Source of the DNA: Bacteroidota bacterium
GTDB taxonomy: Bacteria; Bacteroidota; Ignavibacteria; UBA10030; UBA8401
Length of the DNA stretch: 64,000 nt
Reading direction: 5' to 3'
NCBI GenBank assembly: GCA_021796215.1
Contig: JAJYOK010000004.1
Location: forward strand, 94,217-158,216
The notes beneath the pieces are model-generated. The model saw only the letters and a list, made by a program, of their open reading frames with translations. It made no database searches and was not told the DNA's origin. This document shows, one piece after another, positions 1 through 64,000 of the stretch. The position numbers and the translations under genes were made by a program. Numbering within the stretch: the stretch's first letter is position 1; every line of letters starts with the position of its first letter.

Positions 1-312
1 TACACACAAATCAGACTGATGATCGGTGAGGGAAGTTATGTTGTCGCCAACGGCATGCGGCACGATCTCACCATCCCCAGCGGATTCGAAACCGGTATTA
101 AATTGATTAACGAATTCGATATTCAACCAAATCAAATCTATACGCTGACGCTTGATTTTGACGCGGCGCATTCAATTATCATCACGGGCAATGGTACTTA
201 CAAATTGAAACCGACAATTCGTATTGCATCGGCGGATACGACAAACATCGTCATCATGCCCGGATTCATCTCTACCCCAATGACGCATCCTTTATTAAGG
301 AGCGAATTATAA
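1..312 (+). CDS. DUF4382-like secreted protein, C-terminal part
   Basis: The reading frame is open from the first base, so the start lies outside the window and only the last ~103 residues are visible. The fragment (QIRLMIGEG, then LKPTIRI at the end, with TLDFDAAHSIIITGNGTYKL between) matches my memory of the C-terminal half of DUF4382, a beta-rich domain common in secreted or lipid-anchored proteins of Bacteroidota and relatives. The biochemical role of that family is unknown. A second small secreted protein follows 71 bases downstream on the same strand and could be co-transcribed. No membrane segment is visible in this part. Confidence 0.6.
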   Translation, partial: YTQIRLMIGEGSYVVANGMRHDLTIPSGFETGIKLINEFDIQPNQIYTLTLDFDAAHSIIITGNGTYKLKPTIRIASADTTNIVIMPGFISTPMTHPLLRSEL

Positions 313-383
313 TCTGATGCGGATGTAACATTGGCTACAACGCACAGAAATGTGCGGCTATAAACGAAAGGAGATGAAGGAAG

Positions 384-722
384 ATGAACACGAAAACGTG
401 GGTAGCTGCGTTTATCATGGTGGCAAGTGTAGTTGTTGTCGGATATTCACATGTGCCACAAGCGCAGACGAACACGGGAAGTATTTCAGGCATCATCATG
501 CCGCCGATGGCACACGCGAGAGTGTGGACTCTTGTTAATGCGGACACTCTCTCCAGTCAAGCGGACGAGATGACCGGTGCTTTCAACCTGGACAATATCC
601 CGCAAGGAATTTACACACTGAACATCAACGCACAAAGTCCTTACACTGACACAACAATTGTTGGCGTCGCAGTCACTGGTCGTCAGAGCACGGATATAGG
701 AACAATCACCCTCAAACAGTAA
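384..722 (+). CDS. Small secreted protein with a carboxypeptidase-regulatory-like (beta-sandwich) domain
   Basis: 112 residues with a clear N-terminal signal sequence (hydrophobic stretch at residues 7-22, likely cleavage near the QAQT segment). The rest resembles one carboxypeptidase regulatory-like/transthyretin-type unit: SISGIIMPP, then GAFNLDNIPQGIYTLNI and a final GTITL strand, the usual pattern of a domain opening with GxVxG and containing F-x-(L/I)-x-x-(I/L)-P-x-G-x-Y. Such domains are structural and often found in exported proteins. The start is supported by a strong AAAGGAGATGAAGGA upstream. Function beyond export is not visible. Confidence 0.65.
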   Translation: MNTKTWVAAFIMVASVVVVGYSHVPQAQTNTGSISGIIMPPMAHARVWTLVNADTLSSQADEMTGAFNLDNIPQGIYTLNINAQSPYTDTTIVGVAVTGRQSTDIGTITLKQ

Positions 723-736
723 ATACCTCCCTCAAG

Positions 737-770
737 ATGGGCTTCGCTTCCGATTCGAGCGGGGCCCATC
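737..770. terminator. Bidirectional terminator hairpin between convergent genes
   Basis: GATGGGCTTCGCT and AGCGGGGCCCATC form an imperfect stem of about 13 pairs around a short loop. The hairpin lies between the stop of the small secreted protein (+) and the stop of pgl (-), with T-rich sequence on the pgl-proximal side, so it can serve both transcripts. Confidence 0.55.
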
Positions 771-1511
771 CTACCTTTTCACTCCCCGCGCCCTTACATC
801 TAAGAACATAACTAATCGTCCATTCGTGCGTACCATTGCGGCAGGAAAATGCTGTCGCGCTTTTTCAGGATGCCCAAGCATTGTTTCGACAACATTTTGT
901 TTTTCTTCACCGGCCGCGATAAAGAAAATATTGCGTGCGGAATTGATGACAGGCAACGTAAGCGAGAGACGTACCGGCGGCTGAACTTCTGCATGAACAG
1001 CAACAACCCACGCTTCTTTTTCCAGAAGAGCAGAATCGCCGGGAAACAAGGATGCGGTATGTCCGTCAGCGCCGATTCCTAATAAAACAAGATCGAACCG
1101 GGCGATCTGTCTCGAAAAAAATTTCATCAGTGTTTTCCCGTACTCAATTGCCGCTTCGTTCGGATCTCCAAAATGCGTGGGCATAGGATGAATGTTGGCG
1201 GAAGGAATTTTGAGTGCATCTAACATTGTTTCTTTCGCCATGCGATAATTGCTTTGTGGATCATCGTGAGAGACATATCGCTCGTCGCCCCAAAAAAAGT
1301 GAACACGATGCCAATCAAGCTTCGCCGCATAATCGTGCGCAAGTAATTCATACATCATGCGCGGCGAACGCCCTCCTGCTAATGCAACAGCAAAGGGATT
1401 GTCGTGTGCTATCGCCGATTCCGCGCAACGAATAAATTCTTCCGCCGCTGCGCGACTGAAATCTTCGGGCGTGTTATAGACCTTGACTTCGTGCCTTGCT
1501 TCATTCATCAT
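771..1511 (-). CDS. pgl: 6-phosphogluconolactonase
   Basis: Hydrolyses 6-phosphogluconolactone to 6-phosphogluconate, step two of the oxidative pentose phosphate pathway, in the cytosol. The DevB/SOL type is shown by [16 protein letters not shown] near the N-terminus, the FFWGDERYV segment and the [16 protein letters not shown] motif. The chosen start ([13 protein letters not shown]) overlaps the zwf stop as ATGA, suggesting translational coupling; a longer open frame to 1658 runs inside zwf and is not needed. The resulting 246 residues match the usual family length. Last gene of the tal-pgi, gnd, zwf, pgl operon. Confidence 0.93.
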
Positions 1512-3013
1512 GTTGAAAGCTCTTTTAGGGAAGCATTTCCTGATTCTGCACTTTTTGACGATGCCGGCACCAGCCAGTTTCGTCCATCTTGTCCCATTCG
1601 TGTGTGTACAATACCTGGTCCCCACATACCTGCCGGATACTGATGCGCAAGCGGACAATATTCATACAGCAGCGGCGAATACAATCGCCAGGACGCTTCA
1701 ACTTCATCCGCATGAACAAACAGCGTTTGATCTCCCGCAAGCACGTCGAGCAATAAAGTCTGATACGCAAGCGGCATTACCGAATCGTAACGGAAATGCA
1801 TATTGTGAGTTTCCAATTGAAACGGCGAACCCGGCGATTTTACTTCGAATGAGAGATCGAAACCTTCGTCCGGTTGAAGCGTGATGATGAGAACGTTCGG
1901 GTGAACAAGGCACGAATCAAACGAGCGGAAGAGAGAGACTGGCGGCAATTTGAATGTCACCGCAATCTGTGTCACGCGCCTCGGTAGCCGCTTGCCCGTA
2001 CGAAGATAAAACGGGACGCCTTGCCAGCGCCAATTTGCAATTGCCAATTTCAATGCAACAAATGTTTCAACGTGCGATTCTTTTGCAACTCCCGGTTCTT
2101 GACGATACCCAGGAACTTGCTTGCCGTTGATCGTTCCCGGCGCGTATTGTCCAAAAATAACATCCTCTGGTCCAATCGGCATTACGGAGCGAAGTACTTT
2201 TACTTTTTCCGAACGGATCGAGTCCGCATCGAACGCCGCTGGCGCTTCCATAGCAGTTAATGTGAAAAGCTGCGTGAGATGATTTTGTACCATGTCGCGC
2301 AGTGCCCCGGCAGTTTCATAATAACCGGCGCGCTTTTCAATACCGAGATCTTCGGCGACGGTGATCTGCACATTATCAATGCGGTCGCGATTCCACAACG
2401 GCTCGAACAATGCGTTCCCGAAACGAAATGCCAGCAAATTCTGAACCGTCTCTTTGCCAAGATAGTGGTCTATGCGATATGTTTGTGATTCGTCAAAATA
2501 ATTGTGAACGAGAGCGTTCAATTCCAGCGCCGACTGGAGATCGCGGCCGAACGGCTTTTCAATCACGAGCCGGGTCCAGCCTTTGCTTTTATTCAATCCT
2601 AATTTGCCTAACTCTGTAATCGTCGGCGGGAATGCGGCGGGCGGAAGCGCAAGATAAAGTGCACGATTCCCAGAAAGGTTTGTCGCCTTTTCGATCTCTT
2701 CAATTCGCTTGGCGACACCATGATAATCTTTCACATCGCCGTGGCCGATAGGTTCAAAATAAAAACTTGTTTCGCACCACGTGCGCAATTGTTCCGAAGC
2801 CATACCTTCTTCTGCCAGTGCATCACAAGCCCATTTGCGAAAACCGGCATCATCCATTCCCGGCGTGCGTGCAACACCAAGAACGCCGCTATGATTATTG
2901 AGGTAACCTGCTTCGCGCAGCCGTGCAAGCGCGGGAAGAAGCTTCCGGTGCATGAGGTCACCGGTTCCTCCCATAACAACAAACAAATGCGGTTCAACTT
3001 TTTTTGCCGGCAT
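1508..3013 (-). CDS. zwf: Glucose-6-phosphate 1-dehydrogenase
   Basis: Oxidises glucose-6-phosphate to 6-phosphogluconolactone with NAD(P)+, the entry step of the oxidative pentose phosphate pathway. 501 residues, normal for the family. The nucleotide-binding loop [13 protein letters not shown] is at residues 15-27, EKPFGRD lies near 152-158, and the catalytic signature RIDHYLGKE is at 180-188. The gene sits 26 bases downstream of gnd and its stop overlaps the pgl start, so the three genes should be translated from one message. Confidence 0.96.
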
Positions 3014-3039
3014 TATTTTCTATTCCTCGTAATTATTTG

Positions 3040-3948
3040 TTACGTTTCTTTTTCGATTTCATGCCCGCCGAATTCGTGCCGCATCGCGGCAAGCAATTTG
3101 TTGCTGAACGATTCCTGTACACGCGATTGAATCCTCTGAATCAACGATGTCGTAATAACCGGTGCCGGCACATTTAAATCAATTGCTTCAATTGCTGTCC
3201 AGCGTCCTTCACCCGAATCGGCAACAAACGGCGCGATGCCGGCAAGTTTCGGATTTCGTTCAAGTGCACCGGCGGTGAGATCAAGCAGCCACGAACGCAC
3301 AACGCTGCCGAAGCGCCATATTTCCGCAACGTGTGCCGCGTCAACTGCAAAATCCTTTTTTGCGTCAATGATAGCAAAGCCCTCGGCGAGCGCTTCCATC
3401 ATTCCATATTCGATGCCGTTGTGGACCATCTTCACAAAATGTCCTGCGCCGCTCGGGCCGACATAACCCCAACCCCGGTCTGCGGCAGGTGCAAGTGTTT
3501 GAAAGATTGGGCGAAGCTTTTCGACAATTTTTTCTTCGCCGCCGATCATCAAGCTGTAGCCTTCTTTCAATCCCCAAATGCCGCCGCTTGTTCCGACATC
3601 AACATAATGTAAATCTTTTGTCTGAATTTTTTTTGCACGGCGCATCGAGTCTTTATAGTTTGAATTTCCGCCGTCAATAATAATGTCGCCGGGTTTCAAA
3701 AGCGGAATGAGTGCATTGATTGTTTGATCTACAGGATCACCGGCAGGAACCATCAGCCACACAATGCGCGGCGGGGCAATAATGTGCACGAGTTTTTCCA
3801 GCGAATCTGCGGCAAGTCCGCCTTTATCAACAACACGTGCAATAGCAGCAGGGTCGCGGTCGTAACATGCGATTTTGTGTCCGCCGCGCACAAGACGCTC
3901 TGCCATGTTGGCACCCATGCGGCCTAAGCCGATCATTCCAAGCTTCAT
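3040..3948 (-). CDS. gnd: 6-phosphogluconate dehydrogenase (decarboxylating, short form)
   Basis: Converts 6-phosphogluconate to ribulose-5-phosphate and CO2, reducing NAD(P)+. The Rossmann motif GMIGLGRMGANMAERL is at the N-terminus, followed by DGGNSNYKDS, GTSGGIWGL and the catalytic-helix segment MVHNGIEYGMMEALAEG with the conserved His-Asn and Lys of the family just upstream (HFVKMVHN). At 302 residues it is the short GndA/YqeC-type enzyme rather than the ~470-residue form. It is transcribed between tal-pgi and zwf. A spacer of 129 bases upstream holds a hairpin. Confidence 0.94.
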   Translation of the reverse strand: MKLGMIGLGRMGANMAERLVRGGHKIACYDRDPAAIARVVDKGGLAADSLEKLVHIIAPPRIVWLMVPAGDPVDQTINALIPLLKPGDIIIDGGNSNYKDSMRRAKKIQTKDLHYVDVGTSGGIWGLKEGYSLMIGGEEKIVEKLRPIFQTLAPAADRGWGYVGPSGAGHFVKMVHNGIEYGMMEALAEGFAIIDAKKDFAVDAAHVAEIWRFGSVVRSWLLDLTAGALERNPKLAGIAPFVADSGEGRWTAIEAIDLNVPAPVITTSLIQRIQSRVQESFSNKLLAAMRHEFGGHEIEKET

Positions 3949-3998
3949 ATTTCTCCTCGTGTTAGCATTAGTGAGTTTAACGGCTTCAGCGCAGCATG

Positions 3999-4048
3999 TT
4001 TTTATTGAGAGCGGCTCCGGCTGCCGGGAAAAAACACCTCAATAAAAA
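3999..4048 (-). terminator. Intercistronic hairpin between tal-pgi and gnd
   Basis: TTTTTATTGAG and CTCAATAAAAA form an 11-base perfect stem enclosing a GC-rich stretch that can fold further (CGGCTCCGGCTGCCG). Being inside an apparent operon it may be a partial terminator or an mRNA-processing/stability element, setting tal-pgi and gnd-zwf-pgl to different levels. That role is inference. Confidence 0.4.
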
Positions 4049-4077
4049 TCAGGACTGTGAATCATTTTTTTTGTTCC

Positions 4078-6840
4078 TCAGCTGCGAAGTGCTTCTGCGA
4101 TCGCGGCAAGCCCGGTTACTGCATCTCCACCAAGATTGATTCTCAATACCCGGCGGTTGCGTTGTTTCAAAGCAAGATAATCTCCCACTGACTGCGCGTG
4201 AATAAGCCGGCGAAACGAATAATCGGTCTCTGGAACCGGGACATCGCTTTTCGGTATGTCAACAAGCTGAAGAAAGACACCGGTGTTCGGTCCTCCTTTA
4301 TGTAGTTGACCGGTCGAATGGAGAAACCGCGGGCCATAGCCAAGCGTCGTAGCAAGATTTGTCTTCACTGAAAGTTCTTTTCGAAATGATTGTAAATTGG
4401 CGTGCGCTTGTTCAGTCGGTGCGATGTACGCTTGAATGCCGAAATAGTCCCCGGCTTCTGCCGAGGAAATCCATTGCGCAACTGCGTCGTGCAGTGCTTT
4501 TTTGCCATCCGCAGAAATTTCTTCAATAGAATTTTTCGATGAATCATTTTCTTTTTTCATCGTATCGCGGGCAAGCTTCTTTGCCAGTTCTACATCGGGT
4601 TGATTGAAGGGATGAATTCCCATCGCGGCACCTGCGGCGGCAACTGCCATTTCCCACCGGAAAATTTCCTGTCCAATATCGTATTTTTCTTCCAGACGAA
4701 TACGAATAACCGATTGTCCGCTTGTTTCTAATTTCTGGACATGTGCGTCAAGCTCACTGTTAGCATCATTCTCAAGACGTAAATACGCAAAGAGACGATC
4801 GTTGCCGTAATGCGCCACTGAAAGCAACGGCTCTTCCGCCACAGGAACAATGCCCTTGTTATCTTTGCCCGTGCTCTCAGCAATTAATTGTTCAAGCCAC
4901 GAAGGAAAAGCTGAAAGAGATGGTGACGTAACGAATGTAACTTTGTCTTTTCCCGCCATTGCTAACTCCCCAAGTGACGCACCAAGCACAAGCGCAGGAT
5001 TTGAATGAGTTCCGATGCAGAATGCCGATGCTTCGGTGATTGACCATGCCTGACCGAGGAGGCGGTGAACGTCCATGCCGATAAGCGCGGCAGGAACAAC
5101 GCCAAACGCTGTGAGTGCGGAATAACGTCCGCCGACATCGGAAGTGGCACGAAAGACGCGGCGGAATTTCCGTTCATGCGCAAGTTTCTCAAGCGGCGTG
5201 CCCGGGTCGGTGATCGCAATAAAGTTTTTTCCCGGTGCTTTTGTTTCTTTGACGACAAGATCCCAAAAATAATTGTAGAATGAGTTTGGTTCTATCGTTG
5301 TTCCGGATTTGCTGGAAACAATGAACAGCGATTTCCTCAAATCAATTTTTGCGCGAACAGCTTCAACCGCGGCAGGATGTGTACTGTCAAGAACAATAAG
5401 GCGTGGGTATCCGGAAGAATTTCCGAATGTATGCTGAAACATGTCCGGCGCAAGACTGGACCCTCCCATGCCGAGAAGCACGACATGAGCAAACCCCTCA
5501 TTCCGAATTTCATTTGCAAACAAAGCAAGATCGTCGAGCAGTTCATAACTTGTTTCGGGAAGATTCAGCCAGCCCATGCGGTCGGTGATTTCCGGTACGG
5601 GACCGTCCGACCAGAGCGTGTAATCCTTGCGCCATAAACGCTCTCCGAAATTTTCTTTCTGCCAGACATCAAGTCTTTTTGTCACAGCAGAACGGAGCGA
5701 GCCAAGAGCAAACACCTGGCGGTCAATATGTTCGGCATCTATTGTCCGGCGTTTTTCTTGCAACACATTCATCAACTCCTCGAACGATTTAATGAATGCC
5801 GCCACACCTTCTTCCTGAAGTTGATTTGCAACCGAGTGAAGATTCAGTCCGGCTTTTGAAGCATCCGACAAAATCTGTTTTGCTTTATCAATTTTTTCTT
5901 CGATTGCTGCATCATTTGCCTTGCCGTGTTCGCGAAATGCATTGAGCGTTGCCGGCGGAAGTGTGTTTACTGTATCTTTTCCGATAAGTGATTCAACATA
6001 AAGCACATCTGAATATGCCGGGTTTTTCGTTCCTGTGCTTGCCCACAACGGGCGCTGAACACGCGCGCCGCGCTTGCGTCCGCCTTCGGCGGATTCAAAC
6101 GGCTTTCCATAAAAAATTTCTTTGAAACGCTGATAAATCATTTTTGCGTTTGCAACGGCAATTGTGCCGAGCAGCTTCTTCGCCTCCGGAGAACCGAGCG
6201 CTTCTATCTGTTTATCGGCAACCGTATCAATGCGGCTCACAAAAACCGAAGCCACCGAAGCAACATGCTCAGGATTATTACAGCGTGCAATGCCGCGCAG
6301 ATATGCATTCGCGACTTCTTCGTAATGCTCCATCGAAAACATCAGCGTGATATTGATGTTGATCCCTTCGGCAATCATCTGCTCGATGGCGGGAATTCCC
6401 TGCGGCGTAGCAGGAATTTTCACCATCACATTCGGACGATTGACGATTTTCCAGTACCGTCTCACTTCCGCAATTGTTCCTTCCGTGTTGTATGCAAGCT
6501 GCGGTGACACCTCAACACTGACAAAACCATCAGCGCCGTTGGTGCTGTCGTACACAGAACGGAATACATCGGCGGCAGCACGCACGTCATCGAACATCAA
6601 CGCTTCATACAATTCTTTTACTTCAGCATGAGGATTGTTGGAAAGTGCAACGCGCAGTGCATCGTCGTATTCATTGCTTCCGGCAATCGCCTTTTGAAAA
6701 ATTGTCGGATTACTTGTCATTCCGCGCAAGCCGTCATTCTCGATCAGCAATTTTAACTGACCGCTGCTCATAAGACTGCGGCGAATATAATCCAGCCAGA
6801 TAGATTGTCCTGCATTACGTAATTCAAGCAACGGATTCAT
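4078..6840 (-). CDS. tal-pgi: Bifunctional transaldolase / glucose-6-phosphate isomerase
   Basis: A 920-residue fusion. Residues 1 to ~370 are a transaldolase: GMTSNPTIFQ at 40-49, the Schiff-base lysine in VMVKIPATPQG (K141), and NINITLMFS. Residues ~380-920 are a phosphoglucose isomerase of the short archaeal/bacterial kind: LLGMGGSSLAP, SSKSGTTIEP at 509-518 and the GGRYSALTAFG signature. It therefore joins the non-oxidative pentose phosphate step (sedoheptulose-7-P + glyceraldehyde-3-P to erythrose-4-P + fructose-6-P) with fructose-6-P/glucose-6-P interconversion, which feeds zwf encoded downstream. Fusions of this kind are known in other bacteria. First gene of the operon; the divergent GT2 gene begins 192 bases away. 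Confidence 0.95.
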   Translation of the reverse strand: MNPLLELRNAGQSIWLDYIRRSLMSSGQLKLLIENDGLRGMTSNPTIFQKAIAGSNEYDDALRVALSNNPHAEVKELYEALMFDDVRAAADVFRSVYDSTNGADGFVSVEVSPQLAYNTEGTIAEVRRYWKIVNRPNVMVKIPATPQGIPAIEQMIAEGININITLMFSMEHYEEVANAYLRGIARCNNPEHVASVASVFVSRIDTVADKQIEALGSPEAKKLLGTIAVANAKMIYQRFKEIFYGKPFESAEGGRKRGARVQRPLWASTGTKNPAYSDVLYVESLIGKDTVNTLPPATLNAFREHGKANDAAIEEKIDKAKQILSDASKAGLNLHSVANQLQEEGVAAFIKSFEELMNVLQEKRRTIDAEHIDRQVFALGSLRSAVTKRLDVWQKENFGERLWRKDYTLWSDGPVPEITDRMGWLNLPETSYELLDDLALFANEIRNEGFAHVVLLGMGGSSLAPDMFQHTFGNSSGYPRLIVLDSTHPAAVEAVRAKIDLRKSLFIVSSKSGTTIEPNSFYNYFWDLVVKETKAPGKNFIAITDPGTPLEKLAHERKFRRVFRATSDVGGRYSALTAFGVVPAALIGMDVHRLLGQAWSITEASAFCIGTHSNPALVLGASLGELAMAGKDKVTFVTSPSLSAFPSWLEQLIAESTGKDNKGIVPVAEEPLLSVAHYGNDRLFAYLRLENDANSELDAHVQKLETSGQSVIRIRLEEKYDIGQEIFRWEMAVAAAGAAMGIHPFNQPDVELAKKLARDTMKKENDSSKNSIEEISADGKKALHDAVAQWISSAEAGDYFGIQAYIAPTEQAHANLQSFRKELSVKTNLATTLGYGPRFLHSTGQLHKGGPNTGVFLQLVDIPKSDVPVPETDYSFRRLIHAQSVGDYLALKQRNRRVLRINLGGDAVTGLAAIAEALRS

Positions 6841-7032
6841 TAATGTCCTGGGTTTAAGGTTTATGGTATTAATTACCGGAAATTGGCAATTGTTACTGAT
6901 TTTCTAACAACAAGGTACAATTCTTGGTTCGCTTTTGCCACTCGGCAGCGTTTCAGCGGTTTTGCATTTCACACTGAATTGTATTACTTTGAAATTGAAT
7001 ATTTTTTTGCCACCATAAACAATTAATTCTGT

Positions 7033-8172
7033 ATGGCTGACGAATCATCGAACGACCAACCTCAACGCGAACAGCATTATCGGCGTAACAATTACCGGCG
7101 GTACCGCCGCCCGCCCCACAAAGAGCAATCGCAAGCACCCGAGAATCAGGCAACCGCAGAAAACGTACCTCCGGAAGGAGAAACTCCGGCACAGAGCGCG
7201 AACGCTTCCCAACAGCACCCGCAGCAAAATTTTCAACGCAATCATGTCGATATTTCTGTCGTTATTCCTCTTTTCAATGAAGAACAGTCATTGCATGAGC
7301 TGGTTGATCAATTAAAGAATGCGCTTGTTCGGTTAGGCGGACGCTACGAATTGATCTTCGTTGACGACGGCAGCACTGATGGATCGTTCCGCGTTCTGCG
7401 CGACATGTATTTTCACAACCGGCGCATCAAAGTAATCCGCTTCCGGCGCAATTATGGAAAAAGTGCGGCGCTCATGGTCGGCTTTCAGCGCGCACAAGGA
7501 GAATTTGTCGTTACGATGGATGCCGATTTGCAGGACGACCCGGCAGAAATTCCAAGCCTCATTAATAAATTGAAAACCGGATACGATGTCGTTTCCGGCT
7601 GGAAGAAAAAACGGCACGACCCGATTTCGAAAACAATTCCGTCCCGCTTCTTTAATTTTGTCACCGGACTTCTCACCGGAATCAAGATTCACGATTTTAA
7701 TTGCGGATTAAAGGCATACCGCCGGGACGTCATCAAGAACATCAATGTGTACGGCGAGCTGCACCGATACATTCCAGCGCTTGCACAATGGCAAGGGTAC
7801 CGCATTACGGAATCTATTGTTCAGCATCGCGCCCGAAAATATGGGAAGACAAAATTCGGCATGGGGAGATTCTTCAAGGGTTTTCTCGATTTGCTGACGG
7901 TGTTATTCACCACACGGTACATTGCGCGGCCGCTCCATCTCTTCGGCGTGTGGGGAATCGTTTCGGCGTTCAGCGGTTTCGTTATAGATGTGTACCTTAC
8001 CGTTGACAAATTTCTCGGCAAAACATCGCTGACAAACCGCCCGCTGTTTCTTGTCGGATTGATTCTTATTATTGTCGGCGTGCAGTTTGTGTCCATCGGC
8101 TTGCTTGGCGAAATGATCACGAAAGGACAGCATGTCGAGCGGGAATATTCGATTCGAGAAATCTTGAAATAA
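7033..8172 (+). CDS. Family 2 glycosyltransferase with C-terminal membrane helices (polyprenyl-phosphate sugar transferase type)
   Basis: 379 residues. The first ~70 are Gln/Asn/Arg/Pro-rich and probably disordered. The GT-A domain follows: VDISVVIPLFNEEQSL, FVDDGSTDGS (nucleotide-sugar binding), DADLQDDPAEIP (the DxD-type metal site) and QHRARKYGKTKFG. Two hydrophobic helices at the C-terminus (FGVWGIVSAFSGFVIDVYL and PLFLVGLILIIVGVQF) anchor it in the inner membrane. This is the layout of dolichol/undecaprenyl-phosphate sugar synthases (DPM1/GtrB/ArnC type). The likely role is sugar donation to a lipid carrier for surface glycans. It is followed at 16 bases by a GT9 gene. No clear Shine-Dalgarno precedes the ATG. 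Confidence 0.88.
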   Translation: MADESSNDQPQREQHYRRNNYRRYRRPPHKEQSQAPENQATAENVPPEGETPAQSANASQQHPQQNFQRNHVDISVVIPLFNEEQSLHELVDQLKNALVRLGGRYELIFVDDGSTDGSFRVLRDMYFHNRRIKVIRFRRNYGKSAALMVGFQRAQGEFVVTMDADLQDDPAEIPSLINKLKTGYDVVSGWKKKRHDPISKTIPSRFFNFVTGLLTGIKIHDFNCGLKAYRRDVIKNINVYGELHRYIPALAQWQGYRITESIVQHRARKYGKTKFGMGRFFKGFLDLLTVLFTTRYIARPLHLFGVWGIVSAFSGFVIDVYLTVDKFLGKTSLTNRPLFLVGLILIIVGVQFVSIGLLGEMITKGQHVEREYSIREILK

Positions 8173-8188
8173 AACCACTCATTGTTTT

Positions 8189-9337
8189 ATGATTTTGCAT
8201 ACTGATTGTCGTTTTTTCCGCGGTGATATTCCGTGCAAGCCGCATAAGCAGCACGGCGTTCACTGCGACGGATGTTCGTATTACGATCCGGTTGATAAGA
8301 ATATTCTCATCATTAAACTCGGCGCTATCGGTGATGTTATCCGCACGACTCCGCTTCTTCATCGGTTGAAAAAAGAATTCCCCCGTGCAAAAATCTGGTG
8401 GCTCACACACACTCCGGAAATGATCCCCTCTTCCGTTGATGTCCCGATGAAGCTGACGCTGGAAAATGTTATCGCGCTTCGCTCCATTACGTTCGACATT
8501 GTGTACAACCTTGACAAAGACCGCGAAGCCTGCGCACTTGCAGTGCAAATAGCTGCCGATGCTAAAAAAGGATTCACCCTTATTGACGGAAGATGCGCGC
8601 CGATTAATAGCGATGCAGAAGAAAAATTTTATACCGGCATTTTCGACGACATCAACAAAGCCAACACGAAAAGCTATCCGCAGGAGATCTTTGAGATTTG
8701 CGGGTTCACTTTTAATAAAGAAAAATATATTCTGCCGTTTGAGCCGTGGAAAGACAAGAAATGGAAGCTGAGTAAGAAGAAAAAGGTTGTCGGCTTTAAC
8801 ACTGGCTGCGGCGGACGGTGGACATCGCGTTTGTGGCCCGAGAAATACTGGATTAGCGCCGCAAAAGCGCTCAAAAAAGCAGGCATTGAAGTTCTTCTGC
8901 TCGGCGGCGAACAGGAACATGCAAAGAATGTGAAGATCGCGAAAGCAAGCGGCGCAAAATATTTCGGACATTATCCGCTCAATCAATTCATCAACCTTGT
9001 CGACCAATGCGATCTTGTCGTCACCGCTGTGACGATGGCGATGCATATTACAATCGGACTTGGAAAAAAAATCGTGCTCTTCAACAATATCTTCAATAAG
9101 CATGAATTTGAATTGTACGGGCTTGGTGAAATTCTCGAACCGGAATTCGACTGCGACTGTTATTTCACTCCGACTTGTCCGAATAACTGCATGCAATATC
9201 TTTATCCCGATCGTGTTGTGAAAACGGTAACACAATTGCTCCGCCAAAAAGATGGCGGACGAGTTCGCCAAAAAGATGGCGGACAAGTTCGCCAAAAAGA
9301 AATCGGCGCGGCGAAAACTTCCGTAACATTCGCTTAA
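8189..9337 (+). CDS. Family 9 glycosyltransferase (heptosyltransferase-like)
   Basis: 382 residues. After a Cys/His-rich lead (FRGDIPCKPHKQHGVHCDGC) comes the GT9 N-terminal motif ILIIKLGAIGDVIRTTPLLHRLK, then WLTHTP; the C-terminal half carries VVGFNTGCGGRWTSRLWP, LLLGGEQE and the CDLVVTAVTMAMHI segment. GT9 enzymes add heptose or related sugars to lipopolysaccharide cores from ADP-sugars at the cytosolic face. The four N-terminal cysteines with histidines could bind a metal; that is inference. The last ~20 residues repeat RQKDGG with a period of eight residues, encoded by a tandem palindromic repeat. Its TAA stop overlaps the next ATG by one base. Confidence 0.85.
   Translation: MILHTDCRFFRGDIPCKPHKQHGVHCDGCSYYDPVDKNILIIKLGAIGDVIRTTPLLHRLKKEFPRAKIWWLTHTPEMIPSSVDVPMKLTLENVIALRSITFDIVYNLDKDREACALAVQIAADAKKGFTLIDGRCAPINSDAEEKFYTGIFDDINKANTKSYPQEIFEICGFTFNKEKYILPFEPWKDKKWKLSKKKKVVGFNTGCGGRWTSRLWPEKYWISAAKALKKAGIEVLLLGGEQEHAKNVKIAKASGAKYFGHYPLNQFINLVDQCDLVVTAVTMAMHITIGLGKKIVLFNNIFNKHEFELYGLGEILEPEFDCDCYFTPTCPNNCMQYLYPDRVVKTVTQLLRQKDGGRVRQKDGGQVRQKEIGAAKTSVTFA
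9240..9303 (+). repeat. 24-bp tandem palindromic repeat inside the GT9 gene
   Basis: Two full copies and one partial copy of a 24-base unit, (T/T)(C/T)CGCCAAAAAGATGGCG with GAC(G/A)AG, starting at 9240 and 9264, third partial copy from 9288. The first copy contains the perfect inverted repeat TCCGCC/GGCGGA around AAAAAGAT. The array is in frame and codes for a period-eight RQKDGG(R/Q)V tail. Confidence 0.8.
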
Positions 9338-10464
9338 TGAACATTCTTATTCTCGGCACGGCATATCCGTTACGCGGCGGCATCGCACACTACAACGCGC
9401 TTCTTTTTTCACATCTCAAAAAACAGCACAACGTTTCTCTTGTTTCGTTCAAACGCCAATACCCGAAAATATTTTTCCCCGGAAAAACGCAAGAAGAGCA
9501 CGGCGATCCCGGCATCCCGGTTACAAGCGAGCCGCTGATAGATTCTGTAAACCCGTTCAACTGGATCCGCGTCGGAGTAAAACTGCGAAAGCGTAATCCC
9601 GACGTCGTCATTTTCAAATACTGGCTTCCGTTTTTCGGGCCTTGCCTCGGAACAATCTGTGCGCTCATTAAGTGGCGGAGAACAACACGGGTGCTGGCAA
9701 TCTGCGACAATGTAATCCCTCACGAGCGGCGCCCGGGTGATGTCGTGTTCACAAAATATGCGTTCCACTTTGTCGACGCGTTTATTGTTCAATCCGACAC
9801 GGTGGAGAAAGATTTGCTCTCCCTATTTGACCAGCCTCGTTACGTAAAAGTGCCGCATCCCGTCTATGAAATCTTTGGCAAGAAAATTCACAAAGAAGAA
9901 GCGCGCAAGAAATTGAAGATCGTTGATGAAAAAGTAATTCTCTTTTTCGGTTACATCAGGAAGTACAAAGGACTGCATGCGCTTATTGATGCGATGAAAA
10001 TTGTGAAGCAGCTGTTGCCGGTGAAATTGCTTGTTGTCGGGGAATTTTATGATGATGAGGAGAGCTACCGCTGGCACATCAGCGATGCGCAGGTGCGCGA
10101 TGTTATTGATGTTGTCTCCGATTATGTGCCGAATGAAAAAGTAGGAGAATATTTTTCCGCGGTTGATGCTGTCATCCTTCCCTACCTTTCCGCGACACAA
10201 AGCGGCATCGCGCAGATCGCCTATAATTTTGATAAGCCGGTTATTGCAACGAACGTCGGGGGGTTGGCGGAAGTAGTTGCGGACGGAATTTCAGGAATTA
10301 TTATTCCCCCGAACGATCCGGCGTCGCTTGCTGCTGCAATTCAGAAGTTTTACAGTGAAAATCTCGAGGCGAAACTTTCTGCAGGTGCTGCAGAGGAAAA
10401 GAAGAAATATTCTTGGGATGCAATGGTGGACGCAGTGGAACAACTAACGGCGGGAAAGCACTGA
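9337..10464 (+). CDS. Family 4 glycosyltransferase (group 1)
   Basis: 375 residues with the GT-B layout. The N-terminal domain begins with ILILGTAYPLRGGIAHYNALL, the glycine-rich loop near the acceptor site. The C-terminal domain has ILFFGYIRKYKGLHALIDAM and LPYLSATQSGIAQIAYNFDKPV, equivalent to the family E-x7-E nucleotide-sugar region although its first acidic residue is not obvious. It probably transfers a sugar from a nucleotide donor to a lipid-linked glycan. It is translationally coupled to the GT9 gene (TAATGA overlap) and closed by a terminator-like hairpin, giving a three-gene glycosylation operon with the GT2 gene. Confidence 0.87.
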   Translation: MNILILGTAYPLRGGIAHYNALLFSHLKKQHNVSLVSFKRQYPKIFFPGKTQEEHGDPGIPVTSEPLIDSVNPFNWIRVGVKLRKRNPDVVIFKYWLPFFGPCLGTICALIKWRRTTRVLAICDNVIPHERRPGDVVFTKYAFHFVDAFIVQSDTVEKDLLSLFDQPRYVKVPHPVYEIFGKKIHKEEARKKLKIVDEKVILFFGYIRKYKGLHALIDAMKIVKQLLPVKLLVVGEFYDDEESYRWHISDAQVRDVIDVVSDYVPNEKVGEYFSAVDAVILPYLSATQSGIAQIAYNFDKPVIATNVGGLAEVVADGISGIIIPPNDPASLAAAIQKFYSENLEAKLSAGAAEEKKKYSWDAMVDAVEQLTAGKH

Positions 10465-10468
10465 ATTG

Positions 10469-10510
10469 TATGGGCGGAGCCAGCCGCGGCAGCCCCCGCC
10501 CTGTGTTTTT
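10469..10510 (+). terminator. Terminator after the glycosyltransferase operon
   Basis: GGGCGG and CCGCCC enclose a GC-rich segment (AGCCAGCCGCGGCAGCC) and are followed by TGTGTTTTTG shortly after the GT4 stop, as expected for a Rho-independent terminator. Confidence 0.55.
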
Positions 10511-10516
10511 GACTGC

Positions 10517-10714
10517 CTAATACGAAATATTTTCCACTTCGATAATTTCAGCATCCATATCCTTCTTTCTCAGAAATTCTACAAAATCAAGATTGAAGTA
10601 TTGCTGACGCTGGCATTCGAATTCTTTTAAAAGCTCTGCGATCTTTTTATCATCCAGCGTGCTTTTGAAAAAATTCAATTCTTCATGATCGTCATAGATG
10701 CGATAGTAAAACAT
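10517..10714 (-). CDS. Small acidic hypothetical protein
   Basis: 65 residues, MFYYRIYDDHEEL at the start and EIIEVENISY at the end, rich in Asp/Glu/Lys and aromatic residues, with a likely alpha/beta mix and no signal or membrane segment. The ATG at 10714 is chosen because a full GGAGG lies five bases upstream; an upstream GTG overlaps that site. It lies in the same direction as the acyl-CoA dehydrogenase, 31 bases after its stop, so it may be the last gene of the etf operon. I do not recognise the family. Confidence 0.6.
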   Translation of the reverse strand: MFYYRIYDDHEELNFFKSTLDDKKIAELLKEFECQRQQYFNLDFVEFLRKKDMDAEIIEVENISY

Positions 10715-10745
10715 AGGCACCTCCGTTTTGTTTTCGTAGCGAAAT

Positions 10746-12485
10746 TTACGAATCGTGATTCAAAAGAATTTTGTCGGCATGGAGAATATCTGAAAACACT
10801 CCGTTTTTAATCGCTTCCACATTGCTTCGCGCTTTTGCCAGTGCGCCTAAAATATAGCGATTGGCGATAAAAACTTTTCTCTGATCAATTTCTGCATCAT
10901 CAAGTAGAAGGTATCCGATGATGAGATAGCTGTACAGTTCGACAAGATCTTTCGCCGCAATATCCTGAAACGTTGTATCCTTTTTCTCCAGCACATATTT
11001 CAACACATCATAAAACAGCAGGCGTATTTCTTTTAAACATTCAACAAGCCTGTCAAATCCCGACCTTGTCGGGAACGTCTGCGTTTCCTTTGCATCAAAA
11101 TAATCGTGCAGAACATCGTTCATCACAGTGCCGGTTGCTGCAACAATTTGCATCTGCGACGTACCTTCATAGATGTTGGTGATGCGTGCATCGCGGGCAA
11201 GCCGCTCCACACGAAATTCTTTCATATATCCGGTGCCGCCGTGGATTTGCAGCGCATCATACGCCATGCGATTTGCAGATTCGGTTAAAACATACTTCGT
11301 TATCGGTGTGAGAAGGTTCGCTATCTTCGTCGCTTGCTTCAACTCGACGTTTTGCTCGGCAAACGATTTCCCTTCTTCTTTGAGTTTCTCGATGAGTTCT
11401 TCAAGCTTTTCTTTGTGGTCAACCGCTTGAGCAGTATAATAAAGAAGCGAACGGTTTGCTTCCAGCGTTACACGCATTTCAATCAACATATTTGAAACTG
11501 CCGGTAATGCATAGATTGCTTTACCGAATTGTACGCGGTCCCGTGCATAGCGCAGCGCTTCTTCGTATGCGGCTTGTGAAATTCCAAGCGCCTGCGCCGA
11601 AACGCCCATACGCGCACGATACATCAGGTCAAGCACATATTTGATGAGGCCGAATTTTCTGCTGCCGATAAGCTGCGCTGGTGTATCATTAAACTGCAAT
11701 TCGCATGTGGGTGATCCGTGAATACCAAGTTTGTTTTCAATCCGGCGCACCTTTACACTGTCGCCGCTTTTGCAGACAAACAAGCTCAGTCCTCTGCCGT
11801 CTTTTGTGCCGGCCTCTGAGCGCGCGAGCACAAGCAGCACCTCTCCATTGCCGTTAGTAATGAACCGTTTCACGCCGCGCAAGAACCATGCCCCGTCCTG
11901 ATTCTGATATGCCTGAAGTTTCACGGACTGAAGATCGGAGCCGGCATCGGGTTCGGTGAGTGCCATGGCGCCGGTATATTCTCCCGTAGAAAATTTCGGA
12001 AGAAACTCCTGGCGCTGTTGTTCGTTTCCAAATTTCCTGATTGTATCGCCGATATCTTGCAAGCCGAACAAATTCATCAGTGAAGCATCGGCGCGCGCAA
12101 TAATCTCAATCGCCATGATGTAAATCGTGAACGGGAAATTCAGTCCGCCGTATTTCCGCGGAAGGATCATTCCCATGAGATCTGCTTGTGCAAGTTCATG
12201 CAGGCTTTTTTGTGTACCGCACGCATACGATACGGTCCCGTTTTGGAGCATCACCCCGTCATGGTCAACTGCGGCGGCGCGGGGACCTATTCTGTTCGCA
12301 GCAAGATCGCCGACAACTTCAAGAACTTTTTTATAATTTTCCACTGCGTCGTCATAATTTACCGGCGCGTCGGGAAATTCTTTCGCCCCTGCATATTCAT
12401 CTTCCGCGATAGCAACGATACCGCGCAGATCGAGCTTCTTAAAATGAAAAAGCACGTCGCTGTTATCGAGAAAAAAATTTAACAT
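10746..12485 (-). CDS. Acyl-CoA dehydrogenase
   Basis: 579 residues, a long-form FAD-dependent acyl-CoA dehydrogenase that makes the trans-2-enoyl-CoA double bond in fatty acid oxidation and passes electrons to ETF. Visible family motifs are ALTEPDAGSD (signature 1, FAD/substrate contact), RGVKRFITNG, MAYDALQIHGGTGYMKEFRVERLARDARI split around signature 2, and the catalytic glutamate region IYEGTSQMQI. Beyond the core ~400 residues there is a C-terminal helical extension as in VLCAD/ACAD9-type enzymes. It is encoded 8 bases after etfA, so enzyme and electron acceptor are co-expressed. One codon stretch (residues FPTRSGF) is made by a perfect palindrome. Confidence 0.92.
   Translation of the reverse strand: MLNFFLDNSDVLFHFKKLDLRGIVAIAEDEYAGAKEFPDAPVNYDDAVENYKKVLEVVGDLAANRIGPRAAAVDHDGVMLQNGTVSYACGTQKSLHELAQADLMGMILPRKYGGLNFPFTIYIMAIEIIARADASLMNLFGLQDIGDTIRKFGNEQQRQEFLPKFSTGEYTGAMALTEPDAGSDLQSVKLQAYQNQDGAWFLRGVKRFITNGNGEVLLVLARSEAGTKDGRGLSLFVCKSGDSVKVRRIENKLGIHGSPTCELQFNDTPAQLIGSRKFGLIKYVLDLMYRARMGVSAQALGISQAAYEEALRYARDRVQFGKAIYALPAVSNMLIEMRVTLEANRSLLYYTAQAVDHKEKLEELIEKLKEEGKSFAEQNVELKQATKIANLLTPITKYVLTESANRMAYDALQIHGGTGYMKEFRVERLARDARITNIYEGTSQMQIVAATGTVMNDVLHDYFDAKETQTFPTRSGFDRLVECLKEIRLLFYDVLKYVLEKKDTTFQDIAAKDLVELYSYLIIGYLLLDDAEIDQRKVFIANRYILGALAKARSNVEAIKNGVFSDILHADKILLNHDS
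11058..11074. repeat. Intragenic palindrome TCCCGAC-CTT-GTCGGGA
   Basis: A perfect 7-base inverted repeat with a three-base loop inside the acyl-CoA dehydrogenase C-terminal extension. It resembles the other in-frame GC-rich palindromes of the window (49994, 50388, 50583, 54275, 62882). Confidence 0.55.
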
Positions 12486-12493
12486 AGTATGAC

Positions 12494-13513
12494 CTACTTC
12501 AATTTATTTTTATATACTTCGATGAAGCGCGGCAGTACTTCCATTGCATCACCGACAATGCCGTAATGACTGATGCCGAAAATCGGGGCGTCGGGATCGG
12601 TATTGATGGCGATGATTTTGTTTGATTCCTGCATGCCGGCACGATGCTGGATTGCACCGGAAATGCCGACGGCAATATAAAGCTTCGGCCTTACCGTAAC
12701 TCCGGTTTGACCTACCTGCCGTTCGTGCGGAATAAATCCCGCATCAACTGCGGCACGGCTTCCGGCAACTTCACCGCCAAGCACGTGCGCAAGTTCGTGA
12801 ATCAACTTAAAATTTTCTTTCGAATGAAGTCCATAGCCGCCTGATACAATAATCGGCGCGGCTTTCAGATTGACGTGGTTTTCTTCCCGGTGCTGTTCAA
12901 TAATGGCGACAACTTCATCGAGTTCATCGGGAATATATGGAATTGAAGTGAGTGTACCTTTCCGGCTGCCTTCCTGCAGATGCATTTCCATGACGCCTTC
13001 GCGTACGGTTGCCATCTGGATAGGATTGTCGGGAGTAATAATTGTTGCAATAATGTTGCCGCCGAATGCCGGGCGAATTTGTAAAAGAAGCTGCTTGTAT
13101 TCTTTCCTCAAATAAGTAATATCGGCAACCTGCAAATCGGTGCAATCCGCTGTGAGTCCGCTTCGGGTTGCAGAAGCAACGCGCGGCGCCAAGTCTCTTC
13201 CGATAATGGTCGCACCGAAAAGCACAATGCGCGGATTGAACTGACGAACAATATCCGTCAGCGTTCTGCTGTATGGAAGCGTTCTGAATTGTTTGAGTGC
13301 GGGATGGTCAACGAGAAGAGCTTCATCTGCTCCGTAGCGGAATGTTTCCTCCGCAAGTTCTTTAACCTGATGACCGATGACGACGGATTTTACTTTCCCT
13401 CCCATTACTTGCGCAAGTTTTCGGCCTTTGCAGAGCAATTCAAAGCTGACGTCAGCCGCTTTGCCGTTGCGCTGCTCGACAAACACCCAGACATCGTTCG
13501 ATAATGAAGACAT
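12494..13513 (-). CDS. etfA: Electron transfer flavoprotein, alpha subunit
   Basis: 339 residues. The N-terminal domain is of the ETF superfamily ([20 protein letters not shown]). The C-terminal FAD-binding domain has the alpha signature [19 protein letters not shown], followed by [26 protein letters not shown] and YGIVGD. With EtfB it carries electrons from acyl-CoA dehydrogenases to the quinone pool. It lies between etfB and the dehydrogenase. No start-site conflict was seen. The bifurcating type cannot be decided by eye. Confidence 0.95.
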
Positions 13514-13537
13514 TGTGTGTTAGTTATATTGTTTTTA

Positions 13538-13568
13538 GATGCAGGACACATCAAAGGCGTCCTACATC
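13538..13568 (-). terminator. Hairpin in the etfB-etfA spacer
   Basis: GATGCAGGAC and GTCCTACATC form a ten-base stem with one G-T pair around an 11-base loop in the 62-base gap between etfB and etfA. It may stabilise or process the message; it has no strong T tract, so a terminator role is uncertain. Confidence 0.4.
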
Positions 13569-13575
13569 TCATACA

Positions 13576-14463
13576 TTATCCGAGAATATGATCTTCCATT
13601 AATTTATCAATCAACTTTCCAATGCCGGATTTGGTCGGTTCAACGTGTTCGTGTCCGCCGCTGTTGAGCACAACTGATTCAACTTTGTACACTTTTGTTG
13701 GTGACCCGTGAACGCCGCACCGAACAGCATCAAGCTTAAGGTCATCCATCGTCAGGGTTCTGATAAACAGCGAGCGGGATTCATATTCATGCACAAGCGT
13801 GTCGGTGGAAAGAAGAGAATTCCCTTCCACGAGCTTTTCAATTTCCATCAGCGACCGCGCACCTTTGTATGCCATTACACGCTTTGCTTTGAACGACCTC
13901 GGCTCGGCGGTATCTTTCACAACTGTCAGAAGAACCGGAAGCGTGCAGCGAATAATTTCGAAGCCGCCGTCAATTTTTCTTTTCGCAGTCACCGTTCTGT
14001 TTTCAACTGAACGAATTTCTTCGACATACGTGATCTGCGGAATCTGAAGCTTCTCCGCAGTCTGCGGACCGACCTGTGCTGTGTCGCCGTCAATCGCCTG
14101 CCTTCCGGCGAAGATAAAATCAAACGTGCCGATTTTTTTAATCGCTTCGCTCAACACGTACGACGTTGCGAGTGTATCCGCACCGGCAAATTTTCTGTCA
14201 CTGATAAGATATACACGGTCCGCGCCCATGTACAGGCATTCTCTTAAAATATCGGAAGCACGTGGCGGACCCATGGTAATAGCGGTAACTGTTCCGCCGT
14301 ATGTATCTTTAATCTGCAATGCAATTTCCAACGCTACCTTGTCCTCATGATTGAAGACCGCTGGCAGCTTGGAGCGGTTCACAGTTCCGTCTTCCTGCAT
14401 CACGTTGCCGGTGATGTTGGCGGTATCGGGAACTTGCTTAACAAGAACAATGGAATGGTACAT
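13576..14463 (-). CDS. etfB: Electron transfer flavoprotein, beta subunit
   Basis: 295 residues, somewhat longer than the common ~250. Family features are IVLVKQVPDTANI at the N-terminus, NHEDKVALEIALQIKD, VTAITMGPPRA, ILRECLYMGADRVYLISD and FIFAGRQAIDGDTAQVGPQTAEKL, the last being the adenine-nucleotide-binding signature. It forms the cytosolic heterodimer with EtfA. It is the first gene of the etfB, etfA, acyl-CoA dehydrogenase operon. Its upstream leader contains a GC-rich inverted repeat. Confidence 0.95.
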   Translation of the reverse strand: MYHSIVLVKQVPDTANITGNVMQEDGTVNRSKLPAVFNHEDKVALEIALQIKDTYGGTVTAITMGPPRASDILRECLYMGADRVYLISDRKFAGADTLATSYVLSEAIKKIGTFDFIFAGRQAIDGDTAQVGPQTAEKLQIPQITYVEEIRSVENRTVTAKRKIDGGFEIIRCTLPVLLTVVKDTAEPRSFKAKRVMAYKGARSLMEIEKLVEGNSLLSTDTLVHEYESRSLFIRTLTMDDLKLDAVRCGVHGSPTKVYKVESVVLNSGGHEHVEPTKSGIGKLIDKLMEDHILG

Positions 14464-14980
14464 AGATGCAGAACCCCGCTCAATTAGCGTACCAGCTTTT
14501 TGAGAGCGGGGAATACCCTTCTTGTTGCCTCAGAAGAAGAATAACGGAAGGCGAGGAGAATTTTTCTTCTCAGAATTGCGACTCAATCTTGTGAATGGGA
14601 ATTTTTGGGGGAGAGCTCAAACGATAAAATTTCTTCAAAACAAAACTTCCTTGACTTTTACAAAACCCTTTCTTACCATAGGCGAGAATGAGCAAGTGAA
14701 ATCGAGACAAAAAATTCCGCCTTGCTGTAATGGAACGGGGTATTTTAGCCAAACCAAAAGCGTGTTCCCACGATTCAAGAAAAGTTTACCAATCATAAGT
14801 GAGAGAGGCACGAAGATGTGGAAACTTTTTAGAGGCAACATTCCCAATAAAATCTTCGCTTTCTAAAAGATGGTAAGTCAAAACGAGAAGATTATTCAGT
14901 CAATTCCAGATAAATCTTTATTTCGCGACGCTTAAGTTCTTCCTAAAAAAACGAACACTACAAAAGAAAGCTACTCGTAC
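14464..14980. other. Long intergenic region upstream of etfB
   Basis: 517 bases without a convincing gene. Right upstream of etfB is an inverted repeat CCCCGCTC (14474-14481) and GAGCGGGG (14504-14511) that would sit in the etfB leader or promoter. A 114-codon open frame on the plus strand (14522-14866) has biased, low-complexity content and no known motif and is not accepted. The remainder is AT-rich and should carry the divergent promoters of etfB and the FG-GAP gene. Confidence 0.5.
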
Positions 14981-16525
14981 ATGAAAAAGTTTTTAATTCT
15001 GCTATGTGTGGTGGCGCAATCTCTTTTTGCCCAAGCACCCAAAGAACTCAAAACCATTTTTGAAGTTGCAGGGCAAGACTCCGGTGCATTGCTCGGCTAT
15101 TATGTAAAAGGCGTAGGCGACTTAAACAAAGATGGTTACGCCGATGTTGCCGTGAGCGCACCCGGGCAACTTAAGACATACATTTACTACGGCGGCAAGA
15201 CGATGAGCCAAACGCCTTCGCTTACCTTGCAAGGCGGAGGAGCAATTGCCAGCGGTGATTTTAACGGCGATGGATGGATTGATTTGGCAATATATAAAAT
15301 CTATCAAGATACAGTAATGATTTATTTTGGGAAATCCACAATGGATAGCATCCCTGATAAAATTCTTGCAGGAAAAAACTTTGGGGATAATGGCTTTGGA
15401 TACAATCTAGCGGTTGGCGATATCAATGGAGATGGATTCGATGATTTAATAGCTAGTGGATCAGATACGGCGAATAGAGGTAAGGTGTATATATTTGCGG
15501 GCGGCTTACAAATTGATACCGTACCAAAAGTAACATTACTTGGAGATACGTTGCGTGCAGGCTTAGGTTGGGATTTTGCATCGGGGGATATTAACAAAGA
15601 TGGCAAAAAAGATATTGTTGCGTTAGGGTACAATCAATTAAGTTTTTCCGGAAATGATCAATATTATTACCTTTCCATCTTTCTTGGCGACTCAGCATTT
15701 CAATTAAAGCGTAATTACTATATAGATTCCCGAAATGTTCCCGGGGGCTTCAAAAGTCATGTTGCCTGCTTCGATGCTGACGGTGACGGCATCGATGACA
15801 TACTGGTAAACAAGATTTACATCTTCAAAGGAGGAACGCACCTCGATACACTTCCCACGTATTATGTTGCACCGCCAAATAACGATACTTCCAATTTCGG
15901 TTCTTACCCATGGGTGAGTGGCGGTGGAGATTTCAACCGAGATGGAGCGAAAGATATTCTGGTGAGTTCAACACAGGGATATTTCGGTGGAGTACCTGGA
16001 GTGTTTCTCATGCTTGACCGAAAAAATCACCCTGGACAGTACGTAGCATACAGAGTGTATACTGATTATTGGACGGAATCTCTGGATGGCCGCCCCGAAA
16101 ATGCAGGTGACGTTAATGGTGACGGTATTGATGACATTATCATCGGTGGACCAGATGCGTTCCTTCACCAGGAAGGTATCTTTGGTATTTATTCTGGAGA
16201 TACATCGCTGGTAACTACCGTTGAAAATGGGGCAAACTCTCGTCCTGAAAGCTTTGAACTAAACCAAAATTTCCCTAACCCGTTCAATCCCTCAACAGTC
16301 ATCAGTTATCAACTGTCAGCCAGCAGCAAAGTTGTTCTGAAAATTTACGATTCGCTCGGGCGAATCATTGCAACCCTTGTCAATGAACAACAAGCGGCAG
16401 GGAAACACACAGTTTTGTGGAATGGGGTTGATGAAAATGGAAATCACGTGAGCTCCGGCGTGTACTATTACCAATTGATAATCCCAAGTGGCGCACAGGC
16501 GAAAAAAGCAATACTCATCAAATAA
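14981..16525 (+). CDS. Secreted FG-GAP/VCBS repeat protein with type IX secretion sorting tail
   Basis: 514 residues. A signal peptide (MKKFLILLCVVAQSLFAQ) is followed by seven FG-GAP-like repeats, each with a calcium-binding loop: DLNKDGYAD, DFNGDGWID, DINGDGFDD, DINKDGKKD, DADGDGIDD, DFNRDGAKD and DVNGDGIDD, giving a probable integrin-alpha-like beta-propeller. The C-terminus (FELNQNFPNPFNPSTVI to SGVYYYQLI..KKAILIK) is a type A sorting domain recognised by the type IX system, so the protein is exported across the outer membrane. Adhesion or surface binding is the usual inference for such propellers. It appears monocistronic. Confidence 0.85.
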   Translation: MKKFLILLCVVAQSLFAQAPKELKTIFEVAGQDSGALLGYYVKGVGDLNKDGYADVAVSAPGQLKTYIYYGGKTMSQTPSLTLQGGGAIASGDFNGDGWIDLAIYKIYQDTVMIYFGKSTMDSIPDKILAGKNFGDNGFGYNLAVGDINGDGFDDLIASGSDTANRGKVYIFAGGLQIDTVPKVTLLGDTLRAGLGWDFASGDINKDGKKDIVALGYNQLSFSGNDQYYYLSIFLGDSAFQLKRNYYIDSRNVPGGFKSHVACFDADGDGIDDILVNKIYIFKGGTHLDTLPTYYVAPPNNDTSNFGSYPWVSGGGDFNRDGAKDILVSSTQGYFGGVPGVFLMLDRKNHPGQYVAYRVYTDYWTESLDGRPENAGDVNGDGIDDIIIGGPDAFLHQEGIFGIYSGDTSLVTTVENGANSRPESFELNQNFPNPFNPSTVISYQLSASSKVVLKIYDSLGRIIATLVNEQQAAGKHTVLWNGVDENGNHVSSGVYYYQLIIPSGAQAKKAILIK

Positions 16526-16598
16526 AACATCTACAATTAGTTTAAAAGTTGTTCCTTAAAAACATCGTAACATTAAGCTCAATAATTTTGAGGTAGTT

Positions 16599-16676
16599 AT
16601 GAAAGGATGGTTGATAGCACTAATTTTTGTTTCGTGCTTTGCCTTGTCATTTTCCCAAAAATCACCACAAAGCTAA
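16599..16676 (+). pseudogene. Orphan signal peptide (25 codons), probable gene remnant
   Basis: ATG preceded by TTTTGAGGTAGTT opens a 25-residue frame MKGWLIALIFVSCFALSFSQ plus five residues, then TAA. This is a complete Sec signal peptide with almost no mature protein. It most likely marks the start of a secreted-protein gene that was deleted, or a very short secreted peptide. Its translation-start context resembles that of pepT 180 bases downstream. Confidence 0.45.
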
Positions 16677-16778
16677 CCATCAGTTTTGTGAATGTCAAGA
16701 ATTTTTTCCCTGCATCTTTCGAAAAGACTCCTTATATTCTTGCAATCTTTTTCTCTCAACATTAACTGCGAGGTTATT

Positions 16779-18038
16779 ATGGTAAACCAATCTCTTCTCG
16801 ACCGATTTCTCCGCTACGTTAAAATAGACACTCAATCCGATGAAAACTCTGCCACCTATCCCAGCACGACAAAACAATTCGACATGCTTAATCTTTTGGT
16901 GAAAGAATTGAAGGAGCTTGGAGTGAAGGATGTGAACATTGATCAATACGGCTACGTGATGGCAACACTGCCGGGCAACCTTCCGGCTTCAGACAAAGCG
17001 TACGGCAAGGTACCGGCTGTCGGCTTTGTGTCGCATGTGGACACATCGCCTTCCGCAAGCGGCGCGAATGTGAAGCCGCAGGTCATCGAAAAATATCAGG
17101 GCGGGGATATTGTTCTGCACGGTGATTCATCGGTCGTACTGCGTGTTTCTGAGAACCCGGAATTAAAACACAACATCGGCAAGACAATTGTTACGACAGA
17201 CGGCACGACACTCCTCGGTGCAGACGACAAAGCCGGCGTCGCAATAATCATGACGGCAATTCAAAAACTCATTAACACTCCAAGCATTCTCCATGGAGAT
17301 ATTAAAATCGCTTTTACACCGGATGAAGAAATCGGCGCCGGAACAAAATATTTCGACATTCCGAAATTCGGCGCAAAGTTCGCGTATACCGTTGACGGCG
17401 ATACGCCGGGTGAATTGAACAAGGAAACATTCAGCGCAAATTCGGCAATCATTACCGTGCATGGACGCAACATTCATCCCGGCAGCGCAAAAGGCATCAT
17501 GATCAATTCAATCCGCGTGCTTGCCGATATTATTGTCCGCATGCCAAAAGATATTGCACCGGAAACCACCGAAGGATACGAACCGTACATTCATCCGCAT
17601 CTTGTGAACGGTGAAGAAGAAAAATCAACGCTGAGCATTTTGCTGCGCGATTTCAACACGGCGGGACTGGATGTGTTGAAAAAGAAACTCGAAGATATTA
17701 TCGCCGAAGTGCAGCCTCTTCATCCGAAAGCCCGCATTGAATTGAAGATCATCGAATCGTACCGCAATATGAAAGAAGGCGTGGAAAAAGATCCGCGCGT
17801 GATTGATTATTTGTGGGACGCTGCACAACGCGCCGGACTCGAGCCAAAGTGGGTGCCGATTCGCGGCGGCACGGATGGCTCAAAACTCACCGAAAAAGGA
17901 TTGCCCACGCCGAACATTTTCACTGGCGGACAAAACTATCACGGTAAAACAGAATGGCTTTCTGTGTGGGGCGCAGAAAAATCCGTTGAAACGGTCGTCC
18001 ATCTTGCCCAAATCTGGGCGGAAAAATCCCGGAAATAA
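16779..18038 (+). CDS. pepT: Peptidase T (tripeptide aminopeptidase)
   Basis: 419 residues, an M20 di-zinc metallopeptidase that removes the N-terminal residue of tripeptides in the cytosol. Metal and catalytic motifs are visible in order: VSHVDTSPSASG (His-x-Asp), TTLLGADDKAG (bridging Asp), FTPDEEIGAG (general-base Glu-Glu), TVDGDTPGE, NIHPGSAKG (His) and GGQNYHGKTEW (last His ligand). The ATG at 16779 is chosen because the family N-terminus begins here and GAGGT lies upstream; the longer open frame from 16692 adds unrelated residues. The OPT transporter encoded downstream suggests a peptide-uptake-and-digestion pair. Confidence 0.95.
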   Translation: MVNQSLLDRFLRYVKIDTQSDENSATYPSTTKQFDMLNLLVKELKELGVKDVNIDQYGYVMATLPGNLPASDKAYGKVPAVGFVSHVDTSPSASGANVKPQVIEKYQGGDIVLHGDSSVVLRVSENPELKHNIGKTIVTTDGTTLLGADDKAGVAIIMTAIQKLINTPSILHGDIKIAFTPDEEIGAGTKYFDIPKFGAKFAYTVDGDTPGELNKETFSANSAIITVHGRNIHPGSAKGIMINSIRVLADIIVRMPKDIAPETTEGYEPYIHPHLVNGEEEKSTLSILLRDFNTAGLDVLKKKLEDIIAEVQPLHPKARIELKIIESYRNMKEGVEKDPRVIDYLWDAAQRAGLEPKWVPIRGGTDGSKLTEKGLPTPNIFTGGQNYHGKTEWLSVWGAEKSVETVVHLAQIWAEKSRK

Positions 18039-18166
18039 ATGCACCAATTCACCGTAACGATGTAAAGTCGAAAAGGATTAAAAAAGAAAAAATCATTGCG
18101 TCATCGCGCCTTTGCAGTAAAAATTTTCTAGCCAGCCGTCATTCCTTAATTATTACGGAGCAGCTC

Positions 18167-20143
18167 ATGGAACAAACCACGAACACCACAGGCCTTCCTG
18201 AAAACGCCTACAAAGCACTCAAACCGGGAGAAACGTACACGCCTGTTCTCGATCCACAAAAAACGCATCCTGAAGTAACGCCGTATTCCGTCATTTTAGG
18301 ATTGATCATGGCAATGCTGTTTTCTGCCGCTGCTGCCTATTCCGGATTGAAAATCGGGCAGGTGTTTGAAGCCGCAATTCCCATCGCCATTCTCGCCGTC
18401 GGATTTTCGACAGCGTTGAAAATGAACAACGCGCTCGGTCAGAATGTCATTCTTCAATCCATCGGCTCCACTTCCGGCGCTGTTGTTGCGGGCGCAATCT
18501 TCACAATTCCCGCGCTGTACATTCTGAATTTGCCCGCAGACTTTTTCAAAATTTTTCTTGCCGCGCTCTTCGGCGGCTTCCTCGGAATTTTATTTTTGAT
18601 CCCGTTCAGAAAATATTTTGTGAAAGATATGCACGGAATACTTCCCTTTCCCGAAGCGACGGCGACGACGGAAATTCTCATCGCCGGAGAAAAAGGAGGA
18701 CGACAGGCAATCGTGTTGATCGTCAGCGGACTGATCGGCGGCGCATACGATTTCATCGTCAGTTCCGTCGGCTGGTGGTCGGAAGTTGTTACGTCGCGCA
18801 TCATGCCGTTCGGCGACGCCCTTGCGCAAAAAGCGAAAGCAGTGGTAAAAGTGGATGTACTTTCAATGGTCTTCGGACTTGGCTACATCATCGGCGTGAA
18901 ATATGCGGCGATCATTTGCGCCGGCTCATTTCTTTCATGGCTTGTCTTCGTGCCGCTCATGCATGCGGTTGGGCAAGGGCTGACAACACCGTTCGGCGCA
19001 ACAGCAACAAAATTGATCGCTGATATGCGGCCGGAAGAAATCTTTTCAAATTATGTGCGTCACATCGGCATCGGCGGCATCGCGATGGCGGGCATCATCG
19101 GCATTCTCCGCTCGTCAAAAATTATCGGCGGTGCATTCACACTTGCTTACAAAGAAATCTTCCGCAAAAAAGGAACCGTAACAGAAAACAGCGTTCGCTG
19201 GCAAACCGACATCAAGATGATGTTCAATGTGCTTCTGATTCTTCTAACTGGTTTGATGATCTTCGTTTTCTTTTATGACGGCGTTGTCTTCAGCGTGACG
19301 AATGCGATCATCGGTTTACTGCTGGTGATGATCATCGCGTTTCTCTTCACGACCGTCGCGGCAAATGCCACAGCAATTGTCGGCACAAATCCGGTTTCCG
19401 GCATGACGCTGATGACGTTGATTCTTTCCTCATTTATTCTTGTGCAAATCGGATTATCGGGAGCATCCGGCATGGTGAGTGCACTCATCATCGGCGGCGT
19501 TGTGTGTACGGCGCTTTCCGTTGCTGGTTCATTCATCACCGATTTGAAAATCGGTTACTGGCTTGGCTCAACGCCGAAAAAACAAGAGACATGGAAATTT
19601 CTCGGCATTCTTGTTTCGGCGGCAACTGTTGGATTTGTGATTTTGATTCTGAACAAAACGTATGGTTTCACGGGACCGAATGCGCTCGTTGCGCCGCAGG
19701 CAAACGCGATGGCAGCAGTGATCCAGCCGTTGATGTCCAACGTCGCCGTGCCGTGGATTCTCTACGGTGTCGGCGCAATAATTTCTTTGTTGATGACGAT
19801 GATCGGAATTTCGCCGCTTGCGTTTGCGCTTGGAATGTATATTCCGCAGGAATTGAACACACCGCTCCTCGTCGGCGGAATTGTCGCGTGGTTCGTTTCA
19901 ACACGTTCGAAGAACGAGAAGCTGAATAACGCACGCTTGTCGCGGGGAACTTTAATCGCATCCGGATTCATTGCCGGCGGTTCGCTCTTTGGCGTGCTCG
20001 GCGCGTTTCTGAAATTCGGCGGCATGGACTGGATGAATTACGTCTGGGCAGAATCGCACGGCGCAGAAGTTCTCGCGGTCGTGATGTTCATTCTTTTGAT
20101 CGCCTACACTGTGTGGGATTCAATGCGCGCGAAAGAAGAATAA
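18167..20143 (+). CDS. OPT family oligopeptide transporter
   Basis: 658 residues with roughly 14-16 hydrophobic segments. The opening (VTPYSVILGLIMAMLFSAAAAYSGLKIGQVFEAAIPIAIL, in two halves) and the GSTSGAVVAGAIFTIPALY and LPFPEATATTEILIAGE segments are characteristic of the bacterial OPT branch. It is an inner-membrane, probably proton-coupled importer of small peptides or metal-peptide complexes. It follows pepT by 128 bases, which supports peptides as substrate. A strong hairpin follows the stop. Confidence 0.92.
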   Translation: MEQTTNTTGLPENAYKALKPGETYTPVLDPQKTHPEVTPYSVILGLIMAMLFSAAAAYSGLKIGQVFEAAIPIAILAVGFSTALKMNNALGQNVILQSIGSTSGAVVAGAIFTIPALYILNLPADFFKIFLAALFGGFLGILFLIPFRKYFVKDMHGILPFPEATATTEILIAGEKGGRQAIVLIVSGLIGGAYDFIVSSVGWWSEVVTSRIMPFGDALAQKAKAVVKVDVLSMVFGLGYIIGVKYAAIICAGSFLSWLVFVPLMHAVGQGLTTPFGATATKLIADMRPEEIFSNYVRHIGIGGIAMAGIIGILRSSKIIGGAFTLAYKEIFRKKGTVTENSVRWQTDIKMMFNVLLILLTGLMIFVFFYDGVVFSVTNAIIGLLLVMIIAFLFTTVAANATAIVGTNPVSGMTLMTLILSSFILVQIGLSGASGMVSALIIGGVVCTALSVAGSFITDLKIGYWLGSTPKKQETWKFLGILVSAATVGFVILILNKTYGFTGPNALVAPQANAMAAVIQPLMSNVAVPWILYGVGAIISLLMTMIGISPLAFALGMYIPQELNTPLLVGGIVAWFVSTRSKNEKLNNARLSRGTLIASGFIAGGSLFGVLGAFLKFGGMDWMNYVWAESHGAEVLAVVMFILLIAYTVWDSMRAKEE

Positions 20144-20184
20144 ACCGAAGTAATAGAAACACCCCTTTATTCGACAACCTGTTG

Positions 20185-20213
20185 AAAGTGCAAAGTTTCC
20201 AACTTTGCACTTT
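20185..20213 (+). terminator. Strong hairpin after the OPT transporter gene
   Basis: AAAGTGCAAAGT and ACTTTGCACTTT form a perfect 12-base stem with the loop TTCCA, followed by GAATTTT. It ends 25 bases before the lamin-tail gene start and can terminate the pepT/OPT transcript. Confidence 0.65.
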
Positions 20214-20238
20214 GAATTTTCAACTCTCGAAGGTTTCG

Positions 20239-23200
20239 ATGGCAAAATTTTTGTTCATCGTAGCAATTGTTTTCGTTTTCCCATTCGCTCCCGGTCTCTT
20301 GGGACAAATTTCCTCGTTTCCTTACACAGAAAATTTTGACAGCACTGCGGTTCCACATCTTCCGGCGGGATGGACAACAACTATTTTTAAATCTTCTTTA
20401 GGTGATTTCAAATTAGATTCGTCCCAAACAGTATCTCATTCAAAACCCAAATTCGTCGTTTCTACCGATGCAACAAAAAAACAATTTTTAATTTCTCCTC
20501 AATTTAATTTCACGGGTAAGAATGTTGATTCGATTGAATTCTACGAACGACGCAGCTCTTCTTTGTACAATTCCTGTGTGTTACTTGAAGCTTCCGTCAA
20601 TAACGATACTTCTTTTTCAATAAAAATCAGCGATACGCTAACGTACATTAGTTCAAGCTACGTGCAAAGAATTTTTGCTCTTCCTTCCAGCCTGAACAAC
20701 CAAACAAATGTGCGATTTAGATGGCACGTATTGGGAAATGGAACTACGGGAACAACAAGCACAATTCGATTTGATGATATTCGAATAGCAGTGAAGAAGG
20801 GAATTGACCTTGCCGCAGGCTTTCTAATTTTTGAACCAGAAATTCCACGCATGGGCGACACTGTAACAGTTGGAGTCAATATCACCAACAAAGCATTTGC
20901 AGGTAACTTTTCGTTTACTGTGCTCTTATTCGATTCTTTGATCTTTATAGACAGTACATCAACTGCAGAATATCTCGATACGAACAAATCAATGTTTGTC
21001 ATTTTTGCTTATCAGAATATCACGACGGGAAGGCATACTCTTTCAGCGAAGATTGTTTTGAACGGAGACGAAGATACAACGAACAACACAGTTTCAACAG
21101 TCCTTAACGTCGGCTTTCTGCCGCGCACAATTCTTGTGAATGAAATAATGTATCATCCTTCCGATGGTAAAGAATGGGTTGAAGTTATCAACACATCGAA
21201 TGACACAATTAACCTTGAACAATGGAAGTTTTCCGATAGTCATAGAGATCAACCTGTAGCAATTATAAATTCCAAAACGTTGTTCTGTCCGAAAGCATAT
21301 TTGTTGCTTGCTAAAGACACGACATTTAAAAACAATTTTCCGAATTTCAACAGCCAAATTATCCGTATCTTAAATCTACCAACATTAAATGATGATTCTG
21401 ACGCTGTCGTTTTAATTGACCCTTTCGGTTTTAATATTGATAGCATCACATATCATTCTTCGTGGAGCGGAAGCAGCACAGAAAGAAAATCTCTCGAACG
21501 GATTGACACGGCTATTTCATCAACACTGCAATCAAACTGGCAAACATCCCGCAACCCGCTCGGCGCGACGCCGGGATTTATCAACTCCGTAAGCAAGAAA
21601 AAGTTTGATGTTTCCGTAGAACGAATTTCTTTCTTGCCGCCATTTCCAACCGCCGGAGGTCTGACAACTATAGAAACAACAATAAAAAATATTGGGCGAC
21701 AGTCTCTGCAAAACGTTGTTATAAAATTATTTCTTGACACAAACAAAGATTCCGTGCTCACTGCAAGTGAAATGTTTTTCCAGCAAAACATTGGCACACT
21801 CGCAGCAAACGATTCCGCTATCGTTGAGGCAACAACTCCACCCCTTCAGCAGGGGACACATTGGATTTTCACTTCGGCTACTGCGCAGCAAGACGATGAT
21901 GAAACAAACAATCTTCAACGTGCAGTGATTACAGCGGGCATTCAGCCGCACAGCATTGTCATTAACGAAATCGTGTACGCACCGAAAGGAGACGAGCCGG
22001 AATGGTTTGAATGCTACAACACGACATCGTCGGAAATTTCCATTGCCGCTTGGAAAGCTTCGGATGCAGGCACAACGAAAGCAGCGCTTCAAAATGCAGC
22101 TGCGGCAATCAAGCCGCATTCATTTTTTATCGTAACTCACGACACGAGCTTCAAAAATTATTACACTGTTTCAGTTCCGGTATTTTATTCTTCGTTCAGT
22201 GCACTAAACAACACCACCGCTGACGCAGTCGCTCTCTATGACGACCGCGGTGCGGTGATAGATTCGGTATTTTATCATCCGTCGTGGGGCGGAACAAACG
22301 GAAATTCTTTACAGAGATTAGATTTTTTCAGTTCATCAAACGATTCGTCAAATTGGATTGCTGCGCCGCCGTCGCCCGGAAACAACAATCCTGTTGCGAA
22401 AAAAGAATTCGATGCGGCGATACAACGATTCACTTCAGTAAAAACTGAGACAGGGGCACATTTTTCCTGCACGCTCATGAATGCAGGAAGACAAACAATC
22501 GCGGGCGCGGCGCTGAAATTATATCACGACATCAATGCAGACAGCGTTGCACAATCGGATGAATTACTTCACGCTGCAACTGTGCCATCTTTAGAGCCTT
22601 CCGACTCAACCGAACTTCCGTGGGATTGGAACGGACAGTTTTCCGGGAAACAGAATTTCATTGCCGTGATTGAATACGCGCAAGATGAGCGGGCAGAAAA
22701 CAATGCCGGTTGTACTTCGATTCAAAACAATTTTGGTGCTCAAGCACTTGTTATCAATGAAATTATGTACGACCCGGCAAACGGCAATGCAGAGTTTGTC
22801 GAGCTCTATAACCGAAGCTCAGATTCTATAGACGTGTATAATTGGAAATTGATGAACCAATCCACCTCGAGTGAAAAAAGAGCAACTGCTGTTCTTTCAA
22901 AAGTGCGTTCATTCCTTCCACCGAATGAATTTATTGTCGTTGCCAATGATTCTTCAATCTTCACTCAATTCCCTTTTCTTACGGGAAAAAATGTTGCGGT
23001 GAATTCTTCGTTATCGCTGAGCAACAGCGGAGAAGATATCGTGCTCGCAGACTTGACCGAAGCACAGATAGACAGCGTGCATTATTCGCCTTCGTGGCAT
23101 TTGAAAAATATTTCAGCGAAAGGGCGCTCGTTAGAACGCATCGATCCAAATGCCGGCGGGAACGACACGCGTAATTGGAGTTCTTCTGTTGCGCCGGGTG

Positions 23201-23427
23201 CAGCAACGCCGGGAACAAAAAACAGTATTTACACTCCTTCCCTGCCGCCCGCTTCATCGTTGTCGCTGTCACCGAATCCTTTTTCACCGGATAACGATTC
23301 CTCCGGTGCCTTTTTACCAAGTCGTTTTTCAGACAGAAAAGCCCGTTCCAGGTCCCTATCCCAGGGTTTTGAGGCATATCGGCGACCACCTCCTCAAGAA
23401 GAGATTGGATATCAAAATGTCAGCTGA
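20239..23427 (+). CDS. Secreted protein with three lamin-tail domains, C-terminally interrupted
   Basis: 1062 residues from the ATG that starts the signal peptide MAKFLFIVAIVFVFPFAPG; the upstream in-frame extension into the OPT gene is rejected. An N-terminal jelly-roll region (FPYTENFDS..LPAGWTT) is followed by CARDB-like Ig units (AGFLIFEPEIPRMGDTVTVG) alternating with three lamin-tail domains that each begin with (V/I)NEI(M/V)Y and contain a WxExxN-type strand. At SLSLSPNPFSPD, where a type IX sorting domain should begin, homology stops. The last ~38 residues (Arg/Ser/Pro-rich) are read out of frame through an unrelated HTH gene fragment. The protein has therefore probably lost its export tail. 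Confidence 0.75.
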   Translation: MAKFLFIVAIVFVFPFAPGLLGQISSFPYTENFDSTAVPHLPAGWTTTIFKSSLGDFKLDSSQTVSHSKPKFVVSTDATKKQFLISPQFNFTGKNVDSIEFYERRSSSLYNSCVLLEASVNNDTSFSIKISDTLTYISSSYVQRIFALPSSLNNQTNVRFRWHVLGNGTTGTTSTIRFDDIRIAVKKGIDLAAGFLIFEPEIPRMGDTVTVGVNITNKAFAGNFSFTVLLFDSLIFIDSTSTAEYLDTNKSMFVIFAYQNITTGRHTLSAKIVLNGDEDTTNNTVSTVLNVGFLPRTILVNEIMYHPSDGKEWVEVINTSNDTINLEQWKFSDSHRDQPVAIINSKTLFCPKAYLLLAKDTTFKNNFPNFNSQIIRILNLPTLNDDSDAVVLIDPFGFNIDSITYHSSWSGSSTERKSLERIDTAISSTLQSNWQTSRNPLGATPGFINSVSKKKFDVSVERISFLPPFPTAGGLTTIETTIKNIGRQSLQNVVIKLFLDTNKDSVLTASEMFFQQNIGTLAANDSAIVEATTPPLQQGTHWIFTSATAQQDDDETNNLQRAVITAGIQPHSIVINEIVYAPKGDEPEWFECYNTTSSEISIAAWKASDAGTTKAALQNAAAAIKPHSFFIVTHDTSFKNYYTVSVPVFYSSFSALNNTTADAVALYDDRGAVIDSVFYHPSWGGTNGNSLQRLDFFSSSNDSSNWIAAPPSPGNNNPVAKKEFDAAIQRFTSVKTETGAHFSCTLMNAGRQTIAGAALKLYHDINADSVAQSDELLHAATVPSLEPSDSTELPWDWNGQFSGKQNFIAVIEYAQDERAENNAGCTSIQNNFGAQALVINEIMYDPANGNAEFVELYNRSSDSIDVYNWKLMNQSTSSEKRATAVLSKVRSFLPPNEFIVVANDSSIFTQFPFLTGKNVAVNSSLSLSNSGEDIVLADLTEAQIDSVHYSPSWHLKNISAKGRSLERIDPNAGGNDTRNWSSSVAPGAATPGTKNSIYTPSLPPASSLSLSPNPFSPDNDSSGAFLPSRFSDRKARSRSLSQGFEAYRRPPPQEEIGYQNVS

Positions 23428-23746
23428 AGAAGTTGCAAAAAAGCTTGGTGTGGGAGTTTCAATTCTCTATTATTGGGAGCGCGGTTCTTTTATTCCCAGA
23501 AGAGGCAAAATGATCAAGATACTCACCTTTCTTGGTTACGACCCAGGTTCTGCTGTGACGCACCTTTACGGGAAACAAATTTTTGCTTACAGGCGCAGTT
23601 TGGGATTGTCGCTGGAACAGTTGTCGAAGCAGATCGGTGTAGATGAATCAACATTAGGCAGTTGGGAAAGGAACAAGGAAAAACCGAGCGAAAAGATGTT
23701 AAAAAAATTAAAAGAATTCTGGGAAATGTTAGAAAGGCAATACTGA
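23321..23746 (+). pseudogene. 5'-truncated XRE-type double helix-turn-helix protein gene
   Basis: In the frame different from the lamin-tail gene the sequence reads PGPYPRVLRHIGDHLLKKRLD, then EEVAKKLGVGVSILYYWERG, FLGYDPGS, and a second HTH LSLEQLSKQIGVDESTLGSWER. This is the known two-HTH layout (GDHIRKKRLDLxLxQ..LGYDP) of a common small DNA-binding family, usually ~150 residues. The N-terminal lead and start are missing because the gene joins the lamin-tail gene near 23310-23325. An internal ATG at 23417 could still give a 109-residue product with both HTH units partly intact; whether it is expressed is unknown. Confidence 0.65.
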
Positions 23747-23796
23747 ATATTTAAGAGAGGACATAAAAGGGGCGTAAATAATTACCGCCCCTTGTA

Positions 23797-23985
23797 CTAT
23801 TTTGAACCATTAGTAGTTTGGCTTCTACGCCGTTCAAGAACCGCATTTAGTTTTTGTTCATCCAGTTCGCTGAGCGTATATGCCACTACTTCATGCACTT
23901 TGCCATCCTGATTGACAATAATCTTTACGTGATTATTATCTATCTTTTCATATGTCAAAGTGCCATTTTTTCCCTTGCCGTTCAT
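23797..23985 (-). CDS. Small hypothetical protein, partner of the membrane/GAF-like protein
   Basis: 62 residues, MNGKGKNGTLTYEKID at the start and a Lys/Arg-rich helix (LSELDEQKLNAVLERRR) at the end; two or three beta-strands then a helix are likely. The ATG directly abuts the stop of the upstream 294-residue gene (TAAATG) and is preceded by AAAGGAG, so the pair is translationally linked. I do not recognise the family. It has no signal or membrane segment. Confidence 0.6.
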   Translation of the reverse strand: MNGKGKNGTLTYEKIDNNHVKIIVNQDGKVHEVVAYTLSELDEQKLNAVLERRRSQTTNGSK

Positions 23986-24870
23986 TTAATTATTCTCCTT
24001 TAATTGTTTTACGTAAGCAGAAATCACGTTATATAATCCGTCTGCTACTCCTTCCATTAAGTCCACATCATGCTGCTTTTTAAATGCACCCATCCTCGGG
24101 CTGTCAACGCAAAAATATCCTATAAGCTTATCTTGCGTCCGCTGACTACTACTCGCAGGACAAATTGGTACTACAATAGTGCTTTTGTACGGTAAATGCC
24201 ATCTCCAATACCTAATAAGGCTATGCCATCCGGGAATTCGTTTGGCATGCGGTTCACCACCATACAAATCGCTGCTCGTATTTTTATAATCTGCACGATA
24301 AGGTAATTGGTTAGAAAAGAAATAACGCCCTCGGGGGGTTGATATGTTTTCTAACAGAAACTTGAAATCGGTATTATCATCAATCCAATGTTTTACAGGA
24401 CTAGGGTAATTACGAAGCGAAGCACTTTGTTGGTCTCTGCTCAGTGTTATCACTTTTACTTTTGTATCACCAGATCCCATCGAATCTTGCACCAACACTT
24501 TAATTGATACAGAACAAGATGTCCCCGTGATGACCGAAAAAGCGTGAGCAACCTGAGTACAAACCCTTTCACATGAAGAGGCGATTTTATCTACGTCAGC
24601 ATTCTGATTTCTTAGCTCTTGATGAACATAACTAAATCCAAAGTTGATGTGGGGAAGCACCTCGGCATATCTAACTTTTCTCTCCCATTTTAGCTGGTAG
24701 AGTAAAACAACAACCAAGTTGTAAAAAGAAATACCACCAAGAAAAATAACGGCGATCTGGCCTTCGTCATTTAGCTTTCCAAAATAAGTGTCTGCAAAAA
24801 TCACCAAAGTTAGAAGAGAACCTAGAAAAGCAATAGAGGCTACGACGGTGTGTATCAACGACTTGAACAT
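23986..24870 (-). CDS. Two-helix membrane protein with a cytosolic GAF-like domain
   Basis: 294 residues. Two hydrophobic helices lie at the N-terminus (about 7-28 and 36-60), then a long soluble part. That part has the feel of a GAF fold: a first helix (SSCERVCTQVAHAFSVITG), strands SVSIKVLVQD, a mid-region RGRYFFSNQLPYRADYKN and a final STIVVPICPASS..KLIGYFCVDSP, where GAF domains carry the IxVPI...xGxLxVD strand pair, ending in a helix. It may sense a small ligand and signal through the membrane; ligand and output are unknown. It forms a two-gene unit with the 62-residue protein in an AT-rich, rearranged stretch, suggesting horizontal origin. Confidence 0.55.
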   Translation of the reverse strand: MFKSLIHTVVASIAFLGSLLTLVIFADTYFGKLNDEGQIAVIFLGGISFYNLVVVLLYQLKWERKVRYAEVLPHINFGFSYVHQELRNQNADVDKIASSCERVCTQVAHAFSVITGTSCSVSIKVLVQDSMGSGDTKVKVITLSRDQQSASLRNYPSPVKHWIDDNTDFKFLLENISTPRGRYFFSNQLPYRADYKNTSSDLYGGEPHAKRIPGWHSLIRYWRWHLPYKSTIVVPICPASSSQRTQDKLIGYFCVDSPRMGAFKKQHDVDLMEGVADGLYNVISAYVKQLKENN

Positions 24871-25429
24871 TATCGGTTCATCAACAAGTAATGTACCTGA
24901 ACTCTGCTACTCTTTTTCTGAACTATTTGATGTTGTCAAAATTCATTCGTCGTATCGCGATACAATCAAGTTCTTTCTTTGCTAACTATTATTATAATAC
25001 CAATCAACCCCTTATATTACAAGTAACACATTTTAGAGAGATGATTTCATTACTTCTAACGACTTTTTGCCTTAGACTGGAAATAAGCAGGGGTGGAATA
25101 AGAACATATACCTCCCCTCAAGAGTGTCCAACTGAGTTAACGAACAGATTCTCTAACTCATTGACCTTATTAAGGCTATGATTTTTTCTATTTACTTTCG
25201 ATTTCAATTTAAACATCTCCAACAGGCCCAGAACAAACAAAGAATTGCTTAACAAAATTGCAATGGAACACTATTGATCTCTCCTTTATTATAAATGGAA
25301 CTCGTTTGCAAGAGAATTACCTTGCCCTTTAAAGTAAAACATATAATTTTTGTCATAAGTTCATTTTTTTATTACTAAAAGTCAAGCGAAAAATTAATAA
25401 TCTGGGATGCTCGGTTTAACGAATCGGCG
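24871..25429. other. AT-rich intergenic stretch without a convincing gene
   Basis: About 560 bases upstream of the membrane/GAF-like gene. It must carry that gene's promoter. A 96-codon plus-strand frame (24891-25181) overlaps the divergent start, lacks a ribosome site and has no recognisable motif, so it is not accepted. Confidence 0.4.
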
Positions 25430-25609
25430 TTACAACTGCTTCACAGATCGAGTGATAATGTTTGCTAACGCAGGACGTTTTTCCTGTTTTTCTAGTTCTG
25501 AAACAGCTCTATATTGCACCTTCACCCGATACCCTTTAGCCCGCTTCTGCCGGCTAGTTTCCTTTGCCGCCTCTTAGTCGAGAAAGAAAAACAACTTGCT
25601 CAACATGTG
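25430..25609 (-). pseudogene. Decayed C-terminal fragment of a VirD4/HerA-like ATPase gene (paralogue of 39855-42878)
   Basis: Read on the minus strand, the stretch ending at the stop 25432-25430 encodes KGYRVKVQYRAVSE followed by a Lys/Arg-rich tail ending in VKQL. The ATPase gene at 39855-42878 ends with the identical KGYRVKVQYRAVSE and a similar basic tail. Upstream in the same frame are E-A-A-K-E, an in-frame TAA where the intact protein has Glu of LDEQ, then LFFFLD and LSK, which align to the intact SKV..LFLFLD with a gap of about eight residues. So a stop and a deletion are visible. Nothing further upstream aligns. Confidence 0.7.
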
Positions 25610-25682
25610 CTTCCTCGTCTCTCTCAGTTCAAAAAGCAGTCAGCTAATTTTCAAATATTTCAAATGCGGCACCTCATATCAG

Positions 25683-25715
25683 TAAATAACCCCGCGGCAG
25701 CCGCAGGGTTATTTA
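25683..25715. terminator. Symmetric terminator-like hairpin
   Basis: TAAATAACCC and GGGTTATTTA with the inner pairs GCGG/CCGC around CAG give a long stem flanked by A- and T-rich sequence on both sides, typical of a bidirectional Rho-independent terminator. No intact gene ends right beside it, so it is probably left over from the decayed fragment. Confidence 0.55.
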
Positions 25716-25928
25716 TTCACTTACTCAAAATAATAAATTTTTCTAAGCGCTTCTGAAAAGTTTCGTCAGCACAAACTCTCTGTGTCTCAACACTTCGGCA
25801 GATGTAAGCCGCCCCGAAAATGTTTTCAGAAGCATATCATTCTTGTGATTGGCATCTAAGGTAGGAAGTGAACAACTTTCCTCACCCGTTATTTCGCGCT
25901 ACCTCTCTCGCCTAGCGAGCAAAAACAA

Positions 25929-25952
25929 AAGGACTCGCCGTAACGAGTCCTT
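25929..25952 (-). terminator. Terminator of the nine-haem cytochrome gene
   Basis: AAGGACTCG and CGAGTCCTT form a nine-base stem with the loop CCGTAA. On the minus strand it is followed by TTGTTTTTGC, 26 bases after the cytochrome gene stop. Confidence 0.75.
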
Positions 25953-25978
25953 CAGCACAATAGACTATTTTTCAGTTC

Positions 25979-27691
25979 CTATTTCAGAAGAAGCATTTTC
26001 TTCACCGAACTATTTGTTCCGCTTGTAACTTTATAGAGATAAACTCCACTCGGGAGTGTGGATGCATTAAACGTCACTGTATGCAATCCTGCATGTTGAA
26101 CTTCATCAACAAGCGTGCTTACTTCTCTCCCTAAAACGTCGTACACCTTCAACACCGTATATCCGGACGTTGATAATGTGTATTGTATTCTTGTTGATGG
26201 ATTAAACGGGTTTGGATAGTTCTGGTTGAGCGAAAATTGCGCAGGAACAACCTTGAACGGCACCTTCACACCCGTCACTGTTTGTGCCTTTGCAATAGCG
26301 TCATTGAAGAGCGCCACACTGTATTTGTGATTGTGGAAGCCGCCGCTTTCGTCGGACTCAGCATACGTCATATTTGCCACTGCCTCTGCAGCGTTCACAC
26401 TGTCCTGATGCGTTGCGTTTGGATTCTCCAGCACAGTATCGGCTGCGCAGACCAGTGCTTCAGCCGTTGAGTCCAATGCTGCAAATTGGTTTTGCCATGA
26501 AGTAATAACTGTGTTGGCTGAATCGGCTGTCATTGCCGCATGGCATGTTGTGCAGCTTGCCGTTATTGAACCATCCGATTCCTCAACGAAAATATTCCAT
26601 GAATGACCCGCATAGTTCTTCGTATTGCTGCCGTCAATGTCATTCTTATGCATGTGGCAGTCAATACATTTCGCTCCGGGCATTGTCACTTGATTGGATA
26701 CATTCACGCCGCCTGTGCCTTGGCTGATATTATACGACAAGTGATCTGTGCCGGGAAATCGCAGATTGCCATGGCACTGACCGCACAATTCGTCTGACGA
26801 ACTCATTACTTGATACGACTTCGTTGCCGAATTGTAATAGGAGAGTGTGTCCGGGTTGTGCGGGTCGTGACAGGTATTGCACGCCACATTAGTCCAGTGC
26901 ATCGTATCAATCGGCGCTGTGGCGGAAGTAAATTGACCGTTTGCGTCAACTGAAAAGAACATTCCGAGCGCCTGTGCCTCGGTGATGCCCCCGTTCAATT
27001 GAACAGAAGTAGGTGCATGGCATCCAATGCAATCCTCATCATTGATAACTTCTGCTGGCGTAGCTCCGACATCGTTAGCGGAAAGTTCACCGGCAATGTC
27101 TGCCTGTCCGCCATGTCCGTGCTTGCTCTCCTGCCATGCATTATAAAGCTGATGATCCGTATCCGCAAAGTGAAGATTGCCGTGGCAGTTTCCGCACAGT
27201 GCAGAAACATTTTGCACGGAATCGTACGAAGCCGTTTGTGAGTTAAAGATCATTTGGGTCGGCATCGTCGTAGGATGGTTGGATGGAACGTTGTGGCATG
27301 TGGTGCAATAAACACTCGGCCATTGAGTTGAATTGACAGTGTCGGTCACGGCAGTGTATTTTCCGGACACTGTGGTAAAAAATGTTGACATCACTTGCGT
27401 CTCTGTCATCCCGCCATTGACTGAAACCGCCGTCGGTGCATGGCAGCCGACGCAATCTTCGGCCTGACTTCCATGAATGACGGAATCCGGTGCTTGCCCG
27501 ACCCAATTTGCCGAAAGCTCGTCTGCAATATCCTTTTGAGTGTTGGAATGACGGCTCATCATCCAGCTGCTTTTCTGGTTCGAATGACAAAGCTGGCAGT
27601 TTAATGTTGATTGGGAATAAGCAGCACTGGTGAGAAAGAGGAAGAAAGAAAAAACAATACTAGCGGTAACAACTTTATTAACATTTTTCAT
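25979..27691 (-). CDS. Exported nine-haem cytochrome c with type IX sorting domain
   Basis: 570 residues from the ATG at 27691 (GGAGATGG eight bases upstream); a signal peptide (VVTASIVFSFFLFLTSAAYSQ) follows. Nine CxxCH haem sites are seen in order: CQLCH, CVGCH, CTTCH, CGNCH, CIGCH, CNTCH, CGQCH, CIDCH, CTTCH. Hemes 2-4 and 5-7 are an internal duplication (C-(V/I)-GCHAPT..CxTCH..CG(N/Q)CHGNL). The last ~85 residues (FSLNQNYPNPFNPST to KKMLLLK) are a type A type IX sorting domain, so the haem part is probably placed on the cell surface or released. It may take electrons to or from external acceptors; no catalytic motif of a known reductase was recognised. Confidence 0.9.
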   Translation of the reverse strand: MKNVNKVVTASIVFSFFLFLTSAAYSQSTLNCQLCHSNQKSSWMMSRHSNTQKDIADELSANWVGQAPDSVIHGSQAEDCVGCHAPTAVSVNGGMTETQVMSTFFTTVSGKYTAVTDTVNSTQWPSVYCTTCHNVPSNHPTTMPTQMIFNSQTASYDSVQNVSALCGNCHGNLHFADTDHQLYNAWQESKHGHGGQADIAGELSANDVGATPAEVINDEDCIGCHAPTSVQLNGGITEAQALGMFFSVDANGQFTSATAPIDTMHWTNVACNTCHDPHNPDTLSYYNSATKSYQVMSSSDELCGQCHGNLRFPGTDHLSYNISQGTGGVNVSNQVTMPGAKCIDCHMHKNDIDGSNTKNYAGHSWNIFVEESDGSITASCTTCHAAMTADSANTVITSWQNQFAALDSTAEALVCAADTVLENPNATHQDSVNAAEAVANMTYAESDESGGFHNHKYSVALFNDAIAKAQTVTGVKVPFKVVPAQFSLNQNYPNPFNPSTRIQYTLSTSGYTVLKVYDVLGREVSTLVDEVQHAGLHTVTFNASTLPSGVYLYKVTSGTNSSVKKMLLLK

Positions 27692-28114
27692 TGTACCATC
27701 TCCGATCATCATAGTGGGAAGGGATTGAGACGAGGCAACACAACCTTTCTTCTTGGATCAAACCGCTGATCACAACTTCAACAGCACTCATGTTTGATAC
27801 ACTGTGATCAACATCAGACCTTTTTGTAAGGCTGCGTTGTAAAGAGAATATCACGCAACTTTGATGCCACCCAAATGCCTTAAAACAAGAAAATTTCCCC
27901 CTCGCTTTTGCAGTGATAGGAAATCCATTCGATTGAACTCTCAATTTTGCGAAGTATGTCCCTCTCTGTTGAAGCAGAGTCACGAGCGTTGGAAGAACTG
28001 TTCCTTGCTTTTGTCTCACTTCGTCGCTAGGCGAAAAAAACAAATAAAAAACGAAGAGCGAACCCAAACACGTGCTCAGTTCGCTGTTTAAAACAGGTGT
28101 GAAAAAGCTTTCCT
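27692..28114. other. Upstream region of the nine-haem cytochrome gene
   Basis: 423 bases with no accepted gene. It contains TTGAT-N8-ATCAA at 27794-27811, about 100 bases before the cytochrome start, resembling a CRP/FNR-type half-site pair but with a wider spacer than the usual four bases, so an operator is only possible. A terminator hairpin of the cupin gene lies at 28057-28085. Open frames on both strands here lack motifs and ribosome sites. Confidence 0.35.
28057..28085 (-). terminator. Terminator after the cupin gene
   Basis: AGCGAAC and GTTCGCT form the stem; on the minus strand it is followed by CTTCGTTTTTTATTTG, 30 bases after the cupin stop. Confidence 0.6.
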
Positions 28115-28444
28115 CTACTCCTTAATCATCACAATGACCATCTTGAACCGTTCAACCGCATTCACAGCGTGCGGGATGTTCGCCGGCAGGATGATGAACT
28201 CTCCACTCTTTACCGTGTTCGCGTGATTGTCAATAATAATTTCCGCTGTGCCATCGACAATCTCCACAAAAGCATTGAATGGTGCCGTGTGCTCGCTCAG
28301 CGACTGTCCGTTGTCAAATGCGAACAACGATACGGTGCCTCCTTTTTGTTTGATCAATTGTTTACTGACGACTGCATTGTCGGCATATTGAATAAAGCTT
28401 GCCAATGGTATTGCTCTTGCAAACAATTCTTGTTCTTTTTCCAT
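28115..28444 (-). CDS. Cupin-domain protein
   Basis: 109 residues forming one small beta-barrel. The first cupin motif is approximated by SLSEHTAPFNAFVEIVDGTAEI and the second by VKSGEFIILPANIPHAVNAVERFKMV. Metal-binding His/Glu positions appear present (EHTAPF and PxNxPH). Small cupins of this type bind metals or small molecules, or act as sensors; no specific reaction can be assigned. It starts five bases after the methyltransferase stop, so the two are co-transcribed. Confidence 0.85.
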   Translation of the reverse strand: MEKEQELFARAIPLASFIQYADNAVVSKQLIKQKGGTVSLFAFDNGQSLSEHTAPFNAFVEIVDGTAEIIIDNHANTVKSGEFIILPANIPHAVNAVERFKMVIVMIKE

Positions 28445-28448
28445 GGAG

Positions 28449-29228
28449 TTACTCCTTTACTGCAATAATGCTAATTGCGCTCATATGATGTTCATATTTA
28501 TTGAAGACGTTTCTCATCCCTATCATTCGTTTGAAAGCATGCCGCGTTGTTACTACATTGAATCCTATTCTCGCTGCTCCTCGAACTCCCTCGTCTCGAA
28601 CAATCCTGGACAATTTCAGCAAATGCATTGGATTTGTCAAAATCTTTTTAACACCGAATCCACATTTGTTGAGCAAGAAAGTCCATTCATGGGTTGTGAG
28701 CGGACGGGCATTGACATGAATTTCCTGAGAAAGCTCTCGTTGTATATCGTCTTTCAAACCATCTTGAATATCATCCGGCCGTAATGCGATTTCGTGAAGA
28801 GCATATCTGCCGCCGCTTTGAAGCAATCGATGCGCTTCGACAATAATATCCTCTTTACGCTCCTCCCTTTGCATTGTGAGGACCGCTTCTCCGACAACTA
28901 CGGTCGCACTGTTGCTGGGAAGACCGGAGCTTGTAATATTTTCATTGATGAAACTATAGTTGATGTTGGCTGACAAAGAGGCGAGATGTTTTACAGCTTC
29001 TTCATTCTGGTCAATCCCTGTATAGTTTTTGGGCTTTCGTGTGAATATCAACTGCGCCGTACTGCCAATACCGGGAGCAAATTCCACCACGATATCATCA
29101 GGCGTTATACTCAACGCGTCTATCATCTTCGCCGTCAGCTCTCTTCCGCCTGGGCGGAGAACCCGCTTCCCCATTCTTGCCAACAACCAATGTCCCGGCA
29201 TTTTTTCAACATCATAGCGTTCGAACAT
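28449..29228 (-). CDS. SAM-dependent methyltransferase (class I)
   Basis: 259 residues. The Rossmann-like core has motif I as VVEFAPGIGSTAQLIF, an acidic residue ending strand 2 in YTGIDQNEEAV, ATVVVGEAVLTMQ as strand 4, and LLQSGGRYALHEIAL near motif III. The N-terminus (GHWLLARMGKRVLRPGGREL) is a helical substrate cap. Small-molecule or lipid methylation is likely, but the substrate is unknown. It is encoded upstream of the cupin and downstream of the outer-membrane barrel gene (85-base gap). Confidence 0.85.
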   Translation of the reverse strand: MFERYDVEKMPGHWLLARMGKRVLRPGGRELTAKMIDALSITPDDIVVEFAPGIGSTAQLIFTRKPKNYTGIDQNEEAVKHLASLSANINYSFINENITSSGLPSNSATVVVGEAVLTMQREERKEDIIVEAHRLLQSGGRYALHEIALRPDDIQDGLKDDIQRELSQEIHVNARPLTTHEWTFLLNKCGFGVKKILTNPMHLLKLSRIVRDEGVRGAARIGFNVVTTRHAFKRMIGMRNVFNKYEHHMSAISIIAVKE

Positions 29229-29313
29229 GCTTACTCCATAATTGCGTTTATCATGACTGACGATTTCAAAAACTTAATGAAGGCGTTGTGCTCTTCCTCA
29301 TCTTCACAACAAC

Positions 29314-30129
29314 TCATTGTTCCTCTGCCGTCCAGTATGGGAGTTCCACAGAAAAATAGAAGAACACGCCAAGAATCCACTGGGCATTCGATAATTCCAT
29401 GGGGAAGCCGATTCCCGGAACTACTTGAGTTTTGCCGAAGTTCAATGCGAAACGAGTGCCGGGGGATACGATATACATGTTCTCTTCTCCATGTGTGGGA
29501 TTCACAATTGCCATTGTCTCAAAGAGAAAATTTGTGTTTTCCGACGAAAGCCAGATCATGCTGCCGCCTAGAGTCCATGAAGTGGAAATCGGGTTTCCGT
29601 GATCCCATTCGCAGCGGTCAAAAGTTGCGCCAAAATTAACGTGAGTCACGAAATGATTGCTTAGTCTCTTGCTGACGGGAATGTTTATTTGTGCACTCAT
29701 TCTTCCAAGATTTCCTGTGACCGAATTCACAGGAAGATAAAGAGAAATCCGTGGTGACACTGATGCCCAATCGTGCTTGTACAGAAGCTGGTATCGGTAG
29801 TTTGCATACAGGACCGTGGTGCCGTTTGCAACAGTCGGATATGCAACGGTGTAACTGAGCTGATTGGTTAACCCGTAGATTGGCACTTCCTGCGTAAACG
29901 TGAAGTTCGTCGCGTGCGGATTTTCAAACAAATGTTCCGAAGTGAAAATATGTTGAACAACTCCCGGCTCCTGATTGTAAGCTTCTTCGATATAAAAAGA
30001 ATTGTCTTCAATTGCGGGGGAAAAATTCTCTTGTGCATAGGAACGTTGGGTGGTAAAGAGGGATGCGAAAATTAAAAAGGTAACAGACAATCTTATCCTC
30101 CTGCTACGTAACGTGAAATACGTATTCAT
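29314..30129 (-). CDS. Outer-membrane beta-barrel protein
   Basis: 271 residues. A signal peptide (RLSVTFLIFASLFTTQRSYAQ) is followed by repeated amphipathic strands with alternating aromatic/polar residues (FTFTQEVPIYG, LSYTVAYPTV, YANYRYQLLYK, PRISLYLPV, THVNFGATF, WTLGGSMIWLS) and it ends in a strand near FFYFSVELPYW. This pattern and the GxxRMSAQINIPVSKRL segment are like the channel-type transporter barrels related to PF13557. It follows the FTR1 permease in the same direction, so it may be the outer-membrane part of the iron module. Substrate unknown. Confidence 0.65.
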   Translation of the reverse strand: MNTYFTLRSRRIRLSVTFLIFASLFTTQRSYAQENFSPAIEDNSFYIEEAYNQEPGVVQHIFTSEHLFENPHATNFTFTQEVPIYGLTNQLSYTVAYPTVANGTTVLYANYRYQLLYKHDWASVSPRISLYLPVNSVTGNLGRMSAQINIPVSKRLSNHFVTHVNFGATFDRCEWDHGNPISTSWTLGGSMIWLSSENTNFLFETMAIVNPTHGEENMYIVSPGTRFALNFGKTQVVPGIGFPMELSNAQWILGVFFYFSVELPYWTAEEQ

Positions 30130-30256
30130 TTTTTCTTCTCGCTTTCATAGGTTATAGATCACTAATTATATCCAGCACGGTCCGACAATGCCGCGATGTA
30201 TTGAATAGTTAAAAACGGTGTATCATCTCGTGAATACTCTTTTCTTAGGGACGGGG

Positions 30257-31312
30257 TCATTGCGTTGCTGCTGCATCAACTGTTGGAGGAGACTCAGGAC
30301 GATGTGCCGGCGCCATACCGCGTCGACGCGGCAGCCACACCGTCCGGTATCGAGCCAAAAAGTACGAGCCGATAACGAGAATCGCAGCGACAAACTGCGA
30401 AGCCAGTGTCTCCACCGTCGGGAAAACCGAAAACCAAACCCCTGCCCATGCAGGGATAAAAGGAGCAAGCCACGCTATCGTCGTCGTAGGAAGCCAAAGA
30501 GCTTGCTGCATCTCAAATACTTCTTCACCGACCATGATAAGTAATACACATCCCAGCAATACACCTGTAACAATTAACATTTTTTTGTAAGGAAGGTGGC
30601 GGTGGAGTATGAAGTTCAGTGCCGCGACGACACACGTAAGGAACAGCCCCACCGCCGTGCCTTTCAACACAATCGACCCTCCCATCCGCAGTCGAAAGCT
30701 CTGAAGGAACAGCACAACCTCGAAGCCTTCTCGATAGAACGAAGCAAAGCCAAGCAATCCTAAGCCCACGAGAAGGCGCCTTTTCAATACTGCGGAATCT
30801 TTCGCACCTTGGAGCAGGGTGCGCTTCTTTCGATTATGCATGGAGATCCAGCCGGTCCAGTAGACCTTATGGAAGAACCAATTCATCACAATAAGAAGAA
30901 CAATAACGGCGAGAAGCCCTGTAGCAGCCTGAACATCAAGAGCCGGAATGTTTGAAGCAAGATCAGCGATAATTCCCACAGCAACAAACCACGTAAGCAA
31001 CGTTGCAACAAAACCAACCGCCGCTCCAGCGGCCACGAAATGTCGAAATTGCTGATTGGATCCCATCAGACTCGCTGTGATCGCAGAGAGCACCAAAACG
31101 CATTCCAGTCCTTCACGAAAAACAAGGACACCAATATTCAAGATCGCAACGCTCTGACTTGTCTGTGGAAGTGTGGGATCTGGGTTGCCGTGCACCGTGA
31201 GACCCTGCCACACTAACACGGCAGCGACCGGTATCGCTGAGGCTCCGAGGAGAATACGAAGCGCTAACTGCCAAGACTTTTTAGCCCAAGGAAATAATAT
31301 TTTGTTCGACAT
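30257..31312 (-). CDS. FTR1/EfeU-family high-affinity iron permease
   Basis: 351 residues with seven predicted membrane helices. The two hallmark iron-binding repeats are present as FREGLECVLV and YREGFEVVLFL (REGLE-type R-E-x-x-E). FTR1 proteins import Fe3+ coupled to oxidation of Fe2+ at the outer face of the inner membrane. EfeO and EfeB partners are missing; a Rieske lipoprotein and a porin are encoded just upstream, which may supply the redox and outer-membrane steps. The C-terminal tail is Arg/Pro/Ala-rich and cytosolic. Paired Rrf2-like palindromes lie upstream of the cluster. Confidence 0.9.
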   Translation of the reverse strand: MSNKILFPWAKKSWQLALRILLGASAIPVAAVLVWQGLTVHGNPDPTLPQTSQSVAILNIGVLVFREGLECVLVLSAITASLMGSNQQFRHFVAAGAAVGFVATLLTWFVAVGIIADLASNIPALDVQAATGLLAVIVLLIVMNWFFHKVYWTGWISMHNRKKRTLLQGAKDSAVLKRRLLVGLGLLGFASFYREGFEVVLFLQSFRLRMGGSIVLKGTAVGLFLTCVVAALNFILHRHLPYKKMLIVTGVLLGCVLLIMVGEEVFEMQQALWLPTTTIAWLAPFIPAWAGVWFSVFPTVETLASQFVAAILVIGSYFLARYRTVWLPRRRGMAPAHRPESPPTVDAAATQ

Positions 31313-31429
31313 CTACAACCTTCTACAGCGGTTTCAAAGATGCACTGAGCGTATCGCGTGTTTGCTCATGTGCCGGAAATATTTCCTTACTTTTCAGCTC
31401 ATCAATTTGATTCCTGTAACGATGATAGC

Positions 31430-31852
31430 TTAGATGACAAGAATGACGATGTTCTCATCAACTCTTTGCGTCGCTAAGTGTTCCAGCGGAATGGTTGCCG
31501 GCCCGTGTGTCACGTTCCCCTCTTCGTCGAATGTACTTCCATGCAATGGACAGACGTAGCCGCTGCCGGTAAACGTAAGCGGATTCGCCGCATGTGTGCA
31601 GCGAAGCAAAACCGCCGAGAACTTTCCTTCGCCCTCTTTCTCCACAGCAATGTCATACTCAAAATTGTTTGCACGGACGATCAGAAAATTCTCTTCTGCA
31701 AAGAGAGCAAGAGGCACAGCTATCGTCTTCTCCTTCACCGACGCCGCATACACCGGAAACGACGCGCATGATGTCAACGAGCCCAGCCCCCATCCCGCGC
31801 TAATCGCCACACAGAGTGAACAGGAGATCTTGATAAACGTTCGCCGCTCCAT
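31430..31852 (-). CDS. Tat-exported Rieske 2Fe-2S lipoprotein
   Basis: 140 residues from the ATG at 31852, preceded by CGGAGACCC. The N-terminus MERRTFIKISC is a twin-arginine signal, and LTSC after the hydrophobic stretch is a lipobox, so a folded protein is anchored at the periplasmic face. The 2Fe-2S site is CTHAANP and CPLHGSTFDEEG: Cys-x-His and Cys-x-x-His, the canonical Rieske ligand pairs. It lies between the porin gene (10 bases) and the FTR1 gene, not beside a cytochrome b, so a bc1 role is unlikely. It may oxidise Fe2+ or pass electrons from that reaction to the chain; this is inference. Confidence 0.88.
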   Translation of the reverse strand: MERRTFIKISCSLCVAISAGWGLGSLTSCASFPVYAASVKEKTIAVPLALFAEENFLIVRANNFEYDIAVEKEGEGKFSAVLLRCTHAANPLTFTGSGYVCPLHGSTFDEEGNVTHGPATIPLEHLATQRVDENIVILVI

Positions 31853-31862
31853 AGGGTCTCCG

Positions 31863-33077
31863 TTAAAAAGAAAATCCGATACCAAGGTTGAAAAACGTAT
31901 TGTTTTGTTCATACGGCTGTGTGGCAGGATTTAAAGCGACTGTCAATGCCGGATTTTGATCGCCAGTATGCATCACGCGTACATCGGCTTTGATCACGAC
32001 ATTCGTGATCGGAAGATAATTCAACCCTATAATGACATGCTGCTGATCGAGCGTGCCGTCGAAGATTCCATTTGAGGGGATCGTTGCGTTGATATTCAAC
32101 TTTTCATAGCGGACAAAAACGATCAGTTGCTTTCCTTGCACCGTCCGGATTGCGTGGAACACATCGTATCCCGCTTCTGCATATGCACCGTATGCCGTTT
32201 TGGGCGTATTGTTCGCGTAGACGCGATTGATATCCGATGCATTCGGTATTGAGATAAACGCCCCTAACGCTTTGAATGAGCATCCATTGGCTTCAAACTG
32301 GATATCTGTCTCGCCGATGACGACAGGGGTTCCGAAAAACCCCGAGGTCAGTTGCAGGCTATCCGCTTGCTGTGGTGCAAGTCCAACGGTCCCACCATAA
32401 TATCCGCTTGCTTGCACTTTGAAATTTCCCGCGTACAACTGTAGCGCACCTGTTACTGCGAGATTGTTCGCACTAGCGTTCCGGCCTTCAAACCTCCCTT
32501 CACGAATTCCACTTCCATGTTCGAATGTCCCGCTGTTCAACCCATTGACAAGGGCGACACTGTAATTGAGTGGAAAAGAATTCAGGCTTCCATAGAATCC
32601 CACCCCTAATTCTCTCCATGTCGAAGGGATAATGTATGTTTCCACTTGTGTCCGTTCGTTGCCGTTAAATTCATCCGGTAGATGGTTTTCGTTCAGAATC
32701 CCCATACGGGGAAGAAAAAGTCCAGCAGTGATGTAATGACTCTGGTCAAGATTGAATTTCACGTATGCTTGTTCAAAAGCAATTTCCCCACCCTCTTCGC
32801 CGCCAGTCACCTTGGCATCCTCCATTTCCAGTTCTGAAAAGAACGAAACGCTCTGATTAAACTCATGACCTACGAAAAGAACAAGCCGTTCCAGATCAAT
32901 GATGGATGTCTTGCTGATAAAATCGCGCTGATAAATCACGTCGCCGTATCCACCAATTGTTGTTGATTGATGAGACCCGCCATTGTTCGCTAGCGAATTG
33001 TTCTCTTGTTGAGCCAATACTGGGACAGTAAAAAACATCATAAAAGCCAAAAACATCGAAATTATGACATTTTTCAT
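31863..33077 (-). CDS. Phosphate-selective-porin-like outer-membrane protein
   Basis: 404 residues from the ATG at 33077, with the signal peptide MKNVIISMFLAFMMFFTVPVLAQ. Many beta-strands with polar turns follow; IGGYGDVIYQRDFISKTSIIDLERLVLFVGHEFN in two parts and FFSELEMEDAKV, FEQAYVKFNLDQSHYITAGLFLPRMGILNE are typical of OprP/OprO-like porins, and it ends in FFNLGIGFSF with a terminal Phe. It is the first gene of the porin, Rieske, FTR1 cluster. The longer open frame to 33119 lacks signal-peptide logic and is not used. Confidence 0.8.
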   Translation of the reverse strand: MKNVIISMFLAFMMFFTVPVLAQQENNSLANNGGSHQSTTIGGYGDVIYQRDFISKTSIIDLERLVLFVGHEFNQSVSFFSELEMEDAKVTGGEEGGEIAFEQAYVKFNLDQSHYITAGLFLPRMGILNENHLPDEFNGNERTQVETYIIPSTWRELGVGFYGSLNSFPLNYSVALVNGLNSGTFEHGSGIREGRFEGRNASANNLAVTGALQLYAGNFKVQASGYYGGTVGLAPQQADSLQLTSGFFGTPVVIGETDIQFEANGCSFKALGAFISIPNASDINRVYANNTPKTAYGAYAEAGYDVFHAIRTVQGKQLIVFVRYEKLNINATIPSNGIFDGTLDQQHVIIGLNYLPITNVVIKADVRVMHTGDQNPALTVALNPATQPYEQNNTFFNLGIGFSF

Positions 33078-33195
33078 CACTATATCCTTATAGTTGTGAA
33101 TGTGAATTGTAGGGCGCAAAAAGAAACGACCTTGTTTGTCATTGATGAGTTTCTCATGGGTGCAAAATGTTAAATGGATTAAGCGTTGTTAAATT

Positions 33196-33210
33196 AGACT
33201 AAAATGGTCT
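33196..33210. promoter_or_regulatory. Candidate Rrf2/IscR-type operator, copy 1
   Basis: AGACTAAAATGGTCT, a 15-base inverted repeat with one mismatch, in the context TTAGACTAAAATGGTCTTAT, with a further half-site TTAGACTACC 5 bases on. The core GACTAAAATAGTC form is close to my memory of Rrf2-family (IscR) type 1 sites. About 120 bases upstream of the porin start. Confidence 0.5.
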
Positions 33211-33334
33211 TATTTAGACTACCATTATTTCTAATAGGAACATGCTCTTTACATACTTCAGTCACGAAACAAGGTAAAAATAAGCTATGTAACTGTCAAG
33301 GAAAAACTGCAAATTTGAGCAAATTTAGTAAATT

Positions 33335-33349
33335 AGACTAAAATAGTCT
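33335..33349. promoter_or_regulatory. Candidate Rrf2/IscR-type operator, copy 2
   Basis: AGACTAAAATAGTCT, a perfect inverted repeat AGACTA-AAA-TAGTCT in the context TTAGACTAAAATAGTCTTAT, 139 bases from copy 1 and sharing 18 of about 19 positions with it. A half-site TTAGTCC follows. The placement suggests control by a Fe-S or iron-sensing repressor. Confidence 0.55.
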
Positions 33350-34162
33350 TATTAGTCCAGGCGTTAATCAGTTGCAACGGAAAGCTAAAATGCCTGAAGA
33401 AATTGCCCGTTCTCTGCGATTTTCTTTGAAATCTTAGAAACTCTTCATTCTTTAAAAATAATAAATGAAACCCTCTTAGAACAAAGTGCGCGGTTACTTC
33501 TGAATTGAACACCCTAATGAGAGATGCTCACGTGCACTCCATAATCGTGGTATTAAAAATTTTTCTTCAACACCGATGCAAACGGGAAGAGAAATCAGAA
33601 CAAAGCAAGGCTTCTTGTGCTCTAAACACTTGACGATGATGACGATATTGGAAAGTATTCTGAGACAGTGTCGGATGTTGCATAGGTGCTGCTCTTTTCC
33701 GCTTCGAATAACTGAAAAGCAATTAAAAGAACATCTTGATCTGCCACTCTGGTTGAAAAGAGAAAACTGAAAAAGAGATGAATGTCAAAACAGGCTGAGA
33801 TGGCGTTTCGGTGAGGACGAGGGGTGTCCCCAACTTTCTTTGCCAAGGGCTTGATTTTGATTGAAAGAAACGGGAGATTTGTGCTGCTTGGTCCCTGTGG
33901 TCTACTCTATCTGAAAAGGAAAAAGTCAATGAGGATAGAGACCCTCCGAGGCAAAGCGCTTCATTTGTATAGAGCGAATCAGGTGTCGTCCTCTCATTCT
34001 TTATTTATTATGCTTCGGCGACGTAATGACGATCTTGCGTTCGAAGTCCACAACGTTGTATCAAATTATTCTGACGACAACTGCACGATTGTTTTTCTTT
34101 TAGCAACCAATCATCGTAGAAAATCAACCTTCTAAAAAGATCACTGCGAAAGGAATTTTTAC

Positions 34163-35374
34163 ATGACATTCGACACTGGTAATACCGGTTTTATGCTCGT
34201 TGCAACCAGCCTGGTAATGTTAATGACGCCTGGCCTGGCATTCTTCTATGGCGGGCTTGTCGGCAGAAAAAATGTTCTTACTATCATGATCCAAAGTTTT
34301 GTCTCGATGGGAGTCACGACAGTGCTCTGGTTTGCTTTCGGGTATTCCCTCTGTTTTAGCGGTGGACAGGGAGCAGTCATTGGTGATTTAAAGTATATGT
34401 TTTTGAGTGGAGTCAATCTTACGACCGCATTCGCGGGGGCCAACAGTATTCCAATCTGGGTCTTCATGGCCTACCAGATGATGTTTGCCCAAATCACACC
34501 TGCTCTCATCACCGGGGCATTCAGTAACAGAGTCCGGTTTCAATCATATTTGATCTTCCTCGTACTGTGGCTTGTATTCGTCTATTTCCCATTCGCCCAT
34601 ATGATTTGGGGCGGAGGGCTGCTAGCAAAATGGGGTGTTCTCGATTTTGCTGGTGGCATCGTTGTCCACACGATCGCCGGATTTTCTGCTCTGGCAAGTG
34701 TGTTTTTTGTAGGAAAACGCCGAGTGCACGATAAGGGACCGCATAGCATCCCACTCGTCGCGCTCGGTACGGGGCTTCTATGGTTCGGCTGGTATGGTTT
34801 CAACGCAGGCAGCGAATTACGTGTCGATGCGATAACTGCACTTGCCTTCATCAATACAGATGTGGCAGCTTCGTTCGCTGCAATAACGTGGTTGATCGTC
34901 GCTTGGTCTTTTGAGAAGAAACCAAAATTTGTTGGGCTGCTGACAGGATCAATCGCAGGACTCGCTGCGGTAACACCTGCTGCCGGATACGTTTCGACCG
35001 CGAGTGCAGCGACGATAGGCATTATGGCAAGCATCGTTTGTTATTTTGCGATCTATATGAAGAACAAGCTCCAGTGGGACGACGCACTGGATGTTTGGGG
35101 CGTCCATGGCGTGGGGGGATTTTTGGGTGTGATTGCATTGGGGATCAGTGCTGACTTGACAATGAACCCCTCCGGCTCGAATGGGCTCTCGTTGGGAAAC
35201 TCTGTATTCTTCTTCAAAGAGACGTTCGCCGTAATCATTGCGGCATTCTATTCATTCATTTTCACATACGCCATGCTCTGGATTATTAATAAGGTGACTC
35301 CGGTAAAAGTGAGTATCCAAGAAGAGGAAATCGGTCTTGATGAGATCGAGCATGGAGAGCATGCGTATTTGTAG
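34163..35374 (+). CDS. amt: Ammonium transporter
   Basis: 403 residues, 11 predicted membrane helices. The Amt/Mep/Rh signatures are visible: FYGGLVGRKNVL, the first pore histidine in GGIVVHTIAGFSAL, LWFGWYGFNAGSEL, and the second pore histidine in DVWGVHGVGGFLG. It imports ammonium across the inner membrane. No glnK-type regulator is next to it, which is unusual, since amt and glnK are commonly paired. The start follows AAAGGAATTTTTAC. It is followed by a hairpin and then by a cytochrome operon. Confidence 0.95.
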   Translation: MTFDTGNTGFMLVATSLVMLMTPGLAFFYGGLVGRKNVLTIMIQSFVSMGVTTVLWFAFGYSLCFSGGQGAVIGDLKYMFLSGVNLTTAFAGANSIPIWVFMAYQMMFAQITPALITGAFSNRVRFQSYLIFLVLWLVFVYFPFAHMIWGGGLLAKWGVLDFAGGIVVHTIAGFSALASVFFVGKRRVHDKGPHSIPLVALGTGLLWFGWYGFNAGSELRVDAITALAFINTDVAASFAAITWLIVAWSFEKKPKFVGLLTGSIAGLAAVTPAAGYVSTASAATIGIMASIVCYFAIYMKNKLQWDDALDVWGVHGVGGFLGVIALGISADLTMNPSGSNGLSLGNSVFFFKETFAVIIAAFYSFIFTYAMLWIINKVTPVKVSIQEEEIGLDEIEHGEHAYL

Positions 35375-35988
35375 CAAAGAATTTTTTATAAGAACTGTTG
35401 GTCAGCCTTGCATGACCAATGAGCAACAATGATTGTTCTCATGGGTCCTTCGTGTTGCCCCAAACCTTTCAAGAACTGGGGCTTCCAAGGGTTACAATAA
35501 TTGAAAATAGCAGCCGACACGCCGCGAATGAGAAAGGAATTTTTGAAATAACGAGGGGAAGGTTTTCAGCGCTCTTAGTGGAAATATCAAGTCACCTAAG
35601 CTGAATCGGCATAAGAACATTTTGGGACATGCCGGGGAAGCAGCGCCGCTCTGATTCTTGAAGTATCAGTCCACATTTTGCGATATATGAAAAAGAAGGT
35701 GTGATTATTTCTTTCAAGAAAAGAGCGAACCATCGTCGATATTCAAAATCAGATGCGGAAAAACTGAGCTGTATTCGTAGGGCGATAAACCAGAGTAAGT
35801 TCGGCATTGCAGGAAGAAAAACCATTCACTATCTTACTGCACATTCAAACGCAAAAACAATTATTGTGAGAATAAAAACTTCCACCAATGCGAAGTGTAT
35901 AACAACTATTCTGAATGCGGAAAAGTAAAGAGGTGATCACGAACTATGCGAAAACCCAAAAGAAAAAGAAACTCTTTAAATATGGAAT
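35375..35988. other. Intergenic region between amt and the cytochrome operon
   Basis: 614 bases. It begins with two adjacent hairpins that probably end amt: TTGGTC/GACCAA at 35398-35419 and TGAG-AACAA/TTGTT-CTCA at 35420-35441. A 75-codon plus-strand frame at 35701-35928 is Lys/Arg/Ser-rich with no motif and is not accepted. The promoter of the haptahaem cytochrome operon should lie towards the right end. Confidence 0.45.
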
Positions 35989-36924
35989 ATGAGATTTATA
36001 CCTGCGCTAATTAGCGTTATGTTTTTATCGGCAGTTACATTAGCTGCAACCATAAAGCCCCCTTCGACAAAGGAGACTAATCAATATTGTTTTAGATGTC
36101 ATTCGATGGCGACCCTTTCTTACAGGGATGAAGCAACGGGAATAATTAAAAGCCTGTCGGTCAACCCTGAAGAATTTTACAATTCAAATCATAAGAATCT
36201 TGCATGCATTGCATGCCATTCAAAAGACTTTAAAAATTTTCCGCACGATGTAACGCTTAACAATGAAAATCTTTATTGCCTGAATTGTCATAAAGATGAA
36301 CCTAAGTTTCAGAAGTTTCATTTTCACAACATCGAAAGCACGTTTAAGGAAAGCGTTCATTATAAAAAGATGGGCGATAAATTTACATGTTTCGATTGTC
36401 ATGACCCGCATAGCTTTAAAATAAACGCAAGAGTAAACCGGGAAATTAAAGAAACCGTTCTCTACGATAATCATATTTGTTTGAAGTGCCATGACAACAC
36501 TTCAACGATCAAAAATTTATCGGGACAGCTTTTACCCGCTTTGAATATTGCTCATTCATGGCTGCCTCATATTAGCCTGCACTGGAAATCGGTTCGATGC
36601 ATTGACTGTCATACCTCTCCTAATGCACCCGGCGTTAGCCATTTAATTTTATCCAAAGAGCACGCAGTGAAAAATTGTGTTGAATGCCATTCGAAAAATT
36701 CAATTTTACTTCAGTCGCTCTACAAGTTTCAAACGAAGCGAGAAAGAGACAAAGAAGGTTTTATTAATGCTGTTATCTTGAACAACGCCTATGTCATTGG
36801 CGCCACTAGAAATTATTATTTGAATTTGCTCAGCTTCATCATTTTTGGAATAGTCATAGTTGCTCTCTCCGTCCATGGAATTTTACGATGGAAATCTCAT
36901 AAAGGAAATTTCGGTGAAAAGTAA
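35989..36924 (+). CDS. Heptahaem cytochrome c with C-terminal membrane anchor
   Basis: 311 residues. Signal sequence (FIPALISVMFLSAVTLAA), then seven CxxCH sites: CFRCH, CIACH, CLNCH, CFDCH, CLKCH, CIDCH and CVECH. A hydrophobic helix near the C-terminus (YLNLLSFIIFGIVIVALSVHGIL) fixes the haem domain to the inner membrane facing the periplasm. Its end overlaps the next gene by 11 bases. With the cytochrome b it could form a quinone-linked electron conduit like Geobacter Cbc complexes; that comparison is by gene composition, not by alignment. Several single His residues near the CxxCH sites could be distal ligands. Confidence 0.85.
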   Translation: MRFIPALISVMFLSAVTLAATIKPPSTKETNQYCFRCHSMATLSYRDEATGIIKSLSVNPEEFYNSNHKNLACIACHSKDFKNFPHDVTLNNENLYCLNCHKDEPKFQKFHFHNIESTFKESVHYKKMGDKFTCFDCHDPHSFKINARVNREIKETVLYDNHICLKCHDNTSTIKNLSGQLLPALNIAHSWLPHISLHWKSVRCIDCHTSPNAPGVSHLILSKEHAVKNCVECHSKNSILLQSLYKFQTKRERDKEGFINAVILNNAYVIGATRNYYLNLLSFIIFGIVIVALSVHGILRWKSHKGNFGEK

Positions 36925-37588
36925 GAAAGAATATTTTTACCCTGTCTGGCTGCGAACCTGGCACTGGCTTAATGCGCTGCTTTTCCTTTTGCTCATCTTT
37001 ACCGGCGTGAATATGCAGTATGCAAACATAAAATCCCCCCTTATTGAATTTCATTCCGCAGTAACATTACATAATGTTTCGGGTATAACTCTTACCCTCA
37101 ACTATCTGTTTTTTATCGTAGTGAATTTTATCTCTGGCAATTACAAGCAGTACATACCAACGCTTCAAAATTTCATTTCGAATTTAGTGCTGCAAACAAA
37201 TTTTTATTTGCATGGAATTTTTAAGAATGAAGAGCATCCTTTTAAAATTTCCAATAATCGAAAATTCAATCCGCTTCAACAATTTACCTATTTACAAATT
37301 ATGTACGCCGCAGTTCCGATCATGGTCATGACCGGGTGGGCATTACTCTTCCCGGAAGTTTTAATCAAACAGATGTTCGGTATTTCAGGATTAACATTAA
37401 CTGATATTGTCCATACAATCGGCGCATTCTTTCTGTCCGTTTTTATAATCGGACATATTTATCTCGCAACAACCGGCACTACTATTTTAATCAACTTCAA
37501 AGCTATGGTTACCGGCTGGCATTTTTCGCCGGATGAAGAATCAGAACCTCATATTTACTCAACTGAAGAGGCATCGAATGAAAAATAA
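36914..37588 (+). CDS. Di-haem cytochrome b (quinone-linked membrane subunit)
   Basis: 224 residues from the GTG at 36914, which has AAAGGA seven bases upstream and overlaps the previous stop by 11 bases; the longer ATG frame from 36860 is inside the cytochrome c gene. Four to five membrane helices. Histidines placed as haem ligands: WLRTWHWLNALLF, EFHSAVTLHNVSG and DIVHTIGAFFLSVFIIGHIYLATTG. This is the cytochrome b561/formate dehydrogenase gamma-like fold (PF01292-type). It would exchange electrons between the quinone pool and the two multihaem cytochromes encoded beside it. Confidence 0.85.
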   Translation: MKSKKEYFYPVWLRTWHWLNALLFLLLIFTGVNMQYANIKSPLIEFHSAVTLHNVSGITLTLNYLFFIVVNFISGNYKQYIPTLQNFISNLVLQTNFYLHGIFKNEEHPFKISNNRKFNPLQQFTYLQIMYAAVPIMVMTGWALLFPEVLIKQMFGISGLTLTDIVHTIGAFFLSVFIIGHIYLATTGTTILINFKAMVTGWHFSPDEESEPHIYSTEEASNEK

Positions 37589-39794
37589 ATATTTTAAAAT
37601 TCCAAAAACTAAAACCGGCAAACTCGCTTTCGCCCTTATTGTCATTATCGTGCTGGGTGGGATTTTTATGCAGGTTCTCTATGAGCCCTTATTCGAATGG
37701 TACACCGGAGTGAAAAACGGTACGCTAACATACGATTCGAGCATAAAACTTACCGACGAAGAATTTAACTCGCTTGCTGAAGATCTTACGTATCAAGACA
37801 GGCTACAGCGCGCCGAGGACATGACAAAGAATGAAACAGATCCGTTTACAAGAAAAGTTAAAATGGAAATACTGATGAACACTCCTTCGTTTATTCATCA
37901 GACTAAATTTGATCATATAAAATATTTCAGAGATGCCGGCATTCGTCAATATAAAGGACCTGAAACTTGCTTACAATGTCACGAAGATATTAGCGTTCGT
38001 CATTCCGATGGCTCAACGGAAAAAGTAAACACAATGGATGATATTGTTAACTCTGTTCACTTCCAATTCCAGCGGAGAGCGGCGGGATTTTCTACTTACG
38101 GGTTCAATGGCAAACAAGTAAATAAAAACACTCGACCGATTCCCGTCGGCAAAATAGATCGCGCTTGCGGAATTCCCGGTAGCTTTTCATGGACAGGCTG
38201 GGCTGATTTAATTAAAACTAAACCTGATAGTCTTCATGGAAAAATTCTTCTTAGAAGTGAGGGCTGTGGACAATGCCACATCGGCGGCAATTATCAGCCT
38301 GCGACTGAAGATATGATGCCCTTCGGCGAGGTGCCTTTATCTGCAAAAGAAGGAATTGATTGCCTTATCTGTCACTCTCAAAGCTATGATATGAATGAAA
38401 AATATGTTATACAGGATGCAATCGGGTTAAGATGGAATGAAGATCGAAGCATGAAAGCAGCAATGACTGTTACAAAGCCGACAAATACTAATTGCTTGTA
38501 CTGCCATCAACATAATTTTGGCGGAGATACTTATTCCGGGAATGTAGCCGCTCATAATTTAGGATATAAAAATCCGCGCATCCTTCATGCGGGCGCTAAA
38601 CGCGGCATGCCTTTTAGTCCCGAAGAAGATGTCCATGCCGCTGCGGGAGTTCAATGCATAGATTGCCATGTTCCCGAAGGGCATAAAATTCCCCGTGGAA
38701 CCAAAGGCACCGATTTGGTCGCTAATGATTTACCTGATAAACCAGTCGCGTGCGAAAACTGCCATACATCGGCGCCGCATACTAAAAATGAATTGGAACG
38801 CGTTATACTGAACGGACATGTTGCTCGCGTCGCGTGCGAAACTTGCCACATTCCATATTTAAGAGATGATAATGTTGTTCTAAGAGATTGGGTGCATTCA
38901 ACTTATAACAAAGAAGAAGGTATGTATGTGTACACAGACATACTAAAATCCGGTGAGCCTGATATTGGCTTTAATTATTTTTGGTACAACGGCAACGGAA
39001 CTTTTCTTGCCGGCGCTTTAGGCAATAACCCGAATAAATCTGATCGTTACGACCCTCTGATGAATCAAATGACAAACATAACCAACTCCACTGCTCTGGC
39101 TGAAATTAGAAATAATGTTAAAAATGATTTTAATATGGATGAAGCGCAAGCGGAAAAATATATGCTTGCAGTTACCAATACCCTTTCACAGCTTTCTCCC
39201 GGAATGGTTGCGGAAAGAGAAAAAGATATTACTGAACATTTAACCTCAATCGGCAATCTTGGCGACAGCAAAATATATCCGTTCAAATTATTTAACGCAT
39301 ATATGTACGAAGACATGTCTAACCAAGGCCCGTTCGGCGCAATGATACTTCCATTTGATTATCCGACTTATTATGAAACCGGCAACTCGCTTGAGGCAAT
39401 GAAGACGGCAATCAAAAATCCGATCATTAAAAGGATGTATCAATATCCATTTAAAAAATATATGATGGATGACTTTATGGGGTATTTCGGCGTCAAAACA
39501 TGGTCTGATGTTTATCCGATTGATAACAAAGGAAATCTAAGAAACATTGAGCCTCACTGGATGAGGCAGTTCGGTACATTGATGCTAAATCATTCGATAA
39601 AGAAAGAAGGGCTTGCCTGCGCATCATGCCATTCGCCACACGGAGTGCTCGATTTCAAAGAGCTTGGCTATTCAGCGGAAAGGATAAAAGATTTAACGCA
39701 TCTTAAAGAACTAAAATACTTTAAGACAAGACCTTCGGATGAAAAAACCATCAAGCCGCGGGATAAAAAGAGACGAAGGCAAATTAGCTTTTAA
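37578..39794 (+). CDS. Membrane-anchored octahaem cytochrome c
   Basis: 738 residues from the ATG at 37578 (overlaps the cytochrome b stop by 11 bases). An N-terminal uncleaved-looking helix (LAFALIVIIVLGGIFMQVLY) is followed by eight CxxCH sites: CLQCH, CGQCH, CLICH, CLYCH, CIDCH, CENCH, CETCH and CASCH. The block RSEGCGQCHIGG..KEGIDCLICHSQSYDM resembles octahaem tetrathionate-reductase-type cytochromes, which reduce sulfur or nitrogen oxyanions; the assignment is tentative. The C-terminal ~170 residues carry one haem (LACASCHSPHGVLDFKELGY). A periplasmic terminal oxidoreductase fed by the cytochrome b is the likely role. Confidence 0.8.
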   Translation: MKNKYFKIPKTKTGKLAFALIVIIVLGGIFMQVLYEPLFEWYTGVKNGTLTYDSSIKLTDEEFNSLAEDLTYQDRLQRAEDMTKNETDPFTRKVKMEILMNTPSFIHQTKFDHIKYFRDAGIRQYKGPETCLQCHEDISVRHSDGSTEKVNTMDDIVNSVHFQFQRRAAGFSTYGFNGKQVNKNTRPIPVGKIDRACGIPGSFSWTGWADLIKTKPDSLHGKILLRSEGCGQCHIGGNYQPATEDMMPFGEVPLSAKEGIDCLICHSQSYDMNEKYVIQDAIGLRWNEDRSMKAAMTVTKPTNTNCLYCHQHNFGGDTYSGNVAAHNLGYKNPRILHAGAKRGMPFSPEEDVHAAAGVQCIDCHVPEGHKIPRGTKGTDLVANDLPDKPVACENCHTSAPHTKNELERVILNGHVARVACETCHIPYLRDDNVVLRDWVHSTYNKEEGMYVYTDILKSGEPDIGFNYFWYNGNGTFLAGALGNNPNKSDRYDPLMNQMTNITNSTALAEIRNNVKNDFNMDEAQAEKYMLAVTNTLSQLSPGMVAEREKDITEHLTSIGNLGDSKIYPFKLFNAYMYEDMSNQGPFGAMILPFDYPTYYETGNSLEAMKTAIKNPIIKRMYQYPFKKYMMDDFMGYFGVKTWSDVYPIDNKGNLRNIEPHWMRQFGTLMLNHSIKKEGLACASCHSPHGVLDFKELGYSAERIKDLTHLKELKYFKTRPSDEKTIKPRDKKRRRQISF

Positions 39795-39824
39795 AAATAA
39801 TTTGAAGGAAGTTCAATAAACCAC

Positions 39825-39843
39825 CCCGACACAAGTGTCGAGG
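39825..39843. repeat. Palindrome in the convergent gap
   Basis: CGACAC-AA-GTGTCG with outer C/G bases, between the octahaem cytochrome gene (+) and the ATPase gene (-). It is short of T tracts and looks more like one of the dispersed GC-rich palindromes of this genome, though it may also end transcription. Confidence 0.4.
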
Positions 39844-39854
39844 AATTCTTTCGA

Positions 39855-42800
39855 TTAAAAATTTTTCTTCAGCCGCCTCAACGCTTGACCGACAACTTGT
39901 GCAACCGCTTCTCTTTTTCTCTTTCTATCGGCTTCTGAGACAGCCCGGTATTGCACCTTGACCCGATACCCTTTGATTCGCTGTTCGCCACCTGCTTCCT
40001 GTGCCAATTGTTCATCAAGAAATAAAAATAACTCTTCCGGTTCAAAGAAGAGCACCTTCGATTGTTCATCTGCCGGGAGCTTCTCGGTTACCAATCTTTT
40101 AACAGCCTCGAGATTCTTTTTCTCAGATGAACATACAATGATTGTGTCATATCCGGCCCGGAGGCACTTCTCTATATTATGAAGCTCCTGCACATCGCCA
40201 GTCGTCACTGAAATCTCACACGCGATCCGTCTCCCATCTCGCTCAAGACCGACATCCACTCTTCCGCCATCCGATGTCGGTTCTTCAATCACCGCACGAT
40301 AGCCTCTTTGCTCAGCCATTTTCTTGATGAGCGTCTGAAGGTAGCGATGACGCGACACATCCTGACGAGGGGCTGACTCTGTTACAAATGTAAGTTCGGG
40401 CTTCTCAATTGTTGTTGGGATATGTATTTCTTGTTTTGAATCGTCTTTAGCTTTTGGCAAAGGCACTACAACGGAAATGGGCGCTTGTTGAATGATTGGT
40501 GGTTCTTCCTTATATCCCAATTGTATTTCCCTTTTCTGATGTCCATATTTCGCGCGTGATCGTGCAATGATCGTTTCTCGCTTTCTTTGTGCTTCTTCAG
40601 AAGCCACGTGAGGCATCTCAAATGTCTTCAGATTGAAGTCATACTCTTTCCGCTCGACACGGGCGATCGCCTCTCCCACACCAAGATTTTGCAAATCGGT
40701 CGAATCAAAGAATGAGAATCCTGAACTCATTTTCTCCGCATCGAAATCCCCGAGACGGAAACAGATTCTGGTTGCCGGATTTGTGATCACAGAATTTGCC
40801 AGCGCTGTATTATACTCGAAAAGCTGACGCAGATCTTGATGAGCAGCCACCAATCCGAGCGACATCTTTCTCGAACTGACGAGCATTGTTGCGATGGATT
40901 GTGTGATAAAATTTTGAAATTCATCGAGATACAAAAAAAACGGCTCCCGTTCGCTCTGCACCTGCCGCGCCATGATGACCTGATATAGTTTAGAGACAAG
41001 AAGTGAACCCAACAAATGAGAGTTTTCCTCTCCAATCACACCTTGAGCAAGCTTCACGAGAAGAATTTTTCTTCCTCTGACGATTTCTTCAAGATCAAGC
41101 CCCGCTTTCTCTCCGACTATGTTCCGTATGATCTTGGGCCGTAAGAAAGCATCCAACCTTGTGAGTATGGAATTTTGAGAGCCGCTTCTCAGCGATGGAT
41201 ATTCCTTCTCCCAGAAGTATCTGATCTCGGCCTCACTGACAGAATGAAGAACCTGTCGTCTAAAATCTCCATCAATCAAAAAATGCCGCAAATCTATCAG
41301 CGTCATTTCTTCAGGATATTCAAGCATCGCCGCAATCGCATTCCCCAGCACTGTTGTCATCTGGTCTCCCCAGCTTGTCGCGAATCTTTGGAACAAACCT
41401 ACTAAGTCAGATGAAAGAACTGTCTTTTCAATTTCGGAGTGGGCTTGGAGGATGTTGAACCCAACCGGATATTCCGTATCGCCCGGATCGAAGAGAATCA
41501 CGTCGTCGAATCTGTTCTCAGGAACATGTTCTATGATGCGATCAATGAGATCGCCGTGCGGGTCGCAGAGACACACTCCGATCCCGGCTTTTATATCCTG
41601 ACAGATTAAATTTAGTAACAGCGTCGATTTGCCAGTGCCGGTCGAACCTAAGACATGAATATGCCTCAGCCGCTGGTCTGTGCTCAGGTTAACTGTTGTC
41701 AGTTTTCCCTCGTGAAGGTTTTTGCCAAGAACGTAGTTTCCATGTGCTGTGATTGCCGGTGGTGACTTGGTCTTGCGAGCACTCTTTCTTTTGAGTTTTC
41801 TCGATTGAACAGAGGCGGAAGGAAAATGGACGAAGCCCATCAACTCCTCGCTGTTAAGAATCGTCCCTGTGCGATGAGATTGACGAAGGATGACATCCTC
41901 GAAATGAACGTCACTATCATATCCGTCATTCGAGAGCGGAATCAGTTCATTGCTTGTCGGCTGTGCAAATGATGAAATGCCGCTTGCAAGTGATCGCGCA
42001 ATTTCCCATGCCCTATCTTCTGTTGAACTTTGTCCGATAATCCTCAGCACAACTGCATAAAGAGGGCGTTGAATTTTCTTCCGGGCAAGAGGAACCATCT
42101 CCGGTGCGTCGGCAAAGAAAGGATCACCGTATGCATCGGTCACAGAATGAAGAATGCTTTCTGCCCACGGATTCCTCATACTCTGAAAAATCACCTGCAG
42201 CAGCCCAGTATCTTGTGATGATAGACTATCCAACGCGGCAATGATGCCAAGCAACGGATCGGGATCAAGGCTTTGAAAAGTTTTCAAGGAACGCATGAAC
42301 TCATCGCTGAGACCAAAGTCAACAATCACAGTATGCTCGTTGCATAATGTCTGTGAAAGACCGACTCCTTCTTCTATCGTTGCGTCAGGAAAAACGGAGC
42401 GGATGTGGGATTCAACATACGGCCTGTCCGGTTCCCGGCAAGCGATCTGCAACTGGATGCTGCCCGATGCACCGACGATCTCATAACTCACTGGATAGTT
42501 GCAGGAACCTAAATTCAGAAGAAGCTGCTCGGCATACTCCGAAGGTATCTTTCGGTCGTGCGGAAGACTGATCCCAAGCTCGATGATGTCATCCTCATTC
42601 TCAAATGGTGCGGGAATTAGTTCTTCTTCCTCCAAAGGTATATTTGCAGAAGACTCTTCCGCTTTTCGGAATCCAGACTTTAACTCTTCAACAAGAGAGC
42701 TGAGGAACGTGGGCTTACTCCCATCATCAATCGGCGTTTGGAAAGAAGCATAAGCATGAACAAACGGCTCGAAGGGAGGTTCAAGCTCAACCAGGGAGTT

Positions 42801-42878
42801 CCACACATCCCAACCCCTCCCCCTCATCTCCCAGCGATACCAATGTGCGGTCAATGCCTCTGCGCTGAAGTCATTCAT
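39855..42878 (-). CDS. VirD4/HerA-like DNA-transfer ATPase with C-terminal PD-(D/E)xK-like domain
   Basis: 1007 residues. The N-terminal ~380 are a poorly conserved alpha/beta part. The motor domain has Walker A GSTGTGKST at 411-419, CDPHGDL and Walker B FLYLDEFQNF at 648-657, followed by a Q-rich sensor (AAHQDLRQL), as in TraD/VirD4 coupling proteins and HerA. A long linker leads to residues ~845-955, where GGRVDVGLERDG (D875) and ACEIS (E888-x-S890) resemble a PD-(D/E)xK nuclease core with Ser in place of the usual Lys. It ends with a basic tail KGYRVKVQYRAVSE. It probably translocates or processes DNA of a mobile element. A decayed copy of its tail lies at 25430-25609. The 182-residue protein is encoded four bases upstream. 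Confidence 0.82.
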   Translation of the reverse strand: MNDFSAEALTAHWYRWEMRGRGWDVWNSLVELEPPFEPFVHAYASFQTPIDDGSKPTFLSSLVEELKSGFRKAEESSANIPLEEEELIPAPFENEDDIIELGISLPHDRKIPSEYAEQLLLNLGSCNYPVSYEIVGASGSIQLQIACREPDRPYVESHIRSVFPDATIEEGVGLSQTLCNEHTVIVDFGLSDEFMRSLKTFQSLDPDPLLGIIAALDSLSSQDTGLLQVIFQSMRNPWAESILHSVTDAYGDPFFADAPEMVPLARKKIQRPLYAVVLRIIGQSSTEDRAWEIARSLASGISSFAQPTSNELIPLSNDGYDSDVHFEDVILRQSHRTGTILNSEELMGFVHFPSASVQSRKLKRKSARKTKSPPAITAHGNYVLGKNLHEGKLTTVNLSTDQRLRHIHVLGSTGTGKSTLLLNLICQDIKAGIGVCLCDPHGDLIDRIIEHVPENRFDDVILFDPGDTEYPVGFNILQAHSEIEKTVLSSDLVGLFQRFATSWGDQMTTVLGNAIAAMLEYPEEMTLIDLRHFLIDGDFRRQVLHSVSEAEIRYFWEKEYPSLRSGSQNSILTRLDAFLRPKIIRNIVGEKAGLDLEEIVRGRKILLVKLAQGVIGEENSHLLGSLLVSKLYQVIMARQVQSEREPFFLYLDEFQNFITQSIATMLVSSRKMSLGLVAAHQDLRQLFEYNTALANSVITNPATRICFRLGDFDAEKMSSGFSFFDSTDLQNLGVGEAIARVERKEYDFNLKTFEMPHVASEEAQRKRETIIARSRAKYGHQKREIQLGYKEEPPIIQQAPISVVVPLPKAKDDSKQEIHIPTTIEKPELTFVTESAPRQDVSRHRYLQTLIKKMAEQRGYRAVIEEPTSDGGRVDVGLERDGRRIACEISVTTGDVQELHNIEKCLRAGYDTIIVCSSEKKNLEAVKRLVTEKLPADEQSKVLFFEPEELFLFLDEQLAQEAGGEQRIKGYRVKVQYRAVSEADRKRKREAVAQVVGQALRRLKKNF

Positions 42879-42882
42879 GGCT

Positions 42883-43431
42883 TCACATTTTCTTCCTAAA
42901 GAGCTCGCGCATGATCGGTTTCCTCTCAGACTCGGACAATAACCGTAATCCCTGCCCCTTCATTTTTTGGTCCAATACTTCAACCACCGCCGAATGCACG
43001 CTGTCTTGAAACATTAATGCCGTGTCAATTCTGTAAAAGGTCTCGGGGCGAAACATCGTGATCAAGAGCGGACCGAGAAGAGGAATATTGCTGATCACTG
43101 AGCTCGGTATCTCGCCAAGCCACCATGATACAAAGAAGTCTTTGCCGAATGGTGCCGCACAGACGTGAAATACATATTCACGCCGGCTGATCAGGAGATA
43201 CATCCGCTTTGCCGAGGCAATTCCACCCTCATGGAAATGTTCTACCCACACTTTCACATCCGGGATTTTCCTCACGTCGATTAATCCGTCAACCTCTTCA
43301 TAGAAGTCTTCGACGGAAACCCGAAGCCCTTGAACGAGATGATGCCAGTGAGAGATAATGACGGGTTTTCTCTTCCTAATGAGGATGAGGAAAAGCAATA
43401 GAAGAAATAAGAGGGTAAGGAATGTAAGCAT
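42883..43431 (-). CDS. Membrane-anchored hypothetical protein, partner of the DNA-transfer ATPase
   Basis: 182 residues. One N-terminal membrane helix (FLTLLFLLLLFLILI) followed by a basic stop-transfer (RKRKP) and a soluble alpha/beta domain with VKVWVEHFHEGG and DFFVSWWLGEIP. It ends four bases before the ATPase start, so the two proteins are co-expressed and may interact, for instance to hold the ATPase at the membrane. I do not recognise the family beyond this recurring arrangement. Confidence 0.65.
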   Translation of the reverse strand: MLTFLTLLFLLLLFLILIRKRKPVIISHWHHLVQGLRVSVEDFYEEVDGLIDVRKIPDVKVWVEHFHEGGIASAKRMYLLISRREYVFHVCAAPFGKDFFVSWWLGEIPSSVISNIPLLGPLLITMFRPETFYRIDTALMFQDSVHSAVVEVLDQKMKGQGLRLLSESERKPIMRELFRKKM

Positions 43432-43779
43432 AGAAAGTCCGAATTGATGAAAGAATTTTTATAGTTCTTCTTCCTCTTTAGTGAGATTGACTCGCTATCC
43501 AAGAAATCCGGGGAACTTTATTAAGCAGCTTCACGATTTTTTCAAGAGACTCGAACTTTGGTGAACACACCTGCTTTATTAATGCAGCTTCCCATCCATC
43601 ATGATTCTGAGGCTCTGTTATGAGGGATAAAGATAGTTATTGGTACGGTCAATTTCCAATCATTACGGAGGGATTTGATAGCCTTGATAATTGATATTTG
43701 ATTTTTTGCATGGTATACTACTGTTGACATTATCCCTCTGCGGCACTATAATAAAGCCGGTTATTTGAAAGAGGCACAT
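43432..43779. other. Intergenic region between the ATPase operon and the toxin-antitoxin pair
   Basis: 348 bases holding divergent promoters. One 50-codon minus-strand open stretch (43478 to about 43640: EPQNHDGWEAALIKQ then KIVKLLNKVPRISWIA, stop at 43480-43478) has protein-like composition but no ATG, so it may be a fragment of a lost gene. Confidence 0.35.
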
Positions 43780-44064
43780 ATGCAGAAAATACCAACAAAC
43801 ATCCACCATCTCTTCTGGGACATTAATATAGAGACATTTGAGCCGCACGACTACCCCCGCTATACAATCAGCCGGGTGCTTGAATTCGGTGACGAGGCAG
43901 CGACACGATGGCTGAAAGAAGTGTTTTCCGAATCGGAGATCAAGAGCGTTCTCAGGGCAGACAACAGGCTTTCTCCCCGTTCAGCAAACTTCTGGGCAAT
44001 CATGTTCGGCATCCCTCTCAACGAAATTGCCGCATTAAAAAGCAACGAAGGGAGCGCCGTATGA
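43780..44064 (+). CDS. Antitoxin of an AbiEii-type toxin-antitoxin pair (DUF6922-like)
   Basis: 94 residues. The N-terminus HHLFWDINIETFEPHDYPRYTISRVLEFGDEAATRWL is the typical opening of short proteins annotated DUF6922 that precede AbiEii/AbiGii toxins. The ATG at 43780 is chosen because of AAAGAGG six bases before it; an upstream TTG at 43765 is less likely. Its stop overlaps the toxin start as ATGA, so the antitoxin is translated first and coupled with the toxin. It probably autoregulates the pair; not shown here. Confidence 0.8.
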   Translation: MQKIPTNIHHLFWDINIETFEPHDYPRYTISRVLEFGDEAATRWLKEVFSESEIKSVLRADNRLSPRSANFWAIMFGIPLNEIAALKSNEGSAV

Positions 44065-44726
44065 ACCCAAACAAGCTCGTGTGGCATGAAGAGATCCTTC
44101 CTTCCTTATCGAGCGAGGTGCTCGGCGATCTTCAGCGAACGCTTCCTCTGTCACTGTTTTATCTTGGAGGGGGAACAGGTTTGGCACTGATGTTCGGTCA
44201 CCGCCTTTCCCGTGATTTCGACTTCTTCAGCGCTGCTCTGTTCGATGAGGAGGCACTGATACAAAAAATGCAGGGCGTGGATGATCTTACCATTGTCGCA
44301 AAGGATGAGCATACGCTTCATCTTACCGTGAAAGAGATCAAGGTGAGCCTCCTCGGCTACCGCTATTCCCTCCTTTTTGAGACAAAGAATTATCACTCTG
44401 AATCCGGCATATCCATCAATGTCGCCGATGAGAGAGATATTGCATGCATGAAGATGAGTGCAATCAGCAGCCGCGGGAGCAAGCGGGATTTTATGGACTT
44501 GTATATCGTTGCCCGTGAGTATGGCTTGTCTGAACTCGTCACCTTGTTCCAGAAGAAATTCTCCGGGACACCCTATAACAACGTTCATCTGTTCAAGTCG
44601 CTCACGTATTTTGCCGATGCTGAAACAGAGCCGATGCCACACATGCTCATTCCTCTGTCATGGGATGCGGTGAAACAATTTTTTACAACTGAGGTTCCAC
44701 GATTAATGTCATCCTCGTCACAATGA
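44061..44726 (+). CDS. AbiEii/AbiGii-family nucleotidyltransferase toxin
   Basis: 221 residues. The signature LGGGTGLALMFGHRLSRDFDFFS (given in parts: GGGTGLAL and HRLSRDFDFF) is the nucleotidyltransferase core of this family, with the two Asp that bind metal. DIACMKMSAISSRGSKRDFMDLYIV is the second conserved helix. Family members act as toxins by modifying tRNA or other targets with NTPs, and the pairs can give abortive phage resistance. The start is ATG at 44061 overlapping the antitoxin stop; the longer frame from 43908 is a shadow. A strong terminator follows. Confidence 0.9.
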   Translation: MNPNKLVWHEEILPSLSSEVLGDLQRTLPLSLFYLGGGTGLALMFGHRLSRDFDFFSAALFDEEALIQKMQGVDDLTIVAKDEHTLHLTVKEIKVSLLGYRYSLLFETKNYHSESGISINVADERDIACMKMSAISSRGSKRDFMDLYIVAREYGLSELVTLFQKKFSGTPYNNVHLFKSLTYFADAETEPMPHMLIPLSWDAVKQFFTTEVPRLMSSSSQ

Positions 44727-44757
44727 AGCGCCGGTTGGAAATTCAATCCGGCGCTTT
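44727..44757 (+). terminator. Terminator of the toxin-antitoxin pair
   Basis: AAGCGCCGG and CCGGCGCTT form a perfect nine-base stem with a 13-base loop, followed by TTGTATTG, directly after the toxin stop. Confidence 0.8.
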
Positions 44758-45110
44758 TGTATTGCGGAGGTAAATATCCAACAAGTTGATCACAAGCTAT
44801 GCAGTATTTACCGAACCAGCTGTTCTTAATCTTTTTAAGAAAGTGGAACGAGTAAAAGAACATAGTGGTTTCACTTACCATAGCATCGGTTGACTCGATG
44901 GAAAAAGGAAACAAGCATTAATGTTCTTACGAACGAGCCATTGAATAGTTGAGCATACTCGAAAAGGAACAAAAAACAAGGCCACCGGTAATTTTCAAAG
45001 TTGAAACTTTGAAAAAGAGTTGCTACCATTAAATGGCAGAGTCATGTGGTGAGGAAAAAACCTATACTTATTTTATGAGTGGCGCTATTCAGCAATAACT
45101 CATACTAATT
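44758..45110. other. Intergenic region before the symporter gene
   Basis: 353 AT-rich bases with no supported gene. A 109-codon minus-strand frame (44585-44914) crosses the toxin gene and its terminator and is rejected. The symporter promoter should be here. Confidence 0.4.
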
Positions 45111-46553
45111 ATGCATTTCGCTGTTTTAGATTGGGTAATATTTGTATCGGTGCCATTAGTGGCGTGGTTTATTGGAAACGCCAAAAGGCAAGCTGGAACA
45201 TGGCGTGGTTACTTTTTAGCCACAGGAAATCTACAAACAAAAACGGTGGTAGCAACGTACTTTGGAGCAAACCTTGCGTTCACCGCGATTTTTCTAATTT
45301 TATCTGAAGAAGGTTATGATCGGGGCGCGTGGGCATTTTCGGTCCCAATATTCTGGTTCATTGGTACACTGGTTTTTTTGTGGCTATACCCCAAAATGCG
45401 TGAATATATAAGAGAGGGATTGACGCTCCATCAAGCGATTGGAAGTGGTTTTTCTTCACCATCATTACAGCGATGGGCATCGCTATGGACAATACTTGCG
45501 TTTGTTGGAACCTGTGCACTCGAATTTTATGGTGGTATTAAATTGTTGGAATGGGCTGGACTGCCGCTTATGGCAAACATATCAATTGCTCTTCTACTAG
45601 CCCTCATCGTAACTGCGTTCACCGTAACTGGGGGCTTCCGGGGCGTTGCATGGTCAGATATTTTCCTTGACCTAACTGCGCTTACAGCAACAGTAATCCT
45701 GTTCTTGTATTTTTTATCAGCAAAATCAGCGTCTGCATTGCACTTTCCCACTCCACATCTTCCAATTCATACATTTACAGATAATATAATATTTGCAATC
45801 GGAATGGCTCTGATATTCATTCCTTTTCAGTTTTGCACACTCGATAGCTGGCAAAGATTAGGGGCATGGGAGCGGCGCGGTAAAAATCCATCGTCTTGGT
45901 TATTAACTGGATCGCTACTTCTTTCAGTATGTTATTGTGTCCCAATATTGATTGGCATATATGTTAGAAATATTCAAATAGCTGTTCCTATAGGCAGCCA
46001 TCCTTTAAAAGTTTTTATGGATTACATCCATTTAACGCCAGGATTAATGGGACTGGTCTTTGCTGGTTTTATAGCGGCTGTATTCTCGACAGTTGACGAA
46101 CTACTAAATTGCTCAAGCTTGTCACTTCTCTTTGATACTTTACAAAATAAGCGCGTAGATCCCCAACGCACACAAAAACAAGAAGGAGCGTTGGTCAAAT
46201 CAGGCAAGTTGTATACTGCTGGTTTTGGCTTTATTGCTGCGCTAATATCTCTGCTCGCACTTTCATATGAGAGACAAATTTCCGATCTAGCACTTGCAGT
46301 ATTTTCTGGACAAGTTGTGTTTACACTCCCTTTGTTCGTTATATTCTTTTATCGTAGTTCTGCACCACATTGGGCCCAAACAGCAAAGTTTAGCATGCTA
46401 CTTGCATTTTTTGTTTCCTTGCTAACAGTGATTATTGGATGGGCGACAGGCGATCAGTCTACAACCGATGCTGCGCCCCTAGTTGGTTTTTTGTTTGCAC
46501 TCATAACCTTTATTATTGGCTCGTTGTTTATTAAAAGAGAGGCAGAACATTGA
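45111..46553 (+). CDS. Sodium:solute symporter family transporter
   Basis: 480 residues with about 13 membrane helices, as usual for the SSS/LeuT-fold family. Supporting segments are WRGYFLATGNLQTKTVVATYFGANL (the family's helix-1 region, quoted in part), AFTVTGGFRGVAWSDIFLD, FCTLDSWQRLGAWERRG and GLVFAGFIAAVFSTVDELLNCSS, the last matching the conserved (M/F)SSxDSxLN-like Na+ site region. It imports an unknown solute with sodium. No Shine-Dalgarno is evident. It is the first of three plus-strand genes lying between minus-strand mobile-element genes. Confidence 0.85.
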   Translation: MHFAVLDWVIFVSVPLVAWFIGNAKRQAGTWRGYFLATGNLQTKTVVATYFGANLAFTAIFLILSEEGYDRGAWAFSVPIFWFIGTLVFLWLYPKMREYIREGLTLHQAIGSGFSSPSLQRWASLWTILAFVGTCALEFYGGIKLLEWAGLPLMANISIALLLALIVTAFTVTGGFRGVAWSDIFLDLTALTATVILFLYFLSAKSASALHFPTPHLPIHTFTDNIIFAIGMALIFIPFQFCTLDSWQRLGAWERRGKNPSSWLLTGSLLLSVCYCVPILIGIYVRNIQIAVPIGSHPLKVFMDYIHLTPGLMGLVFAGFIAAVFSTVDELLNCSSLSLLFDTLQNKRVDPQRTQKQEGALVKSGKLYTAGFGFIAALISLLALSYERQISDLALAVFSGQVVFTLPLFVIFFYRSSAPHWAQTAKFSMLLAFFVSLLTVIIGWATGDQSTTDAAPLVGFLFALITFIIGSLFIKREAEH

Positions 46554-46762
46554 AATGTTGTATTGGGCTTCTTCGTCTATCGCAATACAATCTGGAATAG
46601 AATCATGGAGAGTAATCTCATGTTATTGTAGCAGTATTGTTGTACCTTTTCCCGACGAGATACTGATGTGAGATCTCATTTGCTTGACTGTAATTTGATG
46701 GTTTGTAGAAACTTTTTTGAAAATGAGAGTCTTATATACATGAGGCTTTCAGAAACAAAGGT

Positions 46763-47509
46763 ATGAATTCAGTAGAACCAGTGCCATCACTTAATCAAAA
46801 AATAAACGACCTTTTTTCTACTCGGTTGCTTCTGCGTTTTTGTATGGAACTGCAAACTGATGTTCAGGAGAGGCAGAATCTATTTTCTCACCTTACGAAG
46901 CTTCAGCGATCTATCTACGACCTTGATACATACGGTGAACAAACATGGAATTTGGACAAGACTCATCTTAGCATTCTATGGAATGATATCAATGCGTCTC
47001 TTTCTGCGTTCGGGTTTGACAAAAACATTATGCGTCAATTACTCTCAGACATTCATTCATTCCAAGAAATTGAAGAACAATTGAGACTGGGAAATCTGCC
47101 AACAAAAAATCCAATCGAAATGTTTTATCACTTCAAAACTTGTGATGTGAGAATGTCACGTCAGATTCTCGTGGCTCACTCAAAAAAAATTAATTCACCG
47201 CCTATTCTTTATCTATGGAATTTATTTGATCTGGCAAGCGAAGTACTTGATGATCTATTAGACATCGATGAAGATATTACTACCTTCAATGGAAATCGTT
47301 ACTTGCTTTCAAGCATAAGTCAAAGTACAGACTCAACAAACAAAGAATACCTTTCTTTTTTGAAAGAACTTGGAAAGCAAGCCACTTTAGCTGGGAACGC
47401 AAGAATGGCAACCATTATTCTGAGCAAGATTGATGAATCTATCTTGCTGCTAAAAAAAGTAGATAGGCAGCTAATAAAATATGAGTTTACGGTTTTACCC
47501 GTAATATGA
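46763..47509 (+). CDS. All-helical protein with a squalene/phytoene-synthase-like aspartate motif
   Basis: 248 residues, predicted all-alpha. Residues ~150-182 read LWNLFDLASEVLDDLLDIDED followed by GNRYLLS. This matches the shape of the second aspartate-rich motif of squalene/phytoene synthases and other class I isoprenoid enzymes (D-x2-D-x2-ED-x4-GxRYL). A possible first motif is the KTCDVRMSRQ segment near 126-135, but it is weak. So a class I prenyl-transfer fold is possible; function is unknown. AAAGGT lies close to the ATG. It is encoded between the symporter and the K+ channel. Confidence 0.5.
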   Translation: MNSVEPVPSLNQKINDLFSTRLLLRFCMELQTDVQERQNLFSHLTKLQRSIYDLDTYGEQTWNLDKTHLSILWNDINASLSAFGFDKNIMRQLLSDIHSFQEIEEQLRLGNLPTKNPIEMFYHFKTCDVRMSRQILVAHSKKINSPPILYLWNLFDLASEVLDDLLDIDEDITTFNGNRYLLSSISQSTDSTNKEYLSFLKELGKQATLAGNARMATIILSKIDESILLLKKVDRQLIKYEFTVLPVI

Positions 47510-47629
47510 CTTTAAAATCTTTTTATTATTCAATGTTTATACTTGTAAGAGGATAGCAGAGAAGAATAGTCTTGATTCATAAGAAATAAATTTTGCCACT
47601 TTTTTAGAAAACTTACGGCGAGGGCTGGA

Positions 47630-48421
47630 ATGGATGGTAGTCTGGCTCCTGAGAAAAATTCAATCAATTCTTCACGTAACTGCGTTTCTGTTGGGGAGAG
47701 GGTTATCAATGTTGTGGTAGGTATTTTCCATCCCGTCCTAGCTCTTATCGTACTACTATGTCTTGTAGTGAAAAGTAGTTTCAATTATGCTTCCCTTCTT
47801 ACTCCTAAAAAAGCTCTTCTGTATCAATTCCTTGGATTGGCAACACCTATCGCGCTTTGGGCTTTTATACTCAGCCCACTTGAACACCCTGGCCAAGGTT
47901 GGAATATTGTTGTTGTAATTTTCTCAACTTGGTGCGGCCTATTCTTATTGCATTCTTTCTTGACAATGCTGTTTCGCTACGGGGACATAATTAGCCCACA
48001 AGAAGACCGTATTTTTGCGGGGCTTCCATCTTTGCAATTGGTAGTAGGTTCCGCCGGCAGCATCCAAAATTTTAACCCCTCAAAACGTCTTAAGCTCATG
48101 GGAGAAACCATTCTCAGTTATCTAATGATCATCTTATGTTTTTCAGTTATATATGATTGTCTTTACACTGTTCATCCATTTTATTTCCATGTTCCCGAAG
48201 ACTTATGCAAAAACAGTGCCTCTTATTCTGATTTTATATATTTCAGCTTTGTTACGACAGCCACAGTCGGCTATGGTGATTTTTATCCCTTAAGTACATC
48301 TATTCGCTGGCTAACAGTGTCACAAATAGTGTTTACGCTTACATATTTTCCACTTATCGTTACCGGCTTTCTTGAATCGCTACGAGTAGTTAAAAATAAG
48401 GACTCAAGCAATGAAAAATGA
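47630..48421 (+). CDS. Two-pore-helix type potassium channel family protein
   Basis: 263 residues. Three hydrophobic segments in the first ~115 residues, then one helix (ILSYLMIILCFSVIYDCLY), a pore loop with the selectivity filter TVGYGD at 212-217 (FSFVTTATVGYGDFYPLS), and a last helix (LTVSQIVFTLTYFPLIVTGF). The filter is canonical for K+ channels. No ligand-binding domain is attached. GAGGG lies six bases before the ATG. It could change membrane potential under stress; small K+ channels as effectors are known in some defence systems, but nothing here shows that role. Confidence 0.85.
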   Translation: MDGSLAPEKNSINSSRNCVSVGERVINVVVGIFHPVLALIVLLCLVVKSSFNYASLLTPKKALLYQFLGLATPIALWAFILSPLEHPGQGWNIVVVIFSTWCGLFLLHSFLTMLFRYGDIISPQEDRIFAGLPSLQLVVGSAGSIQNFNPSKRLKLMGETILSYLMIILCFSVIYDCLYTVHPFYFHVPEDLCKNSASYSDFIYFSFVTTATVGYGDFYPLSTSIRWLTVSQIVFTLTYFPLIVTGFLESLRVVKNKDSSNEK

Positions 48422-48490
48422 TATCTATTCCCGATGCTGATTAAATTCTAAAAAAAGATACAAGAAACCATTTCTATTTGGAGCGGACAA

Positions 48491-48973
48491 CTATCTCACC
48501 CCCCCCACCGCCACCGCATCAAACATATTCCTGAAATAAAGCTCCTTCCACCGTTTGTCCGAAGTGAGATATGGAAGAAGCTCAGGATATTGTCCAACTA
48601 ACACTCGTGCGACATCGTCTTTGCCAGCTGCGCCGTTGCCACAGATTTGTTTTCTCACCGTGTTTGTTGCGATAACAGTTACCCTCAATCGTTTCTTTCT
48701 CCCGAGCGAAATGATCTCTCTGACAAATTTATTCAGCAGCCGCGCACTTTTGTTCTTTGCAAAATATGTTTGCTCAATCGTCAGCACATTCGGTCGAAAA
48801 TCTCCCAGAAGGCGAAGTATGGTCCCTTTCCCTTCTTTCAATTTCCCTTCAGCAGATTTTCCATCGTCAATCGTCTTCACTCCATAATGGATCAACGCTT
48901 TCCCTTCGAGCAAGGCGAACCCGATATATCTTGTTCCGGGGTCAATTGCAAGAACTCTCGTTTTCTTTTTCAT
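48491..48973 (-). CDS. RuvC-like Holliday-junction nuclease
   Basis: 160 residues, RNase H fold. Catalytic acids typical of RuvC are present: D11 in VLAIDPGTRYIGFAL, E67 in VLTIEQTYFAKN, the D119/D120 pair in AAGKDDVARVL and D152 in MFDAVAVGG. It should cut branched DNA, here probably of the mobile element rather than being the housekeeping RuvC, since ruvA/ruvB are not nearby. It is the last gene of the operon that starts with the XRE regulator and follows the DNA methyltransferase by 21 bases. Confidence 0.85.
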   Translation of the reverse strand: MKKKTRVLAIDPGTRYIGFALLEGKALIHYGVKTIDDGKSAEGKLKEGKGTILRLLGDFRPNVLTIEQTYFAKNKSARLLNKFVREIISLGRKKRLRVTVIATNTVRKQICGNGAAGKDDVARVLVGQYPELLPYLTSDKRWKELYFRNMFDAVAVGGVR

Positions 48974-48994
48974 AAATATTATTTCAGCAAAAGC

Positions 48995-49570
48995 CTATCC
49001 GACCTTTTTGAACAGCGACAATAACCGGACACGATGATTCGTCGAGCGGACAACGCAGATCAGTCCGCAGAGATGCCACTCGGTCTTCCTGAACATCGGC
49101 AGCATTGTATCAAGCCATCCAAGATATCCGTCATTACGCAAAACGCTCCAGCACTCTCTTAAAATTTTTGACCTATTGATCATGACAGTTCCATACCTCT
49201 TCGCATCCTCGGCGCTATAGGGAGGATCAGCCAGTATGAAATCGAACGATTCACGTGCAAAGTGTTGAGAAAGTTTCTCTGCTTCACCAACGACATCGGG
49301 GGTGAGTAAAACGTTGCAGTCGAAACGGACATAGTTCCCTTGAGGAAGTGACCCACTGAAAAGATGAAGCGCTTTTTCGGCATCAGGAAATAATGCATTC
49401 ACTCGCTTCAAATACCCAGGCGGATAGGCACCATAGAATCCATTCCCCTTGTAGTTATTGCCGAGCAGCCAGACACCACTTAGCCAACGGCCGTCAGCAA
49501 AAAGAGGCGGATATGTTGGAAATGCTTTCGTGTAAAATTGTGCTCTCTCGACAAGTGAATAGTCTTTCAT
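48995..49570 (-). CDS. DNA adenine/cytosine-N4 methyltransferase
   Basis: 191 residues from the ATG at 49570, which overlaps the upstream stop as ATGA. The catalytic motif IV is FDFILADPPYSAEDAKRYG (DPPY), and ALHLFSGSLPQGNYVRFDCN is the SAM-binding motif I region (FSGS in place of FxGxG), so the order is the gamma/beta-like class. The C-terminal part (GYLGWLDTMLPMF..EWHLCGLICVVRSTNHRVR) completes the sheet. No restriction nuclease is adjacent, so it looks like an orphan modification enzyme inside a mobile-element operon, flanked by two RuvC-like genes. Confidence 0.85.
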   Translation of the reverse strand: MKDYSLVERAQFYTKAFPTYPPLFADGRWLSGVWLLGNNYKGNGFYGAYPPGYLKRVNALFPDAEKALHLFSGSLPQGNYVRFDCNVLLTPDVVGEAEKLSQHFARESFDFILADPPYSAEDAKRYGTVMINRSKILRECWSVLRNDGYLGWLDTMLPMFRKTEWHLCGLICVVRSTNHRVRLLSLFKKVG

Positions 49571-50157
49571 TGCTGAGTGTGTAAGCGAATTTTCTGACCT
49601 TTTGAATCCACATCGTTCCAACAGACAGTGCCCAAAGCGACAGCTTCAAACATCCGTATGAGGTAAGGGTTCTTGTGTTTGCGCTCCCGCTCGAGTTCAC
49701 GGTGTAGATAGGGATAACGGAGAGCGACTTCATCCATCAAGCATTTCTTGTTGAGCCTTCCGCTTGAGATAAGCTTTTGTTTAATCTCGTCGATCGAATA
49801 CTCCACGATTTTTCTTTTCCTCACCTGTGCTAATGTTGTTATTATTGAGACGAGGCTGCTAAGTGCAGACGAGGTTCGTGAGGGATGGAGTTGCTTTAGC
49901 GCAACAATTGTGATGGAGTGAACGTCGAGATACTCCGAAATAATGGATTTGATTTCTTTTTTCTTTTCAGCAACTGAAAATCCGCCATGCTTTTGCGCCA
50001 AAGGCGCATCAGCCTTCGGTTGAATCTTTTGGCGGAGCGGCTTTGTTGAGAGAACCTTCGTTGTCCACTCGCGTAAATCTGAGTTGTGAAACACTGCGAC
50101 GCCGAAATAACGCGACCCGGGATTAATAGCGAGAATGTTATGACTGTTTTTCCCCAT
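49567..50157 (-). CDS. RuvC-like protein with substituted catalytic acids
   Basis: 196 residues with clear similarity to the 160-residue RuvC encoded downstream: NILAINPGSRYFGVAVF equals VLAIDPGTRYIGFAL, and RMFEAVALG equals NMFDAVAVG. The catalytic positions differ: N12 for D11, K88 (IVALKQLH) for E67 and E171 for D152. It may therefore bind branched DNA without cutting it, or be a regulatory partner. Residues ~46-59 (QPKADAPLAQKHGG) are encoded by a palindromic element. The start overlaps the winged-helix gene by 20 bases and its stop overlaps the methyltransferase start. Confidence 0.75.
   Translation of the reverse strand: MGKNSHNILAINPGSRYFGVAVFHNSDLREWTTKVLSTKPLRQKIQPKADAPLAQKHGGFSVAEKKKEIKSIISEYLDVHSITIVALKQLHPSRTSSALSSLVSIITTLAQVRKRKIVEYSIDEIKQKLISSGRLNKKCLMDEVALRYPYLHRELERERKHKNPYLIRMFEAVALGTVCWNDVDSKGQKIRLHTQQ
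49981..50036. repeat. Palindromic element in frame inside the RuvC-like gene
   Basis: Outer TCCGCC (49981-49986) and GGCGGA (50031-50036) enclose the perfect palindrome TGCGCC-AAA-GGCGCA (49994-50008). The same TGCGCC-N3-GGCGCA and TCCGCC/GGCGGA blocks occur in the RHS insertion at 54275-54325. The reading frame stays open. Confidence 0.65.
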
Positions 50158-50878
50158 AGTGGTGAAGAAGATAGGTAAACAGAGCGACGCGGCTTTTTTT
50201 GATTCTTTGATCAGGTGTTTGCTTCACTTGAGAAAGAGCCGTTCTCAGTATCTCTTCCGGGTATCGCTCTGTGTAGGCAAGGTATCTTTTGATGTTCTCC
50301 TGATCTTTTAGCGATGTTGCGATATCGAAAGCGAGAAGTTCTTTTCTTGTTTTTGGTTGAAAACCGTTAGGAATGTTTTCAGTCGAAGGCTGATCAGCCC
50401 TTGGCTGACTCTCTTGCACATAAACAATATTGTTCTTAGATCTCGATACCTTTGTATTGTTAGTGTCCACCGGTGCACCATGTGAGTTGCGTGCATGCGA
50501 CAGATTGATTGCATCAGTGAACCTTTCAATACTCAGAAGATGATAGATAGCGTGATGCTTTTCAGCCGCAGGTCGCGAAGGATGGCGCCATAGGCGCCAC
50601 TGATCAGCTTGTAGCGGAGCTTCTTTTGTCGCTTCAATCAGTCGCTGCTCCACAAGCCTTATAATTGCCCGTGAAATAGACGAGCGCGAACAGCCAAGAT
50701 GATCGGCTATATATGCCTGAGAAGGAAAGCATTTCTGTTTCTCATCCACCATGCTCGCAAGAAAATGGTACACGCATATCGCTAAGAAGCCGGTTCTCGG
50801 CACATAGTCGCGAATGACTCTTTTCGACACCCAATACCACCCGCCGTCATGGATGTCTCTTGAATTGTTACTGCTCAT
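50138..50878 (-). CDS. Winged-helix DNA-binding protein (replication/plasmid-type)
   Basis: 246 residues. The N-terminal ~100 residues are a winged helix of the kind in phage and plasmid replication initiators: TGFLAICVYHFLASMVD, CFPSQAYIADHLGCSRSSISRAIIRLVEQRLIEA (helix-turn-helix, quoted in parts). The C-terminal part is polar and helical (LKDQENIKRYLAYTERYPEEILRTAL). Two palindromic stretches (50388-50408, 50583-50607) encode ADQ-type insertions. The start overlaps the XRE gene by 11 bases and the end overlaps the RuvC-like gene by 20, which is typical of compact mobile-element operons. It may start replication or regulate the operon. Confidence 0.75.
   Translation of the reverse strand: MSSNNSRDIHDGGWYWVSKRVIRDYVPRTGFLAICVYHFLASMVDEKQKCFPSQAYIADHLGCSRSSISRAIIRLVEQRLIEATKEAPLQADQWRLWRHPSRPAAEKHHAIYHLLSIERFTDAINLSHARNSHGAPVDTNNTKVSRSKNNIVYVQESQPRADQPSTENIPNGFQPKTRKELLAFDIATSLKDQENIKRYLAYTERYPEEILRTALSQVKQTPDQRIKKSRVALFTYLLHHYGEKQS
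50388..50408. repeat. Double palindrome GGCTGATCAGCC-CTT-GGCTGA
   Basis: The perfect 12-base palindrome GGCTGATCAGCC is followed by CTT and GGCTGA, so TCAGCC can also pair with GGCTGA. It lies in frame within the winged-helix gene (protein SQPRADQPS). Confidence 0.55.
50583..50607. repeat. Palindromic element TGGCGCC-ATA-GGCGCCA-CTGATCAG
   Basis: A seven-base perfect inverted repeat with a three-base loop joined to the palindrome CTGATCAG, within the winged-helix gene right after the HTH. It codes QADQWRLWRH, very like SASLWRLRRH encoded by the RHS insertion at 54275-54325. Confidence 0.65.
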
Positions 50879-51185
50879 CGAATGATTGCTTCTCTTCGGC
50901 GTGACTCTTTCTAACGTCGAATATTTCTTTTTCCCGAAGATGGATTTCTTCTCTCACCTTTTCGAGGAGATCAATGAAAAGCGCGTCAACCATTGTTCTA
51001 TAGAGAACGGCGAGACGAAAAAGGTTTGTGATGTTCGGGAAGCATTCCCCTTTCTCCCAGCGGGAAATACGACTGCTGCTTTTGAGTCCCAGAACGTTTG
51101 CAACATCCTTTTGTGAGTAACCTGAGATGCGACGATATTTTCTCAGGCAGTTCGGGACTCGTTTTGAATGTGCTGTGATGGTCAT
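50868..51185 (-). CDS. XRE-family transcriptional regulator
   Basis: 105 residues from the ATG at 51185; the longer frame to 51284 is not supported. The helix-turn-helix is CLRKYRRISGYSQKDVANVLGLKSSSRISRWEKGE (quoted as RRISGYSQKDVANVLGL plus RISRWEKGE), the usual Cro/CI/XRE layout, followed by a helical tail ending in a charged stretch. It is the first gene of the overlapping minus-strand operon and is divergent from a small plus-strand frame, so it is probably the switch of the mobile element. No ligand domain is visible. Confidence 0.8.
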   Translation of the reverse strand: MTITAHSKRVPNCLRKYRRISGYSQKDVANVLGLKSSSRISRWEKGECFPNITNLFRLAVLYRTMVDALFIDLLEKVREEIHLREKEIFDVRKSHAEEKQSFDEQ

Positions 51186-51308
51186 AATATTCAGCTTACC
51201 AAGCGAGGAAAGCAGAAAATAAGAGTGGAGAATTTGTCGGAAGAGGCAAATGAGGAAGCGAAAAAGATCGGCATGATACAACATGCCAAGACGGTTAAAG
51301 CCCAGTGA
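51168..51308 (+). CDS. Candidate 46-residue small protein divergent from the XRE regulator
   Basis: An open frame too short for usual calls: MCCDGHNIQLTKRGKQKI, then ENLSEEANEEAKKIG and a basic end KTVKAQ, stop TGA at 51306-51308. It is supported by an intrinsic terminator that overlaps its stop and by its divergent position next to the XRE gene. A GTG at 51225 with GAGGAAAG upstream could give a 27-residue version instead. No ribosome site precedes the ATG. It could be a Cro-like or antirepressor peptide, or the transcript may be a non-coding RNA. Confidence 0.35.
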   Translation: MCCDGHNIQLTKRGKQKIRVENLSEEANEEAKKIGMIQHAKTVKAQ

Positions 51309-51330
51309 TTCTTTTCACTGGGATTTTTTA
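51301..51330 (+). terminator. Intrinsic terminator on the plus strand
   Basis: CCCAGTG and CACTGGG (51301-51307, 51316-51322) with the loop ATTCTTTT, followed by ATTTTTTA. No known plus-strand gene ends here except the 46-codon candidate, so a short plus-strand transcript is implied. Confidence 0.7.
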
Positions 51331-51382
51331 GCTCAAAAAGTTAATAATGACTGCTGTTCAGTTAATACTGATGGAGCGACCG

Positions 51383-61200: not shown

Positions 61201-61831
61201 ACACATAAGTTGTGCCGTCTTCAGTGGTGACGAGAAATCTCCGATCCCGCAAATTGCTATGGTAGTCACAGCTGCAAGAAACAAATTGGCTCGTAATAAT
61301 ATTTGTAGTGTCATATAAAATTTTCCACGGCAGCCATTCCTCCATCTGGAAGGTGTCTACTCCAGCTCCCGGAAATTGCAGAATTTTTCCGCTGCCGGCT
61401 GGACATGAAATAGAGTATATGTCTCTAAACCAATCATCCTGGTTGTTGGGATATATCCAGCTGTCTTCAATACCCAATACATTTCTTGTTATGCTTCCCA
61501 CATCAAGATTCCACCCAAGTCCTACCCAAGAAGCCTCTTGAGTGACTTTGATTCCCGGCGTGTAGGTAAGCTTGATATCATAATTCAAACCATTCCTGCC
61601 TGGCACGGTCATCAACGGTATTGTGAGATTGAAATTGCCTGTTGCTCCTATATCCACTTTATGGGGGGACTGGTTGAGTTCTTGAGTTGGCATAAATCGG
61701 TCCTGGGAAGCGACACTTAACCCCATGTTAGCCGGATCTGACCATTTATAAATTTCTTGTTGTGAAAATGCAGCATTATGTCCAGATACAATTAAAAGCG
61801 AGAACAAAATAACAACCACTGACTTCTTCAC
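55277..61831 (-). CDS. Large RHS-repeat protein with C-terminal polymorphic toxin
   Basis: 2184 residues from a GTG with AAGGAGACTTTCC upstream. Signal peptide (VVVILFSLLIVSGHNAAFSQ), then an N-terminal region typical of Bacteroidota RHS proteins (VDIGATGNFNLTIPLMTVPG, SWVGLGWNL), a carbohydrate-binding-like jelly roll at ~914-1054 (GWQDWEAGSS to DDVRFAPA), many YD repeats (YSYDNMGRV, YTYDLQGNV, YDALQRLTNV), and the RHS core end YYLKDHLGDVKM..YKYIGVERDAETG..NNPLLFTDASGD near residue 2014. The variable tip (~2100-2184: DLTDKEGKIAAKLGKSVKEV, VDVDLNTGEVYPKSPDGG, HGDSIGNIFDKLH) resembles polymorphic toxin type 35. It probably forms a shell that holds the toxin until delivery. It starts 45 bases after the PilP-like gene. 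Confidence 0.9.
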   Translation of the reverse strand: MKKSVVVILFSLLIVSGHNAAFSQQEIYKWSDPANMGLSVASQDRFMPTQELNQSPHKVDIGATGNFNLTIPLMTVPGRNGLNYDIKLTYTPGIKVTQEASWVGLGWNLDVGSITRNVLGIEDSWIYPNNQDDWFRDIYSISCPAGSGKILQFPGAGVDTFQMEEWLPWKILYDTTNIITSQFVSCSCDYHSNLRDRRFLVTTEDGTTYVFSQGSGSAGLGAGATSNVAITANSPYLIFPINDPFTHWYLTSIVLPNYLYSHGGNDFEPSYVPTNDEGWIRIIWSYDGAQDSKKFYYTTHNTNPSDNPPREISLDEITYPEYIITPLYIAQFITEAEVVNSISQTLDDKWMNNYYCGFLNDYDFLCGSYVPWDYTVVDQNDQPNEVKRRLKCVKLYRNTLTSNTIPPDLGTPIREVDFAYMAPGSGIAGRTMLQSIQTTANGVSLPPYQFTYWDGPTGQTYSGLLFSSSGYYATAYRYPWDAQVGFQGWYNSNPMNSTDPYSWIKGNITDGKVFNLKEITYPTGGTIDFDYESNKYQVDFTYSGKSWAGGQWDGNTCGLGCRLKSQTINDKINSSPQVYSYSYSTSNVSGVGRVYADPVDFYDVKINGNRYYSSTDVPNDYLFNQTNHQVLYGSITETQPDGSTVVSTYSVAGLNDNIQNYSLSQVYSLRGELQERDFFDPSGIKLKTEQFTPYEAIKFTYGGTSPFLYGSIWKSEENESLTIYDQNGQNGVTKLVTSIFDQANGLISDRDEVNSDGVGRESHYTYPCDYTTNEILYLEMYSDLWTIAYMKQRNMISFPIETLVYDDLGYTTYYGEINRYYIPLEEGNKIFLRSKLEYSNPSPGMPSPWSASSDGSTFFYDASTYKAKETYSYNYLNDDLDSTTDANGNITSYLYGYDNSMVIAEMVNTRKGESGYIGLEDGWQDWEAGSSTIVNTQSHTGAYSAYCNNANAYGPTKNFYCSNGIDKTKSYMLDAWAKVVSGTGLIYIEVRDGSNNVINSVSHSFTTAGGTDWQHVRVTIMPQQMTGLPSNGYLRVFCGFPNSSSNSGYVDDVRFAPANAAMTTMTYDPSTLLETSVADANNNPTYFSYDALQRLTNVQNYNANTLTNYNYYTSSVPNFITTTQYRSATDLTTTKEYMDGLGRKIQAQTALGTDDIVSDQTYDQLGRVSTTYKPFQYTTGHSYDGNTGILSQATNYYNSNVYSGLSDSYPYTTYEYYSDGRFKDTKPSGSPWQTHYMQYSYGANGASDVAGYSANTLYKTTLTDENGIVKNEFRDYFGNLVQTIDNVISTVTDSTSQNLKTQFSYDLVGNLTETIPPNGHTTTYSYNTLSQLTQKTSPDAGTVQYLYDKNGNLRFIKDADHTGSAANNASWNSILIGTGSNQQNLTLSMPGNLVIYLWNYGSYSTDNITATIKTLGGTVLKTFSVLLSQGNGSSNIYLSKGTYQCVITTSDYYGEDEFDWNIYCNTGYEFVYKKYDTLNREIEEGEYISNSANGNFTQANADNVNFPTSNTLVWKKFYYDTLSVDANATGQTNIKGRLSYAESYRFGSLMIRTSYSYDNMGRVAWMVENGFSWYPKKLYYTYDLQGNVTQKESYDLDWRTYLFYTNYTYDQAGRLNTVQTVANGNSTTEASYQYFASGKPKQLTLGTPPAATVTYNYNERDWLSQINTSKFWEHLGYNASSEIGGTQQWNGNISWMTYYMYGVNYQDPWYVFLPTSTVGYSFSYDNANRLAGGTFGFYGDEGGGYPYWFSEGSYNMPLIHYDGSGNITALQRYGSGTTAIDNLSYSYSSGTNRVASITNSVNSTTSTYTYDFNGNVVSDSHSNIAFEIYDIDNHPVTVYKTNGDVIQYGYDANGNRMQKLVNSTYTFYINGKDGETETVNLEPYSQDVIYNILANGENIGQVKFSYPSTYSHYYYLKDHLGDVKMTLAANGSVDSYNDYYPFGLQMPGRNQTASADGRYKYIGVERDAETGLDVTGTRRYDSWNGRFNRTDNFDFFSPDVSPYSYSFNNPLLFTDASGDTAIPYFPPPTEYPPNSGIPLSGLEIIEPSLAGSSESSSGTIVAGGLVLGATFDVEPVTKIILGGAAAIYFGAKAYQLYQQSEKSKGQKVGTEVKSKDLTDKEGKIAAKLGKSVKEVREAIHKVKADKGIDNNADVDVDLNTGEVYPKSPDGGHGDSIGNIFDKLH

Positions 61832-61876
61832 GGAAAGTCTCCTTAGATTTAGTTGTTAGTTGAAGAAAACCTCATT

Positions 61877-62359
61877 TTACCTCTCTATCATCCATTCCTT
61901 TTCTTGATTCGCATAACGGTATGCAACTTTCTCTTTCTCAATTGCAACAATCTTCACTCCACCCACGGAATCCCCTTCAACGAGGAAGTATGTCTCCCCG
62001 TTGCTTCCTTCTACTACTGCCGTCTTCTTCGCCCTGTTCTCAATGATACCTGTCAGCTTAAACGGTGGAGGAACCCACAACGGCGGCGGAGCAGACACTA
62101 CCCTTTTCACCGGAACTTCTTTCTGTGTTAGTGCAAGAGGTTGAAACGGATCACGCACATCCGCCGTATACCTGTAAGTATTCATGCCTGATACGATAGA
62201 GGGCGAACTTTCATCGGTTGCCTGTGTGCCCTTTCCGGCGCCGGTGTCAACCACAAGTTGGTACACAATGCTTCCCCATATCCCGAGCACAACAAGAACT
62301 AGTATCCATGTCAGCAGCTTGTTGAAAACCTCGCTGCTTTTTGGCGGGTTATTCTTCAT
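61877..62359 (-). CDS. PilP/GspC-like periplasmic assembly protein
   Basis: 160 residues. One N-terminal membrane helix (LLTWILVLVVLGIWGSIVYQLV), a Pro-rich linker (APPPLWVPPPF), and a small beta domain FKLTGIIENRAKKTAVVEGSNGETYFLVEGDSVGGVKIVAIEKEKV (in parts), which is the GspC homology/PilP fold seen in type II secretion and type IV pilus systems. It links the inner-membrane assembly platform to the outer-membrane secretin. The start overlaps the PilO-like gene by four bases. Confidence 0.75.
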   Translation of the reverse strand: MKNNPPKSSEVFNKLLTWILVLVVLGIWGSIVYQLVVDTGAGKGTQATDESSPSIVSGMNTYRYTADVRDPFQPLALTQKEVPVKRVVSAPPPLWVPPPFKLTGIIENRAKKTAVVEGSNGETYFLVEGDSVGGVKIVAIEKEKVAYRYANQEKEWMIER

Positions 62360-62913
62360 TGCGCACGCCCGTGAGAAAGGATATAAACATCCCCTGCAAG
62401 GTCTATCTTCAACAATCCTTGACGAGCGGATTCTGAAACAATATCAACCTTCTGAAAACTGACAGGCAAAGCATCATTTTCATCTGCGCTAAGAAACGCC
62501 CCCAACTGGTGAAAGTGCGCATGGAACGAGAGCGCGAACCGAAATTCTTCCATCTCACCGACAGTTTTCTCGCCGGCAGGGAGAAACGACTCAATAGCAA
62601 TCTGTTCGGATTTCGCATTCGTGTTCAACATGCGATACACACCAATACCGCTCTGCTCATATTTTTTCGATCCGTTTTTGAGCTGAGCCAAAAGATTCTT
62701 CTCTTCTGCTGAAAGCAGCATCTCTTTCTCCTGAAGATCTGCCGGACTAAGCAGTGAGTTCTCTTTGCTGCGAGCTTCGGCAAAAAGTTGATACGCCTGC
62801 TGCCAGCGATCCACAACTTCTGTCGAAAAAAGATAAAGAAATGCCAATGCGGCAATAAGCATATATGTCTGATATTTCTTTCCCGCCTTGCCGGCGGGCA
62901 GGTTCGCCTTCAT
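62356..62913 (-). CDS. PilO/GspM-like inner-membrane assembly protein
   Basis: 185 residues. One membrane helix near the N-terminus (TYMLIAALAFLYLFSTEVV), a coiled-coil (AEARSKENSLLSPADLQEKEMLLSAEEKNLLAQL in parts) and a ferredoxin-like domain with IESFLPAGEKTVGEMEEFRFALSFHAHFHQLGAFLS (in parts), the last being the PilO signature. It forms the periplasmic ring with PilN and PilP. The first residues MKANLPAGKAGKK come from a palindrome-based insertion before the membrane helix. Confidence 0.75.
   Translation of the reverse strand: MKANLPAGKAGKKYQTYMLIAALAFLYLFSTEVVDRWQQAYQLFAEARSKENSLLSPADLQEKEMLLSAEEKNLLAQLKNGSKKYEQSGIGVYRMLNTNAKSEQIAIESFLPAGEKTVGEMEEFRFALSFHAHFHQLGAFLSADENDALPVSFQKVDIVSESARQGLLKIDLAGDVYILSHGRAQ
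62882..62898. repeat. Intragenic palindrome CCCGCC-TTGCC-GGCGGG
   Basis: A six-base inverted repeat inside the first codons of the PilO-like gene, coding LPAGKAG. A second copy-like stretch (TTTCTC-GCCGGCAGG-GAGAAA, near 62564-62584) encodes another LPAG in the same gene. Confidence 0.55.
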
Positions 62914-62916
62914 GCT

Positions 62917-64000
62917 TCACTCGTTCTGTGTCACATTCATCAGGATCTGAAATGCTGTAACACCGTGCATGTTACTTATCGTCGAGGCTATGGGATCGTT
63001 CTGCAACGGAGCGCCTGAACGGACAAGCTGAACGTTGCTGCCGACATGTTCGCTTTCCAATCGCTTCAAATAGTCCGCGATCGCTTCGCTGTTCCTTGAG
63101 TATCCCCAGAGTGTGACTGTTCCATCCGGATTATGGTTTAGAATAATCCTCGACAGCCAAATTCCTTCAGGTGTCACACGTGCTACCTCATGAAGAAGGC
63201 GGGATGTTGCACTCCGATGATGTGAGGCGCTGTTTCCCTCCACTTCAGTCCGCAGATTCTTGACATGCTGCTCCAATGCCATGAGATGGCTATACGAGGG
63301 ACCCGCCTTGAGCAACGCTTCTTCAGCACTGTCAACCCTGCTTTGAAAATATGTCGTTAATGCCAAAGGAAAAAAGAGAAGCAAGGCAAGCAATGCGCCC
63401 ATCGCCAAAACTGTGCGCTGAAAGAGGGAGCGGTAGAGTTTCTCTTCGGCTTTCGTTCGTGTCTCTTGATCGAGAACCGTGGTTGGGCTGAGCTCCGGAA
63501 GAAATCCCTTCAACGCAAGCCCTGCGGCAAGCGCATATTCCGCTGCAAGCCCAAATGGCTTTATAGTGCGGATGTTTTCTGAATGTTCATTGATCATTCC
63601 GGTTGAAAACCCCTTTGGGACAGCAAATACATCTCCTTCGTTGCGAGCGGCGGACGCCATCTCATTCAGTTGGCCATGATTAAGTGTCTCTCGCTGAGTA
63701 ATTCTTCCATCGGTGAAGTGAGTAACGATCGCGCTTTCTTCTCCTCCATAATAGATGAATGCCGCCACTTCCTGCATCTTCACTCCATCGGCATACCAAA
63801 GTATGTTCTGCGCGTCCCGGGTTCCAACGCCTATGCTGATAAGATGGAGTCCGATTTCCTGAAAGAATCGCTGCTGCCATTCTACATCTGATTTTCTGAC
63901 GAAGGAGATTTCAACGGTGAGCATTGAGTCGCGGCGGGAAAGGATTTCATAGGTGAAAGAAAGCTGACTCAGCGGAACGGGCACGGTGAGGAGTTTCTCA
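62917..64000 (-). CDS. PilN/GspL-like assembly protein, 5' end outside the window
   Basis: At least 360 residues, and the frame is open to the window edge (LLTVPVPLSQLSFTYEIL precedes the first in-window start candidate, a GTG at 63984), so the start is missing. The N-terminal half is an actin-like/GspL-type cytosolic domain (LSRRDSMLTVEISFVRK, IGLHLISIGVGTRD, SAIVTHFTDGRI). A membrane helix (AMGALLALLLFFPLALTTYF) follows, then a coiled-coil and a PilN-type domain (VARVTPEGIWLSRIILN, GTVTLWGYSRNSEAIADYLKRLE in part). It starts the PilN, PilO, PilP order. The whole is a fused PilM/PilN-like layout as in GspL. Confidence 0.75.
   Translation of the reverse strand, partial: EKLLTVPVPLSQLSFTYEILSRRDSMLTVEISFVRKSDVEWQQRFFQEIGLHLISIGVGTRDAQNILWYADGVKMQEVAAFIYYGGEESAIVTHFTDGRITQRETLNHGQLNEMASAARNEGDVFAVPKGFSTGMINEHSENIRTIKPFGLAAEYALAAGLALKGFLPELSPTTVLDQETRTKAEEKLYRSLFQRTVLAMGALLALLLFFPLALTTYFQSRVDSAEEALLKAGPSYSHLMALEQHVKNLRTEVEGNSASHHRSATSRLLHEVARVTPEGIWLSRIILNHNPDGTVTLWGYSRNSEAIADYLKRLESEHVGSNVQLVRSGAPLQNDPIASTISNMHGVTAFQILMNVTQNE

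Follow-up and report, generated by a model that had tools for sequence, protein, structure and literature searches.

A RuvC-like protein without its catalytic acids and its dispensable, catalytic-like neighbor in the operon of apparently integrative, often defence-carrying islands

What could a RuvC protein be for once its catalytic residues have been replaced? The question is raised by an operon in the 64,000-nt stretch of Bacteroidota DNA analyzed here (the window), in which two RuvC-like genes lie close together. One, termed N-type, has lost catalytic acids, while the other, termed D-type, has kept most of them. An earlier note on this DNA had proposed that they are a structural and a catalytic RuvC flanking a DNA methyltransferase and acting with DNA methylation in a mobile element. 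The genes, in their order along the minus strand, are as follows.

50868-51284, minus strand: XRE-type HTH regulator, the first gene of the operon; its true start may lie further downstream.
50138-50878, minus strand: winged-helix protein (HTH_36); its C-terminal domain is conserved, and by PHROGs it resembles replication initiators and helicase loaders of phages.
49567-50157, minus strand: RuvC-like protein of the N-type, 196 aa, with N12, K88, R168 and E171 at the catalytic positions; K137 is kept.
48995-49570 (ATG at 49570), minus strand: DNA methyltransferase with a DPPY motif (PHROG 3816, E 2.8e-54).
48491-48973, minus strand: RuvC of the D-type, 160 aa, with D11, E67, N149 and D152 at the catalytic positions.

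The 4- and 20-base overlaps reported earlier are both real, but only the former (49567-49570, between the N-type and methyltransferase genes) falls in the stretch from N-type to D-type. The 20-base overlap joins the N-type gene to the winged-helix gene, and the methyltransferase and D-type genes are separated by 21 bases. The open reading frames and the residues named in that note (N12, K88 and E171 upstream; D11, E67 and D152 downstream) are as it described. It had left out one catalytic position, an Asp in host RuvCs but Arg (R168) in the N-type and Asn (N149) in the D-type; calling the downstream protein intact was thus an overstatement, although its other three acids are present.

By profile comparison and structure prediction, both proteins are RuvC folds. 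The single N-type sequence reaches only 0.0017 against Pfam RuvC; the profile of its family matches the chains of the solved P. aeruginosa (7e-7) and E. coli (1.1e-6) RuvC structures, and its AlphaFold2 model (mean pLDDT 87) retrieves RuvC structures first in Foldseek (6lw3, E 6.8e-9, TMt 0.76). The D-type matches Pfam RuvC (PF02075) at 9.6e-13, and the top Foldseek matches of its model (mean pLDDT 89) are likewise RuvC. For both models RuvC is followed by Ydc2, TEFM and MOC1. Against the NCBIfam RuvC equivalogs TIGR00228 and NF000711 the D-type scores 42 and 46 bits, far below the cut-offs of 100.65 and 163, which marks it as a RuvC-like relative rather than an orthologue of the host RuvC.

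The fate of the N-type active site can be followed in an alignment of 18 distinct N-type proteins from several phyla (24-62% identity). In 17 tabulated sequences the four catalytic columns read N/V/I/S, K, R/V/A/K and E. The Lys that replaces E66 (K88) and the Glu that replaces D141 (E171) are invariant in 18/18 N-types, as is K137, which aligns with E. coli Lys118. No N-type has a carboxylate at the D7 site, and the set of catalytic acids that makes a RuvC resolvase is absent. Invariance of the Lys at the second and the Glu at the fourth catalytic site argues for a degenerate site that is maintained rather than decaying, and their opposition at the former metal site suggests that a K88-E171 salt bridge may have replaced the metal. 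With all active-site acids but one lost, the N-type might be taken for a decaying duplicate devoid of function. This is scarcely credible and already contradicted, since the gene is intact in 18 loci across phyla, the replacement residues do not vary and D-only cases are lacking.

In D-types the same columns, which are D7, E66, D138 and D141 in canonical RuvC, read D, E, N, D in 12/12 complete sequences, against D, E, D, D in host RuvCs. RuvC proteins are known to carry either Asp or His at the third catalytic position (PMC3834835), so that Asn alone does not exclude activity, and the D-type may be regarded as a catalytic-like RuvC of predicted activity. Set beside bacterial RuvC (PF02075; 1hjr, 6lw3, 4ld0), both proteins share the RNase H-like RuvC fold and the lysine aligned with Lys118, and the D-type keeps the Asp, the Glu and the last Asp. 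They differ in that the N-type has no carboxylate at positions 1-3, the D-type has Asn at position 3, and the two genes occur as a tandem in islands, not with ruvA or ruvB.

N-types are rare. Relatives of the window's N-type sequence occur in 3 of 295 other genomes in a sample of the phylum, and the family profile finds 7 strong genomes among 294 in a sample of the class. GTDB contigs, when scanned, contribute further N-types from Kryptoniota, Scalindua, Anammoxibacter, Deltaproteobacteria, Syntrophaceae, Nitrospira, Bacteroidetes, Aerophobetes and an actinomycetotal fragment, all from metagenome bins in which a single taxon label may be wrong. One bin labelled Anammoxibacter (G523; 7.6 Mb, possibly mixed) holds two N/D operons (L082, L083; L numbers denote loci and G numbers genomes). 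No N-type was found in 50,697 phage records, in plasmids or in scans of viral contigs, and a phage or plasmid origin of the module was rejected on that ground.

A D-type adjoins the N-type in 13 of the 18 loci: the window, L012, L013, L046 (=L051), L047, L048 (=L056), L052, L053, L054, L057, L059, L060 (cut by a contig end) and L082. The remaining five (L014, L015, L049, L055, L058) carry the N-type without an adjacent D-type, and in their genomes the D-type profile matches nothing but the N-type and, in those that have one, the host RuvC. Among the 294 genomes of the class sample no intact D-type occurs without an N-type. Two incomplete D-types lack a visible N-type: that of L091 is cut by a contig edge, and that of L092 is a fragment. 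Both are followed by two further genes of the islands, which encode the small SHWHH protein and a large ATPase. The non-catalytic N-type is the constant partner, and the D-type is the dispensable one. The proposal of a catalytic and a structural RuvC paired in a mobile element holds insofar as the two are conserved as adjacent genes; an obligate pair is too strong a claim, given five elements with the non-catalytic protein only and no D-type elsewhere in their genomes. At L092 a 62-residue open frame (6443-6628) is what remains of the D-type beside SHWHH and the ATPase; upstream, in the expected place of the remaining operon, lies a large secreted-type gene.

In a tree rooted at its midpoint, which leaves the order of duplication unproven, host RuvC (support 100/100), N-types (99/98) and D-types (92/89) form three separate groups. 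The proteins of N-only loci are scattered across the N-type clade, from which it appears that the D-type was probably lost more than once, the exact number being blurred by weak support of the inner branches. Pairwise distances of N and D correlate over 12 pairs (r=0.60, Mantel p=2e-4).

The methyltransferase sits between N and D only in the window. It was found there in 0 other loci examined, tblastn did not locate it elsewhere near the module in other loci, and the phage collection held no match. We take it for an inserted or cargo gene outside the conserved unit, and its absence from every other N/D locus examined led us to reject it as part of that unit. The idea that it works with the RuvC pair, methylation marking the branched DNA of the element, could draw on its translational coupling into the operon through the 4-base overlap with the N-type gene. 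As a general arrangement it is contradicted by the same absence, and we consider it very improbable. Recurrence in other genomes had been set beforehand as the test of the trio: the trio does not recur, while the N/D pair does, in several phyla.

Across loci the conserved operon consists of the XRE, winged-helix, N-type and D-type genes, and the fate of the winged-helix protein is tied to that of the D-type. The winged-helix domain and the conserved C-terminal domain are both encoded in 13/13 paired loci. Of the N-only loci, three encode the C-terminal domain by itself, in a protein of 79 residues, and the other two, L055 and L058, lack both domains. The winged-helix domain is thus lost in 5/5 loci without a D-type as opposed to 0/13 with one, and the presence of the D-type goes with that of a DNA-targeting domain. 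The protein of L057 has an unusual N-terminal half, and at L052 (9341-10035) the gene is split into two ORFs, an N-terminal HTH and the C-terminal domain, with N and D intact.

N/D neighborhoods also carry SHWHH and an ATPase of about 1,000 residues with a T4CP/HerA-like core. In the window, the rest of the island reads as follows.

39855-42878, minus strand: large ATPase, T4CP (TrwB_AAD_bind)/HerA-like core; PADLOC mad8 match at 2.3e-20.
42883-43431, minus strand: small, conserved membrane protein of the SHWHH family, hydrophobic near its N terminus and matched by no Pfam family; its gene goes with the N-type across genomes.
43780-44064, plus strand: cargo, DUF6922 protein, partner of the AbiEii-like gene; the same cargo pair is found in L048.
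44061-44726, plus strand: cargo, AbiEii-like nucleotidyltransferase, its start inferred from homologues; ~70% identical copies in the L048 and L091 islands.
45111-46553, plus strand: cargo, SSF transporter, between D-type and SHWHH.
46763-47509, plus strand: cargo, ORF of no named family, between D-type and SHWHH.
47630-48421, plus strand: cargo, ion channel, between D-type and SHWHH.

SHWHH occurs in 9 of the 294 class genomes, including six of the seven with a strong N-type (hypergeometric 7e-10, an indicative figure because genomes are not independent draws). In G333 and at one G039 locus, SHWHH and its ATPase are replaced by another membrane-like protein and by a relative of the ATPase. 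Genome G483 contains, besides a full island, an SHWHH and ATPase pair (L094:12255-15799) with no N-type within ~12 kb, which indicates that the ATPase module can exist alone. At the ATPase end of the window's island, genes for a multihaem cytochrome (CxxCH motifs in the ORFs) and a cytochrome b-like protein adjoin (35989-39794).

The cargo varies by locus and includes Avs2 (L014), CBASS (L049), a PADLOC candidate (L052), RM (L053), a PglX-like gene (L055), an AriA-like gene (L058), AbiEii with DUF6922 (the window, L048) and AbiEii (L091). A serine or tyrosine recombinase adjoins the operon in eight loci (L014, L015, L049, L054, L055, L058, L059, L082), and at L052 and L082 a tyrosine recombinase is followed by a tRNA gene. 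Recombinases beside the operon together with defence cargo support mobility. No recombinase was seen in the window, so that this copy of the island may be immobile. Searches of the flanks yielded no convincing att direct repeats, including at the tRNA-adjacent integrases of L052 and L082, and no relaxase was present among the proteins scanned, a part of the islands' ORFs. ComM/YifB-like (Mg-chelatase) genes at or near islands (L048:10798-12336 and L015:14167-15225) are a possible insertion target. We favor the view that N and D are part of the core operon of an island family that had no label before, is integrative and often carries defence genes, and has SHWHH with the T4CP/HerA-like ATPase as its other constant module. 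Alternatively, the whole set from XRE through winged-helix, N, D and SHWHH to the ATPase could itself be an anti-phage system and not the core of a mobile element, given that the loci lie among defence genes and that the ATPase matches mad8 and, weakly, HerA-type defence ATPases. This seems unlikely, as versions with N alone lack a nuclease, the operon has recombinases next to it in eight loci, and PADLOC matches neither N, D nor SHWHH; moreover, known defence genes vary from island to island, as cargo does, whereas the XRE-to-ATPase set is constant.

Which task might the two RuvC-like proteins carry out in such an element? Our preferred, if tentative, answer is that N serves the element's DNA-processing complex as a RuvC subunit that binds DNA without catalysis, with D as an accessory catalytic partner, the two possibly forming an N:D heterodimer. 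The N-type would be a pseudonuclease with a RuvC fold, a Lys/Glu pair in place of the metal site and one DNA-contacting Lys kept, and would act as the structural, junction-binding and obligatory subunit. Cutting would fall to the D-type, provided that the winged-helix protein is there. RuvC dimerizes through helices A and B (PMC3834835), and N and D would most likely pair through these RuvC dimer helices into a junction-bound complex with a single active site. As the two active sites of the RuvC dimer act independently (PMC2670506), such a complex would be expected to nick rather than resolve, and the winged-helix protein may target it to the origin or recombination site of the element. N and D are tied to each other by genetic linkage and correlated divergence; the heterodimer, the nicking, its target and a role in replication, excision or transfer are inferred. 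The strongest counter-evidence is the persistence of the N-type without a D-type in five loci, for N must then do something without D. The Asn at the third catalytic site of every complete D-type also counts against this account, as does the lack of a conserved, cruciform-like inverted repeat next to the operon as a target; inverted repeats that occur singly at a few loci are unlike each other, and some resemble terminators.

It is also quite possible, though we would not bet on it, that the two proteins act separately, D as a homodimeric resolvase of recombination or replication intermediates and N on its own as a scaffold or regulator that binds DNA, comparable to the pseudo-RuvC TEFM. Elements with N alone belong to more than one lineage, TEFM comes after the resolvases in the Foldseek results of either model, and at the position of E. 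coli F69 most D-types keep an aromatic residue, where N-types usually have His. Nevertheless, no intact D-type occurs without an N-type, the operon is tight, N and D diverge in a correlated manner, and the tandem is repeatedly conserved over large distances. The pseudonuclease core of TEFM clamps DNA (PMC9950373). Like the YqgF domains of Spt6-Tex, TEFM has a resolvase-like fold that has lost catalysis and taken on a structural, nucleic-acid-binding role; both are matched here by fold alone, with eukaryotic or transcription roles and no operon with a catalytic paralogue. Mus81-Eme1 and XPF-ERCC1, in which an active and an inactive paralogue act together on branched DNA, follow the same logic as the heterodimer that we prefer for N and D. 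They differ in fold, N also exists without D, and the heterodimer would be an inference here. Among phages, RuvC proteins (PHROG 159, e.g. Listeria P70 and lactococcal bIL67) are distant relatives of the D-type, at most ~30% identical, but have no N-type alongside in the phage and viral collections.

A more specific mechanism, which we consider rather doubtful, is that a dead/live RuvC heterodimer, guided by the winged-helix protein, makes a single-strand nick that starts replication of the element or its export through SHWHH and the T4CP-like ATPase. Such a nickase would stand in for a relaxase, which would account for islands without one, and N-only versions would borrow a host RuvC subunit. 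Actinomycete integrative elements (Rep, an FtsK-like TraB and an integrase) and T4CP-bearing mobilizable elements offer a lead, as they likewise combine an integrase, an initiator-like protein and a DNA-pump-like ATPase. The islands differ in that their T4CP/HerA-like ATPase comes with an SHWHH partner and the N/D RuvC pair, and transfer would here be conjecture. If the nickase reading were true, mobile defence islands of several phyla would use a RuvC-based nickase instead of a relaxase.

No match to inactive RuvC paralogues or to such islands was found in the open-access literature, a scope outside which most subscription journals lie, and within that literature neither the island family nor the reversed dispensability has been described. 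It is unusual for a resolvase pseudoenzyme to be kept across several phyla and its catalytic sister to be lost repeatedly, and this pattern opens the purpose of a dead RuvC to simple tests. The N-type gene could furthermore mark the members of this unlabelled family of mobile islands, which moves anti-phage systems between bacteria.

The window's N-type gene also contains a stretch of short palindromic repeat-like DNA in frame (49990-50062), seen in the protein as a 21-aa insert absent from all relatives. A related, shorter stretch lies in the winged-helix gene (50376-50416), and further partial copies occur at 54273-54295 of the window, on another contig of the same genome (L050; 87% over 54 bases) and at L086. 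It looks like a dispersed element of the REP/RPE type that is tolerated within ORFs.
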